The notes under the pieces: generated by a model
Seen by the model: the letters and a program-made list of their open reading frames with translations, nothing else
Told to the model about the DNA's origin: nothing
Databases searched by the model: none
Assembly: GCF_000024185.1 (NCBI RefSeq)
Contig: NC_013790.1
Location: forward strand, 496,001-560,000
Length of the DNA stretch: 64,000 nucleotides
Reading direction: 5' to 3'
DNA from: Methanobrevibacter ruminantium M1
GTDB taxonomy: Archaea; Methanobacteriota; Methanobacteria; Methanobacteriales; Methanobacteriaceae
Shown here: in pieces, positions 1-64,000 of the stretch
Position numbering within the stretch: the stretch's first letter is position 1
Layout of the letters: each line of letters opens with the position of its first letter
Made by a program: the position numbers and the translations under genes

Positions 1-2
1 TA

Positions 3-995
3 CAAGCTATGCAAAACGCAGGTTACCCTATCCAAACCTTAGGGGAAGTTAAAAACAGAGCTGACGTTATTGCATACTCTGGAAGCAACGCTATGAACTC
101 TCACCCAAGACACTTAGCAAGATATGCTGCATTCCCTCGTGGATACTTCAGACAAAGAGGAAGATTCGACAGAACCGTTATCACTATGGACCCTAAATTC
201 TCAGACACTGCAAAAATGTCTGACAAATGGATTGGTTTCGAACAAAACGGTGACTACGGTTTCTACAACGCTTTAAGAGCTGTACTCAAAGGTAAAAAGT
301 TACAATCTGAATCCGTTTCCGGTATTCCAGCAGAAGACATCTATGAATTAGCTGCTGAAATGGAAGCTGCAGAATTCGGTGTTCTCTTCTTCGGTTTAGG
401 TTTAACCCACACCTTAGGTAAGCAAAGAAACATTGACATCGCGATTAAATTGGTACAAGACTTAAACACCAACAGTAAATGGGGACTCACTCCAATGAGA
501 GGTCACTTTAACGTAAACGGTTTCAACATCTTCATGGCTTACGAAACCGGTTGGGCATTCGGTGTAGACTTCTGTAGAGGATACGGAAGATATATGATGG
601 GTGAAACCAACACAATCGACTTACTCGTTAGAAAAGAACCAGACTGTTTCATGGTTATTGCAGCTGACCCTGGTGCTCACTTCCCTAACGGAGCAAACCA
701 ACACTTAGCTGACATTCCAGTTATCCAAATCGATATTCACTGGGGACCATCCACCGAGCTTGCTGATGTAGTACTTCCTGGATCATTCATTTCTGTAGAA
801 TGTGGAGGTACCAGTTACCGTATGGACGGTGTTCCTATCTGGATGAAAAAAGCTATCGACAAACCTGAAACCTGTCGTGATGACGAATGGATTGTACGTG
901 AATTGAAAGAAAGAGTAATGAAACTCAGAGAAGAACCTAACGTAGCAGATGAATACGTTCCTAATGAAGGTCTCGCATGTCTCTTAGATAAGTAA
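3..995 (+). CDS. fwdB: Formylmethanofuran dehydrogenase subunit B, C-terminal part
   Basis: Truncated by the window start; the open frame continues to the left edge. This is the catalytic molybdopterin (W or Mo) subunit of formylmethanofuran dehydrogenase, which reduces CO2 in the first step of methanogenesis. The visible 330 residues match the C-terminal part of FwdB/FmdB. Features include the cofactor-binding region around [19 protein letters not shown] and the following stretch [18 protein letters not shown], both typical of molybdopterin oxidoreductases. It ends 10 bases before fwdA and is clearly in one operon with fwdA and fwdC. The active-site Cys or Sec lies upstream of the window, so the W-type (Fwd) and Mo-type (Fmd) isoenzymes cannot be told apart here. 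Confidence 0.93.
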
Positions 996-1005
996 GGTGA
1001 TTTTT

Positions 1006-2724
1006 ATGGAATATATACTTAAAAATGGTATTGTTTACGACCCTGCTAATGAAGTAAACGGAGAAAAAATGGATATCTGCTTCAAGGATGGTAAAATCGT
1101 TGAAGACGTATCCGCTGACGCAGAAGTATTAGACGTCACTGATAAAATTGTAATGCCTGCTGGTGTAGACCCTCACGCTCACGTTGCAGGACCAAAATTG
1201 GTTGTAGGTAGATTATACAGACCAGAAGATGAAAGAAGAGGAGTAGCTCAAAAAACCAAAACAACCAGAGCAGAGGCTGGTTTCTCTATCCCAAGTTGTC
1301 CTACCACTGGATACAGATACTCAAGAATGGGATACGGTACCGTTTGTGAAGCAGCTATGCCTCCTTTAGAAGCAAAACACACACACGAAGAAATTAACAC
1401 TATTCCTAACATTGACATTAACCCATTGCCACTCTTTGGTAACAACTGGTTTGTAATGGAATATGCTAGAGAAAACAGAATTGACGATTTGGCAGCATTC
1501 ATTGCAGCAATGTTAAGAGTATCTAAAGGATACGGTGTAAAAATCGTAAACCCATGTGGTTCAGAAGCGTGGGGATGGGGTATGAACGTACACGGATACG
1601 ATGATAAGGCTCCATACTTTGACGTAACCTCCAGAGAAGTTGTAAGAGCTTTAGCAAAAGCAAACGAAAAATTAGGACTTCCACACTCTATACACATCCA
1701 CCCTAACGATTTAGGTCACCCTGGAAACGTTCCTACTACCATTGCAACTTTAGACTCAATCAAAGACATTGCAAAATCAACTAAACCATCTGCTTCCGTA
1801 AGAGATCAAACCATCCACTGTACTCACTTACAGTTCCACTCCTACACAGGAAACAGCTGGAAGGATGCAGCATCTGGTGCTGAAGAATGTGCTGACTTCA
1901 TTAACAAGAACCCATATGTAACTTGTGACGTAGGTCAAGTAACCTTCGACGAAACCACTACAATGACTGCAGACGCTCCTATGGAATACGACTTGTTTAA
2001 GATTTCTGGATTAAAATGGGCTAACAAGGACATTGAATGTGAAACCGCAGCAGGTATCATTCCATGTATCTACTCTCCTAAGACTCCAGTAAGTACCTTA
2101 CAATGGGCTATCGGTCTTGAATTGTTCTTGCACATTGAAAACCCATGGCAAGTATGTCTAACCACTGACCACCCTAACGCAGGTCCTTTCATCAGATATC
2201 CAAAGATCATCTCCTGGTTGATGAGTGCTCCTAAGAGGATGGAAATGATTGACAATGGTGAAGTGCACAAATGGGCTTCCAAAAGAACTGGCTTAGCTGG
2301 TCTTGAAAGAGAATACGACTTCTATGAAATCGCTACAATCTCCAGAGCAGCTCCTGCAAGAATCCACGGATTTGCTGACAGAGGCGCACTTACCCCTGGC
2401 TACAACGCAGATATTGCAGTATATGACATCAACCCTAATGACTTTGACCCATCCAGAGACCCTGAAGGTGTTGAAAAAGCATTCAGCAATGCTTACTACA
2501 CTATCAAAGATGGTCAAATCGTTGTTAAAGATGGTGACATTGTATCTACAAAACAAAGCCACACCATTTGGACCAACGTCATAGGATACGAAGAAGAGGA
2601 AAAACAAATCATAGACAGCATAATGCCTTTCTTCACTCAATACTATTCTGTCAAATGGGAAAACTATCAAGTACACGACCACTATGTACCTAACCCTACT
2701 GTAGTGGATGTAGAAGCTAAATAA
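1006..2724 (+). CDS. fwdA: Formylmethanofuran dehydrogenase subunit A
   Basis: FwdA is the amidohydrolase-type subunit with a dinuclear zinc site. It couples formate, delivered through an internal tunnel, to methanofuran. The metal-binding HxH motif is visible at residues 57-59 ([10 protein letters not shown]), and GVKIVNP fits the region of the carboxylated lysine. Length (572 residues) is normal for the family. I chose the ATG at 1006 because AAGGTGA at 994-1000 is a good ribosome binding site for it; a GTG at 997 in the same frame lies inside that site. It sits between fwdB and fwdC, with 15 bases to fwdC, as part of one transcription unit. Confidence 0.95.
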
Positions 2725-2739
2725 GGAGAGTGTTTATTA

Positions 2740-3606
2740 ATGAAAACTATTACTTTTGATCAAAAGAAAACTTCTTCAATTGCTTTAGAATTTGATGAGT
2801 TAATCACTGATAACATTTACGCTTGGACCGAAGAGGACTTTGCAGAATACAAAGTTCCTATAGGAAACTCCAGATTCCCAATCACTGATTACTTTGACAT
2901 CACCGTTGAAGGAGAAGCAGAATCTCCTGCTGAAGTCAAAATGATTTTAAACGGAGATTGTAACAGAGTAAAATACATCGGCTGTAAAATGAGCGCTGGT
3001 GAAGTAGTTGTTAACGGTGACGCTGACCTTCACGTAGGTGCAGAAATGTCTGGCGGAATTGTTACCGTATTCGGTAATGTAGCAGCTCACGCCGGTCGTG
3101 AAATGAAAGGTGGAAAACTCGAAATTATGGGTAATACCAAAGAATTCTGTGGTGCATCCTATATCGGTGAATGGAGAGGTATGTCCGGTGGAGAAATCAT
3201 CATCCACGGAAACGCTGGAAAACAATGTGGTGAATGTTTAGTCGGTGGTAAGATCCACGTTTTAGGTGACTGTGATATTCTCGCAGGTATTCACATGACT
3301 AAAGGTACCATTGAAATCGATGGTAATGTTAACCGTTGGCCTGGCGGTCAGATGAAAAACGGTAACATAGTCATCCACGGTAAAGTAGGAAGATTACTTG
3401 AAGGTTTCGTAGAACAAGGAATCGTCACAGACCCTGAATTAGATGGAGTCACTTATCCTGGCAGATACATCGAATACAAAGGGGACATTGCTTTAAACGG
3501 TAAAGGTACCTTATTAATCGATGCTGAGAAAAACAGAGACAGATTATCTACCTGGATTGAAGAAGACGACGAATATAACGCAATTAGAGAATACAGAGAC
3601 CAATAA
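2740..3606 (+). CDS. fwdC: Formylmethanofuran dehydrogenase subunit C
   Basis: FwdC is a structural subunit related to the C-terminal beta-helix domain of glutamate synthase. The middle of the protein (about residues 75-230) shows the expected series of short glycine-rich repeats, such as [20 protein letters not shown] and [18 protein letters not shown]. Length (288 residues) is slightly above the usual 260-270. AGGAG overlapping the fwdA stop codon serves as ribosome binding site. It is the last gene of the operon and is followed by a hairpin at 3609-3631. Confidence 0.94.
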
Positions 3607-3608
3607 TT

Positions 3609-3631
3609 CAAACTTTTTAAAAAAAAGTTTG
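3609..3631 (+). terminator. Hairpin after the fwd operon
   Basis: CAAACTTTTT and AAAAGTTTG form an inverted repeat just 3 bases after the fwdC stop, in an A/T-rich context. A similar hairpin follows the gene ending at 4871. Terminator function is inferred from position and symmetry. Confidence 0.45.
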
Positions 3632-4054
3632 CTTATAGATCTAGAAAAAGATAATTAGAATCTTGTATGATTTAAGGTTTGTTTAAATTTTAAAGCAGCA
3701 TAGGTTCTAATTTACTCCCAATCTTTTTCTATTTTTCTATTTTTTCTTTTTTATTCTCTTTTTTTATTTTTTTTATTTTTTTAATAATTATTTTTATTAT
3801 TTTAATTATTTCAATTATTTCAATAATTTTTATAATTTCTTAAGTCATAATTTAATTAATTTCTAATGCTCGATTTTTATTGATTTAAATTTATTAATTG
3901 AGCTTCAGTTTTTAATCTTTATTAATTGAGCTTCAGTTTTTTCAATCTTTTAAATTGATTTGTTAATTAATTAAATTATCATTTATATGAATTAATTATA
4001 TAATTATTATGTGTAATTTTAATTTAAATGAACTTATATGAAAATGGTGTAAAT
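3632..4054. other. AT-rich intergenic region with a short direct repeat
   Basis: No gene is visible in these 420 bases. Between 3890 and 3942 a unit beginning TTATTAATTGAGCTTCAG occurs twice with a period of 28 bases. The last 100 bases are rich in TTAATTA and ATTATATAA words and probably hold the promoter of the gene starting at 4055. Confidence 0.5.
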
Positions 4055-4357
4055 ATGGTCAAGGAAATACTTATGGACCCAGATGATATTATAGAATATG
4101 TAAGAAATGAAGTAAAAGTTGATGATATTTTTGAATTGTCTTATAATAGGGTGTTTGCTCCAGGAACTGTGCTTGGAATCACTCCTGAAGATGAGGAAAC
4201 CGGTGAAGGATTGATTCTTTCTCTTCAGCTTAATGGTGAACTCTTGAATCAGGCAGTAGACATTGATTTGCATGCAGTTAAGGATGAAATCATTGAAGCA
4301 CGTCATTTGCCTGGTGGAGATGAGGATAAATTGATTGTCATTGAAGCTACATTGTAG
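4055..4357 (+). CDS. Small acidic protein, DUF2097-like, first of a paralogous pair
   Basis: A 100-residue acidic protein without cysteines, signal peptide or membrane segment. It aligns over its whole length with the product of the next gene (4569-4871): both contain D(I/K)xELSYNRV or DIAYNRV, a GxxLG(I/V) turn, and an IIE(A/L)xH(L/W)P motif near the end. I recall such small methanogen proteins being grouped as DUF2097, with no known function. The start at 4055 is chosen from that alignment (MVKE against MVDKE) and from GGTG just upstream; an in-frame ATG at 4028 would add nine residues. Confidence 0.7.
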   Translation: MVKEILMDPDDIIEYVRNEVKVDDIFELSYNRVFAPGTVLGITPEDEETGEGLILSLQLNGELLNQAVDIDLHAVKDEIIEARHLPGGDEDKLIVIEATL

Positions 4358-4568
4358 CTTTTTTATTATTTTTTTTTTTAACAATTTTTTTTATAATTCA
4401 TTAATTAGTTTGATTAAGTACAAATAATTTTATATATTAGAAACAATATACTATAATTATAAACCTAATATTAAAAATATTTTAAAGCTTGATTTTTTAA
4501 AGTCAAGAATTTAATTAATAATAATAGTAGAACTGTAATGAAAATAATTAACCTTAGGAGGTCTCTAG

Positions 4569-4871
4569 ATGGTCGATAAGGAATTAACAATGACTTCTGA
4601 TGAAGTTCTAGATTATATTAAAAATAATTTTAAAGAATTTGATAAAGTGGATATTGCATACAATCGTGTTTCTGCAAAAGGAGACATATTAGGTGTGGAT
4701 CTTTCTGATTATAAAGGAAAACCAAGTTGCAGAGTGATGATAGCTTTAGATGGTGAAATCATTTCCGATACCATTGAAGTGGACTTTGAGGAGTATAAGG
4801 AAGACATTATTGAATTGCATCACTGGCCTAAAGACGAATCAAAGGAATCTGTTTATATTGAGGTAATTTAG
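4569..4871 (+). CDS. Small acidic protein, DUF2097-like, second of the pair
   Basis: A 100-residue paralogue of the protein at 4055-4357, roughly 35% identical by eye. It is preceded by a near-perfect ribosome binding site, AGGAGGT at 4556-4562, much stronger than that of its neighbour. The 211-base gap between the two genes suggests separate promoters rather than one operon. No catalytic motif or metal-binding cluster is visible, so function is unknown. The side-by-side arrangement points to an old tandem duplication. Confidence 0.75.
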   Translation: MVDKELTMTSDEVLDYIKNNFKEFDKVDIAYNRVSAKGDILGVDLSDYKGKPSCRVMIALDGEIISDTIEVDFEEYKEDIIELHHWPKDESKESVYIEVI

Positions 4872-4879
4872 TCAAACTT

Positions 4880-4900
4880 CAAACTTTTAGAAAAAGTTTG
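4880..4900 (+). terminator. Hairpin after the small-protein pair
   Basis: CAAACTTTT-AG-AAAAAGTTTG is an inverted repeat 9 bases after the stop codon, closely similar in sequence to the hairpin at 3609-3631. Probable transcription terminator. Confidence 0.45.
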
Positions 4901-5228
4901 ATCAAAATCTTTATCTCCGGAATTTTCATTTCCAAAAATTGTATCTCTATATTCTTAAAAGAAGTTTGATTAAATTTTATCTCAAGAATTAAGTTTTGAA
5001 AAAGGCTATAATATTTAGAAACCTTATATTTTTATCTCAATCCTTTCTTTTTTAATTTTCTTTTTCTTTTTAGTCTTTTTCTAATTTTCTTTTTTTTATT
5101 GAAACAATTTTTCATTTATTTTTTTTATTAAAACAATTTTTCATTTTTTTTGAAACAATTTTTTTAATGCTTTTTTATTTTTTCTATTATTACAAAATCA
5201 GCTTATTTTTAATTCAGATAGGATTGGA
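4901..5228. other. AT-rich gap between convergent genes
   Basis: No gene seen. T-runs and AAACAATTTTT words occur several times between 5100 and 5165. Both flanking genes point into this gap, so it probably holds only 3' ends and terminators. Confidence 0.5.
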
Positions 5229-6266
5229 CTATTCTTCCAGCAATATTGTATTTTTAGGATCTACTTTTATATGGTCTGGAACTACAAACTCATGCTCGCG
5301 GATTTGCTTTTCACGTTTCCACCATAAGCCGTTTGCTAAAGTTATCTCCCATTCGAAAGGCATTTCCAATAGGCTTGAATTTTCAGTGTCAAATGAATTT
5401 ACTTCATCTTTTTTGGCTGGAGCAAAGTCATGCGCTCTTATTCCAATATGGGTTATGTTTGGTGAGATTTTTTCAGAGACTTCCAATGTCAGTCCCCAGT
5501 CTAGGGATTTGAGATGATAATCATCTATAATTTCAATTCTAGATGTGTTCTTGCATCCTGTAAGTCTGGCAACATCGAGTTTTTTAGGATTTTCAAAGAT
5601 TTCATGAGTTTCCCCCTTTGCAATGATTTTTCCTTTATCCAATATGATAAGCTCATCGCAGAACTGGAATGCCTCGTCACGGTCGTGGGTTACTAGAACT
5701 GAAAATCCGTCAAAGTCCTTTAATGAATTAACAAGTTCTATACGCAATTGTTCCTTTAGGAAGGTGTCCATGGCGCTGAATGGCTCGTCCAATAGGATAA
5801 CATCAGGTCCATAGGCCAATATTCTAGCTAATGCAACCCTTTGCTGCTGGCCTCCGGATAATTGTCTGGGATATCTCTTTTCAAGTCCTTCAAGATGGAA
5901 TCTCTTTATCATTTCAGATACTGTTTTTTCCCTTTTCTCTTTGGATACACCGATTCCGATGTTTTCCTCAACAGTCATATTGGGAAATAGGGCATAGTTT
6001 TGAAACAGGTAGCCTACGTTTCTTTTTTGAGGCTTTAGATTGATCTTTTTTTCTGAATCAAAATATATGTTTTCCTCATCCATCTTTAGGCTAATGATTC
6101 CGGTGTCTGGATTTACAATCCCTGCAATGGATTTTAAGGTCATGCTTTTACCGCATCCTGAAGGGCCGAGAATGCCTAAACATCCTTTATTTAACTTAAA
6201 ATCAATATCTAATTCAAATTCTTTAAGTTCCTTTTGGATATTTACTTTTAAGAATTTTTCACTCAT
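5229..6266 (-). CDS. modC: Molybdate (or tungstate) ABC transporter ATP-binding protein
   Basis: ATPase of a molybdate/tungstate importer (345 residues). The N-terminal ABC domain shows Walker A GPSGCGKS near residue 33, a Q-loop (LFQNYALFPN), the signature LSGGQQQRVALARIL, Walker B VILLDEP and the switch histidine in VTHDRDEA. The C-terminal 70 residues, with GIRAHDF, match the extension of ModC-type proteins. No modA or modB gene lies in the window, so this gene may be separated from its partners or end an operon that begins with nrpR 55 bases upstream. Formylmethanofuran dehydrogenase needs Mo or W, which gives the transporter an obvious role. ModC and WtpC cannot be told apart by eye. Confidence 0.82.
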   Translation of the reverse strand: MSEKFLKVNIQKELKEFELDIDFKLNKGCLGILGPSGCGKSMTLKSIAGIVNPDTGIISLKMDEENIYFDSEKKINLKPQKRNVGYLFQNYALFPNMTVEENIGIGVSKEKREKTVSEMIKRFHLEGLEKRYPRQLSGGQQQRVALARILAYGPDVILLDEPFSAMDTFLKEQLRIELVNSLKDFDGFSVLVTHDRDEAFQFCDELIILDKGKIIAKGETHEIFENPKKLDVARLTGCKNTSRIEIIDDYHLKSLDWGLTLEVSEKISPNITHIGIRAHDFAPAKKDEVNSFDTENSSLLEMPFEWEITLANGLWWKREKQIREHEFVVPDHIKVDPKNTILLEE

Positions 6267-6321
6267 ATTCCATCACTCGCAAGATAAAAAAATAAAAATA
6301 AAGTTCAAAAAATAGATTATA

Positions 6322-8016
6322 TTATTGCTCATAAATCAGGCTCATGTCTTCTATTGGTAAGACAGTTTCAACGGCTTTTGCTTCAATATTTATTCCTTTT
6401 TCCTTGATTGCAGCAATTAAATTCAATCCGCTTCCTGTAACTATTCCAAAGTTATAATTATCTACCTTTGCATTATAGACTAATTCTCTTGGTTTTCCTA
6501 CTTTAAATATGGAAAATCCTTCTTTGCTTATCTTCTCCAATATTTCCTCTGTTTCAGGCCTTGCGATGTATGGGACCTCTTTGATTGATGCAAGGATTTT
6601 CTTAGGGTTTTTTCGTTTGGCTATTTGGGTCAAATCTTTAAAGATGAATATCTTATGTGGATCGATTGATGACCCGTTGTATGAAATCATTTCAACAAAT
6701 AAAGGTGGCTTTCCAAGCTCTAAAAGTCCTCCGTATTGTGGTGTGCTCATTATTCCGTTTTTGATTAGGATTCCATCAATGCTAAGGCTGCAGACTGTAG
6801 CTATTCCCACTTTGCTTTTGTCATCTGGATGGTCAACTATGCTGAAATGGGAATTCATGTATTTTGGAAGTGCCTTGTATGTCTTTTTCATAATGCTTAT
6901 TGCATCGTCAAGATCTTCCTTCTGGAGGTATGAAATGTTGGACACTATGTTTCCATGACCTGTTTCAATGTCATAATCGACCTGATTCACTCTGTTTAAT
7001 GATTTGGTAAGTATGAATGGTGTTTTCTTGTAATCCACCTTTTTAGCATGCTTTATCTTATGCTTGGAGGATTCAAGCTCTTTTAGCTTATTGTAGTTTA
7101 TGAATTCCTCACCTGTCTTTATATCCACCTTATAGTTCATCTCTTGAGCTGCGCAGAATGGGGTGATTCCTCCAATTATGGATATTCCAACCATTCCTTC
7201 TGGAACTGGAATTCCTAAAATGTTTTCGCTGATTTCTCCGATTTCAAGGATTCCTCCAATTCCTGCTTTTTCAAGCTTTTCGAAGATTTCTTTAGCTTTT
7301 TCTAGACCACTTTCTGGAATTATTCTGAAGTTTGCAGGAATTGTTCCGGTACCATGCTCCGCAACTTCAAGGACAGAGGTCATTCCTTTTGCTATGAATG
7401 CATCCAATGGAGTGATGGAGGTTTTCCTATAGGAGATAAGCTCTGAAAACTTGGTTGGATAGTAATCCTCAATATCTACAAGCCCGCCATATTGTGGGAT
7501 TGAAGGGATTCCGTTCTTTAAGAAGACTCCATCTATGGTTGTACCACAGATGGTTTTCATCACATATCCCTTTTTGCCGTTGATTTCAGTCTTTTTGGCA
7601 TTTATCAGTGGGCTTACGCAGACTCCTGCTGCAAATACTTCCTTAATTATGTCGAATGCCTTATTTTCAAGGATGTTTGAAGTGTTTACTATTACATTTC
7701 CTTCCTTTTTCTTATAGTCAAAGTCGGTGAGATAGATTCTTTCCTTGAATTTGGACAGTGTGAAGTCTACCTGGTCGTAGATTAGGCCCTTTTCCAGTTT
7801 GCTTTTTCCAAGCTCGGTGATAACTCTGCCAGAGTATCCTTGTTTTTCTGTATATCCCTTTTCATCAAGAATTTGCATATGATAGCGGACTGCACGCTCG
7901 CCAAGGTTGTATCCTTTGGTCTTAAGTTCGTCTGCTATTACCTTTGAGCCTATTGGCTTTTCATGGGTGTTTAAGATTCTTAGGATTTCTATCATTCTAT
8001 GTTCGGACTCTGACAT
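6322..8016 (-). CDS. nrpR: NrpR, repressor of nitrogen-assimilation genes
   Basis: NrpR represses nif and glnA genes in methanogens and is released by 2-oxoglutarate. The 564-residue protein has a winged-helix domain at residues 1-75 (with GERAVRYHMQILDEKGY as recognition region). Two related NrpR (DUF128) domains follow at about 85-310 and 335-560. Their internal homology is visible in GTTIDGVFLKNGIPSIPQYGG against CSLSIDGILIKNGIMSTPQYGG-like stretches. The two-domain form with a single DNA-binding domain is the one expected in Methanobacteriales. AGGAGA stands before the ATG. The gene lies directly downstream of glnA on the same strand, and a perfect NrpR operator lies upstream of glnA. Confidence 0.9.
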   Translation of the reverse strand: MSESEHRMIEILRILNTHEKPIGSKVIADELKTKGYNLGERAVRYHMQILDEKGYTEKQGYSGRVITELGKSKLEKGLIYDQVDFTLSKFKERIYLTDFDYKKKEGNVIVNTSNILENKAFDIIKEVFAAGVCVSPLINAKKTEINGKKGYVMKTICGTTIDGVFLKNGIPSIPQYGGLVDIEDYYPTKFSELISYRKTSITPLDAFIAKGMTSVLEVAEHGTGTIPANFRIIPESGLEKAKEIFEKLEKAGIGGILEIGEISENILGIPVPEGMVGISIIGGITPFCAAQEMNYKVDIKTGEEFINYNKLKELESSKHKIKHAKKVDYKKTPFILTKSLNRVNQVDYDIETGHGNIVSNISYLQKEDLDDAISIMKKTYKALPKYMNSHFSIVDHPDDKSKVGIATVCSLSIDGILIKNGIMSTPQYGGLLELGKPPLFVEMISYNGSSIDPHKIFIFKDLTQIAKRKNPKKILASIKEVPYIARPETEEILEKISKEGFSIFKVGKPRELVYNAKVDNYNFGIVTGSGLNLIAAIKEKGINIEAKAVETVLPIEDMSLIYEQ

Positions 8017-8163
8017 ATAATCTCCTGCTTTCTAAAGGATTTATAAAAATAAGTTTGATTGAAAGGTTGTCTTTAATAAAGATTAATCAATGTTTTTTAG
8101 TTTTTTATAAAAATAAAAAGTAGCTATTTAAAATTTAAATAGCTATAAATTTAAAATACCTAA

Positions 8164-8255
8164 TTAGTAATTTATGCCTGGAATATTTCAAGCGGAGTTT
8201 TATTTACTAGTTTACACTAGGAATATTTCAAGCAGTGTTTTATTTAGTAATTTAA
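8164..8255. repeat. 40-bp tandem repeat at the 3' end of glnA
   Basis: Two imperfect units with GGAATATTTCAAGC starting at 8180 and 8220 (period 40 bases). A partial third unit overlaps the last codons and stop of glnA. The 3' end of glnA therefore appears to have been duplicated outward into the gap before nrpR. Confidence 0.7.
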
Positions 8256-9590
8256 GTATTTCTTATGTTCGTAATTGAACACTTGGACTCTGTATTCATC
8301 CCATTCTTCATACTTTGCAGATAAGAATGCATTGAATATATGTTCTCCAAGAGCTTCTTTCATGATTTCACTTTCTTCAAAGGTGTGGTATGCTTCCCAT
8401 AGACTGGAAGGGAGCAATTCTATGCCTTTCTCTTCCCTTTCTTCATCGGTCAATTCATAAATGTTGATCTCAACAGATTCTCCCGGGTCGATTTTGTTTT
8501 TTATTCCATCCATACCTGCCTCAAGCATTACTGCAAATGCAAGGTAAGGGTTGCAGGTAGGGTCTGGGCTTCTGTATTCAATACGGGTGGCTTTTCCACG
8601 TGCTGCAGGCACTCTTATTAAGGTTGACCTGTTTTGAATACCATAAGTGATGTAAACTGGAGCCTCATATCCTGGAACCAATCTTTTGTATGAGTTTACG
8701 ATAGGGTTGGTCACTGCGGTTATTGCTGCAGAGTGTTTTAACAATCCACCAATAAACCACATAGCTTCTTGGGACAATCCAGTTTCACTGTTTTCATCAT
8801 AGAAGATGTTTTCACCATCCTTGAATAGACTTTGGTGACAGTGCATTCCACTTCCGCTTTCTCCAAAGAATGGCTTAGGCATGAAAGTCACTCTGTAGTC
8901 GAATCCATCGAAATCAGCCATATTTGCCACAATCGCTTTGATTGCTTGCTTGAATGTAATCACTGCATCTGCAGTTTTTAATGCATCATCGGAACTTGAA
9001 TGCGATTTCGTTTTGGCCAAGGAACCCACTTCGTGGTGGCTTGCTTCTACTTCAAAGCCTAATTCCTGTAAATTGGTAGTGATTTCTCTTCTGAAGTCAG
9101 TTCCCTTATCTACAGGCTCTACATCAAAGTATCCTGCAGTATCGTGAGGAATTGGGTATCCGTCATCGTCTGTGTCTACAATGAAGAATTCAGGTTCAGG
9201 TCCTATGTTGTAGGTGTAGCCTTCTTCCTTGATTTTTGCTAAAGCTTTTTTAAGGATTCCTCTTGGGTCCCCTTCAAATGGCTCTCCGTTAGGATTATAG
9301 ATGTCACATATGAATCTGCAGGATGCAGACTCTTCAGGTCTCCATGAAAGGGGTGAATAAGTGCTGATATCTGGCTTTAAGACGAGGTCGCTTCCTTCGA
9401 TTCCAACAAAACCAGGGATGGATGATCCGTCAAATAGGATTCCATCAGTGAATAAGTCTTCCATATTGTCCAATTCACAAGGAATTGACACATTCTTTGG
9501 AATTCCATGTAAATCAACAAATTGGAGTCTAATAAACTTGATATTGTCTGCTTTCATTCTTTCCATAATATTTTGAATTCTTTTTTCCAT
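8244..9590 (-). CDS. glnA: Glutamine synthetase, type I
   Basis: Catalyses ATP-dependent amidation of glutamate. The 448-residue protein has the beta-grasp domain with DGSSIPGF near residue 72, the metal/ATP region MHCHQSLF, the [10 protein letters not shown] block and the glutamate loop region [18 protein letters not shown], all standard for GS-I. I prefer the ATG at 9590 because GGAG lies nine bases upstream of it; an in-frame ATG at 9605 has no ribosome binding site. A perfect NrpR operator at 9754-9767 indicates nitrogen control by the NrpR encoded just downstream. Confidence 0.95.
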
Positions 9591-9753
9591 TAAATCATTC
9601 TCCATAATCTTTGGAATATTATAAACTTAATCGCAATAAATTTTCTAAAAAATTAATATTAAATTATATTTTCTTAAAATTATATTTTCTAAGAATTATA
9701 TTTTCTAAAAATTATTTTTCTAAAAAGTATATTTCTAAAATTATATTTTCTTC

Positions 9754-9767
9754 GGAAATATATTTCC
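9754..9767. promoter_or_regulatory. NrpR operator upstream of glnA
   Basis: GGAAATATATTTCC is a perfect palindrome and an exact match to the methanogen NrpR operator GGAA-N6-TTCC. It lies about 165 bases upstream of the preferred glnA start and just downstream of a TATA-like element, a position suited to blocking transcription. The presence of nrpR next to glnA supports the assignment. Confidence 0.8.
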
Positions 9768-9794
9768 ATCTATAATATTATATTAATTTTTTTA

Positions 9795-9806
9795 ATATAT
9801 TATTTT
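9795..9806 (-). promoter_or_regulatory. Candidate TATA box of glnA
   Basis: On the minus strand this reads ATAATATATTAA, preceded by an A-rich BRE-like stretch. Transcription starting about 25 bases downstream would begin close to 9773, placing the NrpR operator at roughly +6 to +19. In such AT-rich DNA other TATA-like words exist, so this is only the best-placed candidate. Confidence 0.4.
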
Positions 9807-10050
9807 ATCTATCTTATAGTTTTTAAATCTTAAGGATTAGTTTATTTTTTTTAATATTTTTCATTATTTTATTTAATTTTTTGTTAAAATTTTAGAAATA
9901 ATTTAATTTTATTAGTAAAAATTGAACAAATAACTATTCATTTATAAATTATCTTAAAAAAAGACGTTTTTGATTATCCTATAGTTATGCAATGGTCGAT
10001 AGGCATGATCTGGTGGCTTCTCTTTAGTGTATAGTGATATCTGTGGTATT

Positions 10051-10187
10051 TTTAGTGTTTTGTTTTAGTTTTTTGGGGGGTTCTGTAGTTTTGTTTTTGG
10101 GTTTTTTTTAGTGTTTTGTTTTAGGTTTTTTGGGGGGTTCTGTAGTTTTGTTTTTGGGTTTTTTTTAGTGTTTTGTTTTAGGTTTTT
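10051..10187 (+). repeat. 56-57 bp T/G-rich tandem repeat
   Basis: About 2.4 copies of a unit containing TTTAGTGTTTTGTTTTAG, then GGGGGGTTCTGTAG and TTTTGTTTTTGGG. The strand is almost free of C and A, so it is strongly skewed. It lies in the 795-base gap between the divergent glnA and NRPS genes, about 200 bases before the NRPS start. Just upstream (9966-10050) the sequence is less AT-rich than the rest of the gap, but no gene is recognisable. Confidence 0.75.
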
Positions 10188-10277
10188 GAAGACTCAATAG
10201 AAATATCTATTGTAGATTTCATTGCTTTGTTGATTAAACTCTACATTTTCTTACTAAATATAATAATTTTTTTGATA

Positions 10278-10326
10278 ACTTATATATTGCATATTCTTTA
10301 TATTATATTATATAATTTATAATAAT
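10278..10326 (+). promoter_or_regulatory. Probable promoter region of the NRPS gene
   Basis: ACTTATATATTGC at 10278 and a TTTATATTATATTATATAA stretch from 10298 are the TATA-like elements closest to the NRPS start at 10386. A start site 25-30 bases downstream of either would leave a 5' leader of 30-80 bases. GAAGGT at 10372-10377 is the ribosome binding site. Confidence 0.4.
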
Positions 10327-10385
10327 ATTAATCATAATAATGTAGACATAATAATTTTGTCTTAATAATTCGAAGGTTTGATATA

Positions 10386-13300
10386 ATGAATGATAAAACA
10401 AATGATTTTTTCAGTGAATATTTATCAGGATTATGTCTGGATTTTGATGAATCCACTTTAATTGCTCCAAATAAGAATGGAGAAAAGGAAAAATGCATAA
10501 TTGAAAAGTCAGAATATGAAATTAAAAAAGATAATTTAGTTGGATTTGCAAAGTCCAATTCAATTTCAATCAATGAGCTTATATTGGCAAGTTTAACTTT
10601 AACACTTAATAAATTCAATTTTTCAAATGAAACCTTAATTTTCAATCAAAATAATGTTCCATTTGCTGCTAAATTTGAAAACAGACAAATTTCAATTAGG
10701 GAATTTTTAGAAAAAATTCATGAGAATTATATTAAAACATTGGAATTCGATGAGTATTTTGATAAGGATGACCTTCCTTTAAATCCGGAATTTTATTTTA
10801 CGTTCGATGAGGATTTAAAATCAGATGCAGAATATTCCAATTATCTAAGCATTGTTGAAAATGATGAAACTGTTTCTCTCTTTTTATCTTATAATGATGA
10901 ATTATATACAAAGGAGTTCATCAATCTATTCATATCAAGCCTTGAAAAAATCCTTGAAGAAATAGCCACTTCGGATATTGATAAGACAAATATCTGCGAC
11001 ATTGCTATTGTAGGTGAAAATGAAGATCTCATCTTCACTGAAGTTGAAATGCCTTTGATTCACAGGCGTTTTGAAAAGCAGGCTGTGGAGAAGGGGGATG
11101 AGATTGCTCTTGTTGCAAGCGATGCCACATTGACTTACAAGCAATTGGATGAAAAGGCAAATGTCATTGCAAATGCATTGATAGCTAAGGGAGTCAAGCC
11201 GAAAAGCAATGTCTTAGTTATGCTTTCAAGGGATAGCAATCTGATTGCTTCCATTTTAGGTATCCTTAAGGCAGGCTGCGCATTCATTCCAATCGATCCT
11301 GAATACCCTCAAGAGAGAATAAACTACATCTATGAAAACAGTCAGGCAGATTATATTATTGCCAACGAATCTGGAGAAAAGTCTTTAGACATTGAAGAGT
11401 TGCTTAAGGATGGCAATTCAGATGATCCTGAGCTTGATGTTGACCCGGATGATTTGGCCTATATGATCTACACTTCAGGGTCCACAGGAAATCCGAAAGG
11501 TGTAATGATCAGCCACAAAAACATCTGCAATCAGGCTTCAAATCCAAAATCCACTTATGAAAGTTTGCTTTGCATTACAACCATCTCTTTTGACGTGTCT
11601 GTTGACGACATATTGACATCCCTTTCAAATGGATTGAAATTGGTACTTGCTGATGATGTTCAAATCAAAAATATTCCAGCTCTAATCAAGTTAATTGATG
11701 AAAACAAGCCTGAAATTTTAGAAATTACTCCTTCAAGAATGGGGTCTTATCTTGAGGTAAAGGAATTCTGCAATGTCATATCCTGCTTTAAGTGTATTTT
11801 CATTGGAGGAGAGAAATTTTCATCAAAAGTTTATGAAGATTTAAGAAAATATAGTGATGCTGTCGTCTATAACAGTTACGGCCCAACAGAAACAACAATC
11901 ACCTCAAACAACAAGGCGGTTACTGATGTAAACGATTTGACTGTGGGGCTTCCTCATATTAATTATGTCACCGATGTTCGTGACATTGACGGCAAATTGG
12001 TCCCTGATGGTGTAATGGGTGAACTGTACATTGGAGGTACCGGTGTAGGAAAAGGATACTACAACATGCCAGAAAAAACTGCAGAAGTGTTCCTGACCAT
12101 CAATAACATTCCATATTACAGAAGCGGAGACTATGCAATTAAGCTTCCAAATGGCGAAATCGACATTAAGGGAAGAATTGACAACCAAATCAAACTCAGA
12201 GGATTAAGAATAGAAATCGGCGAAATCGAGTCTAACGTTGGCAAATATCCAAATATCAAACAGGCTGTAGTTGTAATTAAAGAGATTAACGATAATGAAC
12301 ATCTATGCGCTTATTACACTGCCGATGAAGAGATTGATAGTGATGATTTAAAAGAGTTTTTAAAAGACCGCCTTACTCGTTATATGGTTCCTACTGTCTT
12401 CATGCAGCTTGATGAGATGCCACAAACACCAAACGGCAAGACAGACTTGAAACAACTGCCAGTGCCACAGCTTAAATTGTCATTTACCCTTCCAGAGAGT
12501 GAAACTGAAATAATCTTGCATGAAATTGCTTCATCAATCAGCAAAACAAAGGAATTCGGTACTACCGATGATTTGTATGCTATTGGATTTACTTCATTGA
12601 CACTGATGAAATTAAATGCAAGGATTTATGAGGAAATGGGTGTTAATTTAGATATTATTTCATTATTGAATGATCCTACAATTAAAAATATTGCAAAGGA
12701 AATAGAAAACAATGATATTCTGGACTTGAATGGTGTAATAGAATCATCTAAGGATATGGTTTATTATCCATTGACAGAAAATCAAATGGGAATCTATTAT
12801 GAGTGCATTCAAAGCGGCGAGCTTGCACAATATAATCTCCCATCAGTAATAAGATTTGGCAGTGAAATTGATGCTGACAGATTACATGACGCTATCATCA
12901 AGACAATTGAGGCATATCCTTATCTTAAAACCAGAATTGTTCTAGAAAAAGGTAAAGTGATGCTTAAACGTGATGATTCAATAGATATTGATGATATTCC
13001 AATTATTAATGTTGATAGTATTTCCGATGAGCAAATCGAAAAGGAAAATCTAAAGCTATTTGATTTGCATAATGACCAGTTATTCAGATTTAAAATCTAT
13101 AAGACTCCTAGCGAAACAATTTTATTCTCAGATGTCCACCATATCATTTCCGATGGTGAATCCTTAGATAAGCTCTTTACAAATATTTCCAATGCATATC
13201 AAGGAATTGAAATTGAAAAGGAAACAATCAACGGTTACATTAACAGCATAATTGAAAGTGAGAATGAGAACAGTGAAAAATATGAACTGTCTAGAAAGTT

Positions 13301-16300
13301 CTTCCAGGATAAGTTAACTCAAGAAATTGATTCCACTGTACTCACTCCAAATCTCAACGGCAATTTTGAAGAGGGAATTTTAAAATCAATTTCCAAAAAT
13401 ATCGACTCCGAATTGGTCAACAGGTTTTGCAGTGAAAACAGGATAACCCCTAATGTTTTATTCATGGCAGTAACCATGCTCAACCTAAACAAGTACACAT
13501 TCAATGACAAAACTTTGATTACAACCATTTTCAATGGAAGGTCAAACTCATCCTACATCAACACACAGGCATTGCTGGTTAAAACCCTTCCGATTGTTTC
13601 AATCAATGATGATAGGACATTGTCATTTAAGGAATATTTAAGTTCAGTCAATGACATCTGGATGGAAACCATCAATCATTCTGATTATCCTTATACTAAG
13701 ATCTCTGAAGAGTTTGGATTGAAACCAGAGTTTTTCTATGCCTACAATAATCTTGATGCTGAAGAAATTGCAATTGATGGCAAGACTTATAAAGTCAAAT
13801 ATTTGAAATCACTTGAAGTCAATTATAAGATATCTTTGGAAGTTAATGAGACTTGGGACAATATTGAATTATTCCTTGAGTACAATGACCAATTGTATAG
13901 CGCAGATTACATTGACACCTTCTTAAATTGCATCATCGATGTAATAAATCAATTAATTGAATCGGATATTGAAGAATTAAGCATTGGTGAAATAGAATTG
14001 GGTAAAGGTATAGAGACACCCTTATCATTTACACCTGTTGATATGCCTATTTTACATAAGCGATTTGAAAAACAGGTAACTGATAAAGGTGATGAAACCG
14101 CTCTTGTTGCAAGTGATGCCACATTGACTTACAGGCAATTGGATGAAAAGGCAAATGTCATTGCAAATGCTTTGATTAAAAGAGGAGTCAAGCCGAAAAG
14201 CAATGTTTTAGTGATGCTTTCAAGGGACAGCAATCTGATTGCTTCTATTTTGGGAATCCTTAAGGCAGGCTGTGCATTCATCCCAATCGATCCAGAATAT
14301 CCTCAAGAGAGAATAAACTACATTTATGAAAACAGCCAAGCGGATTATATTATTGCTAACGAATCTGGAGAAAAGTCTTTAGACATTGAAGAGCTGCTTA
14401 AGGAAGGCGATTTTGAAAATCCTGATGTTGATGTTGGCCCTGATGATTTGGTCTATATGATTTACACTTCAGGATCCACTGGTAATCCGAAGGGTGTAAT
14501 GATTAGCCATGAAAATATCTGCAATCAGGTTTCAAACCCTAAATCCTCTTATGATAGTCTTCTTTGCATTACAACCATATCTTTTGACGTGTCTGTTGAC
14601 GACATATTGACATCTCTTTCAAATGGATTGAAACTGATACTTGCTGATGATGTTCAAATCAAAAATATTCCTGCTTTGATTAGGTTAATTGATGAGAATA
14701 AGCCTGAAATTTTGGATAGTACTCCTTCAAGACTTGCCTCCTATCTTGAGGTAAAGGAATTCTGCAATGTCATATCCTGCTTAAAGTGCATTTTCATCGG
14801 AGGGGAGAAATTTTCAGCAAAAGTCTATGAAGATTTAAGAAAATATAGTGATGCTGTCGTCTATAACAGTTACGGTCCAACAGAAACAACAATCACCTCA
14901 AACAACAAGGCGGTTACTGATGTAAACGATTTGACTGTGGGGCTTCCTCATATTAATTATGTCACTGATGTTCGTGACATTGACGGCAAATTGCTTCCTA
15001 ATGGTGTAATGGGTGAATTATACATTGGAGGTACCGGTGTTGGAAAAGGATACTATAACTTGCCTGAAAAAACCCAAGAGGTGTTTTTGACTATCGATGG
15101 CATTCCATATTACAGAAGCGGAGACTATGCAATCCAACTTCCAAATGGCGAAATCGACATTAAGGGAAGAATTGACAACCAAATCAAACTCAGAGGATTA
15201 AGAATAGAAATCGGCGAAATTGAAACCAATATTGGCCAATATCCTGATATAAGGCAAGCTGTTGTTGTAATTAAGGAAATCAACAACAACGACCATTTAT
15301 GTGCTTATTACACTGCCGATGAAGAGATCGATACTGAGAATCTAAAAGAGTTTTTAAAAGATCGCCTCACTCGTTATATGGTTCCGACTGTGTTTATGCA
15401 GCTTGATGAGATGCCTCAAACCCCAAACGGCAAGACAGACTTGAAACAGCTCCCTGAACCTCAGCTTAAGTTGGCTTTGGTGATGCCTGAGAGTGAAACT
15501 GAAGAAAGATTATATGATATTGTCTCATCTCTTGTGGATGCTGATGAGTTTGGTATTACAGATGACTTATATGCCATTGGATTTACCTCTTTGACATTAA
15601 TGAAATTAAATTCCATAGTCTATGAGCAAATGGGGGCGAATTTAGACATTTCCATATTATTCAATGAGCCAACAGTTAAAAACTTTGCAATAGAAATTGA
15701 CAATTCCTTTGAAAAGGATTCTGGCCTTGAAGAGCTTATAGAATCAGCTAAAGGCTTGGAATATTATCCGTTGACTGAAAATCAATTAGGGATTTACTAT
15801 GAATGTATGCAAAATCCGGATGTGATTAAGTATACGATGCCTACAACAGTAAGATTTGACAGTGATCTTGATGCAAATAGACTTAAACAGGCAGTCATTG
15901 ACACTATTGAAGCACATCCATATATTAAAACAAGAATTGTAAATAATGATGGTGAATTAAGGCAGAAAAGATGTGATGATGTGGCAATCGACGATATTGA
16001 AATTGTTAAAGTCGATAGCATTAGCGATGAGGACATTGTCCGAAATGATGTGGGTCCGATTTCTATAGAGGACAGTCAATTGTTCAAATTCAAAATATAT
16101 GAAACCCCTGATGAGATTGTCTTATTCTCAGATTTCCATCATATAATCACTGATGGAGTATCCCAAAACAATTTATTTAGAGATATAGCCGATATCTATG
16201 AAAATAGAGAAATATCCGAAGAGATAATCGATGGATATATCTACAGTCTTTTGGAAAAAGAAGCCGAAAACAGTGAAATATATCAATCTGCAGAGGCATT

Positions 16301-19300
16301 TTTCGATGATAAGTTAACTCAAGGAATAGAATCCACTGTTCTGACTCCAGACCTTAATGGAAATCCTGATGAGGGTAAAATAAAAAATCTTTCCTATGCT
16401 TTTGATTCAGAATTGATTAATGAGTTCTGCAATGATAATTCCATAAGCAAAAATGCCTTGTTTATGGCAGGCACAATTTTAAACCTGAACAAATTCACAT
16501 TCTCTGATAAGACATTGATAACAACAATATTCAATGGAAGGTCAAGTCCAAGCTATTTCAATACTCAAGGATTTTTGGTAAAAACCGTTCCGTTTATTAT
16601 CAATAATGAAAACAGGCAGGCATCACTTAGGGATTTCATTAAATCCATTGACCAAAGCTGGAAAGATACCTTGACAAACAGTGCATATCCATATATTAAG
16701 ATAGCTGAGAAATATCAATTAAAACCTGAATTCTTCTATGCTTATCATGAATTCCTAGAGTCTGATGAAATGATGATAAATGGCAAGGAGTACATTCCAC
16801 AAGAATTAGCTGGGGTTGATATGGTTACAGTTGAATCCAAAATCAATCTAGCTGTTTATGATAATGGTGATGAGTTTAATCTTATTTTGGAATATAACGA
16901 CCAGCTCTACAGTGAAGATTATGTTAAAACATTCATAGAATCCCTGAAGAGCATTTTAGTTCAATTCCTTGAAAATGATATGGACAATTATAGAATCTGT
17001 GATGTAAAATTAAAGGATGATGAGGAAGTGCATGAATTTGTTGATGTGGAAATTCCATTTATCCATAAGCGTTTTGAAAAGCAAGTTGATGAGGCTCCCG
17101 AAAAGATTGCATTAATTGCAAGCGATGGCTCATGGACCTATGGTGAACTTAACCAAAAGGCAAATCGTGTTGCCAATGCTCTTATAAACAAGGGAATCAA
17201 AGCCAACAGCAATGTCTTGGTAATGCTTCCAAGGGACAGCAATCTCATTTCAGCTATTTTAGGTGTCTTAAAGGCAGGCTGTGCATTCATACCTATTGAT
17301 ATTAACTATCCTAGGGGCAGAATCGATTATATTTTTGAAAACAGTCAGGCAGATTATCTTATAGCAGATAGGGGAATTGAAAATTCAATTGACATTAATG
17401 AATTGCTCCAAGAGGAGAATGCCTCAAATCCTCAAGTGGAAATTGATCCAGATGATTTGGCTTATATGATTTACACTTCAGGTTCTACAGGTAATCCTAA
17501 GGGAGTAATGACCAGCCATATGAATATTACAAACTTATTCTCCAAAGATGAGGGTAGTGTAATTTATAATGCATATTCAAAAATGAAAAGGACTCTTGCC
17601 CTTTCAACAGTATCTTTTGATGCATTTCTGCTTGATTTCATGCCATTGACCTTCGGTTTGGAAGTGGTGCTGGCTAACGATAGTGAAATAAAGAATATTA
17701 AGGAATTGGCTGAATTGGTTAAAAGAGAAAAACCGGATTCACTTACATTTTCCGCACCATCAAGGTTTAAGCAATATCTGGAATATGAGGAATTCGCCAA
17801 ACAAGTACCTGACTTCAGGTATATTGGTCTTGGTGGAGAGATGGTACCTCAAGACCTAATTTCACGACTTTTAGAGTATCCTAATTTAGAATTGTATAAT
17901 ATTTACGGCCCGACTGAAACAACAGTGACATGCAATACCCATAAGCTTAGTGATGCGGAGAATATAACTGTTGGAAGGGCCCTCCACAATTGCATAACTG
18001 AAGTCAGGGATATTGATGGAAAACTGGTTCCTAATGGAGTGATGGGAGAATTATACATCGGAGGTAAAGGAGTATCTAGAGGATATTACAATATGGAAGA
18101 AAAAACCAAGGAAGTATTCCTATCTATTAATGATATTCCATATTATAGAAGCGGTGACTATGCAATTGAACTTCCAAATGGTGATTTAGTAATTAAAGGA
18201 AGAATCGACAATCAGATTAAGTTAAGGGGATTGAGGATAGAGCTTGGTGAAATCGAATCCAATATTGCCAGATTCCCACATATGAAGCAGATTGTAGTTG
18301 TGATTAAGGAAATCAATAATGCTGAACATTTATGCGCTTATTTCACAGCTGATGAAGAGATAGACATAAAGCTCTTGAAAAGGTATCTGGGAAATAAGCT
18401 GACTGAATATATGGTTCCAACCGTATTTATGCAGCTTGATGAGATGCCAATATCTCCAAATGGCAAGACAGACATTAAGAGACTTCCAAAGCCAAAATTA
18501 AATCTGGATTATGTTGAAGCTGAAGGGGAAACTGAAGAAAAGTTAGTTGAACTTGTTTCATCCATTGCCAATACAACTAACTTCGGCACAACAGACAATC
18601 TATATGAATTGGGCTTCTCTTCCTTAACATTAATGAAATTGAACTCAATGATCTTCAATGAAATGAATGTGAATATTGACATAACTTCATTGTTTACAAA
18701 TCCGACAATCAAGTCCCTTGCAGATAAGATTGACAATAATATAGAATTTGAAATAGACATTGATGAAATCATTGAGACTGCAAAGGATATGGATTATTTC
18801 CCATTGACCTCAAATCAGATGGGAATCTACTATGAGTGCATGCAGACTGAAAAAATCAAATACACCATGCCATATGCAATAAGGTTTGAAAGCAGCATCG
18901 ATCCTTATAAGCTTAAGGACGCCGTTATCAGGACTGTTGATGCACATCCATATCTCAAGACAAGGATTATCAATACTGATGATGGAAAGATATTGCAAAA
19001 GAGATGTGACGACGTTGAAATCGAGGAGATAGAAATCGTCGAAATAGATTCTATCAGCAATAGGCAGATAATGGACAGGGACATAAAGCCAATTCCATTG
19101 GATGATAATCAGCTATTGAGATTTAAGATTTATAAGACACCTACAGAAACAATATTGTTTGCTGATTTCCATCATATCATTACAGATGGAGTTTCTCAAG
19201 GCATTTTCTTCAATGATTTGGCTAAGGCATATAACAATGAGGAAATCGAGGCTGAAAAAATTGATGGATATGAATACAGCCTGATTGAAGAGAAAATTTC

Positions 19301-22300
19301 CCTTAGCGAAGTCTCAGAGAATTTCTTCAAGAAACAGTTTAGTCAAGGCATTGAATCAACTGTTCTAACTCCAAATATGAATGGCAATCCAGATATTGGA
19401 AACATTAAGCTCATTTCAGATCAGGTAGGCTCCAGTTTTGTCAGGCACTTCTGTAAGGACTATTCAATAAGTCCGAACGTTTTATTTATGGGCGCTACAC
19501 TTTTATGCCTTAATAAATTTACATTCAGCGGAAAATCATTGATTACAACAATCTTCAATGGTAGGTCAAACTCAAATTATGACAATACTCAAGGAATGTT
19601 GGTTAAAACATTGCCTATCATTGTAAATGCTGAAAATCGTGACATGATGGTTGAAGATTATATAAAATTGGTTGATAAGGCCTGGAAAGATGCATTGACC
19701 CATAGCAATTATCCCTACACAAAGCTTGCAGAGGATTATCAGTTAAAGCCGGAATTCTTCTATGCATTCCATGAATCATTAAAAAGTAAAGTTGAGCTTG
19801 ATGGCAGGACTTATGAGGCGATTGACCTTGACGGTACTGTTTCAACTGATTATAAGATAAACTTGGATATCTTTGATGATGGGGAATTTATTACATTGTA
19901 TTTGGAGTATAATGATCAAATCTATACAGAAGAGTATGTTAATCAGTTCATACGTTCAATAAAATATATCTTATTCCAGTTCTTTGTACATGATATGGAT
20001 AAATTGAGAATAAGGGATATTGAATTGGTTGAAGGGGAAATTCCAGAGTTTGAAGAGATTGACACTCCGATTATTCATAAGCGCTTTGAAAAGCAGGTTG
20101 TTGAAAAGCCAGGTGATGTGGCATTGGTTGCAAGTGATGCCACCTTAACTTATGGGGACTTGAATGAGAAAAGCAATAGGATTGCAAATGCATTGATTAG
20201 GCGGGGCGTAAAGCCTAGAAGCAATATTCTCATAATGCTTAAGAGGGATAGCAATTTGATTGCTTCCATTTTAGGTGTCCTGAAGGCAGGATGCGCATAT
20301 GTTCCTATCGATCCCGAATACCCTTCCGAAAGAATCAACTACATTTATGAAAACAGCCAGGCGGATTATATCATAAGCTATGAGACTTCAGAGAATTCAT
20401 TAAATGTTTATGAGCTTCTTGAAGAGGAAATTGTTGTAAATCCAAATGTTGAGGTTCTTCCGGATGATTTGGCCTATATGATCTACACTTCAGGCTCAAC
20501 AGGCAATCCTAAAGGTGTGATGATTAGTCATAAGAACATCTGCAATCAGGCTCAAAACCCTAAATCCACTTATGATAGTCTTCTTTGCATTACAACCATC
20601 TCTTTTGACGTATCTGTTGATGACATATTGACATCCCTTTCAAATGGATTGAAATTGATATTGGCTGATGATGTTCAAATCAAAACTCTTCCGGAACTTA
20701 TTAAATTGATTGATGAGAATAAGCCTGAGGCTTTAGAGATCACTCCTTCAAGAATAGGCTCTTATCTTGAATTGGAAGAGTTCTGTAATGTGATTTCTTG
20801 TTTAAAATGTATTTTCCTTGGAGGCGAGCAGTTTTCAGCAAAAGTCTATGAAGACTTGAGAAAATATAGTGATGCTGTTGTCTATAACAGTTACGGTCCG
20901 ACCGAAACAACAATCACCTCAAACAACAAGGCAGTTACTGATGTAAATGATTTGACTGTAGGGCCTCCTTTAAAAAATTATGTCACCGATGTTCGCGACA
21001 TTGACGGCAAGTTGGTCCCTAATGGGGTAATGGGTGAATTGTACATTGGAGGTATGAGCGTTGGAAAAGGATACTACAATATGCCTGAAAAGACAGAAAA
21101 AGTTTTCTTAACCATCAATGGCATTCCATATTACAGAAGCGGAGACTATGCAATCCAACTTCCAAATGGAGAGATTGACATTAAGGGAAGAATTGACAAT
21201 CAGATCAAACTCAGAGGATTGAGAATAGAAATCGGTGAAATCGAATCAAACATTGGCAAATATCAGGATATAAGGCAGGCTGTTGTTGTGATTAAAGAGA
21301 TTAACAATGTTGATCACTTATGCGCTTATTACACTGCTAATTGCGAAATTGACTCTGATGATTTAAAGGAGTTTTTAAAGGACCGCCTTACTAATTATAT
21401 GATACCGACAGTGTTTGTGCAGCTTGATGAGATGCCTCAAACTCCAAACGGCAAAACGGATATCAAAAGACTTCCGCAGCCAAAAGTGGAATTGAATTAT
21501 GTGGCTCCGAAAACAAGGCTTGAACATGAGATCTGTGCAATATTTTCATCTATATTGAATATAGAAACAGTTGGTGTAGAGGATAATTTCTTTGAAATCG
21601 GTGGAACATCACTTATTGCATCAAAATTAATTATTGAACTTCTTAAACAGGGATATAGTGTAAGATATGATGACATATTCAGGAATAAAACTCCTAGAGC
21701 ACTGGCGAAATTATTGTCTGGTGAAGACATTGGCGAAGAGGACTTGGATTTAACTGATGATATCATCAAAAACTACAATTATGGCGAAATCAATGAGCTT
21801 CTCCAAGAGAATACATGGGAAAACTTCTTTGATGGTGAAAATCTGGAATTGGGCAATGTCCTATTGACTGGAGCTACAGGATTTTTAGGAATCCATATCC
21901 TATATGAATTCATCAAAAGTGAGGAAGGAAAGATCTATTGTATGTTAAGGAAAGGCAAGTTTGATTCCTGTCAGGAACGGTTGATTGATGTGATGAATGA
22001 TTACTTTGATGAGGATTTCACTGATCTCGTCGGCTCACGCATCATTCCAATCGAAGGGGACATAACTGAAATCGATGATTTTAAACAGCTTGAGGATGAG
22101 CCTATTGATACGGTGATAAATTCGGCCGCACTTGTAAAGCATTATACTGCCGATGATTATATCTTCAGGGTGAATGTCGATGGAGTAATCAATGGACTTA
22201 AATTTGCCCAAACTAGAAATAACATAAAATATGTACAGATATCAACAATCAGCGTTCTTTCATCATACTCCTTAAATGAAGAGGCATATCCGAATCAGGA

Positions 22301-22949
22301 ATATGATGAAAGGACATTATATTATGAGCAGGATCTAGAAAACAAATATGTATGCAGTAAGTTTTTAGCTGAAAGGGCGGTTCTGCAAGCTGCAACTAAA
22401 GGGCTTCCAGTAAAGATAATCAGAGTTGGAAATCTTATGAGCCGTTATTCAGATGGTGTGTTCCAGAAAAATTATGATACAAATGCATTTTTAAATAACA
22501 TTAAAACCATTAAAAAATTAGGAGCTATGAATCCTGCAATGGCTAGTGAAAAGGTTGACATGAGTCAAATAGATTATGTTGCAAAGGGAATACTTGCATT
22601 GTCTAAGACTCCAGAGAAATCCAGGGTATTCCATTGTATGAATAATCATTATATTTCCCATAGGGATATTGTTGATGCATTGAATACATACGGTTACGGA
22701 ATTGAAGAAGTGGATTTCGAAGAATTCAAACAGATTTACGAACAAAACATGAATGAGAATATACAGGGTATAATAACTGCCGATTTTTCAATTGATGACT
22801 TTGATGAGGAAGACGATTTCGAGGAGAATGTGGAAATTGAACAGACTGTTGATATTCTTCATTCGTTAGGATTTGATTGGCCTGAAGCAGATGAAGAGTA
22901 TCTTAAACGATTGTTTGATTATTTGAATAAGTTTGATTATTTTGAATAA
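10386..22949 (+). CDS. Four-module non-ribosomal peptide synthetase with terminal reductase
   Basis: A 4187-residue NRPS. Domain order by motif: partial C domain (1-220, no HHxxxDG), A1 (about 223-690), T1 (Ser737), C2 (HHxxxDG at 918), A2 (1224-1690), T2 (Ser1735), C3 (HHxxxDG at 1918), A3 (2227-2700), T3 (Ser2746), C4 (HHxxxDG at 2929), A4 (3231-3695), T4 (Ser3742) and a thioester reductase (TGATGFLG at 3828, YxxxK at 3988-3992). All A domains have YTSGSTGNPKG and NGKTD cores. No epimerase or thioesterase is present, so a tetrapeptide released reductively as aldehyde or alcohol is expected. Read against GrsA positions, the A1, A2 and A4 pockets look identical (D,V,D,S,F,G,S,I,T) and A3 differs (D,A,L,S,G,G,I,V,T). 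Substrates are not assigned. A MATE exporter follows. No phosphopantetheinyl transferase is in the window. Confidence 0.95.
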   Translation: MNDKTNDFFSEYLSGLCLDFDESTLIAPNKNGEKEKCIIEKSEYEIKKDNLVGFAKSNSISINELILASLTLTLNKFNFSNETLIFNQNNVPFAAKFENRQISIREFLEKIHENYIKTLEFDEYFDKDDLPLNPEFYFTFDEDLKSDAEYSNYLSIVENDETVSLFLSYNDELYTKEFINLFISSLEKILEEIATSDIDKTNICDIAIVGENEDLIFTEVEMPLIHRRFEKQAVEKGDEIALVASDATLTYKQLDEKANVIANALIAKGVKPKSNVLVMLSRDSNLIASILGILKAGCAFIPIDPEYPQERINYIYENSQADYIIANESGEKSLDIEELLKDGNSDDPELDVDPDDLAYMIYTSGSTGNPKGVMISHKNICNQASNPKSTYESLLCITTISFDVSVDDILTSLSNGLKLVLADDVQIKNIPALIKLIDENKPEILEITPSRMGSYLEVKEFCNVISCFKCIFIGGEKFSSKVYEDLRKYSDAVVYNSYGPTETTITSNNKAVTDVNDLTVGLPHINYVTDVRDIDGKLVPDGVMGELYIGGTGVGKGYYNMPEKTAEVFLTINNIPYYRSGDYAIKLPNGEIDIKGRIDNQIKLRGLRIEIGEIESNVGKYPNIKQAVVVIKEINDNEHLCAYYTADEEIDSDDLKEFLKDRLTRYMVPTVFMQLDEMPQTPNGKTDLKQLPVPQLKLSFTLPESETEIILHEIASSISKTKEFGTTDDLYAIGFTSLTLMKLNARIYEEMGVNLDIISLLNDPTIKNIAKEIENNDILDLNGVIESSKDMVYYPLTENQMGIYYECIQSGELAQYNLPSVIRFGSEIDADRLHDAIIKTIEAYPYLKTRIVLEKGKVMLKRDDSIDIDDIPIINVDSISDEQIEKENLKLFDLHNDQLFRFKIYKTPSETILFSDVHHIISDGESLDKLFTNISNAYQGIEIEKETINGYINSIIESENENSEKYELSRKFFQDKLTQEIDSTVLTPNLNGNFEEGILKSISKNIDSELVNRFCSENRITPNVLFMAVTMLNLNKYTFNDKTLITTIFNGRSNSSYINTQALLVKTLPIVSINDDRTLSFKEYLSSVNDIWMETINHSDYPYTKISEEFGLKPEFFYAYNNLDAEEIAIDGKTYKVKYLKSLEVNYKISLEVNETWDNIELFLEYNDQLYSADYIDTFLNCIIDVINQLIESDIEELSIGEIELGKGIETPLSFTPVDMPILHKRFEKQVTDKGDETALVASDATLTYRQLDEKANVIANALIKRGVKPKSNVLVMLSRDSNLIASILGILKAGCAFIPIDPEYPQERINYIYENSQADYIIANESGEKSLDIEELLKEGDFENPDVDVGPDDLVYMIYTSGSTGNPKGVMISHENICNQVSNPKSSYDSLLCITTISFDVSVDDILTSLSNGLKLILADDVQIKNIPALIRLIDENKPEILDSTPSRLASYLEVKEFCNVISCLKCIFIGGEKFSAKVYEDLRKYSDAVVYNSYGPTETTITSNNKAVTDVNDLTVGLPHINYVTDVRDIDGKLLPNGVMGELYIGGTGVGKGYYNLPEKTQEVFLTIDGIPYYRSGDYAIQLPNGEIDIKGRIDNQIKLRGLRIEIGEIETNIGQYPDIRQAVVVIKEINNNDHLCAYYTADEEIDTENLKEFLKDRLTRYMVPTVFMQLDEMPQTPNGKTDLKQLPEPQLKLALVMPESETEERLYDIVSSLVDADEFGITDDLYAIGFTSLTLMKLNSIVYEQMGANLDISILFNEPTVKNFAIEIDNSFEKDSGLEELIESAKGLEYYPLTENQLGIYYECMQNPDVIKYTMPTTVRFDSDLDANRLKQAVIDTIEAHPYIKTRIVNNDGELRQKRCDDVAIDDIEIVKVDSISDEDIVRNDVGPISIEDSQLFKFKIYETPDEIVLFSDFHHIITDGVSQNNLFRDIADIYENREISEEIIDGYIYSLLEKEAENSEIYQSAEAFFDDKLTQGIESTVLTPDLNGNPDEGKIKNLSYAFDSELINEFCNDNSISKNALFMAGTILNLNKFTFSDKTLITTIFNGRSSPSYFNTQGFLVKTVPFIINNENRQASLRDFIKSIDQSWKDTLTNSAYPYIKIAEKYQLKPEFFYAYHEFLESDEMMINGKEYIPQELAGVDMVTVESKINLAVYDNGDEFNLILEYNDQLYSEDYVKTFIESLKSILVQFLENDMDNYRICDVKLKDDEEVHEFVDVEIPFIHKRFEKQVDEAPEKIALIASDGSWTYGELNQKANRVANALINKGIKANSNVLVMLPRDSNLISAILGVLKAGCAFIPIDINYPRGRIDYIFENSQADYLIADRGIENSIDINELLQEENASNPQVEIDPDDLAYMIYTSGSTGNPKGVMTSHMNITNLFSKDEGSVIYNAYSKMKRTLALSTVSFDAFLLDFMPLTFGLEVVLANDSEIKNIKELAELVKREKPDSLTFSAPSRFKQYLEYEEFAKQVPDFRYIGLGGEMVPQDLISRLLEYPNLELYNIYGPTETTVTCNTHKLSDAENITVGRALHNCITEVRDIDGKLVPNGVMGELYIGGKGVSRGYYNMEEKTKEVFLSINDIPYYRSGDYAIELPNGDLVIKGRIDNQIKLRGLRIELGEIESNIARFPHMKQIVVVIKEINNAEHLCAYFTADEEIDIKLLKRYLGNKLTEYMVPTVFMQLDEMPISPNGKTDIKRLPKPKLNLDYVEAEGETEEKLVELVSSIANTTNFGTTDNLYELGFSSLTLMKLNSMIFNEMNVNIDITSLFTNPTIKSLADKIDNNIEFEIDIDEIIETAKDMDYFPLTSNQMGIYYECMQTEKIKYTMPYAIRFESSIDPYKLKDAVIRTVDAHPYLKTRIINTDDGKILQKRCDDVEIEEIEIVEIDSISNRQIMDRDIKPIPLDDNQLLRFKIYKTPTETILFADFHHIITDGVSQGIFFNDLAKAYNNEEIEAEKIDGYEYSLIEEKISLSEVSENFFKKQFSQGIESTVLTPNMNGNPDIGNIKLISDQVGSSFVRHFCKDYSISPNVLFMGATLLCLNKFTFSGKSLITTIFNGRSNSNYDNTQGMLVKTLPIIVNAENRDMMVEDYIKLVDKAWKDALTHSNYPYTKLAEDYQLKPEFFYAFHESLKSKVELDGRTYEAIDLDGTVSTDYKINLDIFDDGEFITLYLEYNDQIYTEEYVNQFIRSIKYILFQFFVHDMDKLRIRDIELVEGEIPEFEEIDTPIIHKRFEKQVVEKPGDVALVASDATLTYGDLNEKSNRIANALIRRGVKPRSNILIMLKRDSNLIASILGVLKAGCAYVPIDPEYPSERINYIYENSQADYIISYETSENSLNVYELLEEEIVVNPNVEVLPDDLAYMIYTSGSTGNPKGVMISHKNICNQAQNPKSTYDSLLCITTISFDVSVDDILTSLSNGLKLILADDVQIKTLPELIKLIDENKPEALEITPSRIGSYLELEEFCNVISCLKCIFLGGEQFSAKVYEDLRKYSDAVVYNSYGPTETTITSNNKAVTDVNDLTVGPPLKNYVTDVRDIDGKLVPNGVMGELYIGGMSVGKGYYNMPEKTEKVFLTINGIPYYRSGDYAIQLPNGEIDIKGRIDNQIKLRGLRIEIGEIESNIGKYQDIRQAVVVIKEINNVDHLCAYYTANCEIDSDDLKEFLKDRLTNYMIPTVFVQLDEMPQTPNGKTDIKRLPQPKVELNYVAPKTRLEHEICAIFSSILNIETVGVEDNFFEIGGTSLIASKLIIELLKQGYSVRYDDIFRNKTPRALAKLLSGEDIGEEDLDLTDDIIKNYNYGEINELLQENTWENFFDGENLELGNVLLTGATGFLGIHILYEFIKSEEGKIYCMLRKGKFDSCQERLIDVMNDYFDEDFTDLVGSRIIPIEGDITEIDDFKQLEDEPIDTVINSAALVKHYTADDYIFRVNVDGVINGLKFAQTRNNIKYVQISTISVLSSYSLNEEAYPNQEYDERTLYYEQDLENKYVCSKFLAERAVLQAATKGLPVKIIRVGNLMSRYSDGVFQKNYDTNAFLNNIKTIKKLGAMNPAMASEKVDMSQIDYVAKGILALSKTPEKSRVFHCMNNHYISHRDIVDALNTYGYGIEEVDFEEFKQIYEQNMNENIQGIITADFSIDDFDEEDDFEENVEIEQTVDILHSLGFDWPEADEEYLKRLFDYLNKFDYFE

Positions 22950-23066
22950 ATGGTGGATTAATGTCAAATGAAATTATTTCTCTTAATTTTGAATAAAAGG
23001 TGAATTCGTGTCAAATGAAATTATTTCTCTTAATTTTGAATAAAAGGTGGATAGTATGTCAAATGA
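22947..23066 (+). repeat. 47-48 bp tandem repeat carrying repeated mini-ORFs
   Basis: Between the NRPS stop and the exporter a unit of a GGTG ribosome binding site, a start codon and TCAAATGAAAT occurs three times (starts at 22961 ATG, 23008 GTG and 23056 ATG). The first two encode the same 11-residue peptide MSNEIISLNFE and stop. The third stops after five codons. The unit appears to derive from the end of the NRPS gene plus the start of the exporter gene, duplicated by slippage. Confidence 0.8.
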
Positions 23067-23090
23067 AATATAACTCATAAATTTAGGGAA

Positions 23091-24737
23091 TTGTTGTTGC
23101 CGTCACTGCTTATAGCTATGGCTTTAAACATAGCTTCAGTCGTTGATGCAAGTTTTGTATCAACCTTTATCGGACACAATGCACAGGCGGCTTTACAGGT
23201 CTTAGAGCCTTTGGTATTGTTAATTACAATATTTGAATGGCTGTTTGGACTGGGAGGTCAAATTTTAGCTTTGAATAAAAAGGCGGAATTTGATGAAGGT
23301 GGAAGCAATCATTATTTCACAACTGCAATGCTTGCAACAATAGTTCTATCAGTTTTGATTTTATTGGTATGCTTTTTATTTAAAGATTCCTTAATTAATC
23401 TATTGCATCCGACTGCTGGAGCACTGCCTTATGTAAACGCATATAGTCCATATTTATTCATCAGTTTCCCAATTGCAACTATCTTGGGAGTATTATGTCA
23501 ATTTATTCGTGTTGACGGGCAACCGAATTTTGCTTCAGGAGTAATTATTGTTGCAAATATTATCAATATAATTTTAGATTATCTCTTCCTTGGTGTTTTT
23601 CATATGGGCATTGAAGGGGCATCACTTGCGATGATGATAGGTTATGCAGTTGGATTATTGTGTACTTTAAAGTATCATTTTGATTCAAAAAGAACTTTCC
23701 GATTCGTTTTTTCCGAATTGAAATTTGGGACTTGGATACGCTCAACAATTGAAATAATCAAGATAGGTCTTCCAGGGGCAAGCATGGGCTTCTTTAATGT
23801 ATTGTTGATCTATATCATGAATTTAATTGTTGGCGGAGTTTTAGGAGAGCTGGGCTTGGATATATTCAATGTATGTGTGGTTGCATTGCTTTTAATAAGC
23901 ATTTTAATCATGGGATTCGCCGAAACATTATCTTCCATTGTTCCTATTTATTATGCCCAAAATGATTTCTATAATCTTCATCATATTGTGCGAAATTCAA
24001 TTATAATAACATTGGTCTGTTCGGTGATATTCACTGCATTCCTCTTAATATATCCTGATGGTCTATTGATGTTTTTCAAACTTCACCAAACCGCTAATGA
24101 TGGATTAGTGGAAAATGCGATTAGGATATACTCATTGGCATTCATACCTATGGCATTTTCAACTATGCTCTTGTTTTATTATGAAGGGATTGAAAGAACT
24201 GTGGAATCTGGAATCATTACAGTCATTTCTGAATTTCTTGGACCATTATTTTTTACATACCTATTATATCCATTCATAGGCATAACCAGCGTTTGGCTAT
24301 CTTTCCCTTTAGGTTTTATTCTATCAATAGTTGCTGTATCCATTTATGTTAAGGTGGTTGAAAGAAAAGATAGCGAATATTCAGGATTGTTTTTCATTAG
24401 AAGGGGATTGATTGAAAAAACAAGAAATTACACTTTAGAAAGCAAGAATGATGCTGTGAAATCTGAAATGTTTAATCATTTAAAGAGTTTGAATGTGGAT
24501 GATTCATCTATTGAAACATTGGATAAGATTATAGGTACCATATTTGATTCAAACAATGAAAAAGTCCATGTGGAGATATTATTGATTGATTATGGTGATA
24601 AGATAGTTATCAATATGAAAGATGAGGGAAATAGAGAAGTGATGAAGGATATTGAAAAGTCCTTTTCCCAAGATAAAATCAAAGTTAGTGAAGTGTTGGG
24701 ATTTAATAATGTAGAATATTTGATTGATGGGGCCTAG
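23091..24737 (+). CDS. MATE-family exporter with C-terminal histidine-kinase-like ATPase domain
   Basis: Residues 1 to about 430 form a MATE-type multidrug/metabolite exporter with about 12 membrane segments and the family-like start PSLLIAMALNIASVVDASFV. The last 110 residues (from about 435) are soluble and resemble an RsbW/HATPase domain: KSEMFNHLKSLNVDD, then IDYGDKIVINMKDEGN in the N/G-box area, with the ATP motifs degenerate. The coordinate given is a TTG with no good ribosome binding site. The frame is open back to 23067 and reads NITHKFRELLLPS, so the true N-terminus probably began MSNEI at 23056 and was separated by a one-base deletion. It follows the NRPS directly, so export of the peptide product is the natural inference. 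Confidence 0.82.
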   Translation: MLLPSLLIAMALNIASVVDASFVSTFIGHNAQAALQVLEPLVLLITIFEWLFGLGGQILALNKKAEFDEGGSNHYFTTAMLATIVLSVLILLVCFLFKDSLINLLHPTAGALPYVNAYSPYLFISFPIATILGVLCQFIRVDGQPNFASGVIIVANIINIILDYLFLGVFHMGIEGASLAMMIGYAVGLLCTLKYHFDSKRTFRFVFSELKFGTWIRSTIEIIKIGLPGASMGFFNVLLIYIMNLIVGGVLGELGLDIFNVCVVALLLISILIMGFAETLSSIVPIYYAQNDFYNLHHIVRNSIIITLVCSVIFTAFLLIYPDGLLMFFKLHQTANDGLVENAIRIYSLAFIPMAFSTMLLFYYEGIERTVESGIITVISEFLGPLFFTYLLYPFIGITSVWLSFPLGFILSIVAVSIYVKVVERKDSEYSGLFFIRRGLIEKTRNYTLESKNDAVKSEMFNHLKSLNVDDSSIETLDKIIGTIFDSNNEKVHVEILLIDYGDKIVINMKDEGNREVMKDIEKSFSQDKIKVSEVLGFNNVEYLIDGA

Positions 24738-24841
24738 TTTTAGGGCGTTAAAAATCAGGGGTTTTTTATTATTTGGACTCCATTGGTCCTTTCCCATTCA
24801 TTAAATCGATATCCAAATTCATAAGAATAAGTTTAGGTATT

Positions 24842-24871
24842 TTTGGTGCTGTATGATTTGGTGCTGTATGA
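24842..24871. repeat. Perfect 15-bp tandem duplication
   Basis: TTTGGTGCTGTATGA occurs twice head to tail in the gap between the convergent exporter and ThiF-like genes. Confidence 0.8.
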
Positions 24872-24891
24872 AAAAAGGGGTTTTAGAATGG

Positions 24892-25641
24892 TTATAATTC
24901 TAAAACACTAAAAGATTCTAAGTTTAATAGATCAAAATTAAGTATCTTTGGAGCATAGGTGACTTCTCCAATGCCTGTAATTAACTTATAAGCTTCAAAT
25001 GCTTCCAAGCACCCCACTATATTTGGGGTAGGTCCAATTACAGGAGGAACTCCCTTTGTTAATTTTGATATTTCCTCTTTTGTTTCCTCTCCCAGTTCCT
25101 TTCCAAGGGATGGAAGTGAGAACATCTCTTCATAGGACTTGGTGTCCTTTGTAAATACTGTAACCTGTCCTTTTGTTCCGTGGATTGCTCCATGGACATA
25201 AGGAATGCCGTTTTCCCTTGCAAATCTTGTTAGGATCACTCTTGTATAGAGATTGTCCAATGCATCCAATATTACATCGCAGTCCTTGAAGTATTCCACA
25301 TTATCCTCATTGATGAATTCGTTGATTGCAGTTACTTTTGTGTATGGGTTGGTTAATCTTACTTTTTCTTTTGAAACATCTGCTTTAGAAAGTCCTAATG
25401 TGTCTATGCTACTCATCGCTTGTCTGTTTAAGTTGGATAAGTCAAATTCATCCTTATCTACAATGATTAATTCTCCTATTCCCATACGTGCAAGCATTAA
25501 AATTGTTTCTCCTCCAATGCCTCCACATCCTATGACTGCTACTTTAGCATCTTTAAATCTTGTCTGTTGGCTTTTACTTACAATGCCCATTTGACGGGTT
25601 GCTATATCCCAGTATCCAAATCCTTTATATCTTTCTGGCAC
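24892..25641 (-). CDS. HesA/MoeB/ThiF-family adenylyltransferase
   Basis: A 249-residue E1-like enzyme that would adenylate the C-terminal glycine of a ubiquitin-like sulfur carrier, for thiamine, molybdopterin or tRNA thiolation. Visible are the nucleotide-binding GCGGIGGETILMLARMG, the acidic VDKDEFDLSNLNRQ with the arginine finger, and DALDNLYTRV. The paired CxxC zinc motif found in many MoeB/ThiF proteins is absent. GCLEAFEAYKLITG near the end matches the family. No sulfur-carrier gene is adjacent, so the pathway cannot be fixed from context. It is transcribed in the same direction as the aldo/keto reductase upstream, 241 bases away. Confidence 0.82.
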   Translation of the reverse strand: MPERYKGFGYWDIATRQMGIVSKSQQTRFKDAKVAVIGCGGIGGETILMLARMGIGELIIVDKDEFDLSNLNRQAMSSIDTLGLSKADVSKEKVRLTNPYTKVTAINEFINEDNVEYFKDCDVILDALDNLYTRVILTRFARENGIPYVHGAIHGTKGQVTVFTKDTKSYEEMFSLPSLGKELGEETKEEISKLTKGVPPVIGPTPNIVGCLEAFEAYKLITGIGEVTYAPKILNFDLLNLESFSVLEL

Positions 25642-25882
25642 ATTTCCACATTCCTATAAATTTTTTTAAATAATTACTATAATTTTTTTCTAAATAATTC
25701 TTATATGTTTCATTATTAATTATGTCTTGAAATCTCTTATTAATATATATCGTAAATCCTTATTTAATATTTTATCATCATCATATATAACAATTGTTAT
25801 TTTTTTATCTCATTCATGGATTCTGAACAAATATTTCATTTAAAATTAAGTGGGTTTGCACTGGATTTAAAGACTTATCTCA

Positions 25883-27052
25883 CTAGAAATAGTCGTATTT
25901 TCGCCCAAAGAACTCATCTACCTTCTTTAAGTCTTCAGAGATGTGAATCATTTGTGGGCAATGATATAGGCAGTCATCGCAGTGTATGCATTTGTCTGCC
26001 CTTGTGTCGCTTTCCAATGAGAAATAGTGCATGGCGCTTCCTGCAGGGTTATTCAGCATTTTTGCAATATTGTACTCCCTGAAGCATCCTGCAACATCCA
26101 CTCCGTGAGGGCATGGCATGCAGTATTGGCATCCTGTACAGTCATTTCCCTTTCTTTGCTTATATTCCCATGCAACTTCCTTGATTAGGTTCAAGTCATT
26201 TTTGCTGATTGAGTTTATTTCGGACTTATTTGCTATCTCAATGTTTTCCTTGACCTGTTGGATTGAATTCATTCCGCTGAGTACTGTATCGACTTCTTCC
26301 ATATTCCAGAGATATTGAAATGCCCATTCAAGAGGAGTTCTCTTTTCCTCTGCAGTGTCCCAAAGGTCCATAATGTCTTGAGGAATGTTCTGGATTAGTC
26401 GTCCTCCTCTAAGAGGTTCCATAATCATAGTTCCAAGGCCCATCTTGTGAATGTATTCCACCCCTTCCCTTCCGGACTGATATCTCTCGTCCAGATAGTT
26501 CAATTGGGTAAGGCCAAACTCAAACTTGTCATAGTCATCTACAATGTCTACTATCCAATCCATTTCAGTATGGGCAGAAAAACCAATGTGCTTTACTTTT
26601 CCACTTTCTAAAAGACTGTCCATAAATTCAAATGCACCAATTTCCCTATACATTTTCCAATAGTCTTCATTAAGGCTATGAAGCATGTATAAGTCAATGC
26701 AATCTGTTTGAAGATCTTTCATTTGGCTTTCAAAGATTTTTTCCATGTCTTCTTTTGTCTCTATCAGCCAGCTTGGCATTTTTGCAGTCAATAAAACTTC
26801 GTCTCTATAAGAATGCTCATTTAGGAAGTTTCCAATGTACTCTTCACACTTTCCTTTTCCAGATAAGTTATTTGCATGATATGAATAAGCAGTATCAATA
26901 ATATTTATTCCATTATCTATTCCATAACTTAAGATTTCATCAGATGTTTTAACATCAATTTGATCATTAGTTTCAAAATGAGGCAATCTCATTGCTCCAA
27001 ATCCTAAAATGGAAACTTTTTCTCCAGTTTTTCCTAAAGTTCTATATTTCAT
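25883..27052 (-). CDS. Aldo/keto reductase with C-terminal 4Fe-4S domain
   Basis: A 389-residue oxidoreductase. Residues 1 to about 285 form the aldo/keto reductase barrel, with the catalytic Asp/Tyr region IIDTAYSYH, Lys in LTAKMPSW and His in MLHSLNEDYW. The C-terminal 100 residues carry two cysteine clusters: CTGCQYCMPC followed by a further Cys, and CIHCDDCLYHC. This is a ferredoxin-like 4Fe-4S domain as seen in many anaerobe aldo/keto reductases. It probably exchanges electrons between ferredoxin and an organic substrate; the substrate is unknown. Confidence 0.9.
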   Translation of the reverse strand: MKYRTLGKTGEKVSILGFGAMRLPHFETNDQIDVKTSDEILSYGIDNGINIIDTAYSYHANNLSGKGKCEEYIGNFLNEHSYRDEVLLTAKMPSWLIETKEDMEKIFESQMKDLQTDCIDLYMLHSLNEDYWKMYREIGAFEFMDSLLESGKVKHIGFSAHTEMDWIVDIVDDYDKFEFGLTQLNYLDERYQSGREGVEYIHKMGLGTMIMEPLRGGRLIQNIPQDIMDLWDTAEEKRTPLEWAFQYLWNMEEVDTVLSGMNSIQQVKENIEIANKSEINSISKNDLNLIKEVAWEYKQRKGNDCTGCQYCMPCPHGVDVAGCFREYNIAKMLNNPAGSAMHYFSLESDTRADKCIHCDDCLYHCPQMIHISEDLKKVDEFFGRKYDYF

Positions 27053-27262
27053 TGTGTTACCTGTTGATTTATTAAAATATTTAATAATTTTTTATTTTTA
27101 ATTTTATAGATATTTTAATATTGGTCTTTTTACTTAATATCATTTTTTAATAAGATTTTTAATAGATTTTTTAGGTTTTTTATAGGTTTTTTTATAAGAT
27201 AATAGTGAGCTTAAAACTTGTAAAATCATGTCTTTTGAATTGACATTTTTTTTTAAATAAAG

Positions 27263-29051
27263 AGGGTCCGCCAAAAAGCTATTTTTTTAAAAAAGTTTAA
27301 AATTTTCAATTTTTTAAGTTATTTATTTTAGTTATTTTTTTAAAATTCGATGTTTTTTCTATTGTTTTCTTTTAATTTTGGTGCTTGCACCTTGAAAAAA
27401 TTTTTTACTTGTTAATTATTCTTTAAATATGAAATAAAGCAATAATATTATAGTAAACTTTATATACTACTTTAAACATAAATAATATCAACAAAGGGTT
27501 AATATTTTGGTGTTATTTATGGTTAAAAGAATTCCTGATGAAGAACAAATAAAATTAGGCATTAGAACTTTAGATTTTAACATTCCAGAGGATCATATTT
27601 CTCGTTTTGTTGTGGATTTCATTGACGAATATTATCCTCTTTTAGGAATCAAAGAAAATAAAAAGAAGAAAGGGCGTGACAGTTTTCCTGTGAAAGAGAT
27701 GTTAAAATTGCTTATTTATGCTAAAATCGAGCATATTGATAGTATGAGATTCTTAGCAGACATGGTAAAATATCATGACGTATATAAATTCGTTGGAAAT
27801 GGAATTTGTCCTTCAGAACGATCATTACAACGATACAGAGAAAAATACGGCAAATATTACAATGAATTGTTAAAAGCAACCTTAAAAAAAGCTTCAGATG
27901 TGGATTACACTGATTTCAACGAAGTTTCCATTGACGGAACCATCAAAAAAGCATACAATTCAAAAAATAAAGTGATCACAGAAAAAGAAACTGAAATATT
28001 AACCCGTTACTTCGAAGGAGGCCGTGTAAGTCAGGAAGAGCTAGATAAACTCCATAAACCGGCCCGAGAGATTCTTGAAAATAAAAAAATCAGCAACCAA
28101 GAAAAATTATACCTCTTGGATGACATTAAAACACAATTCACACTGTCTGGTCAAAAATCAGTGCCAGTAACCGACATAGAAGCACGTTGGATGAAAAGCA
28201 AGAAAGGAAACTCACAAATAAGCTATAATATCCAATCTGCAGTCGATTACGATACAAAAATGATTTGTGCAATAAACGTCGTACAAGCCCCTACAGACCA
28301 TTACCAATTGCCAAAAATCGTAGATAAGGCAATAAACAACACAAACGTAATACCAAGATTCGTATTGGCAGATACAATCTATCTGAATGAAGAAAGCTTA
28401 TCATATCTTGCAGATAATCAAATAAATGGAGTTATACCAGATAGAAAGCAATCCAAGGAAAAAATCGGAAGATTGAACAAGAACCCATATCACAAGGATC
28501 ACTTCAAATACTTCCCTGAAATTGATGCATTTGAATGTCCAGAAGGCCAAATAATGTATTTTTTCAACAAATACACTGAAAAAAATGATGATTTGGACAA
28601 GCCAGACAAAATTAAGCGTTTATATTCCAATTATGGTGCTTGTAAGGCTTGCAATTGCCGTGAAAACTGCCTTTCATCCACCCAAACCCACAGAACAATC
28701 ACCGAATATGGCGGAAGTTTAAAGAAAGCAATGTGGGAAAAAATGGAAACAGAGGAATATAAGGAAGAATATGCAAAAAGGTCATCTGTCGAAGGACCTT
28801 TTGGCATTTTAAAGGAACAATTCCATATAGAAAGCGAAGTAGTGATAGGAAAAACAAAGACAGAAGAAAGAATACTATTAGATGCCGTGGCTTATAATTT
28901 AATACGATTATTTAACTTAGAACAAGAAATAAAAAATGATAAAGAAGATATAGTTGATTTCTGTGAGAAAATTTCTGTCCAAGAGAAATTAGAGGTCAGA
29001 GCAACCATATTTTAACTGGTGTTGTCAAAATTTTATTTTGGCGGACACCCT
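27263..29051 (+). mobile_element. IS1182-like insertion sequence, apparently complete
   Basis: About 1.79 kb. The ends form imperfect inverted repeats: AGGGTCCGCCAAAAA at 27263-27277, and TTTTGGCGGACACCCT ending at 29051 (its complement is AGGGTGTCCGCCAAAA, one 2-base gap). It holds a single full-length transposase gene. No clear target duplication could be read in the A/T-rich flanks. It sits between an aldo/keto reductase gene and a broken potassium channel gene, near the left end of the accessory island. Confidence 0.85.
27519..29015 (+). CDS. Transposase of IS1182/IS4-like DDE family
   Basis: A 498-residue DDE transposase. The N-terminal part (SFPVKEMLKLLIYAKIE, then GICPSERSLQRYREK) matches the conserved IS1182-type start domain. 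Catalytic residues fit VSIDGTIKKA (first D), FVLADTIYLNEE (second D) and RSSVEGPFGILKE (E). A cysteine group (CKACNCRENC) lies between the second D and E, as is usual in IS1182. The ATG at 27519 with GGTG upstream is preferred over an in-frame TTG at 27507. The frame is intact, so the element may be active. Confidence 0.9.
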   Translation: MVKRIPDEEQIKLGIRTLDFNIPEDHISRFVVDFIDEYYPLLGIKENKKKKGRDSFPVKEMLKLLIYAKIEHIDSMRFLADMVKYHDVYKFVGNGICPSERSLQRYREKYGKYYNELLKATLKKASDVDYTDFNEVSIDGTIKKAYNSKNKVITEKETEILTRYFEGGRVSQEELDKLHKPAREILENKKISNQEKLYLLDDIKTQFTLSGQKSVPVTDIEARWMKSKKGNSQISYNIQSAVDYDTKMICAINVVQAPTDHYQLPKIVDKAINNTNVIPRFVLADTIYLNEESLSYLADNQINGVIPDRKQSKEKIGRLNKNPYHKDHFKYFPEIDAFECPEGQIMYFFNKYTEKNDDLDKPDKIKRLYSNYGACKACNCRENCLSSTQTHRTITEYGGSLKKAMWEKMETEEYKEEYAKRSSVEGPFGILKEQFHIESEVVIGKTKTEERILLDAVAYNLIRLFNLEQEIKNDKEDIVDFCEKISVQEKLEVRATIF

Positions 29052-29143
29052 AAAAAATTAAAGATTTAATAAGTAGTTGAAATAGATTATTATCTATAAC
29101 TATATTTTAAAAGGTGCACTTAATATCTTATGAGGTTTGCAGA

Positions 29144-29697
29144 ATGAAAAGAACAATTAATGAAAGATGGGAATTATGGTATAATCGAATCTTGCCATAT
29201 ATTATAATTTTTGATTTTATATTGATTACAGTTTCACTCATACTAAATGTTTCAGAACCTACAATGGCTCACATTGAACATTTTGACCTTTTAGTCTGCA
29301 TAATCCTTTTGGGAGAATTCTTTTATTTTTTATACAAGGCACCGTCAAAGAAAAAGTTCCTGCTTGACAGGGATATCTTCTGCTTTTGATTGCATCAATA
29401 CCATTTGATTTTATAATTGAACTATTTATGCCCGTTAATTTTCCAGGAACCATTTTAGGATACCTTAGAATGTTAAGGTTAATAAGGGTGATAAGCTTTG
29501 CCCGAATGGGGTCCTTTGAAGATTTCTTCAAAAAGACAGAGTTTCACAAAATCATAATTGCAATAGCAATCATTATAATGACATTCACAGCTCTGTTTTA
29601 CGTGTTTGGAACCAGCTACAATCCTTTTGATTATTTCTATTTTGTTATAGTGGCACTGACAACTGTTGGATTTATTGACAAACCCCTTAAAAAATAA
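29144..29697 (+). pseudogene. Broken voltage-gated-type potassium channel
   Basis: Two overlapping frames together encode one ion channel. The first part (29144-29386) has TM segments S1-S2 and runs to FLLDRDIFCF, where it stops. The second part (about 29372-29697, other frame) reads LLLLIASIPFDF, an S4-like LRMLRLIRVISFARMGSF, S5, the pore helix and the filter start TTVGF. A single-base change near 29375 explains the frameshift. The gene is also cut off at the filter: after TTVGF it runs into the left repeat of the island (29670) and ends as IDKPLKK. GAGGTT precedes the ATG at 29144. Confidence 0.8.
29670..29694 (+). repeat. Left boundary repeat of the island (R0, tail of the dispersed repeat)
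   Basis: Identical over 25 bases to 42649-42673, where the same sequence forms the tail of the last dispersed repeat copy. Here it abuts the truncated potassium channel gene. Confidence 0.75.
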
Positions 29698-29704
29698 TTC
29701 ATAA

Positions 29705-30037
29705 TTAATGTAAGCTCATTTTTGAGAATAGATTTAGCACCCCTACACCTATAATGATAAGTAAAAGTCCAAGGATAGCAGCCCAATCAGGGGTCTGTTT
29801 GAAAGCGATAATCCCTACAATTGTCACAAGCACGATTCCCAATGCTGACCAAATGGCATATGCAACTCCTATTGGTGCTGTTTTTAGGCAGTTGCTGAGA
29901 CTGTAAAATGATAATATGTATAATATGATTGATGCTATTGTTGGCAATGGTTTAGTGAAACCTTCAGCAACTTTTAACAGTGATGTGGCACTGGTTTCAA
30001 ATAGAATTGCAAGTAAAAGATAAGCAATATTATTCAT
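29705..30037 (-). CDS. Small multidrug resistance (SMR) family exporter, copy 1
   Basis: A 110-residue, four-helix membrane protein of the EmrE/SugE type. The essential membrane glutamate is present as Glu14 (LLLAILFETSATSLLK), followed by the conserved APIGVAYAIWSALGIV loop and the Trp of TPDWAAILG. It probably exports cationic compounds in exchange for protons. The start overlaps the end of the HxlR regulator gene by 4 bases, so the two are co-transcribed and translationally coupled. An identical copy lies at 39572-39904. Confidence 0.93.
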   Translation of the reverse strand: MNNIAYLLLAILFETSATSLLKVAEGFTKPLPTIASIILYILSFYSLSNCLKTAPIGVAYAIWSALGIVLVTIVGIIAFKQTPDWAAILGLLLIIIGVGVLNLFSKMSLH

Positions 30038-30420
30038 TTTTGGTTTCCCCCATATTTTAACTGTTCAAATTCTTTTTTAATTTTTTCCAGTTCCTCTCCA
30101 TGATATTCCTCTTCAAGATTGAAAATGGCGAGTTCGTATAATATGTTTTGAAGCCTGTGGCCTTTTTCAGTCAGGTGATATGATGTTTCATTATCTTTGA
30201 TGTTTTTTTCGATGATGTTGTTTTCTTCCAGTTCCTTAAGTCTTTGTGTTAGGATTTTATTGGACAGTTCAGGCTTGTCCTCTTTGAAATCGCTGAAATA
30301 TTTTTTTCCAAGAATCATGTCCCTTAAAATGTATACTGTCCATTTGTTTTTAATAAGATTCAGATTTTTTTCAAATTGACAGTATGGGGGCAGTTTATCA
30401 AATTTTCTTTTAATTGTCAT
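30034..30420 (-). CDS. HxlR-family transcriptional regulator, copy 1
   Basis: A 128-residue winged-helix regulator. The HxlR pattern is clear: a cysteine near the N-terminus (PPYCQFEKNLNLIKNKW), then FSDFKEDKPELSNKILTQRL as recognition helix, LEENNIIEK as wing and YHLTEKGHRL. HxlR proteins often sense thiol-reactive or toxic compounds through this cysteine. Gene order suggests it controls the SMR exporter it overlaps and perhaps the divergent CooC operon. Identical copy at 39901-40287. Confidence 0.92.
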   Translation of the reverse strand: MTIKRKFDKLPPYCQFEKNLNLIKNKWTVYILRDMILGKKYFSDFKEDKPELSNKILTQRLKELEENNIIEKNIKDNETSYHLTEKGHRLQNILYELAIFNLEEEYHGEELEKIKKEFEQLKYGGNQK

Positions 30421-30489
30421 TTTTGCACCTATTGTTAAATTTAAACCTTTTCCTTTAAATATTTTTAAAAAGTATTACTTTAAAGAGGA

Positions 30490-30575
30490 TATCACACGGT
30501 TACTTATTATTTTTGTTACCTTTTTGTTACAAAACCTTTTAATTGTAGTTTATTTATAATATAATTTAAAACACA
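30490..30575. promoter_or_regulatory. Divergent promoter region with three GTTAC words
   Basis: In the 175 bases between the divergent HxlR and CooC-like genes, GTTAC occurs at 30499, 30515 and 30526 in direct orientation. It is followed by a TATA-like TTTATTTATAATATAA region that suits the CooC-like gene. A regulator binding site is a reasonable guess only. The same region recurs at 40357-40442. Confidence 0.35.
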
Positions 30576-30595
30576 AATTATGGAAAGTGAATTAA

Positions 30596-31396
30596 ATGAA
30601 AGAAAAAATATTTATCAATGGAAGAGGAGGATGTGGAAAGAGCACATTCATATCATTAATTGCAAAGGAATTGTCAAAAAACAATAAAGTATTAATAATT
30701 GATATGGATGAGGGAAACCTCGGATTGAACAAGATGCTTAATGTTGATGTTGCAGACACTTCATTAATGGAATATTATGGTGGAAGAGATAAGATAATGG
30801 GTGAAATTTTAAAAGTAGGAATTAAAGGTATGGTTTTAGAAAAAATCAACCTGAAAGATGACGCAGCCTCAGATTCAATAGATATTTTGGATAATATGAA
30901 ATTATCAGATTTACCTTCCGATTATGTGACATGGAACGGAAATATAGGATTCATTGAATCCGGAAAAATCAACGACCCTGATGAAGGCTGTGCCTGTCCG
31001 ATGGGAAATCTTACAAGAGACTTCCTAAATCACATTGAATTACAAGACAATGAAGTAATATTGGTCGACACCTCAGCGGGAATAGAACACATTGGAAGAG
31101 GAGTAATTGAGTCTGCAGACAAACTCATTTCAATAGTTGACCCGTCAAGCGATGCAATATTGTTGGCAAATAAAATAGGATCATTATCAAAAGAGGCATC
31201 CAAAGAATATATGGTAATATTGAATAAAATTGATGAAAATACTAAAGATTTGGTATTGGAACAATTGGATGATGACATATCTGTCGTTGGGGAACTTGAA
31301 TATAATTCACACATAGCTCAAAGCAACCTTTCCCAAAAAGAAATTAACCTTGAGGAAGTAGAAGGTGAAATTAAGGAAATCTGTGCAAAAATTTAA
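30596..31396 (+). CDS. CooC/MinD-like ATPase (possible nickel insertion protein), copy 1
   Basis: A 266-residue P-loop NTPase of the SIMIBI class. The Walker A motif has the deviant form GRGGCGKST (residues 9-17), with LIIDMDEGNLG following. A Cys-X-Cys pair (C132, C134 in GCACPMG) matches the metal-binding CxC of CooC, the ATPase that matures nickel sites of CO dehydrogenase. VDTSAGIEHIGRG is the switch region. No CO dehydrogenase gene is near, so the target may be another metalloenzyme. It heads a three-gene plus-strand unit with a TauE/SafE exporter and a ferredoxin. Residue 89 is Asp here and Gly in copy 2. Confidence 0.82.
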   Translation: MKEKIFINGRGGCGKSTFISLIAKELSKNNKVLIIDMDEGNLGLNKMLNVDVADTSLMEYYGGRDKIMGEILKVGIKGMVLEKINLKDDAASDSIDILDNMKLSDLPSDYVTWNGNIGFIESGKINDPDEGCACPMGNLTRDFLNHIELQDNEVILVDTSAGIEHIGRGVIESADKLISIVDPSSDAILLANKIGSLSKEASKEYMVILNKIDENTKDLVLEQLDDDISVVGELEYNSHIAQSNLSQKEINLEEVEGEIKEICAKI

Positions 31397-31441
31397 AGAT
31401 TTGATTAAGATTTAAATTTCAATAGGGCGCATGGTGCAATA

Positions 31442-32269
31442 ATGGATTTGCTTTTTTATGTTGTTTTGCTGTTGATTGGAGGTTGCTTTGCAGGTTTCAT
31501 GGCAGGCCTTTTGGGGATTGGCGGTGGAATTGTAATCACTCCAATCCAATATTATCTTTTAACCTCAATTGGATGTGATCCTAAAACGTCCCTAACGGTT
31601 ACCTTTGCAACAGGTCTTGCAGTTATCTGTGTCACGATGATAAACAGTACACGAAAGCACAAACAAAACAATCTAATAGTAAAACAGCACCTAAAACCAA
31701 TGATGGTCTTTGGTTTTGTAGGTGCCATTCTGGGTGCAGTCATATCTCAATACATAGATGTTGAGGTTTTAAAGATTTTGTTTGGTGTAATATGTATAGT
31801 ATCAACAGTATTTTTAGTTTTAATAAAATCTCCTACCTCTTTAGATAATATTAAAACTGATGCAGGATTATTTTACTCTATTGCATTTGCATGTGGTCTT
31901 GCAAGCGGATTGATAGGTCCCGCAGGAGGAGCATTTATCATACCGATTTTCGTGGCATATTTGAGATATCCAATAACAAATACTATCGGAACAACTTCAG
32001 CATTAAGCATCGCAACCACACTTGCAGGGGTAATCTGTTATATTGTTTTAGGTTGGGGTGTTCAAGGATTGCCGGATTTTTCATTAGGTTATGTCAACTT
32101 GCTTCAATTCGTATTTTTAACAATAACTAGCATTATTGTATCCGGATATGCTGCTAACCTATCTAAAAAAATCAATCCTACAAAATTAAAAGCGCTGCAG
32201 GTAATCGTAATATCATATATTGGCCTTCAAATGATGGGTGTATTCGACATAATATTAAGCATAATATAA
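31442..32269 (+). CDS. TauE/SafE-family sulfite/anion exporter, copy 1
   Basis: A 275-residue membrane protein with about eight helices. The two glycine-rich family repeats are visible: FAGFMAGLLGIGGGIVITP near residue 20 and GLASGLIGPAGGAFIIPIF near 160. Family members move sulfite, sulfoacetate or related sulfur compounds. It lies 45 bases after the CooC-like gene and directly before a ferredoxin gene, which suggests joint expression. Identical copy at 41309-42136. Confidence 0.9.
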   Translation: MDLLFYVVLLLIGGCFAGFMAGLLGIGGGIVITPIQYYLLTSIGCDPKTSLTVTFATGLAVICVTMINSTRKHKQNNLIVKQHLKPMMVFGFVGAILGAVISQYIDVEVLKILFGVICIVSTVFLVLIKSPTSLDNIKTDAGLFYSIAFACGLASGLIGPAGGAFIIPIFVAYLRYPITNTIGTTSALSIATTLAGVICYIVLGWGVQGLPDFSLGYVNLLQFVFLTITSIIVSGYAANLSKKINPTKLKALQVIVISYIGLQMMGVFDIILSII

Positions 32270-32280
32270 TTTTGATTTGT

Positions 32281-32499
32281 ATGTATAAGGTATGGAAAAA
32301 TTGTATTGGTTGTGGGGAATGTGCAAAGGCATGTGATTTTAATCTGATTCAAACATTTGATGATTATATTCTGATGGATATTGAAAAGTGCAGGCATTGC
32401 TCAAAATGTGTAGAAACTTGTCAAAACAATGTTTTTACAAAATCAGTTATTTTTAAACACTTTTTATATCTATTATATTATAAGATTAAAAAATCTTAG
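32281..32499 (+). CDS. Small 2[4Fe-4S] ferredoxin, copy 1
   Basis: A 72-residue protein with two cluster motifs: CIGCGECAKACD and CRHCSKCVETC. A basic, hydrophobic tail (KHFLYLLYYKIKKS) may contact the membrane. The ATG at 32281 is chosen; a TTG three codons earlier is possible. It starts 11 bases after the TauE/SafE stop. Electron carrier role is inferred from the motifs; its partner is unknown. Identical copy at 42148-42366. Confidence 0.88.
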   Translation: MYKVWKNCIGCGECAKACDFNLIQTFDDYILMDIEKCRHCSKCVETCQNNVFTKSVIFKHFLYLLYYKIKKS

Positions 32500-32544
32500 G
32501 ATAATTGAAAAATTGATGAGTATCTCATAACAGTTAAGATTTTT

Positions 32545-32795
32545 ATATAGGTTAATGGTTTGTATGTCCAATTTTTGTAAGGCATTTGACAAGTTATATT
32601 TGTTTGTTAAATGTGGAAACAAAATTCACTAAAAAGTAGTAGATAATTTAAAGTGTGTTACGCCAACAGCAACATGAAGCTAGTCAAAAGGAACAAAAAG
32701 TTGCACAATCTTGATTCTCCTTTGTTGATTGGTGATGTTAAAGATGATGATGTTGTAAAAAAGGTTAGAGAACATTGTTTCATTGAAACTCACGA
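32545..32795 (+). repeat. Dispersed repeat R1
   Basis: Starts within the large direct repeat and continues past its end at 32681. The core begins GTTACGCCAAC and its plus-strand frame reads CYANSNMKLVKRN, then KLHNLDSPLLIGDVK. Homology fades after about 32795. The surrounding frame (32653-32883) gives 76 residues, but the last 30 do not match the other copies, so I do not treat it as a real gene. Confidence 0.8.
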
Positions 32796-32939
32796 AAAAG
32801 TTCTACCACTTATGCATATTTTTCAATCAACTTTATACAAATATTTTGAATTAATATTCATGAAAAGAAAAAGTAGCTATTAATTATATATAATTTAAAA
32901 AAGTAAAATATTATTAATTAACATAATTGAGGTATTTTA

Positions 32940-33480
32940 TGAAAGGGCATGCGAAAGTTGTCATACTTATGTTCTCTCTACACTACTTTTTTTAGAAATC
33001 ATGATAATTAAATATTTTCATCTATACTGGGTGAAACTGGGATGGTGGAAATACAAATCCTGAACATCTACTATAATCACTGACATAACCTGAACCAACT
33101 AATGATGCAAAGGTAACTACTTGAGTATTATTGGAAAAGTTGAGGGTAAGATGCTGAAATTATTTATAAACAATTGATGACAAGCAATTATTGTTACGCC
33201 AACTCCAACATGAAGCTGGTCAAAAGGAACCAAAAGTTGCATAATCCAGATTCGCCCTTGCTGATTGGGGAAGTTAAAGATGGTGATGTTGTAAAAGAGG
33301 TTAATGAACCCAGCTATATTGATTCACAAACTAGGTTGCTTTGATTTTTAGTTTTGCAATATTGGGGTATGTTTATATTAAGAGAAAATTACATTTTCAA
33401 TAGAGACAATCTCTGCTTTACCTGCATTCAATACTATTGAACTGGCCCACATTATGGAAGGCGAGGAAGTTTAATGTACA
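32940..33480. pseudogene. Gene debris between R1 and the flavodoxin gene
   Basis: Two protein-like fragments are visible besides R2. On the minus strand, 33165 down to 33022 reads FQHLTLNFSNNTQVVTFASL and on to FVFPPSQFHPV before a stop, looking like the end of a secreted or surface protein. On the plus strand, about 33382-33474 ends FNTIELAHIMEGEEV and a stop. Neither has a start or length for a working gene. Families were not recognised. Confidence 0.4.
33190..33356 (+). repeat. Dispersed repeat R2
   Basis: The clearest copy. The frame reads CYANSNMKLVKRNQKLHNPD, SPLLIGEVKDGDVVKEVNEP, SYIDSQTRLL and a stop at 33342. Differences from R5 fall mostly at third codon positions, which shows that this frame was once under selection as protein. 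Confidence 0.85.
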
Positions 33481-33514
33481 AGATTGTGTTTAAAGAAAAA
33501 AGAAGAAGAGAAAA

Positions 33515-33922
33515 CTATCTGACAATACTTTTAGCAAAGTTTACGGCTTCGTTTATATCTTCTTCGTTTGGATGACCTCTATGAACGAATTTAAATTGTC
33601 CTCTGCAATGGAATTCTCTATCATCCATGTTTAATCCACATTTTTCAGCTTCTTTTTTTATTTGCTTATAGGTTGATTCGATAAGAGCTGCGGATGAGAC
33701 ATTAACAATACTTCCAACATTCACATCAATATTTTTGAGGAATTCCTTGACTTTTGAATCTGCTCCAGCATTATATACACTATTTCCCAAGAACAATATG
33801 TCAACATCTTCGTTTAAAGGTTCATCTATTGTTTTTGGAGCAACACCGATAGCTTCACCTATTGCTTCTGCAAGTTTTTCAGTATTTCCAGTTTTTGAAT
33901 AATATCTTATTGCAATTTTCAT
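33515..33922 (-). CDS. Flavodoxin-like protein
   Basis: A 135-residue flavodoxin fold protein. The FMN phosphate loop is YSKTGNTEKLA at residues 8-18, and FLGNSVYNAG supplies a second FMN loop. It has no signal peptide or membrane segment. It lies 26 bases downstream of a second flavoprotein gene on the same strand, and the pair likely forms an electron transfer unit. It belongs to the gene block between dispersed repeats R2 and R3. Confidence 0.88.
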   Translation of the reverse strand: MKIAIRYYSKTGNTEKLAEAIGEAIGVAPKTIDEPLNEDVDILFLGNSVYNAGADSKVKEFLKNIDVNVGSIVNVSSAALIESTYKQIKKEAEKCGLNMDDREFHCRGQFKFVHRGHPNEEDINEAVNFAKSIVR

Positions 33923-33948
33923 TTTAAAACCTTCCTTGAATTGTATTA

Positions 33949-34494
33949 CTACTCACAAACCCAACTAATTAACTCATTAATTTGGCTTTGTTGGTCGTCT
34001 TTACTTTCAAATCCTTTAGGATCATTGTTTTCACTACACATAACATTTTTGTGAGCACCAAATCTTAATACTCCAAATTCAAATGCGACATGTTCAGCTA
34101 CAGGTGTGTAATCTGCTTCTCCTCCACCATAGCTGAATACTATACCTATTTTTTTTGATTCGTCTGGTGCTTTCATCTCTTTTGCAGGATTGAATTTGGA
34201 ATAGAATCTGTCAATTAAAGCATCGACCATTCCAGGAAGCCTTCCAAAGAAAATAGGGGTGATAATAAATGCACCGTCACATTCTTCCAGATCATTGATT
34301 AAATCATATGCATCATCTTGAACTATGCATTCGTCTTTTGCCTTACAAGCATTATCAGCTTGACAAAATCCGATTTCTTTATCTTTTATATTGAATATTT
34401 CAACGTCTCCATCAATTTTTTCTTTGATGAAATTTGCAATTGCATATGAGTTTCCTTTTCTTGTACTTCCATTTATAACGATATATTTTGCCAT
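33949..34494 (-). CDS. NADPH-dependent FMN reductase / flavodoxin-family protein
   Basis: A 181-residue flavoprotein. The N-terminal INGSTRKGNSYAIANF is the FMN-binding loop of the NADPH-dependent FMN reductase superfamily, and ITPIFFGRLPGMVDALIDRF is the conserved second loop. Cysteines at residues 44, 49 and 56 (FCQADNACKAKDEC) resemble the compact cysteine motif of iron-sulfur flavoproteins, but only three are seen. AGGAG stands upstream of the ATG. It is the first gene of the pair with the flavodoxin-like gene. Confidence 0.85.
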   Translation of the reverse strand: MAKYIVINGSTRKGNSYAIANFIKEKIDGDVEIFNIKDKEIGFCQADNACKAKDECIVQDDAYDLINDLEECDGAFIITPIFFGRLPGMVDALIDRFYSKFNPAKEMKAPDESKKIGIVFSYGGGEADYTPVAEHVAFEFGVLRFGAHKNVMCSENNDPKGFESKDDQQSQINELISWVCE

Positions 34495-34660
34495 AATTAA
34501 TACTCTCCTTTGTTGAAATAACTTTAAAGTTATTATATATTATGATATATGAGATCGTATTAATATAGTTAATCGTTATATAAATGTAGCAGGTGCATAA
34601 TGGTAACCTTTAACAACACTATAGAAACATTTTTAAATTCACTCCTACAAAGACTATTAC

Positions 34661-35362
34661 ATGAGTGAAAGTGATGAAATAATCAAAAGACTGGACAGAA
34701 TAGAAAATGAATTGATTACAATAAAAGAAAATAATTACAATCAAAACCTTCAAACTGCCATTGAAAGCATTAGGGACACCTACTCTAATTCAATCAAGAA
34801 AAATTTTGCAGACAATCTGGGGGAGAAGTGTAGTGAATTTTATCTCCCAAATTGCAAAAATGAAGAGTGCAAACAATTTATAGTCCAAGAGTTCAAAGAA
34901 CTTTTTTTAAATACTCAAGAAACAGACCTCAACAAACTTAATGAACAGCTGGATGAAAAATTTTATTCTGTATGTGGCGTAGAATGTAGTCCATGCTACA
35001 ATAACTTTAAGGAATACTTCTTTGAAGAGTTGAAGATGATCAATTCCATTAATGTGTCATATGAACTTAATGAAAATGAACCGATTGAAAAGTTGGATGT
35101 GGATATGTTAATTTCCGATGTATTTGAACCGTTATCGAGCAAGCAAAGGGTTATCATAATAGAATCGTTATATGTAGAAAACAAATCATATACTCAACTT
35201 TCACATTTAACTAAATTAAGGGGAGGAAACCTACTGTTCCACCTTGAAAAACTACAGGATGCAGGTTTAATCTCACAAAAACAAGACCGTGGCGAATACC
35301 TGCTCACAAAAAAAGGTTATACAACTTTGTCCTTAATAAATCAATTTCAAAAATTAATGTAA
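34661..35362 (+). CDS. Winged-helix regulator with cysteine-rich sensor region
   Basis: A 233-residue protein. Residues 1-45 are a short coiled coil. Residues 58-115 hold six cysteines, including NCKNEEC and VCGVECSPC, which could bind a metal or Fe-S cluster or act as a thiol switch. Residues 155-233 form an ArsR-like winged helix (SSKQRVIIIESLY, then GGNLLFHLEKLQDAGLI and YLLTKKGYTTL). It is divergent from the two flavoprotein genes with 166 bases between them, so a redox-responsive regulator of that pair is a natural inference. I do not recognise a named family. Confidence 0.7.
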   Translation: MSESDEIIKRLDRIENELITIKENNYNQNLQTAIESIRDTYSNSIKKNFADNLGEKCSEFYLPNCKNEECKQFIVQEFKELFLNTQETDLNKLNEQLDEKFYSVCGVECSPCYNNFKEYFFEELKMINSINVSYELNENEPIEKLDVDMLISDVFEPLSSKQRVIIIESLYVENKSYTQLSHLTKLRGGNLLFHLEKLQDAGLISQKQDRGEYLLTKKGYTTLSLINQFQKLM

Positions 35363-35443
35363 TTACAATAATTGGCCACATTTATACGGGTTATAATGTG
35401 TCATTGAGAAAGAATTTGCCAAGCAATATTGTTTTCACTGTTC

Positions 35444-35634
35444 ACGAACAAATTTCACTATACGTATCGGAGAATTTGGTTATTATTATGCCCACGCCAA
35501 TATGGAACTGGTCAAAAGGAACCAGAAGTGACACAATCCTAATTCTCCGTTGATACTTGCTGAGATTAAAGAGAGGGAGTTGTAAAAGAGGTAAATGACC
35601 CAGCTATATTGACAGCCAACAAACATTGATTTGA
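35444..35634 (+). repeat. Dispersed repeat R3, diverged
   Basis: The frame reads GYYYAHANMELVKRNQK, a stop, HNPNSPL and, after indels, KEVNDPA. It contains an in-frame stop and at least one frameshift, so it is a decayed copy. It separates the flavoprotein/regulator block from the ABC-like gene. Confidence 0.75.
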
Positions 35635-35956
35635 TTTCGCCAATAAAATTATTGTTTTGAAATTATAATATTGTTATCATTCTTAAATATTGTTTTATTT
35701 TATTTTAATCGTTTATTATTAAAATAAATAATTTTAAATAGTTTATAATTAATAATATCTATAAAAATATGATTAAATTTTTTATTTATTTTTTTTGATA
35801 TATTTCTTAAAATAAATTAGTAATTGCTTAAATAAAATTAGTATAATTACTTAAATATGAATAGTATAATTACTTAATTGGTGGTATGTGGAATATATTA
35901 AAAGATATGTTTTGCATATAATGTAATATTTATAATTTTAAAACTAAATTATTATC
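35635..35956. other. AT-rich promoter region of the ABC-like gene
   Basis: No gene seen. Three repeats of a TAATTGCTTAAATA / TAATTACTTAAAT word between 35819 and 35878 and several TATA-like words precede the gene at 35957. Confidence 0.4.
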
Positions 35957-37942
35957 ATGAAAAAGTTTTTGAGTGTTGCATTAAAATTCCAATGGAAAAC
36001 AATAGTGTTTATTTTCGCATTAATAATCATTCAGACATTCGTTCAAATGGAAATAATTGATTTGTTCGGTGCGGCTTTGACTGGAGTCAAAGAACAGAAC
36101 GTTGATTTGCTTTTCAAATCAGGATTATATATGTTAATGTATACCGTCATTTCAATGATTGCCGTTTATGTCATCTCTTTTCTCACAACAAGAGTGGCTT
36201 CAAAATCAGCATATACTGTCCGTGAGAAAATATTCCATATTCTGATGAACTTGCCTCGTGAGGAAATTGATAAATTTAAAATTTCAGGGCTAGTTACAAG
36301 GTCAACCAGAGGTATGTCCTCCGAACAGGGATTTATAGTGATGATACTCGAACAGTTAATGCTTATTCCAGTTACATTCGTAGCAATTGTATATGAAATA
36401 GCATTGATTGATGGAACTTATGCATTATTTTTCTTAGGATTTATTGGTGTTCTTTCTGCAATCATAATTTTTAGAATGAAACAGATTGTGGAAATATTTT
36501 TCAGAGCTAAAAAGACATATGGTAAACTAAATTTATTATTCTTATCCAAAATCAATGATATAGCTGGCAGGATTCCATTTAACAAACAGGAGTATGAAGT
36601 CGAATTTGAAAAGGCATGTGAGAACTCCTATGATAAAAATGTCATCTATATTAAAAGTCAATGTTACCTCGGACCAATATTAATGTGGGGTTTATATGTT
36701 ATTGTCCTGGTTACATTGGCAATGGTTAATTCAGGATACACCATTGGATTTGAAACTGATAGTGTAATTGATTCATTCATTATTCTGGTATATGTTGCCT
36801 ACTTCATCACTACTCTAGCTAATATTCCTGCATTAATTGACAGATGGCCACGTGCATATGCCACTTCTGTGCGTTTGGAGGAAGTCTTGAATATTGAAGA
36901 TAAAATCATAAAATCCAATACAAATGATAATCTGAAGGAAATAGAGATTGTTGAGGAGGATATTGCTCAAGAGGCTAAGGGCATATGGGATGAAAGAAAG
37001 GGTATCTCTGAAAAATTCACTGCATTGTTAAAAGAGGATAAGGCCAAAGTAAGAATATCAATGATTTTACTTACGATATCCACATTGTGCATGGTTTATG
37101 CCCCAAAAGTTGCCGGAAAAACAGTTGATTTATTGGCTTCCAATTGGAATTCAACTAATGACCCTGCTATCTACATTAGTCTTGCCCTGTTGCTGGTATT
37201 GTATTCAGTAGGATATCTGTTTAAATTACCTCCAAAGAGAATCATGGGGGCCACAGGTGAAAAAGTAGCATATGATTTAAGAGTGAAATTATTTGATAAG
37301 CTTGATGCTGTTGGTTCCGATTTCATTCAGGAAAATTCAAAGGGTCTTGTTCTATCCAGACTAAACAACGATGTGATGAACATCAGGGAGTTTGTTTCAT
37401 CTAAATTTACTGAAATTTATGCGCAGATTCTATTTATAGTCTTTGTAATAGTGTTGATTGTGATGACAGACTTCAGGTTGAGCTTAATATACCTTGTGAT
37501 ATTGCCGGTTTATGCCGTTTGCTTTTATGTATGTGATGTCAAATCTAAAAACTATTACGATGGTCATCAAATGCAGTTGGGGAGATTGATGAGCTATTTT
37601 GAAAGAGGCCTGTCAAATCGTGATTCATTCCATGAAAAAGGGTTTAAAAAAATGAATCAAACTGTAATTGACTATTATGTCAAATCCAAAAACGTTACTA
37701 ATTTTATGGTGCCTGTTACAACCCTTTTAACAAATATAAGTAAGATAACTGTTTATATTGCGGGGATTTACTTTTTAGCAGGTAATGAGATTCAGATAGG
37801 GACTCTATTGGCAGTTATTATGTATGGGCAATTATTAACAGATCCTATTAAAAAGCTAAGTTCCTCGATGGCCACTATTGAAACTTCATTTTCAAGCATC
37901 AAAAGGATATTTGCAATCATTGACTATAAAAACGATAAATAA
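35957..37942 (+). CDS. Two fused ABC-exporter membrane domains without ATPase domains
   Basis: A 661-residue membrane protein with two type-I ABC exporter membrane domains in tandem. The first covers residues 1-315 (it ends WPRAYATSVRLEEVLNIEDK, where an ATPase domain normally begins). A charged linker covers 315-365. The second runs from 365 to the end (with FDKLDAVGSDFIQENSKGLVLSRLNND, and ending SSIKRIFAIIDYKNDK). No Walker A, signature or Walker B motif occurs, so both nucleotide-binding domains are missing at exactly the expected places. No separate ATPase gene is adjacent. The clean stop and intact frame argue against simple decay. Confidence 0.8.
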   Translation: MKKFLSVALKFQWKTIVFIFALIIIQTFVQMEIIDLFGAALTGVKEQNVDLLFKSGLYMLMYTVISMIAVYVISFLTTRVASKSAYTVREKIFHILMNLPREEIDKFKISGLVTRSTRGMSSEQGFIVMILEQLMLIPVTFVAIVYEIALIDGTYALFFLGFIGVLSAIIIFRMKQIVEIFFRAKKTYGKLNLLFLSKINDIAGRIPFNKQEYEVEFEKACENSYDKNVIYIKSQCYLGPILMWGLYVIVLVTLAMVNSGYTIGFETDSVIDSFIILVYVAYFITTLANIPALIDRWPRAYATSVRLEEVLNIEDKIIKSNTNDNLKEIEIVEEDIAQEAKGIWDERKGISEKFTALLKEDKAKVRISMILLTISTLCMVYAPKVAGKTVDLLASNWNSTNDPAIYISLALLLVLYSVGYLFKLPPKRIMGATGEKVAYDLRVKLFDKLDAVGSDFIQENSKGLVLSRLNNDVMNIREFVSSKFTEIYAQILFIVFVIVLIVMTDFRLSLIYLVILPVYAVCFYVCDVKSKNYYDGHQMQLGRLMSYFERGLSNRDSFHEKGFKKMNQTVIDYYVKSKNVTNFMVPVTTLLTNISKITVYIAGIYFLAGNEIQIGTLLAVIMYGQLLTDPIKKLSSSMATIETSFSSIKRIFAIIDYKNDK

Positions 37943-38030
37943 TTGAATTTCAATCATCTTGATGTCTGATGTAAGCTCAATTATTCTTGCAATTTGAATT
38001 GATGCTTTTTTTGAATAATTCTTTGAGGTT

Positions 38031-38120
38031 TCATAATCCGATTTGCCATTGATGATTGGTGTTGTTGTAAAAGAAGTCAATGAACTCAGTTATATTGATT
38101 TACAACAAAAATTATTTTAA
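38031..38120 (+). repeat. Dispersed repeat R4, partial
   Basis: Only the second half is left: HNPDLPLMIG, a deletion, then VVVKEVNELSYIDLQQKLF and a stop, on the plus strand. It lies between the ABC-like gene and the RhuM gene. The 90 bases to its left read protein-like on the minus strand (SKNYSKKASIQIARIIELTS), possibly another remnant. Confidence 0.7.
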
Positions 38121-38131
38121 ACTAAATTATA

Positions 38132-39175
38132 TTATTTTCCTTCTAGACGTTTAATATCTAAAATCATTTGATCAAAGTCAGAAATGAAGTTTTCATCTTG
38201 CACTACTCTGAATTTTTCATATTTTTCAAGCACATGTTCTCGTGCTTCTTCAGCAGATATCTTACCTTTGCCAACAAGAATTGGCAGCCTTCGAAGTTTA
38301 AGGTAGTCATCCAGCAGTTCTTTCCAATCTTTCATACCCATTGGGATTCTATCCTCTGCGCGTGATTCGGCTAAATTCAAAAAACCTTCTACTAAACTAT
38401 TTAATCTTGATAATTCATTTTGATTCAAATAATTTTTGGATATGACCACGTCACTTTGTAGTATTTTTCCATTTGGTGCTTTTTTCCAGGTTGTCAAGCC
38501 CATATGAGGATTTTCAATATCGCTTCGTGTTTCTATGAGTTCTGCTGCAGTATGGTTGCTTATTGCAAATATCAGTTTGTTTTGTACTGTGGCAAAGAAT
38601 TCTTTTGTTATGTCTGCATCTTTGTTATAATCAAAGCTTGTTGCATAAATGTCTGTGATTTTTTGATTGAATCTTCTCTCTGAAGCCCTTATTTCTCGTA
38701 TGGTTTCTAATAATTCATCGAAATAGTCTTCTGTAAATCTTCCACCTTTTTTCAGAAGTTCTTTATCGATGACAAATCCTTTTATCATATATTCCTTTAA
38801 TATTTTATTGGCCCAACGGCGGAACTGTGTTGCTTCTTTACTGTTTATTCTGTATCCTATTGATATGATTGCGTCAAGATTATACCATTTTTGGGGCCTA
38901 CCTCGATTATTTGATTTTTTTAAGGATTTCTTAATAAAATTGGGATTGTCTTTAAAAAGGTCTTTAGAAGATATGCTTACTTCTTTTTCATCTAGCTCTC
39001 CTTCTTGGATTATATTTGAGAAATGCATTGAAATATTGGCTGATGTTGTTCCAAATATTTCTGCTATGACTTTTTGACTTGACCATAATGTTTCGTTTCC
39101 AATTATAAACTCAGCTTCTATATCGTTCTGTTCGCTTTTGTATAGTAACTTTTCAATAAGTTTGAATTCGGGCAT
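38132..39175 (-). CDS. RhuM-family protein
   Basis: A 347-residue protein of the RhuM family, named after a Salmonella pathogenicity-island gene and common near mobile or defence genes. Typical features are the N-terminal DNA-binding-like part (LWSSQKVIAEIFGTTSANIS), WYNLDAIISIGYRINSKEA, RRWANKILKEYMIKGF and the C-terminal SRLNSLVEGFLNLAESRAED with MKDWKELLDDYLKLR. The biochemical function of the family is not established. It sits alone between dispersed repeats R4 and R5. Confidence 0.9.
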   Translation of the reverse strand: MPEFKLIEKLLYKSEQNDIEAEFIIGNETLWSSQKVIAEIFGTTSANISMHFSNIIQEGELDEKEVSISSKDLFKDNPNFIKKSLKKSNNRGRPQKWYNLDAIISIGYRINSKEATQFRRWANKILKEYMIKGFVIDKELLKKGGRFTEDYFDELLETIREIRASERRFNQKITDIYATSFDYNKDADITKEFFATVQNKLIFAISNHTAAELIETRSDIENPHMGLTTWKKAPNGKILQSDVVISKNYLNQNELSRLNSLVEGFLNLAESRAEDRIPMGMKDWKELLDDYLKLRRLPILVGKGKISAEEAREHVLEKYEKFRVVQDENFISDFDQMILDIKRLEGK

Positions 39176-39214
39176 ACACTTCCTCCTTGGTTTAATTTAA
39201 AAATTTTTATAATT

Positions 39215-39553
39215 GGTTTTATATATGTTAATGATTATTATATCCAATTTTTGTTAGAGCATTTGATAAGTAATATTTGTTTAATATCTATTGCTAAAGT
39301 AGTAGATAATTCCGCTACTTTTCGCCCTTATCTGTTCGTATGTTGTAGAACAAATTTCACTAAAAGTAGTAGATAATTTCTATATTGTTACGCCAACAGC
39401 AACATGAAGTTGGTCAAAAGGAACCAGAAGTTGCATGATCCAGATTCACCGTTGCTGATTGGGGATGTTAAAGATGGGGATGTTGTAAATGAAGTTAATG
39501 AACCTAGCTATATTGATTTACAAACTAAGTTGTTTTGACTTTTAGTTTTTTTT
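39215..39553 (+). repeat. Dispersed repeat R5
   Basis: The longest copy. A 5' part from 39215 (containing CCAATTTTTGTTAGAGCATT) matches R1 and R6. The core frame from 39388 reads CYANSNMKLVKRNQKLHDPD, SPLLIGDVKDGDVVNEVNEP, SYIDLQTKLF and a stop. It leads directly into large repeat copy 2. Confidence 0.85.
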
Positions 39554-39571
39554 TTAAAAAATAATTCATAA

Positions 39572-39904
39572 TTAATGTAAGCTCATTTTTGAGAATAGAT
39601 TTAGCACCCCTACACCTATAATGATAAGTAAAAGTCCAAGGATAGCAGCCCAATCAGGGGTCTGTTTGAAAGCGATAATCCCTACAATTGTCACAAGCAC
39701 GATTCCCAATGCTGACCAAATGGCATATGCAACTCCTATTGGTGCTGTTTTTAGGCAGTTGCTGAGACTGTAAAATGATAATATGTATAATATGATTGAT
39801 GCTATTGTTGGCAATGGTTTAGTGAAACCTTCAGCAACTTTTAACAGTGATGTGGCACTGGTTTCAAATAGAATTGCAAGTAAAAGATAAGCAATATTAT
39901 TCAT
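39572..39904 (-). CDS. SMR family exporter, copy 2
   Basis: Protein sequence identical to the exporter at 29705-30037, including Glu14 and the 4-base overlap with the HxlR gene. Both copies have full upstream regions and are presumably expressed. Confidence 0.93.
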   Translation of the reverse strand: MNNIAYLLLAILFETSATSLLKVAEGFTKPLPTIASIILYILSFYSLSNCLKTAPIGVAYAIWSALGIVLVTIVGIIAFKQTPDWAAILGLLLIIIGVGVLNLFSKMSLH

Positions 39905-40287
39905 TTTTGGTTTCCCCCATATTTTAACTGTTCAAATTCTTTTTTAATTTTTTCCAGTTCCTCTCCATGATATTCCTCTTCAAGATTGAAAATGGCGAGT
40001 TCGTATAATATGTTTTGAAGCCTGTGGCCTTTTTCAGTCAGGTGATATGATGTTTCATTATCTTTGATGTTTTTTTCGATGATGTTGTTTTCTTCCAGTT
40101 CCTTAAGTCTTTGTGTTAGGATTTTATTGGACAGTTCAGGCTTGTCCTCTTTGAAATCGCTGAAATATTTTTTTCCAAGAATCATGTCCCTTAAAATGTA
40201 TACTGTCCATTTGTTTTTAATAAGATTCAGATTTTTTTCAAATTGACAGTATGGGGGCAGTTTATCAAATTTTCTTTTAATTGTCAT
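39901..40287 (-). CDS. HxlR-family regulator, copy 2
   Basis: Identical to the regulator at 30034-30420. If it represses the divergent or overlapping promoters, each copy would act on both blocks in trans. Confidence 0.92.
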   Translation of the reverse strand: MTIKRKFDKLPPYCQFEKNLNLIKNKWTVYILRDMILGKKYFSDFKEDKPELSNKILTQRLKELEENNIIEKNIKDNETSYHLTEKGHRLQNILYELAIFNLEEEYHGEELEKIKKEFEQLKYGGNQK

Positions 40288-40462
40288 TTTTGCACCTATT
40301 GTTAAATTTAAACCTTTTCCTTTAAATATTTTTAAAAAGTATTACTTTAAAGAGGATATCACACGGTTACTTATTATTTTTGTTACCTTTTTGTTACAAA
40401 ACCTTTTAATTGTAGTTTATTTATAATATAATTTAAAACACAAATTATGGAAAGTGAATTAA

Positions 40463-41263
40463 ATGAAAGAAAAAATATTTATCAATGGAAGAGGAGGATG
40501 TGGAAAGAGCACATTCATATCATTAATTGCAAAGGAATTGTCAAAAAACAATAAAGTATTAATAATTGATATGGATGAGGGAAACCTCGGATTGAACAAG
40601 ATGCTTAATGTTGATGTTGCAGACACTTCATTAATGGAATATTATGGTGGAAGAGATAAGATAATGGGTGAAATTTTAAAAGTAGGAATTAAAGGTATGG
40701 TTTTAGAAAAAATCAACCTGAAAGATGGCGCAGCCTCAGATTCAATAGATATTTTGGATAATATGAAATTATCAGATTTACCTTCCGATTATGTGACATG
40801 GAACGGAAATATAGGATTCATTGAATCCGGAAAAATCAACGACCCTGATGAAGGCTGTGCCTGTCCGATGGGAAATCTTACAAGAGACTTCCTAAATCAC
40901 ATTGAATTACAAGACAATGAAGTAATATTGGTCGACACCTCAGCGGGAATAGAACACATTGGAAGAGGAGTAATTGAGTCTGCAGACAAACTCATTTCAA
41001 TAGTTGACCCGTCAAGCGATGCAATATTGTTGGCAAATAAAATAGGATCATTATCAAAAGAGGCATCCAAAGAATATATGGTAATATTGAATAAAATTGA
41101 TGAAAATACTAAAGATTTGGTATTGGAACAATTGGATGATGACATATCTGTCGTTGGGGAACTTGAATATAATTCACACATAGCTCAAAGCAACCTTTCC
41201 CAAAAAGAAATTAACCTTGAGGAAGTAGAAGGTGAAATTAAGGAAATCTGTGCAAAAATTTAA
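40463..41263 (+). CDS. CooC/MinD-like ATPase, copy 2
   Basis: Identical to the ATPase at 30596-31396 except for Asp89 to Gly, caused by G at 40728. The change is outside the Walker A motif (9-17) and the CxC pair (132, 134), in a loop before SDSIDILDN. It is the only protein difference found between the two blocks. Confidence 0.82.
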   Translation: MKEKIFINGRGGCGKSTFISLIAKELSKNNKVLIIDMDEGNLGLNKMLNVDVADTSLMEYYGGRDKIMGEILKVGIKGMVLEKINLKDGAASDSIDILDNMKLSDLPSDYVTWNGNIGFIESGKINDPDEGCACPMGNLTRDFLNHIELQDNEVILVDTSAGIEHIGRGVIESADKLISIVDPSSDAILLANKIGSLSKEASKEYMVILNKIDENTKDLVLEQLDDDISVVGELEYNSHIAQSNLSQKEINLEEVEGEIKEICAKI

Positions 41264-41308
41264 AGATTTGATTAAGATTTAAATTTCAATAGGGCGCATG
41301 GTGCAATA

Positions 41309-42136
41309 ATGGATTTGCTTTTTTATGTTGTTTTGCTGTTGATTGGAGGTTGCTTTGCAGGTTTCATGGCAGGCCTTTTGGGGATTGGCGGTGGAATTGT
41401 AATCACTCCAATCCAATATTATCTTTTAACCTCAATTGGATGTGATCCTAAAACGTCCCTAACGGTTACCTTTGCAACAGGTCTTGCAGTTATCTGTGTC
41501 ACGATGATAAACAGTACACGAAAGCACAAACAAAACAATCTAATAGTAAAACAGCACCTAAAACCAATGATGGTCTTTGGTTTTGTAGGTGCCATTCTGG
41601 GTGCAGTCATATCTCAATACATAGATGTTGAGGTTTTAAAGATTTTGTTTGGTGTAATATGTATAGTATCAACAGTATTTTTAGTTTTAATAAAATCTCC
41701 TACCTCTTTAGATAATATTAAAACTGATGCAGGATTATTTTACTCTATTGCATTTGCATGTGGTCTTGCAAGCGGATTGATAGGTCCCGCAGGAGGAGCA
41801 TTTATCATACCGATTTTCGTGGCATATTTGAGATATCCAATAACAAATACTATCGGAACAACTTCAGCATTAAGCATCGCAACCACACTTGCAGGGGTAA
41901 TCTGTTATATTGTTTTAGGTTGGGGTGTTCAAGGATTGCCGGATTTTTCATTAGGTTATGTCAACTTGCTTCAATTCGTATTTTTAACAATAACTAGCAT
42001 TATTGTATCCGGATATGCTGCTAACCTATCTAAAAAAATCAATCCTACAAAATTAAAAGCGCTGCAGGTAATCGTAATATCATATATTGGCCTTCAAATG
42101 ATGGGTGTATTCGACATAATATTAAGCATAATATAA
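41309..42136 (+). CDS. TauE/SafE-family exporter, copy 2
   Basis: Protein identical to that at 31442-32269; same spacing to the neighbouring CooC-like and ferredoxin genes. Confidence 0.9.
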   Translation: MDLLFYVVLLLIGGCFAGFMAGLLGIGGGIVITPIQYYLLTSIGCDPKTSLTVTFATGLAVICVTMINSTRKHKQNNLIVKQHLKPMMVFGFVGAILGAVISQYIDVEVLKILFGVICIVSTVFLVLIKSPTSLDNIKTDAGLFYSIAFACGLASGLIGPAGGAFIIPIFVAYLRYPITNTIGTTSALSIATTLAGVICYIVLGWGVQGLPDFSLGYVNLLQFVFLTITSIIVSGYAANLSKKINPTKLKALQVIVISYIGLQMMGVFDIILSII

Positions 42137-42147
42137 TTTTGATTTGT

Positions 42148-42366
42148 ATGTATAAGGTATGGAAAAATTGTATTGGTTGTGGGGAATGTGCAAAGGCATG
42201 TGATTTTAATCTGATTCAAACATTTGATGATTATATTCTGATGGATATTGAAAAGTGCAGGCATTGCTCAAAATGTGTAGAAACTTGTCAAAACAATGTT
42301 TTTACAAAATCAGTTATTTTTAAACACTTTTTATATCTATTATATTATAAGATTAAAAAATCTTAG
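42148..42366 (+). CDS. Small 2[4Fe-4S] ferredoxin, copy 2
   Basis: Identical to the 72-residue ferredoxin at 32281-32499, with both CxxCxxCxxxC motifs intact. Confidence 0.88.
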   Translation: MYKVWKNCIGCGECAKACDFNLIQTFDDYILMDIEKCRHCSKCVETCQNNVFTKSVIFKHFLYLLYYKIKKS

Positions 42367-42411
42367 GATAATTGAAAAATTGATGAGTATCTCATAACAG
42401 TTAAGATTTTT

Positions 42412-42675
42412 ATATAGGTTAATGGTTTGTATGTCCAATTTTTGTAAGGCATTTGACAAGTTATATTTGTTTGTTAAATGTGGAAACAAAATTCACTAAA
42501 AAGTAGTAGATAATTTAAAGTGTGTTACGCCAACAGCAACATGAAGCTGGTTAAAAAGAACCAAAAGTTGCATAATCCTAATTCGCCATTGCTGATTGGT
42601 GAGGTAAAAGAGAGTGATGATGTAAAGGAAGTTAATGAACCTAGCTATATTTATTGACAAACCCCTTAAAAAAAA
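42412..42675 (+). repeat. Dispersed repeat R6 and right island boundary
   Basis: The frame reads CYANSNMKLVKKNQKLHNPN, SPLLIGEVKESDDVKEVNEP and SYIY before a stop. Its tail (42649-42673) is identical to the left boundary at 29670-29694. It is followed at once by the promoter of the gene at 42714. Confidence 0.8.
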
Positions 42676-42713
42676 TAAAAGATTAAAATATATGTATTGA
42701 TATATGTATTAAT

Positions 42714-43517
42714 ATGGAGATTTTTAAAGTTGTCTGTGAATTAATAATTCCAATTTTAATATTTGGTGTGTTATTTGCAGTTGGAAAATTTATTCATGTA
42801 AGATTATTGAATAGTAAAAGCAGAATTTTAAATCCAGGAGAATATTTCCCTGATGAGGAACTTGAAACATTAAAGCAAGTTTATTATTTGGTAATGATGT
42901 TAATATTCTTTGCTTTTATATTATACATCATGATAGTTCAAGCTAATGAGGTATTCGCGATTGCTGTTTTACAAATTCTTGTGTCAGTCTATGTCGCTTT
43001 AACTTTGGATTATAGTTATTTGAAAAATAAGATATTGTTCTTCCTCTTGGTTCCTTTTGAAGCTATAATATTCCTTGTTTTCAATGATTTTCTAATGATT
43101 TGGCCAATTTATTTGATGCATATTCTTGTTTATGCATATTTCATCAAGGTATACTTCGATAAATTTAGGAAATATACTGAAACAAATGGGCTTGGAATAA
43201 CAATCATACTATTATTCGCTATAGTTTTTATAAGCTTCATTATCACACTATTTGTGGAAGGTGTTGAACCTTTAAATTCTGCTGTAATGGTTTCAAATGC
43301 ATTTACAAGTAATGGTTATGCAATACTTGGTAACTCAGGCATTGGTAAATTGACCAGTTTGGTTTTAGTTTGGAGCGGATACATCATATCTGGTGTAGGT
43401 ACTGCAACATTAACCGCTGCAATTATGATGAGACATAATCAAAAACGTGAAAAAGAGTTAAACAAACGTTTAGATGAGTTGGAATCATTAATTAAAAATA
43501 GTAATAATAAAGAATAA
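42714..43517 (+). CDS. Membrane protein with one channel-like pore loop
   Basis: A 267-residue membrane protein with about six to seven helices. The end contains SNAFTSNGYAILGNSGIGKL followed by a helix (VLVWSGYIISGVGTATLTAAIM). The order pore helix, filter-like turn and inner helix resembles a potassium channel pore, but the filter has NGYAILG instead of TVGYG. The last 25 residues are a charged coiled coil that could support oligomers. Potassium or other ion channel function is inference. It lies directly outside the right island boundary, whereas a broken potassium channel gene lies at the left boundary. Confidence 0.65.
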   Translation: MEIFKVVCELIIPILIFGVLFAVGKFIHVRLLNSKSRILNPGEYFPDEELETLKQVYYLVMMLIFFAFILYIMIVQANEVFAIAVLQILVSVYVALTLDYSYLKNKILFFLLVPFEAIIFLVFNDFLMIWPIYLMHILVYAYFIKVYFDKFRKYTETNGLGITIILLFAIVFISFIITLFVEGVEPLNSAVMVSNAFTSNGYAILGNSGIGKLTSLVLVWSGYIISGVGTATLTAAIMMRHNQKREKELNKRLDELESLIKNSNNKE

Positions 43518-43668
43518 GATATGGATTAATTGTGCCCATATCTTTTCTATTCTTGTTTTTAACTACTTATTTTTTTTTAGATATGGTTGGTGGTGACCAT
43601 ATCTTATTGTTTTTTCTATTATTTTTTAACATTTAAATTACAGTTATTTATAGTTTTTTTAGTGTTAG

Positions 43669-45633
43669 TTATTTTTTTAATTCAGCTAAATTCTCTTTTA
43701 ATAGTTTATAGATGTTTTCTGCACCGATGATTTCATCATCGCTGACATTCCAGCTTGAAGGGTACAATATGAACGGTTTGGATTGATCTCCGCCTGCTCC
43801 TCCATGGCTTCCAACCAATTCTTCAAATGCACATACCTCATCAGCTTCCTCATCATAGAAACTGTTAACCAAGATATCTGGTGTATGTTCAAATGAACTG
43901 GTTCTTTTTAGATGTTTAACGATATTGTCTCCAAATCCAAGAAGAGGGTTTTCACCATCGATTTCATCCCTGTCTAAGTAGTATGTTCCATTCTTTCCAA
44001 TGGCTAAATCGCCATGTTCTTGGGATTTAACTAAAATAAAACCAACATATTCATTATTTATAAGGCCAGGTATCAGTTCAGGGAAATAGCTGTTAAGTTC
44101 CTCATAGCTTAATCTATTAGTCCATTGGGTTAAATAGATCATTGCAAGGTTACCTGAAGCCAGTACAATTACTTCAGAGTCACTTAATTCCTTAGCTTCT
44201 TCTTTCTCTTTCTCTATTTTTTTATCTTTTCTTGCAAATGGAGTGTAATCCCCTACAAAATGGTCATCATTTGAAGTCATTTTTGCAAACATGGTCATGT
44301 CTTCTGGAAGCAATGATTTTACAAAGTCCTCAAAGGTTTGACCATATCTTTGGGTAAATGTGGCTCCGTTTGTTTGGCCATGGTCAGATTGAATTACGAA
44401 TTGATAATCTCTTGGAGAATATTTGTTTGCATCGGTCAAGTGTTTGATTTGCTGGTCCATTTGCCTTAATGCTATCCATGCGTCACTGTCTCTGACTCCA
44501 GAGTGGTGAGCTATTTCGTCATAGCCTAAATATGTTGAGTATGCAACATCAACATCTCCAACCATCATGTCTCCGATTAAGGTTGAAGTGTTGATTTCTC
44601 TCATAAAGACGTTTGTAGCAGCTCTTGTTGGAATATAAGCTATTCCACGGTTGATTCTTGGCCTTATGTTTTTGATGGAATGTGTGATTTGTGACCAGAT
44701 TTCACGTACAATATCTGCAAGGAACAATGAGACAATACGTGCAAAATTGCTTGGATTGGAAAATACTGAGTACCATGCCTTATTATAGAGTTTTCCAAAG
44801 TCCATTATCTTACTGAATGTAAATATTACATTGTCAGTATCTCCAGAGAATAAATTAGATCTGCTTGCTCCATTTTCTACAAGCAATCCATTACCATCTG
44901 AAATTCTCTTTTCCAATTCCGGCACATTGCTGATTCCAGAGCATTGCATCATCTGATTGCCATTGCTCTTTTCTATCCATCTGAATGCAACGATGCCTTC
45001 ATTATTTCCATGAAGGATTCCTGCCTGGCTTGCACCGGTTTGGGAAGACAAGTCAGTTTCCCACATTCTAAGATTGTAGTCTTCGCTTTCAATCATTTTT
45101 TTAAGAGTTGGCATGTCTCCTTTTTCAACTGCTTCACATAAAACATTATATGCAAGTCCGTCAATTTCAACGATTATAACGCCTGGATAATCCTTGACTT
45201 CATTTTTTGCATTCTTTTTGGCATCATTTAAAACGGATCTGTAATAGGAACTGTCATCATTAATTGTTATTAAGCTAGATAGCACTGTTGTAACGGCCGC
45301 CATTCCTAAAGGTGCAAGAATCATTGCAGCACCTTTGATTTCTATTCCAAATGATGGTGCGAGTAATTGAAGAAGGAGTCCGTTTAATATTAATGAACCT
45401 ATTCCGAAGGTCAATACTAAAAATGGCATAGCTATTCTTGTTAAAATAGGCCAGAGTATTGCATTTACTATACCTAGGAATAATACTAAAAGGAATATGT
45501 CACCAGTTTGGCTAATTTCGACTCCTAAACCTAAAATACTTATAAGATATATTCCTATCATATTTCCAATAAATACGATTAAACTTCTTTTTAAACTTTT
45601 TTTCGGAATTTCTTTTCCCTTAATAATTTCCAT
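43669..45633 (-). CDS. Fusion of a holin-like membrane domain and a type I phosphodiesterase
   Basis: A 654-residue protein. Residues 15-125 hold four membrane helices of the kind described as phage holin superfamily IV. From about 148 on it is an alkaline-phosphatase-superfamily phosphodiesterase/nucleotide pyrophosphatase domain with metal-ligand motifs VIIVEIDGLAYNV, YLGYDEIAHHSG, IQSDHGQTNG and ELVGSHGG. The active domain is probably held at the membrane, perhaps outside the cell. Substrate is unknown; phospholipid, polyprenyl or nucleotide phosphoesters are possible. It appears to be a single-gene unit. Confidence 0.85.
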   Translation of the reverse strand: MEIIKGKEIPKKSLKRSLIVFIGNMIGIYLISILGLGVEISQTGDIFLLVLFLGIVNAILWPILTRIAMPFLVLTFGIGSLILNGLLLQLLAPSFGIEIKGAAMILAPLGMAAVTTVLSSLITINDDSSYYRSVLNDAKKNAKNEVKDYPGVIIVEIDGLAYNVLCEAVEKGDMPTLKKMIESEDYNLRMWETDLSSQTGASQAGILHGNNEGIVAFRWIEKSNGNQMMQCSGISNVPELEKRISDGNGLLVENGASRSNLFSGDTDNVIFTFSKIMDFGKLYNKAWYSVFSNPSNFARIVSLFLADIVREIWSQITHSIKNIRPRINRGIAYIPTRAATNVFMREINTSTLIGDMMVGDVDVAYSTYLGYDEIAHHSGVRDSDAWIALRQMDQQIKHLTDANKYSPRDYQFVIQSDHGQTNGATFTQRYGQTFEDFVKSLLPEDMTMFAKMTSNDDHFVGDYTPFARKDKKIEKEKEEAKELSDSEVIVLASGNLAMIYLTQWTNRLSYEELNSYFPELIPGLINNEYVGFILVKSQEHGDLAIGKNGTYYLDRDEIDGENPLLGFGDNIVKHLKRTSSFEHTPDILVNSFYDEEADEVCAFEELVGSHGGAGGDQSKPFILYPSSWNVSDDEIIGAENIYKLLKENLAELKK

Positions 45634-46060
45634 ATAATCAGCGCCAAGTATTAATTTTAAAATTTTAGAACAAAGTAGGTTTGTAAATTAAACATTATAT
45701 ATTTAAAGTTTGTACTTTATAGTATATATTCTAATGAAAATTAATTATTTATTCTTTTGTATTGTTCATTGTTATTTTTTTTAATCTTTTTTATCTATTT
45801 TCTAATCTTTTTTTATCTTATCTTTTTAAATCGTTAATCTTTTTTATCTATTTTCTAATCTTTTTTTATCTTATCTTTTTAAATCGTTAATCTTTTTTAT
45901 CTATTTTCTAATCTTTTTTTATCTTATCTTTTTAAATCCTTAATCTTTTAAATTCTTATTTTTAATTCTTATTTTTTTTAAACAAATTTTAAATATTACT
46001 TTTTAAAAAAAATATTAATGTCTCATTAGAGAGTTTTAAAATTATATTATGGGTGTTAAT
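45634..46060. repeat. Intergenic region with a 53-bp tandem repeat
   Basis: Between divergent genes. From 45781 to about 45950 a 53-base unit (TTAATCTTTTTTATCTATTT, then TCTAATCTTTTTTTATC and TTATCTTTTTAAATCGT) occurs three times almost perfectly, with a partial fourth. The strand is nearly pure T, A and C. No gene is visible. Confidence 0.85.
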
Positions 46061-46888
46061 ATGGAAATAATGGAAATAATTAAAGATTCTTTTCTATTTC
46101 CATCTAAAAACTTAGGAACCTTCTCAATTTATGTTGTATTGTCAGTATTAGTTGCAACATTTACTTTTGGAGGAATATTCTCCTATTTATTAGGGTTTAT
46201 TGGCTCTGAGTACATTTTAATAGGCGGATTAACTCTTGTATTTGCAATGTTAATTGGATGGGTAATGTCTGGTTATGAAATCAGCATTATTAAATCTGGT
46301 ATTGACCTTGATGATGAAGTTCCTGAGTTTAAATGGTGGGATAATTTTATTACAGGTTTTTTAAACTTTATTGTTGCAATCGTTTACTTTATAATTCCTG
46401 CTTTTATTGTGGGAGTTGTAGGATATCTTATAAATATTAATGACAAACTTATGGCAGTTGCTCAAGAGATTTCTTCACTCTATCCAAATATTTTCTTGAC
46501 AAGTTCTCCGGATATTGCATTTGAGGCATTGTCTCAAGCAATAATTGAATTAATAGTTCCTTTAGCTATTCTCATTATTGTTGCTCTAATTGTATTTGTA
46601 ATCTTTTTATTCCTCCAATCCATGGCTGAAGCAAGATTGGCAAATACGGGTAGTTTAAGTGAAGCTTTAAACATTTTTGAAGCAGCTAAAGATATAAAAC
46701 GAATTGGTGTACGTAAAGTAATTATAGTAATCTTATTAGTTTTTGTAATTATTGGTGTTATTGGGATGGTTACATCTGTTATATTTAACTATGTGCCAAC
46801 ATTATCAATTCTTTCAATTATAATAAGCCCATACTTAGTATTCTTTGCTCAAAGGGCTACTGGATTATTATATTCTGATATAGCTTAA
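46061..46888 (+). CDS. DUF4013-like membrane protein
   Basis: A 275-residue membrane protein with about six helices. EFKWWDNFITGFLNFIVAIVY near residue 90 and FFAQRATGLLYSDIA at the end match what I recall of DUF4013 proteins, which are frequent in Methanobrevibacter and have no known function. The ATG at 46061 with GGTG five bases upstream is preferred over an in-frame ATG at 46049, whose own sequence would contain that site. Confidence 0.75.
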   Translation: MEIMEIIKDSFLFPSKNLGTFSIYVVLSVLVATFTFGGIFSYLLGFIGSEYILIGGLTLVFAMLIGWVMSGYEISIIKSGIDLDDEVPEFKWWDNFITGFLNFIVAIVYFIIPAFIVGVVGYLININDKLMAVAQEISSLYPNIFLTSSPDIAFEALSQAIIELIVPLAILIIVALIVFVIFLFLQSMAEARLANTGSLSEALNIFEAAKDIKRIGVRKVIIVILLVFVIIGVIGMVTSVIFNYVPTLSILSIIISPYLVFFAQRATGLLYSDIA

Positions 46889-47200
46889 TATTTTAAGCTA
46901 TTCTTTTTTCTTTTTTTTTAAATCTGTTTTTAGTTTATTATTTTAAATTAGGTCTTATCTTTTTTTTTATCAGTGTGTTCACAATAACTTAATTTTTTAG
47001 GGATTAAACTTCATTTATACCTTTAAATCTTTAAAATGATGTTTCTATGGTTTAGATATGTAAATCTTTAATTATTGGTTGAAAAACTTTAAAAAGAAGT
47101 AATGATTTTTTTATTGGTTAAAATAAATTTAAAAATTTAGTTCATGTGGTATAGTTGAAAAATTTAAAAAAAAGTTATAAGCAATCAAAAGATTGCTTAT
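46889..47200. other. AT-rich gap between convergent genes
   Basis: No gene, repeat or structured RNA recognised. Both neighbours point into this region. Confidence 0.5.
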
Positions 47201-47662
47201 TTAATTTTTTGGTGCTACATATAACCTTACACCTTGGGTGATTAAAGCTACGCCTATAAGTACTGCAGCGAAAATCGGTTGGGTAAGTGAAAAGCCTCCA
47301 AGGCCTAATGCAATAACACCTAAGATTATAATCAATATTGAAGCAATCTTTGATACGCCTTCTCCTGCAAAGATACCTGCTACACCTATTAAGATCATTA
47401 AGATACCAATAATGTAGAATTGGAATCCTAAAAGGAAGGACAATGCATCAATGTTGAATATGAATAGCAAACCGAATATGATTGCAAGAATTCCAATAAT
47501 TATATTGAGTGCTGAAAATTCGGTTAGAATTGATGCTATACCTAAGAATAGTAAGCTAACTCCAATCATGATGGATACTAATCCGGAACTAACCAAAGGG
47601 AAAATTATGAAAATTAATCCTAAAATTATGGATAATATTCCAGATACTTTATTAGGTTCCAT
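47201..47662 (-). CDS. DUF308/HdeD-like membrane protein
   Basis: A 153-residue, very hydrophobic protein with six predicted helices arranged as repeats of GxxxxxxGxxxIxxP/N turns (GLIFIIFPLVSSGLVSIMIG, FGLLFIFNIDALSFLLG). This pattern is typical of the DUF308/HdeD family, linked in bacteria to acid resistance. Role in archaea unknown. AGGAGG lies upstream of the ATG. It seems monocistronic. Confidence 0.75.
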   Translation of the reverse strand: MEPNKVSGILSIILGLIFIIFPLVSSGLVSIMIGVSLLFLGIASILTEFSALNIIIGILAIIFGLLFIFNIDALSFLLGFQFYIIGILMILIGVAGIFAGEGVSKIASILIIILGVIALGLGGFSLTQPIFAAVLIGVALITQGVRLYVAPKN

Positions 47663-47952
47663 GTTTTTCCTCCTAAATTTTTATTACTCACTTAAGTGAG
47701 AAATTTAAAAGCATTTATGCTTTTAATATTAATTATGTAGGTATTAATATTTAATTATTGACTTAGTTATCATAGTATTTTAAGAATTTGCTTTTATAAC
47801 ACAAAATAAGCAAAAATAGAAATTATTTATTTTAAAATTTTTATGAAAAAATAGATTTATTTGTTTAAAAAATTCATAAGAAAAAATAGAAATTTTGTTT
47901 AAAAATCAAGAAAAAATTAAAATTAAAAAAAAGAATAATGAGAGATTAACTC

Positions 47953-49473
47953 TCATTGTTTAATTTTGTTATCCTTTAGCCGTAACGTTAGAAGGAAAAC
48001 CACTCCCATAATGAGAGCTGTTACCTGCATTACGAATGCCATGGTATTTTGAATAATGATGTTTGCAACATCTACAAGGGTACTGTCCTGTTTAAGATCA
48101 TCTATAGTAGCAACTTTTTGGAAGTAATTTGCAACTTCAAGTTGGAATTGTTCGTCTCCTGAATGATCTGGTGCATAGGTATCGACAGCAGTGCTGATAC
48201 CGCCCATAACTCCGAGAATTAAAATTATTCCAATAACTGCTGTACCCATTGATTCACCTAATGAGGTACCGGTTGAATTAACACCTGATGCGTTATTTTG
48301 ACTTTCTGCAGGAATATTGCTTAATGAAATATCAGTACATAAAGCCATAATGAAACCAAGTCCAGCACCTAATACTAATAATCCTGGTAATAATGTCCAA
48401 AGTGTTGTATCAAGTCTAAATTGATAACTTAACATTAAACATCCAATAATTGCCATTATGCATCCTATTGCCATAATTTTCTTGTGACTTAATTTTTCTG
48501 TTAAACTTGGAGCCAATACTGCAAAAATAAGCAAACCTAAAGTTAATGGAAGAGTAGTCACACCAGTATTGAATGCATTTAACTGCAATACGCTTTGCAA
48601 GAATAGGGAAACTGCAAATAATCCCCCACCCATTGCAAGGTAAGATAATAACAAAATTATAGTTCCTACACGTAAATTTCTGTCTTTAAATAGTTCCATA
48701 TCAAGTAATGGTACTTTGCCATTTCTTTTTCTTCTGATTTCAAAGTATGCAAAGGCAACTAATGCAATTAATCCTACTACAATTATGCCTATGCTTGTTG
48801 TGAAATCTTTAGATAGTGACAAGATACCTAGTACTAATAAAACAAGGCCGATAAATGAAATTATAGCGCCTGAAATGTCTAAATCGCTTCTAGATTCAGT
48901 AGGTTCGAAATGAGGTATGCTATTTCTGAATATTAAAATAACGAAAACGATTATCAATTCAACTGCAAATCCATATCTCCAACTTAAAAATGTTGTCATG
49001 ACCCCACCGAAGAGTGGGCCTACAGCGGCTGCAACTGCACCCATAACACCTACAATCGCCAAAGCAACTGTACGTTTTTCACCAGAATATGTTCCACTTA
49101 TGATGGAAACGGTTGCAGGCATCATTAATGCACCAGCAACACCTTCAATTGCTGCCCATCCAACAAATAACATTCCAGCACTTGAACTTATTGATGCGGT
49201 GAATGTACCTACACCATAAAGAGCAGTACCTATTAAAAACAGTTTCTTTTTATCCACTATGTCTTGAAGCTTTGCACTTAAGAGCATAAATGCTGCAGTG
49301 ATGAGAGTATAAAATGACATGATTGATTGAATTGTACTGACGTCAGTATTCAAGTCAACAACAACCTGTGAAATACTCACATTCATGAATGTAGCGTCTA
49401 AAGCTACAATAAAGGAAGCAAGAGCCACGACTATTAGTGGAACCCAAGAATTTTCCTTAATGGTTTCATTCAT
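47953..49473 (-). CDS. MFS multidrug exporter, DHA2 (EmrB/QacA) type
   Basis: A 506-residue transporter with 14 predicted helices. Family motifs visible: LDATFMNVSISQVVVDL in helix 1 (motif D1), KLQDIVDKKKLFLIG (motif A) and VGVMGAVAAAVGPLFGG (motif C, antiporter). The ATG at 49473 is preceded by GGAGG and is preferred over an in-frame upstream start at 49500. It probably exports drugs or toxic metabolites by proton antiport; no regulator gene is adjacent. Confidence 0.9.
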   Translation of the reverse strand: MNETIKENSWVPLIVVALASFIVALDATFMNVSISQVVVDLNTDVSTIQSIMSFYTLITAAFMLLSAKLQDIVDKKKLFLIGTALYGVGTFTASISSSAGMLFVGWAAIEGVAGALMMPATVSIISGTYSGEKRTVALAIVGVMGAVAAAVGPLFGGVMTTFLSWRYGFAVELIIVFVILIFRNSIPHFEPTESRSDLDISGAIISFIGLVLLVLGILSLSKDFTTSIGIIVVGLIALVAFAYFEIRRKRNGKVPLLDMELFKDRNLRVGTIILLLSYLAMGGGLFAVSLFLQSVLQLNAFNTGVTTLPLTLGLLIFAVLAPSLTEKLSHKKIMAIGCIMAIIGCLMLSYQFRLDTTLWTLLPGLLVLGAGLGFIMALCTDISLSNIPAESQNNASGVNSTGTSLGESMGTAVIGIILILGVMGGISTAVDTYAPDHSGDEQFQLEVANYFQKVATIDDLKQDSTLVDVANIIIQNTMAFVMQVTALIMGVVFLLTLRLKDNKIKQ

Positions 49474-49500
49474 ATTTTTTAATCCTCCAATAATTATCAC

Positions 49501-49946
49501 ATTTAACCGTATGGTCTAATATAAAAATCATAATTAGTTTATGTTTTTTATAGGGACATTATGTCATATGTAATTCTCTTTTTGTTTAATTAAATAGTTT
49601 TGGATATTTTTTAAGGAGTTGCCTTATTTTTTGATTTTTTGGAGTTTAACTTCAATATTTTGGTTGAAAACAACTTACTTTGGAAAATGAAGCCCTTATT
49701 GTATATATTTATTTATTAACCATATTATTTTCATATTAGTCTTGTAAAATTAGTTTATTGTTTTGTCTTAAGTTTGTTATGGATGGTTAATTATTATATT
49801 AGTCTTGTAAAATTAGTTTATTATGTATTAAATTTGTTAAGAATGACTAATTATTATATTAATACTGTAAAATTAGTTAATTATGTATAAAATTTGATAA
49901 AATTAGTTAAAAAAAGAGTTATGATGTAAAGATTCCTGGGATTGGA
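49501..49946. repeat. Intergenic region with a 60-63 bp degenerate tandem repeat
   Basis: Three units with CTTGTAAAATTAGTTTATT or close variants begin at 49741, 49804 and 49864, each followed by TTAATTATTATATTA-type sequence. No gene is visible. The last part reaches to the 3' end of the tRNA. Confidence 0.7.
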
Positions 49947-50056
49947 TGCCGGGGGCGGGATTCGAACCCGCGATCTCACGGTATCCCAGGAAAAAAGTCA
50001 GAGCACGCTTAGTTACCCTATGAGCCGTGCGCTCTAACCAGCTGAGCCACCCCGGC
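49947..50056 (-). tRNA. tRNA-Met (CAT), elongator type, with intron
   Basis: Minus strand. The mature ends pair as GCCGGGG / CCCCGGC with discriminator A. D arm is GCTCAGCTGGTTAGAGC, anticodon stem CACGG / CCGTG with loop CTCATA-A (anticodon CAT), and T arm GCGGG TTCGAAT CCCGC. A 36-base insertion (about 49983-50018) follows position 37, the standard archaeal intron site. Exon 1 is 50056-50019 and exon 2 49982-49947; the exact splice points may shift by a base or two. The acceptor stem differs from archaeal initiator tRNA, so the elongator is preferred. A CAT tRNA-Ile that is later modified cannot be fully excluded. CCA is not encoded. Confidence 0.93.
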
Positions 50057-50088
50057 ATCAGACAGTAATAAAATTTATATTGTTTATA

Positions 50089-50102
50089 GTTTATATACTT
50101 TT
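50089..50102 (-). promoter_or_regulatory. Candidate box A of the tRNA gene
   Basis: On the minus strand AAAAGTATATAAAC, centred about 39 bases before the tRNA 5' end, leaving room for a short leader. It matches archaeal TATA boxes well. Confidence 0.5.
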
Positions 50103-50180
50103 GGTTTTATTCGATTTTTTTCAATAATTTTTTATAGAACTTTTATCATAATTATATAATGATATAATAATAAGTTGAAA

Positions 50181-50261
50181 AATATTTGGAATTTCATAGT
50201 TTGTGGAGTTTCATTGAAAAGAATATTTGGAATTTCATAGTTTGTGGAGTTTCATTGAAAA
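50181..50261. repeat. 41-bp tandem duplication upstream of the SAH hydrolase gene
   Basis: A unit starting AATATTTGGAATTTCATAG and ending TGGAGTTTCATTGAAAA occurs twice with period 41, at 50181 and 50222. It lies 55 bases before the start codon and so in the promoter or leader of the gene. Confidence 0.85.
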
Positions 50262-50316
50262 ATATTTTAAGATTCACTTTTATTATTAATTTTTTAAAAA
50301 AACAGAGGTTATATTT

Positions 50317-51567
50317 ATGAGCAATGTTAAAGACATGTCTCTTGCGGATGAAGGTATTCGTAAGATCAAATGGGTTCAAAAGCATATGCCTGTTCTTGAA
50401 CATATTAAAAAACAATTTGAAGAAGAAAAGCCTTTTGAAGGAATCACTATTGGTTCATGTTTACATTTAGAACCTAAAACTGTTAATTTAGGTTTGACCT
50501 TACAAGCTGGTGGCGCTGAAGTTGCAATGACTGGCTGCAATCCATTATCCACTCACGATGATGCTGCAGCAGGTGCAGCAGCTCTCGGATTACACATATA
50601 CGGCTGGAGAGAACAAACTGATGAAGAATACTACGAAGCTATCGACAATGTACTTTCCCACAAGCCAGATGTAATCATCGACGACGGTGCAGACATGATC
50701 ATGTACCTTCACGAAAAACGCCCAGAGCTATTGGAAAACATCAAAGGGGCTTGTGAAGAGACAACAACCGGTGTACACAGATTGGAAGCAATGCATGCAG
50801 ACGGAGCACTTAAGTTCCCAGTCATCGCAGTAAACGACGCATACACCAAATATTTATTTGACAACCGTTACGGAACCGGACAATCCTCCCTTGACGCAAT
50901 CATGGGAACCACCAACATGCTTATCGCAGGTAAAAACGTAGTCGTCTGCGGATACGGCTGGTGCGGTCGTGGAGTAGCATCAAGAGCAGCAGGACTCGGA
51001 GCAAACGTAATTGTAACAGAAGTAGACCCAATCAGAGCACTTGAAGCAAGAATGGATGGTTACAGAGTAATGAAAATTAGAGAAGCAGTGAAAATCGCAG
51101 ACCTTGTAGTAACCGTAACAGGAAACATAGACATCATCCATGGAGATGACTTCAAATACATGAAAGACGGATGCATGCTCTCAAACTCAGGCCACTTCAA
51201 TGTGGAAATCAACAGAGGCGACCTTGAAGCACAATCAGTAAGCTGCGAAGAGGTTAGAGAAAGCATTGAAATGTTTACCATGAAAGACGGCAGAAAAATT
51301 TATCTTTTAGCAGACGGAAGACTTGTAAACCTTGCAGCAGCAAGAGGACAAGGACACCCTGCTGAAATCATGGACATGAGTTTTGCTGTGCAAGCATTAT
51401 CTGCCAAATACATTGTAGAAAATGACTTGTCATTAGGTGTTGAAAAGGCACCGGACAGCATTGATGATGAAGTTGCCAGATTAAAGCTTAAAGCTATGGG
51501 AATTGAAATTGACGACCTTTCCGAACGTCAGAAAGATTATCTTGCGGACTGGAGAGAAGGTACTTAA
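50317..51567 (+). CDS. ahcY: Adenosylhomocysteinase family (S-inosylhomocysteine hydrolase in methanogens)
   Basis: A 416-residue SAH hydrolase homologue. It shows the NAD-binding GYGWCGRGVASRAAGLGANVIVTE, the substrate region ETTTGVHRL, DNRYGTGQS and the C-terminal ARGQGHPAEIMDMSFAVQAL. In methanogens this family has been reported to act on S-inosylhomocysteine after deamination of SAH, so the annotation S-inosyl-L-homocysteine hydrolase may be more exact. It recycles the product of SAM-dependent methylation. GAGGT precedes the ATG. The gene body is richer in C-ending codons than its neighbours, suggesting high expression. Confidence 0.93.
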   Translation: MSNVKDMSLADEGIRKIKWVQKHMPVLEHIKKQFEEEKPFEGITIGSCLHLEPKTVNLGLTLQAGGAEVAMTGCNPLSTHDDAAAGAAALGLHIYGWREQTDEEYYEAIDNVLSHKPDVIIDDGADMIMYLHEKRPELLENIKGACEETTTGVHRLEAMHADGALKFPVIAVNDAYTKYLFDNRYGTGQSSLDAIMGTTNMLIAGKNVVVCGYGWCGRGVASRAAGLGANVIVTEVDPIRALEARMDGYRVMKIREAVKIADLVVTVTGNIDIIHGDDFKYMKDGCMLSNSGHFNVEINRGDLEAQSVSCEEVRESIEMFTMKDGRKIYLLADGRLVNLAAARGQGHPAEIMDMSFAVQALSAKYIVENDLSLGVEKAPDSIDDEVARLKLKAMGIEIDDLSERQKDYLADWREGT

Positions 51568-51787
51568 TTTCACCTTCAATCTTTATTATTTTTTTAAAAT
51601 TATTCTCATTTAAATGGTTGATTTTTTTATTTTATATTAAATTCATAATCATTTAAATGGTTAATTTTTTATTTTTATTTTAAATTTATCCTCTTTTAGA
51701 GGATTAATTTTTTCTATTTATTTTTATTTTTTATTTATTTTCATTTTTATAATCTATTTGATTTTAATAATTTAATTAACTGATATC

Positions 51788-52453
51788 ATGTCTTATTTTC
51801 GCTATATTGATAATGGAGAAGGCCCTACAAAGCTATTTATCGGAGGAGTTCATGGGGATGAAGGCAAGCATGTCCTTCCTTTAATCAAGCTTCTAAAAAG
51901 AGAGGATTTTTCCTCTGGACAGATTTACATTTATAATTTTGACAGGACTCCATATATCTCTACAATACATAGGGAATTTTATCAATCAGAACAAGGCAAG
52001 AAGATATTGGATTTGGTAGATTATTACAAGCCTGATTTTTATACAGAACTTCATTCATATAATATTAAGCATTTTGATAGATTGACTAGTCTTGATAGGC
52101 TTGACAGCGAAGGGATTCCTCCTTTAATCGATTGTGGTCAATATGTATTGTGCAGTTCTGTTTCTCCTTTGATTAGACGTAAGCATTTCACTAAAGAAGC
52201 AATATGTCAAACTTTAGAGTTTCCTATATTCAGAGGAGAAGACTTAAAGCTTAGTGATGATGAATTGCTTGAAAAATACGATTTTGATTATGACTTGTCT
52301 GTAAAGGAGTATATGGCCTTTTTAAGACTGATTACCCTTAGCAAGAATAGGGATGACTTTGAAAAAAGAGTTTTAAAGGATTATAAGAAACAGGCTGATC
52401 TTGCTTTAAAATACGTTAAAATAATTTATGGATTGAATTTTCCACGTTATTAG
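51788..52453 (+). CDS. DUF2119-like protein, zinc-carboxypeptidase/deacylase-like
   Basis: A 221-residue soluble protein. GGVHGDEG (residues 19-26) gives the HxxE zinc-binding motif of the M14 carboxypeptidase / AstE-ASPA superfamily, and YTELHSYN supplies the third ligand. This suggests a metal-dependent amide or ester hydrolase. I recall archaeal proteins of this kind being called DUF2119. Substrate unknown. It appears to stand alone between the SAH hydrolase gene and the convergent FEN-1 gene. Confidence 0.7.
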   Translation: MSYFRYIDNGEGPTKLFIGGVHGDEGKHVLPLIKLLKREDFSSGQIYIYNFDRTPYISTIHREFYQSEQGKKILDLVDYYKPDFYTELHSYNIKHFDRLTSLDRLDSEGIPPLIDCGQYVLCSSVSPLIRRKHFTKEAICQTLEFPIFRGEDLKLSDDELLEKYDFDYDLSVKEYMAFLRLITLSKNRDDFEKRVLKDYKKQADLALKYVKIIYGLNFPRY

Positions 52454-52600
52454 GGTATTTTCTATTCTTATGTTTTAATTCCCACTTGTTGGGGCTTTTT
52501 TCTTATTTTTTATGGTTTTTATTTTCCACGTATTTTGAGTATTTATTTTTTTATTTATTTATTTATTTTTTAAAAATAGTTGAGATTGGGTTTAAATTAA

Positions 52601-53587
52601 TTAAAACCAATCTTCTAAGCTTTTTTGGGTTGAACTTAATTTTTTTAGCTTGTCTGCAACATTTAGGACTCTAGTCTCAGAGAATCCATGTTCTTCGCAC
52701 ATGAATTCACAGAGTTTTTCCTTATCCGCGCTTTTAAACTTAATCTTATAGTCTGTATTGACATCATGGCTTAAGAATATTTCTCTAAGCTCATCTGGTT
52801 CAACTTCAACATCAGTAATTCCCTTTTGAACCAATATGTCTTCAAGACTATTCTGTCTGATTAATTTAAGCCCAGTTTTTGCACCGATTCCATAGATTCC
52901 TTCATTGAAGTCGGTTCCTACCATCAATGCAACATCCACTAATTGTTCTCTGCTAAGGTCTATCTCTGTTAGGACCTTATCAAGTTCAAGATATTCGAGG
53001 TTTGATAGTCCTCCGCTTAATGTAAGGTTTCTTATGATACGAGGTGCTCCAAAGAGTAAGCAGTCATAATCTTGGGAAGCAACGGCCCAAGCATCTCCAT
53101 TTTTAACCATATATGCTCCTTGAGCTTCACCCTCTCCTTTTGCCTGTACATAGGGGATTCCCATATATTCAAGAAGTTTTTTAGAGGATTCTATAATGTA
53201 AGGTGATAATCTGGAGCTTCTTATTGCATATTTTCTGGCCTCTTCAATGTTTCCTGCTGCCTTTGCCTCTTCATACTTCTGGTTTGCCTCTTCCCTTAAG
53301 GCCCTTCTTTTTTCAACGGTTTTTGTCTTATATTCTGAGACATCTCCATCAAATACATAGACTGGTTTTATTCCTTTATCCACTATTGAAGCTGTTCTAT
53401 ATAGAATTCCGCTTAAATGGGATGTTACATTTCCATTTGCATCCATTAAGGGACTGCCGTCCCTTTGGCGAATTCCAGATAGGAATTGATAAAGTGTGTT
53501 ATATGCATCTATTGCTACAGTTCTGCCTTCTAAATCCTTTAGGTTTATCTCTTCGGCAGTAACTATATCCTTAAACTTAACTCCCAT
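52601..53587 (-). CDS. fen: Flap endonuclease FEN-1
   Basis: A structure-specific nuclease that removes 5' flaps in replication and repair. The 328 residues contain the N nuclease region (MGVKFKDIV, VAIDAYNTLYQFL, YVFDGD) and the I region (AKGEGEAQGAYM, ASQDYDCLLFG, VGTDFNEGIYGIGAKTGL), each with the expected acidic residues. The C-terminal QKSLEDWF is a PCNA-binding motif. The start at 53587 makes Gly2 follow Met directly, as in all FEN-1 proteins, with GGTGG upstream; an in-frame ATG three codons earlier is less likely. Confidence 0.95.
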   Translation of the reverse strand: MGVKFKDIVTAEEINLKDLEGRTVAIDAYNTLYQFLSGIRQRDGSPLMDANGNVTSHLSGILYRTASIVDKGIKPVYVFDGDVSEYKTKTVEKRRALREEANQKYEEAKAAGNIEEARKYAIRSSRLSPYIIESSKKLLEYMGIPYVQAKGEGEAQGAYMVKNGDAWAVASQDYDCLLFGAPRIIRNLTLSGGLSNLEYLELDKVLTEIDLSREQLVDVALMVGTDFNEGIYGIGAKTGLKLIRQNSLEDILVQKGITDVEVEPDELREIFLSHDVNTDYKIKFKSADKEKLCEFMCEEHGFSETRVLNVADKLKKLSSTQKSLEDWF

Positions 53588-53679
53588 ATCATCCACCTTA
53601 ATTTTTCATTTTGAAAGTTTAACTATTTTTTTCTTATAAGATACTTATATTCTTATTTTACTAAATAATTTTTTGGCAA

Positions 53680-54243
53680 TCAGATTTCAGTAAAATAACT
53701 AATAGGGAAGTATTCCTTAATCCACATTAGAATTTCACCATCTTTGATTATTGTATAATCCCTTGCAAGGAAATCCTCATCTGTATTATAGATTTCAATC
53801 AATTTGTCGTTTGCCTTTTCCATATCGATAATGTTTATCTCTCTTCTGGATTCAATATGGTATTTCTTCAATATTCTTCCTATAGGGATGTCTGCCCTAA
53901 CCAAGTCCTCTTTGATTTCTTTACTCAATCTTTTTAAAGGAATATAGGATTTAGCATAAATCAAAGGCTGTTCGTCCTTGTGCATTATGATTTCTCTAAA
54001 GTTGACCTCATCGCCAACATCCACATTGACAAGCTTTGCGCTTTCGGCTGTTGCCTCTTCGAAATGTTGCTCTAGGGTCTTTAAAGCAATTTTTCCATAA
54101 AGCACATCTAAAATGGCTGTAATTGAGCCATCTGTGGTCATAAGGATTTTTTGAGTGTTTGAAAAGTTTTGATTGTACTTTTCTTCAACTTGATTAATCT
54201 TTTCAATCAATCTTACATTGATGTCATTATCTGTAGTTGCCAT
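53680..54243 (-). CDS. DUF98 chorismate pyruvate-lyase (4-hydroxybenzoate synthesis)
   Basis: A 187-residue protein of the DUF98 / chorismate lyase family. In methanogens the homologue makes 4-hydroxybenzoate from chorismate for methanopterin synthesis. Family features visible are LMTTDGSITAILDVLYG near the N-terminus, VNFREIIMHKDEQPLIYAKSYIP in the middle (with the conserved Arg and Glu region) and ISRREI/ESRREINIID with a C-terminal ARDYTIIKDGEILMWIKEYFP. It lies between FEN-1 and aksD, all on the minus strand, but the gaps of about 100 bases suggest independent promoters. Confidence 0.85.
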   Translation of the reverse strand: MATTDNDINVRLIEKINQVEEKYNQNFSNTQKILMTTDGSITAILDVLYGKIALKTLEQHFEEATAESAKLVNVDVGDEVNFREIIMHKDEQPLIYAKSYIPLKRLSKEIKEDLVRADIPIGRILKKYHIESRREINIIDMEKANDKLIEIYNTDEDFLARDYTIIKDGEILMWIKEYFPISYFTEI

Positions 54244-54344
54244 TTTTATAACTTCCTAAATTATGATAATATTGTCCAAAATCTTATTTTTTTTAAATAG
54301 TAATTTTAAGCATTATTATAATTAAATATTGATTTTAAACATAA

Positions 54345-55616
54345 TTATAAGCTATCTGGGTTTTGTATGAATCCAGAGACTGCAGATGCAGCTACAACTC
54401 CTGCATTTGCAAGGTATACTGATGAATTAGGATCTCCCATTCTTCCCTTGAAGTTTCTGTTTGTAGATGAGATGCTTGTTTCCCCTTCGGATAAGACTCC
54501 CATATGTCCTCCAAGGCATGGTCCACATCCAGGATTTGATACAATCGCTCCAGCATCCAGGAATGTTTTGATATAACCTAAATCCATTGCCTTTTGATAG
54601 ATTTCCTTGGATGCAGGGATAATAATTAATCTTACATCGTCATGGACTTGCTTGCCTTCTAGGACTGCTGCAGCTTGTGCAAGGTCATTGAGCCTTCCGT
54701 TTGTGCATGATCCAATAAATCCTTGGTCTATATGGGTTCCTTCCACTTTTGAGAGAGGATTGACATTGTCAACATCATTTGGACAGGCTATTTGGGCTTC
54801 CATATCATCTACATTGAAGAGATATTCCTTGAGATAGTTTGAGTCCTTGTCTGATTTTATTATATTCAATTGGTCTTTGCTTTTGCCGGTTCTATTGCAG
54901 ACATACTCTATTGTTGCCTTGTTTGGCTCCATTATTCCGTTTTTAGCTCCCATCTCAATTGCCATATTTGTCATGGTCATTCGGCTTTCAACATCCAGAT
55001 TGTCTATTGTCTCTCCGCAGAACTCTGCAGTGTTGTAGGTTGCTCCGGCAATTCCTATCTCTCCTATTATGTTTAGAATAAGGTCCTTGGATGTTATTCC
55101 TGGCCTTAAGCTTCCTTCAACTTCTATCTTTAATGCTTCAGGAACCATAAACCATGTCTTTCCAGTTGCATAGACCATTGCTAGGTCAGTTGCACCCATT
55201 CCTGTTGAAAATGCTCCGAATGCACCGTATGTGCATGTGTGTGAGTCTGCACCGACGATGACCATTCCAGGCTCAACATGTCCCTTTTCAGGAAGAACCT
55301 GATGGCATATACCTTCTCCATGAATGTAATGGCTTTTTATGCCTTGGGTCTTGATAAAGTTTCTTGCTACCTTTTGAAACTCTGCAGATCCTATTGTATT
55401 TGCTGGAATGTTGTGGTCAAAGACAATGACTATCTTTTCATTGTCCCATACCTTATCTGTGATTTTTTCAAAGGTTTTTATTGCAGGAGGTGAAGTTCCA
55501 TCGTGGGACATGGCTAAATCGACGCCAATTTCAATTATTTCTCCCGGTTCGACTTCGTGGCCTGCTTTTTGAGATAATATTTTTTCTGTAATATTCAAGT
55601 TTAATCTCCTTTTCAA
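54345..55616 (-). CDS. aksD: Homoaconitase / 3-isopropylmalate dehydratase large subunit
   Basis: A 423-residue aconitase-family large subunit. The Fe-S cysteines lie in FIGSCTNGRLNDL and SNPGCGPCLGGH, and GADSHTCTYGAFGAFSTGMG is the substrate and cluster loop. It functions with a small subunit not seen in the window. Methanogens have two paralogues, LeuC for leucine and AksD (HacA) for 2-oxosuberate/coenzyme B. The neighbouring homocitrate-synthase-type gene favours AksD, but sequence alone by eye does not decide it. Confidence 0.85.
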   Translation of the reverse strand: MKRRLNLNITEKILSQKAGHEVEPGEIIEIGVDLAMSHDGTSPPAIKTFEKITDKVWDNEKIVIVFDHNIPANTIGSAEFQKVARNFIKTQGIKSHYIHGEGICHQVLPEKGHVEPGMVIVGADSHTCTYGAFGAFSTGMGATDLAMVYATGKTWFMVPEALKIEVEGSLRPGITSKDLILNIIGEIGIAGATYNTAEFCGETIDNLDVESRMTMTNMAIEMGAKNGIMEPNKATIEYVCNRTGKSKDQLNIIKSDKDSNYLKEYLFNVDDMEAQIACPNDVDNVNPLSKVEGTHIDQGFIGSCTNGRLNDLAQAAAVLEGKQVHDDVRLIIIPASKEIYQKAMDLGYIKTFLDAGAIVSNPGCGPCLGGHMGVLSEGETSISSTNRNFKGRMGDPNSSVYLANAGVVAASAVSGFIQNPDSL

Positions 55617-55890
55617 ATTAAATATCTTAAGAAATCTTTAATTAATTTATTAAATTTTAATAATTAGTTTTATCACTAATTTTTATTTACTATTTTTAGT
55701 TTAATTTTTAAGATTATAAATTTATTTATTTAAATCTTTTATTTTAAATTAAATTGGCTAAAATCAAGACTTATATATTAACTAAGTTAAGTATTAATTT
55801 AAAAAAAATAAATGTTGATTATTAAAAATCAACATAAAAACGATTTAATCCCAAATTGGGATAATATATATAATCTGCTATCTTGATTAA
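55617..55890. other. AT-rich gap upstream of aksD
   Basis: No gene seen. CAACATAAAAACG and a CCCAAATTGGGA palindrome (55850-55861) are present; the latter could be part of a terminator for aksA or an operator. Confidence 0.35.
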
Positions 55891-57075
55891 CTATAAGTCA
55901 ACATAATTAGCATCAATGCTTCTTACAATGTCTTTAAATACATTATCATCAATGTATTTTCCTTCTTCTCTGCTTTCTTTGACTTTTTTAACTATCTGAC
56001 AAAGCTGATCATTTGTAACCTTAAATCCGCATTCATCTAATTTTGCCTTAACAGCTCTGCATCCTGAATGCTTTCCTAAGACTAATTGTCTCTTTTGTCC
56101 TACAAGCTCTGGAAGATATGGCTCATATGTAAGAGGCTCTTCAATCACTGCATCCACATGGATTCCAGATTCATGTCTGAATACGTTTTTACCTACAACA
56201 GGCTTATTATAAGGAATTCCAAGCTTTGTCTTTTCTGCAACAAGCTCTGAAAGCTCTTGAATGTATTTGGTCTTAAATCCTAAATCCTTTCCATATAAGA
56301 TTTTTAGAGACATTACAAGCTCTTCAAGTGATGCGTTTCCTGCCCTTTCTCCGATTCCATTTACAGTTGTTGAAACAGCGGAACCTCCTGCTAAAAGTCC
56401 GTAAATTGAGTTTATTACAGCAAGACCAAAGTCATTATGACAATGCATTGCAATATCGACATTTGTGACTTTTCTAAGCTCTTTGATTAGGAAAGTGATT
56501 CCTTGAGGAGTTATTGCTCCTACTGTGTCTGCAATATGAACCCTGTCTGCCCCATAGCTTTCCGCTTTGGAGTAGGTTCTCTTTAAGAAGTCCAAGTCAG
56601 TTCTTGTAGCATCTTCTGCTGAGAATGCTACGAACAATCCATGGTCCTTAGCGTATTCAATGGATTTCATGCAAATATTCAAGGCTTCCTGTCTTTTGAT
56701 ATGCATCTTGTGCTCTAAATGAATGTCTGAGGTTCCCATGAATGTGATTATTCCATCAACATCACAGTCAAGAGCCTTATCGATGTCTGCTCTTTTAGTT
56801 CTTGCAAGACAGATAATCTGTGCATCCAAGCCTTCATTTGCTATTGCCTTTACGGCATCTGCTTCACGGCTTGAAACGATAGGGAATCCCGCTTCAATCT
56901 GATGAATTCTAAATTGATCTAATTTTCTAGCAATCTCTAATTTGTCTTCCTTTGAAAAACAGACCCCTGGAGTTTGTTCTCCATCTCTTAAGGTAGTATC
57001 ATAAATTGTTATGTTTTTTGGGAATTTATATTCCTCTTCCTTGTTAAAGGGACTGATATAATATTGCATTTTCAC
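55891..57075 (-). CDS. aksA: Homocitrate synthase (isopropylmalate/citramalate synthase family)
   Basis: A 394-residue member of the isopropylmalate synthase family, without the C-terminal leucine-binding regulatory domain. Motifs: IYDTTLRDGEQTPGVCF, HCHNDFGLAVINSIYGLLAGG and the metal-binding VNGIGERAGNASLEE, then FRHESGIHVDAV. The length and lack of a regulatory domain fit AksA, which extends 2-oxoglutarate stepwise for coenzyme B synthesis. Position next to the aksD-type gene (274 bases apart, same strand) supports this. A citramalate or isopropylmalate synthase is the alternative. Confidence 0.85.
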   Translation of the reverse strand: MKMQYYISPFNKEEEYKFPKNITIYDTTLRDGEQTPGVCFSKEDKLEIARKLDQFRIHQIEAGFPIVSSREADAVKAIANEGLDAQIICLARTKRADIDKALDCDVDGIITFMGTSDIHLEHKMHIKRQEALNICMKSIEYAKDHGLFVAFSAEDATRTDLDFLKRTYSKAESYGADRVHIADTVGAITPQGITFLIKELRKVTNVDIAMHCHNDFGLAVINSIYGLLAGGSAVSTTVNGIGERAGNASLEELVMSLKILYGKDLGFKTKYIQELSELVAEKTKLGIPYNKPVVGKNVFRHESGIHVDAVIEEPLTYEPYLPELVGQKRQLVLGKHSGCRAVKAKLDECGFKVTNDQLCQIVKKVKESREEGKYIDDNVFKDIVRSIDANYVDL

Positions 57076-57251
57076 ATCTCTTTATGTCTTTAATTAGTTA
57101 ATTGAATAATTTTTTCTATATTTTAATAGATTATTTTAATATAATAAGTTTTCTATTTGAACTTATGAATTGCTAATTTTAATTATCTCTTTAGGACTAT
57201 TTGAATTTTTGAATTTGTAATTTTAATTATCTCTTAGAACTTTAAACCTTT

Positions 57252-57797
57252 TTATTTGTCCTGCTCTTCTAGCAATTCCAAATAGGAAGTTCGCTCGAAG
57301 CCATCAGTAATTCCCAATTGCTCAAATAGGTCAAATATTTTATCTTGAGCTTCATTATAATCGGAACCGTCCTCCAATGCAATCTCTATTTCCATATATG
57401 GATCAAGGCCCTCTACATCATCTAAGCTTATCTCAAAATTCTCAAGCTTAAAATACTCTCTGTTCTTTTTGACTGTTCTAACTTCGATAAATCCTAGATT
57501 CTCAAAGATTTTTGCACATTTGTCGCTGTCTTCGATTTTCATTTCAACTTCTTCTCGAGTCTTGCTTTTGCTGTCTATCTTAGGGCCTTTATAGGTTATA
57601 AACAAGTTATGGGATTTTTCTGTTTTGGTTTCTCTTATCCTTAAGGCCTCATCAGTCTTTGCAAAGTCATTTACAGGGCTGTTGAAATATCTGTCTATCT
57701 GCTTTTCTGTTTTTGTTTTTATTGCATTGATTTCGTTTAATTTGACTTTTATATCTTCAAAATTATTTATCTTAGCTTTAACTTCTACTTCTATCAT
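57252..57797 (-). CDS. CYTH-domain protein (CyaB/thiamine-triphosphatase-like)
   Basis: A 181-residue CYTH (triphosphate tunnel metalloenzyme) protein. The signature ExExK is present as EVEVKAK at residues 3-9; further charged strands (DEALRIRETK, FITYKGPK, REEVEMKI, ISLDDVEGLDPYMEIEIAL) match the tunnel residues. Such proteins hydrolyse triphosphates or make cAMP; in archaea the activity is usually unknown. It is divergent from the TBP gene. Confidence 0.88.
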   Translation of the reverse strand: MIEVEVKAKINNFEDIKVKLNEINAIKTKTEKQIDRYFNSPVNDFAKTDEALRIRETKTEKSHNLFITYKGPKIDSKSKTREEVEMKIEDSDKCAKIFENLGFIEVRTVKKNREYFKLENFEISLDDVEGLDPYMEIEIALEDGSDYNEAQDKIFDLFEQLGITDGFERTSYLELLEEQDK

Positions 57798-58215
57798 CTT
57801 ATCACTTTAAATGTTAATTATATTTATCATTCACTTTAAAACTTAATCCTAGTTCATCTTTCATTCAAATATTCCTTTTAAATTTTTTATTTTTCATTTT
57901 ACAACTATAGTCTTAATATATATACTTTTCCCCTTATTCTTTAATAAATCATTCTAAAGATTTTTTATTCGTAATTATTAGAATAATTTTTATTAATACT
58001 TTTGTTAAAGTTCATAATATTTTTACCGATTTTTAAATTTTTTTCAATTAAGTTTATATACTATTTAAATAATATATTTTATTAGTAAAAATTTTATAAA
58101 AAATTTATTAATTTTACCGTTTTTTTATTAAGTTTTTTTCATTATAAAACTAAAATTATATTAATTTTTTAAAATGTTTACTTACTTTTTTTAAATTTGA
58201 TTTGGAGGTATTAAG
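57798..58215. other. Promoter region between CYTH and TBP genes
   Basis: No gene. A strongly T/A-rich stretch with TTTATATACTATTTAAATA words near 58049-58073, a plausible TATA region for tbp. GGAGGT at 58203-58208 is the ribosome binding site that fixes the TTG start at 58216. Confidence 0.45.
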
Positions 58216-58761
58216 TTGACCGATGTTGATATAAAAATAGAAAACATTGTGGCTTCTGCTAGCATTGGTAAAGACATTGTTCTTACTGAAGTTGCAAAAG
58301 CATTAGAAGGCGTCGATTTCAATAGAGAACAGTTTCCAGGTCTAGTTTTTAAACTTCAAGACCCTAAGACTGCTGCTTTAATTTTTAGTTCCGGCAAACT
58401 TGTTTGTACTGGCGCTAAATCTATCGATGATTCAAAGTTAGCTATTAAGAAAACTGTCGACCTTATGAGAACTATTGATACCGAGATTCCTCATGAGTTT
58501 GATATTAAAATTCAAAATATTGTTGCTTCTGCAAATTTACAATCCACATTAAATTTAGAAGCAGTTGCTTTGGAATTGGAAAACACCGAGTACGAACCTG
58601 AACAATTCCCAGGTTTAGTGTACCGTTTATCTGATCCTAAAGTAGTTTTATTATTATTCGGTTCCGGTAAAGTTGTTTGTACCGGCGCTAAAACCAAACA
58701 AGACGCTAGGTTAGGTGTTGAAAACGCTAAAGCTAGACTTAGCGAATTGGACTTAATATAA
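58216..58761 (+). CDS. tbp: TATA-box-binding protein
   Basis: Archaeal general transcription factor, 181 residues. Two direct repeats of about 90 residues are obvious: IKIENIVASASIGKDI... and IKIQNIVASANLQSTL..., each followed by EQFPGLVFKL or EQFPGLVYRL and SGK(L/V)VCTGAK. The start is TTG, supported by GGAGGT seven bases upstream. It is closely followed by the HAD phosphatase/coiled-coil gene, probably in one operon. Confidence 0.97.
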   Translation: MTDVDIKIENIVASASIGKDIVLTEVAKALEGVDFNREQFPGLVFKLQDPKTAALIFSSGKLVCTGAKSIDDSKLAIKKTVDLMRTIDTEIPHEFDIKIQNIVASANLQSTLNLEAVALELENTEYEPEQFPGLVYRLSDPKVVLLLFGSGKVVCTGAKTKQDARLGVENAKARLSELDLI

Positions 58762-58774
58762 TTTGGTGATATAT

Positions 58775-60838
58775 TTGATTAAACTTGTAGTATTTGACTT
58801 AGATAATGTTATTATTGATGGTGAGGGCATAGATGAGATTGGAAAATTGGTAAATATTGAAGATCAAATTGCAAAAATCACCGAGCAGGCAATGCAAGGT
58901 GAAATCGACTTCGAAACATCCATTAAAAAAAGAGTAGGACTTCTTAAGGGAGCTTCTACTGATGATATTAAAACATTAGCTAATGAAATGCCTCTAATGG
59001 AAGGTGCTGAAGAAACCGTTTCCTCTTTAAAGGAAAATGGTTTTGATGTAGCTATTATAAGTGGCAGTTTTGATATTATTGCCGATATTATTAAGGAAAA
59101 ACTCAATGTGGATAATGTATTCACAAATTCACTTGTTGAAGAAGACGGGATCTTGACAGGTGAAGTTACTGGACCATTGGTATCTGGTTCAAAAGTAGAT
59201 GTTTTATCTAAATTCATTGAAGACAAGGGCTATTCTTTAGAGGAATGTGTTGCTGTCGGAGATGGAGCTAATGACATTTCTATGATTGAATCTGCTGGAT
59301 ACGGCATTGCATTCAATGCAAAGCCTGCCTTAAAGGAAAATGCAGACATCATTGTAGAAACCCGTAATCTTACTGACGTCCGTGACGTCATTATTAACTT
59401 AAATTCTGAAAACACTGAAGAAGGTGCTGACGTGGATAAAGAAGTTGAAATTGAAACTGAAGTAGTTGAATCTACTGATGTAGTTGTCGAAAATCAAGAA
59501 GAACAAGTTGCAGATGCAACTGAAGAAGTAGTTGAAGTAGAAGAAGCAGAAGAAGCTGTTGAAGAAGCAGTTGAAACTGAAGAAGAAGCAGTTGAAGAAG
59601 AAACTGTAGAAGCTGAAGAGGAAGCTGTTGAAGAAGAAGCAGAAGAAGCTGTTGAAGCTGAGGAAGAAGCTGAAGAAATCGAAGAAGCTGCTGAAGAGGA
59701 AGCAGAAGAAGCTACCGAAGAAGAAGCTATTGAAGAGGCCGAAGAGGAAGCTGATGAAGAAGTAGTTGAAGAGGCTGAAGAAGAAGTAGCTGAAGAAGAA
59801 GCAGAAGAGATTGAAGAAGCTGTTGAAGAAGAGGCTGAAGAAGAAGTAGCTGAAGAAGCTGCAGATGAAGAAGTAGTTGAAGAAGCTGCTGAAGAAGAAG
59901 CAGAAGAAGCTACCGAAGAGGAAGCTGCTGAAGAAGAAGCTAAAGAAGAAAAGCCTAAAAAGTCTAAAAAGTCTAAAAACACTCTTCCTGAACCTGATTT
60001 CGAATTAGCTGATACTATCGAAGGAGTCAGAGCTCAAAAAGATGAAAGAGAAGCAAAAATTGCTCAAGTTGCTGACGAAAGAGAAGCATTCAATAGAGAA
60101 GCTAAAGAGCAACGTAAAATACGTGATGAATTAAACACTGAATTAAAATTAAACTTAGCAAAAGCTATTGAATTCAGAGATCAACGTAATGAAATCAACA
60201 GAGAAGTTGAAGAAAACAAAAGAGCTCGTAACAAAGTAAATGAAGAGATTAAAAATCTCGAATGGTCTTCTGGTAAAAAAGATAGAATCAGAATTGAAAA
60301 CGAAATCAAGAAGATTGATAAAATCATTGAAACCAGAGTTTTAGACATTAAAAAGGAAAATCAGCTTGTAAAAACTGCTAACGATTTAAGAAAACAACTT
60401 GCAGAAATTACAGAAGACAACAAAGTAAAAGAAGAAGCTGAAAAGCTTAAAAAGCAATCTGAAGAATACCACGCTAAAGTTGTCGAACTTTCCGAACAAG
60501 CTCAAGAAGCTCACGAACAAATGCTTTCTTACTTTAGGAAAACTGATGAAATCAGAACTGCTGCAGATGAAGCACACAAGTTATTCATCCAAGCTAGGAA
60601 AAACGCTTCTGCTAAACATGAAGAATTTAAAGTCATTTTAAGTGAAATTCATGTTATTAATAAAAGATTAGGAAGCAACAGAGCTAGAAGAAGAAAATCT
60701 GAGAAAACTAGCAATGCTCCTGGTAAAAGAAATCGTGAAGAGAAAGAGAAAGCTGAAGCTATCTTTGATAAGTTTAAAAACGGTAAAAAATTATCAACTG
60801 AAGAGCTTTTACTCTTGCAAAAATATGATATTAATTAA
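58775..60838 (+). CDS. HAD phosphatase (SerB-like) with long acidic and coiled-coil tail
   Basis: A 687-residue fusion. Residues 1-205 are a HAD phosphatase of the phosphoserine phosphatase type: VVFDLDNVII (usual DxDxT replaced by DLDNV), AIISGSFD, and VGDGANDISMIESAGYGIAFNAK. Residues 220-395 are a low-complexity Glu/Ala/Val tract. Residues 400-687 form a basic, helical coiled coil (ADEREAFNREAKEQRKIRDELN) ending in a basic RARRRKSEKTSNAPGKRNR region. The TTG at 58775 with GGTG upstream is chosen. It lies 13 bases after tbp. I recall a similar tbp-phosphatase pairing in other Methanobacteriales. Its actual role is unknown; a nucleic-acid or ribosome-linked function is possible. Confidence 0.85.
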   Translation: MIKLVVFDLDNVIIDGEGIDEIGKLVNIEDQIAKITEQAMQGEIDFETSIKKRVGLLKGASTDDIKTLANEMPLMEGAEETVSSLKENGFDVAIISGSFDIIADIIKEKLNVDNVFTNSLVEEDGILTGEVTGPLVSGSKVDVLSKFIEDKGYSLEECVAVGDGANDISMIESAGYGIAFNAKPALKENADIIVETRNLTDVRDVIINLNSENTEEGADVDKEVEIETEVVESTDVVVENQEEQVADATEEVVEVEEAEEAVEEAVETEEEAVEEETVEAEEEAVEEEAEEAVEAEEEAEEIEEAAEEEAEEATEEEAIEEAEEEADEEVVEEAEEEVAEEEAEEIEEAVEEEAEEEVAEEAADEEVVEEAAEEEAEEATEEEAAEEEAKEEKPKKSKKSKNTLPEPDFELADTIEGVRAQKDEREAKIAQVADEREAFNREAKEQRKIRDELNTELKLNLAKAIEFRDQRNEINREVEENKRARNKVNEEIKNLEWSSGKKDRIRIENEIKKIDKIIETRVLDIKKENQLVKTANDLRKQLAEITEDNKVKEEAEKLKKQSEEYHAKVVELSEQAQEAHEQMLSYFRKTDEIRTAADEAHKLFIQARKNASAKHEEFKVILSEIHVINKRLGSNRARRRKSEKTSNAPGKRNREEKEKAEAIFDKFKNGKKLSTEELLLLQKYDIN

Positions 60839-61324
60839 TTAAATTCTTTTTTAATTTAATTTTTTTATTTTTATTTTTTTCTAAATCGATTTTTTTGATT
60901 TTTTATTTTAAACCTATTTTTTTATTTATTTAGATATTTTTTTATTATCTATTTTTCTTATATTTTTATTTCTATTTTTATTTCATTTTTTTATTATATT
61001 TTTATTTCTACTTTTCTTATATTTTTATTATTAAACTTATTTTCTTATTTAAATAATTTTAAATACTTAATTTAGCATTTATAATAGTATTTACACTTAT
61101 TTTTTAATATTAATATTTTTTCTATTTTTAAGATTAAAGCAATTTCTCAAAATCACAATCTCAAAATATAAGTAAAGTTAATATAATAGTTAAATCTAAC
61201 TTTATTATTGAACTTTAGAAATTTGAATTTTAATATGAATTTAGATGTCGATTTTCAAGATTTGATTTAAAATTTTTATTTCTAAAATCATGAATTATTC
61301 TTATTTTATAAATATCTTATTTTA
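60839..61324. other. Very AT-rich gap
   Basis: No gene recognised. T-runs with repeated TTTTTATTTCTA / TTTCTTATATTTTTATT words (60950-61030) follow the phosphatase gene, probably as terminator sequence. The promoter of the gene at 61325 should lie near 61250-61300. Confidence 0.45.
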
Positions 61325-61570
61325 ATGGATGATATTATGGATTTGGAAAATAAAAAAGATGATAAAAATCAAAATAAAGAAGAAATAATTGAATCTAGTG
61401 AAAAAGAAGTTAAAATGGAAATATGTTATACCTGCGGTAAGGAGTTTGATATGAATTCTGACGAAGGCGCTCATTACCATTATGGTGAATATCCAATGTG
61501 CGGCTATTGCACTAACTTCTTTGGATTCTATAAGGAAGATATGATGGGTGGCAAGGCAAAAAAGGAATAA
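61325..61570 (+). CDS. Small zinc-ribbon-like protein
   Basis: An 81-residue protein. The N-terminal 30 residues are highly charged (DKNQNKEEIIESSEKEVKME); the rest has two CxxC pairs, CYTCGKEF and MCGYCTNFFG, separated by a His-containing loop (GAHYHYGEYP), suggesting one zinc site. The start may instead be the ATG at 61337. No named family recognised. It is upstream of topA but 380 bases away. Confidence 0.7.
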   Translation: MDDIMDLENKKDDKNQNKEEIIESSEKEVKMEICYTCGKEFDMNSDEGAHYHYGEYPMCGYCTNFFGFYKEDMMGGKAKKE

Positions 61571-61951
61571 AATAAATATTTATAAAATTATTATAATATT
61601 ATTTAATATTATTTAAGAAGCATTTTATAATATCAGTATTTACGCCTAATAATTGTAAAAATTGCTTAATTTATAATAAATTATTTATATATCTTGCAAG
61701 GCCACATCAATATTGTTTCCAACTTAAAGCAATATTGACTTAACTTAGTTTTGTTGTTTTCCAAAAATAGAAAGTCTTAAATATTAAAATTGAATTAAAA
61801 TATTTATAATTTCAACTAAATTTTTTTACAAAATTATTTGGATAGTAATTTTTATATAATTTTGTTTATCCTTTAATAATTATTTAAATTATTATTTTAG
61901 GTAATTTAATTAAATTTTTTCAATAAATTATTTTTATTTTTATGTGATAAC
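61571..61951. other. AT-rich gap upstream of topA
   Basis: No gene. The octamer CAATATTG occurs at 61709 and 61731, separated by TTTCCAACTTAAAG. This could be chance or a small structured leader. The topA promoter presumably lies at 61850-61900, where TTTTTATATAAT is found. Confidence 0.4.
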
Positions 61952-64000
61952 ATGCATGAAGTGATTATTTCAGAAAAACCAAAGTCTGCTGAGAAGATAG
62001 CAAAGGCACTTTCTCCAAATGCCCAAAAGAAGAAATATAATAGAAAGATCAACTATTGGGAATTTGAAGAAAACGGCAAAAAGACCACTGTCCTATCTGC
62101 AGTGGGACATTTGTACTCATTGACTTCTGCTAGTTCCAGAGACAGATTAGGTTTTGATTTGACTTGGGTTCCAGCTTATGAGGTGGAAAAGCAAAAATAT
62201 ACAAGGGATTACATCAATGCAATTAAAAAACTCTCAAAAGGTGCAGATAAGTTTGTTCATGCTTGCGATTACGATGTTGAAGGAACCTTAATCGGATACA
62301 ATGCATTGAAATATGCATGTGGAAACAATGCCGAAGCAAAGGCATCCCGTATGAAATTTTCAACATTGACTAAGAAGGATATCGTAGAGGCATACAATAC
62401 AATGAGGGACATTGACATTCGTCAAGTGGATCATGGTATTGCAAGGCATATGCTTGACTATTATTATGGTATGAATATCTCTTCAGCCTTGATGAAGGCT
62501 GTAAGGGCCTCTAGCTCAAGATTTATTAGCTTATCCGCCGGACGTGTACAGACTCCAACCCTTTCTATTTTAGTTGATAGGGAAAAGGAGATTCAATCCT
62601 TTGTTCCGGAACCTTATTGGATGATCAAGGCTAAATCTGACTATGATATCATAGCAGACCATGTCGAAGGAAAGATATTTGATGAAGAGCGAGCTAAAAA
62701 GATTTATGCTGACTGTCAAGGTGCTGATGCTGATGTGACAAGTGTTAAGGTTACAGAATCCATTAGAAAACCTCCTATTCCATTCAATTTAGGAGGACTT
62801 CAGTCTGAAGCACATACTGTCTTTGGATTCTCTCCTAAAAGGACTCAAGTTGCAGCTCAAAACCTTTATGTTGGAGGATATACATCCTATCCTCGTACAT
62901 CATCTCAAAAGCTGCCTGAATCCTTGGATTTCAAAAACATTTTTGCAGGGCTTGCTAAAGACCCTGAATTCAAGAAGCATATCTTTGACTTACCTGCTAA
63001 GCTTAAGCCTAATGAAGGTAAAAAGACTGATGCAGCGCACCCTGCTATACACCCTACAGGAGTATTGCCTTCCAATCTATCTGCAGATGAGGCTAAGATT
63101 TACAGCTTGATTGTTTATAGGTTCATCAGCGTATTTTCCGAAAACTCCAAGCTTGAAACCATGAAGGTCAACTTAAAGGTTGCAGATGAGAAGTTCACCT
63201 TTTCCAGAAAAAGAGTCTCTTATGAAGGTTGGCTAAAGCATTATCCGTTTAAAAAGCAGGAAAATGATGCATTCCCTCCTATAAATAAGGGAGATCAACT
63301 AAAAATCCATAAGATTTTAGTTGAAGAGAAGGAAACCAAACCTCCTGCCAGATATAATGAGGCTTCACTTATCAAGGAACTGGAAAAGAGGGAATTGGGA
63401 ACTAAGGCCACCCGTGCAGACATTGTTGCCAAGCTTTATGATAGAAAATACATTGAAGGCAAGAAGATTGAGGTCAAGCCTTTAGGAATCAATATCATAG
63501 ACACCTTAAACGAGTATTGTAAGGACCTGACAAGCGAGGAGCTAACCCGTGAGTTTGAAAGGGAACTTGAAGGAATCGATACTGATAAGTATACAAAGGA
63601 GCAGATTCTTGAAAACGGTGAAAAGGAAGTCAAGACCATTTTAGCTGAAATCAACCAAAACAAGAAGCAAATCGGTGAAAAGCTTTATGGAGCATATCAG
63701 GAAACCAATGTGGTTGGAGAGTGCAGCTGCGGAGGAAAACTGATAAAAAGATATTCTCCAAGAACAAAGAACACCTTTGTAGGATGCTCCAATTTCCCAA
63801 AATGTAAGGTTACCTATTCCCTGCCAAAGGGAGCGAATATGCTAAAGAAGACATGCCCTACCTGCGGTTTGCCTATGATTTCCATTAAAAAGGCAAGCGG
63901 AAAGGGAAGAGATCATGTCTGCCTTGATTCAAATTGTGGAAAGGATGTAAGCAGACGCCAAGCTCCTGAAGTTGTTGGAAAATGTCCGGAATGTGGCAAG
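61952..64000 (+). CDS. topA: DNA topoisomerase I (type IA), 3' end outside window
   Basis: 683 codons visible; the frame runs off the right edge. The Toprim domain starts at once (HEVIISEKPKSAEKIAKAL) with the acidic triad in HACDYDVEGTLIG. The catalytic tyrosine is Tyr313 in GGYTSYPRTSS. The region AAHPAIHPTG / LIVYRFISVFSE and the RADIVAKLYDRKYIEG motif follow. From about residue 590 four-cysteine zinc ribbons begin (CSCGGKL...CSNFPKC, CPTCGLPM...CLDSNCG, then CPECGK at the window edge). GTGAT lies just before the ATG. It relaxes negative supercoils. Confidence 0.95.
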   Translation, partial: MHEVIISEKPKSAEKIAKALSPNAQKKKYNRKINYWEFEENGKKTTVLSAVGHLYSLTSASSRDRLGFDLTWVPAYEVEKQKYTRDYINAIKKLSKGADKFVHACDYDVEGTLIGYNALKYACGNNAEAKASRMKFSTLTKKDIVEAYNTMRDIDIRQVDHGIARHMLDYYYGMNISSALMKAVRASSSRFISLSAGRVQTPTLSILVDREKEIQSFVPEPYWMIKAKSDYDIIADHVEGKIFDEERAKKIYADCQGADADVTSVKVTESIRKPPIPFNLGGLQSEAHTVFGFSPKRTQVAAQNLYVGGYTSYPRTSSQKLPESLDFKNIFAGLAKDPEFKKHIFDLPAKLKPNEGKKTDAAHPAIHPTGVLPSNLSADEAKIYSLIVYRFISVFSENSKLETMKVNLKVADEKFTFSRKRVSYEGWLKHYPFKKQENDAFPPINKGDQLKIHKILVEEKETKPPARYNEASLIKELEKRELGTKATRADIVAKLYDRKYIEGKKIEVKPLGINIIDTLNEYCKDLTSEELTREFERELEGIDTDKYTKEQILENGEKEVKTILAEINQNKKQIGEKLYGAYQETNVVGECSCGGKLIKRYSPRTKNTFVGCSNFPKCKVTYSLPKGANMLKKTCPTCGLPMISIKKASGKGRDHVCLDSNCGKDVSRRQAPEVVGKCPECGK

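Follow-up and report, generated by a model that had tools for sequence, protein, structure and literature searches.

How does an NRPS gene in a rumen methanogen build its product, in what form is that product released, and does it leave the cell? In this study we focus on such a gene in Methanobrevibacter ruminantium M1, within a stretch of 64,000 nucleotides that we call the window and to which coordinates refer unless a genome or another locus is named. Positions 10386-22949 of the forward strand hold a single uninterrupted open reading frame of 4187 aa, without stop or frameshift across 12.5 kb, whose product has the domain order [C-terminal half of C]-A-T-C-A-T-C-A-T-C-A-T-R. The gene, its parts and the next gene on the strand are as follows.

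10386..22949, + strand: NRPS gene mru_0351, 4187 aa
10386..11030, + strand: N-terminal remnant, the C-terminal half of a condensation domain, without HHxxxDG
11031..12485, + strand: A1, pocket code DVDEFGSITK
12486..12725, + strand: T1 (IGFTSL)
12753..14021, + strand: C2 (HHIISDG)
14022..15470, + strand: A2, pocket code DVDDFGSITK
15471..15725, + strand: T2 (IGFTSL)
15753..17030, + strand: C3 (HHIITDG)
17031..18485, + strand: A3, pocket code DALTGGIVTK (position 278 ambiguous, T or F)
18513..18740, + strand: T3 (LGFSSL)
18783..20030, + strand: C4 (HHIITDG)
20031..21485, + strand: A4, pocket code DVDEFGSITK
21501..21740, + strand: T4 (IGGTSL)
21753..22946, + strand: R, NAD(P)H thioester reductase domain (TGATGFLG, YVCSK)
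23091..24737, + strand: MATE-family exporter mru_0352, the next gene on the strand

The Pfam matches in the protein comprise four AMP-binding (E 1.8e-301), three Condensation, four PP-binding and one NAD_binding_4 domain (E 4.2e-39). HHxxxDG is kept in all three full C domains (aa 918, 1918 and 2929), and the carrier Ser in all four T domains (motifs at aa 733, 1731, 2742 and 3738). The repeated C-A-T units with HHxxxDG, AMP-binding core and carrier Ser are those of a modular NRPS, and bear out the four modules proposed in a first-pass annotation of this DNA. The same annotation had called the first C domain truncated, and indeed aa 22-208 align to the C-terminal halves of C2, C3 and C4 (26-32% identity, E down to 7e-26), HHxxxDG being absent from this stretch. 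It had also placed a reductase with TGATGFLG and YxxxK at the end: TGATGFLG lies at aa 3828, YVCSK at aa 3988, and the domain, C-terminal to the last T domain, scores 134.7 bits against PF07993. The protein is thus predicted to be a reductive-release NRPS, with a C-terminal NAD(P)-binding thioester reductase.

This reductase is already represented by solved structures, since PDB entries 6VTJ and 6VTZ match the R domain at 100% identity across 397 aa. These entries cover the terminal PCP-R didomain only, their chain having the same sequence as the M1 R domain, and we take them to be the archaeal PCP-R didomain structure of Deshpande et al. (2021, JBC 296:100432). The latter structure is cited in PMC12783407 and PMC13303079. 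The identity with 6VTJ, together with the gene order, establishes that the NRPS is the published mru_0351. Leahy et al. (2010, PMC2812497) described its four modules, the MatE gene mru_0352 next to it and the PPTase gene mru_0514. We find that the genome also has a second NRPS near 0.1 Mb, flanked by a MATE gene and a SpoIIE-type phosphatase, and that the PPTase gene adjoins another SpoIIE phosphatase; the same arrangement was described for M1 (mru_0068, mru_0351, mru_0352 and mru_0513-0516; PMC2812497). In the 2010 text the last domain of mru_0351 is a thioesterase, whereas both the sequence and the solved structure make it a thioester reductase. The mru_0351 transcript was later reported to change under lauric acid together with mru_0352, mru_0069 and the PPTase gene mru_0514 (PMC5816558), which answers the question of expression that had been raised for this gene. 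The novelty implied by the first-pass annotation therefore does not hold: the gene was published in 2010, its transcript in 2018 and the PCP-R structure in 2021. What we add is small, and has no counterpart in the literature found: the conservation of pocket codes, an aldo/keto reductase linked to paralogs, and a defect at the start of the exporter gene.

A PPTase encoded elsewhere in the genome had been named as a further check, and mru_0514 provides it, with a PF01648 match of 55 bits at genome position C1:701698-701919 in a 214-aa frame. More broadly, a PPTase is found in 74 of the 79 Methanobacteriales genomes with condensation domains and in 12 of the 72 without (Fisher test on 151 genomes, kinship ignored). 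The statement that NRPS genes are rare in Archaea is misleading for this order, because about half of its genomes carry condensation-domain genes (79/151; 43/90 among good-quality genomes), and a rumen survey put the number of archaeal NRPS clusters at 687 across 125 genomes (PMC8241843). One genome of the same genus, G014, has 47 condensation-domain matches (contigs C3, C6, C8, C13-C17 and C36), far above any other congener. Bacterial matches are distant, at most 30% identical over part of the query, and the best plasmid-borne ones to the T4-R region reach only about 33% identity.

Taken together, mru_0351 is a four-module NRPS with intact catalytic motifs, very probably armed by a PPTase, with reductive release and export through a MATE protein. 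In the sequence of events that we propose, mru_0514 would arm the four T domains, and module 1 would initiate without a functional C domain, because the catalytic half is missing from the C remnant. Three peptide bonds would then be formed by C2, C3 and C4, and R would use NAD(P)H to reduce the tetrapeptidyl thioester, to the aldehyde if not further, and so free it for export by the adjacent MATE protein. The order of these steps follows established NRPS-family logic, while the architecture, the motifs, the PPTase gene, the transcript and the R structure are documented here or in published work.

Six orthologs are complete, at 4188-4214 aa from stop to stop, and comparison with them shows which parts of this design persist. 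The truncated starter C, the four modules, R and then MATE are kept in all six. The N-terminal remnant appears to be kept under constraint, as 63-83% identity persists among them. Modules shuffle, and A1, A2 and A3 vary among the orthologs: in M1, A1 and A2 are 90% identical as protein (85.5% as DNA over the module), and the M1 third-module type occupies second place in G061. A gene of 4187 aa with 89% identity to mru_0351, IE19DRAFT_00420, is known from M. millerae ZA-10 (PMC4987999). The G041 gene fits it, with A1 DVDDFGSITK and A2 DVDEFGSITK, the reverse of M1. The A4 code DVDEFGSITK is invariant in the six complete orthologs.

What the four modules load was addressed with the specificity prediction suggested at the outset, which yielded codes for all of them. 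The codes come from a GrsA-anchored alignment, with the GrsA segment checked against 1AMU, and read DVDEFGSITK for A1 and A4, DVDDFGSITK for A2 and DALTGGIVTK for A3, in which position 278 is uncertain by one gap (T or F). Literature searches gave no exact match to a characterised code and turned up the ornithine code DVGEIGSIDK alone (PMC3992020), which shares 7 of 10 positions with DVDEFGSITK. The two differ at G239D and I299F, because of which a shorter or different substrate than ornithine is possible for these pockets.

The A1, A2 and A4 pockets are acidic at two positions, D239 with E or D278, on account of which our reading of the tetrapeptide is basic-basic-aliphatic-basic, ending in a basic aldehyde, a prediction that has about an even chance of being right. 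Loading of neutral residues would give another product class, such as an aureusimine-type cyclic peptide imine or a metal-binding peptide, and we consider this rather unlikely. It draws on a pocket code without exact known match and on the kinship of the R domain, whose closest solved relative outside mru_0351 is the reductase of AusA (E 1e-41), the top NCBIfam model by score being that of aureusimine synthetase (NF047350), at 1903.9 bits below its cut-off of 2500. AusA, from Staphylococcus, shares with mru_0351 reductive release and a homologous R domain, but it is a dimodular enzyme, whereas mru_0351 has four modules and a truncated C at its start and falls below the family cut-off. The paired acidic residues favour a basic side chain, no hydroxylase or other tailoring gene adjoins, and a hydroxylation that depends on oxygen would be implausible in a strictly anaerobic organism. 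A hydroxamate siderophore was rejected for its part, there being no hydroxylase nearby in this strict anaerobe.

Should the basic-residue reading hold, the terminal aldehyde may be free, as a protease-inhibitor-like warhead, or may react with the amine of its own side chain and close to a cyclic imine or hemiaminal. Closure of this kind is expected for an aldehyde derived from ornithine or diaminobutyrate, and among cyclic products the side-chain imine would be the likeliest, ahead of a head-to-tail imine. A C-terminal basic aldehyde is a feature of leupeptin, antipain and omicsynin-type peptide aldehydes, and the mru_0351 product, if correctly predicted, would have it in common with them. It would differ in lacking a predicted ureido or acyl cap and in its archaeal producer. 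Such a secreted archaeal basic tetrapeptide aldehyde or imine, its basic terminal residue being conserved, could inhibit trypsin-like or cysteine proteases, or signal among rumen microbes, with long paralogs making the matching alcohols through an aldo/keto reductase; as a whole this is an unlikely, speculative scenario. NRPS genes of methanogens have been in the literature since 2010 and occur commonly among gut Methanobacteriaceae, with no product identified in the literature found, nor any isolated product of mru_0351 itself. Having a definite product class to look for, with a terminal module that does not vary, brings a directed search by aldehyde trapping within reach. The genes also offer possible points of entry into the ecology of rumen methanogens, and hence into methane.

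Whether R stops at the aldehyde bears directly on this product. Four-electron reduction, by R or by a separate cellular reductase, would instead give a peptide alcohol. An aldo/keto reductase adjoins the NRPS in the long paralogs, which have 7-8 modules, and in related loci. Four loci with the order NRPS-MATE-reductase group together as a single branch in the tree of R domains, the reductase lying 1.7-1.8 kb past R; three further loci have one near the NRPS. The linked reductases are 64-87% identical to one among them. These paralog-linked aldo/keto reductases of gut Methanobacteriaceae are at:

L125:7626-8507
L049:15921-16799
L041:9302-10150
L040:15783-16622
L127:9372-10217
L060:4271-5110
L061:8680-9519

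M1 itself has seven aldo/keto reductase genes, one of them encoded on the opposite strand 2.9 kb downstream from the NRPS, which would be compatible with an alcohol. However, the M1 genome has no ortholog of the NRPS-linked enzyme (best matches 34-37% over part of the protein), and the mru_0351-clade loci that we examined contained no linked aldo/keto reductase. Its presence beside the paralogs and absence from the mru_0351 clade suggest that R stops at the aldehyde in this family, only some members going on to the alcohol. An alcohol from mru_0351 is thus somewhat doubtful, and an aldehyde or the imine derived from it is the product that we prefer.

The immediate surroundings agree with the earlier description of a locus without tailoring enzymes and with an exporter as next gene. 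The exporter is of the MATE family, and a MATE gene lies directly 3' of the NRPS in every mru_0351 ortholog examined. The opposite-strand neighbours encode a ThiF-family protein and an aldo/keto reductase with a ferredoxin domain; since neither turned up next to the orthologs that we examined, where the ferredoxin type was specifically searched, the locus has no dedicated tailoring gene.

In M1 a 47-base tandem unit (2.8 copies, 22939-23069) spans the end of the NRPS and the start of the exporter. All three start copies in the repeat run into early stops, the MATE body being in another frame, whereas orthologous exporters start in frame with MSNEII. On this ground export may be impaired in strain M1, and the pathway could even be decaying there, with an intact NRPS, a broken exporter start and little or no product leaving the cell. 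The exporter frame is nevertheless open from TTG 23091 for 548 aa, and the shortened protein holds an apparent first membrane segment and the remainder of the protein, because of which its function appears uncertain rather than lost. With the transcript reported (PMC5816558) and the NRPS frame unbroken, decay is very unlikely, and a working synthetase with export by mru_0352 remains our preferred reading.

Upstream of the NRPS, the intergenic region holds a G/T-rich 57-base tandem repeat (10049-10187, 2.5 copies, 98% matches). A perfect palindrome, GGAAATATATTTCC, resembling an NrpR operator, lies at 9754-9767 upstream of glnA, and an nrpR-like gene at 6322-8016 on the minus strand. Control of the NRPS from this GGAAN6TTCC site was rejected: its distance is about 150 bases to glnA against about 620 to the NRPS, and we assigned it to glnA. 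With one mismatch allowed, the count of GGAAN6TTCC-type sites in the window is at chance.

Elsewhere in the window, a 3-kb duplication (29687-32681 and 39554-42548) is near-identical, at 99.96% over the 2565 bases compared, and carries genes for an SMR-family transporter, an HxlR regulator, a P-loop NTPase and a TauE/SafE protein. At 49947-50056 on the minus strand, an Rfam tRNA match of 110 bases, missed by ARAGORN in its bacterial setting, is probably an intron-containing tRNA gene. Finally, a long GAAGAAGAAGCT-type repeat at 59498-59950 codes for a Glu/Ala-rich stretch within the open reading frame 58763-60838, which has HAD-hydrolase and DUF7121 domains.
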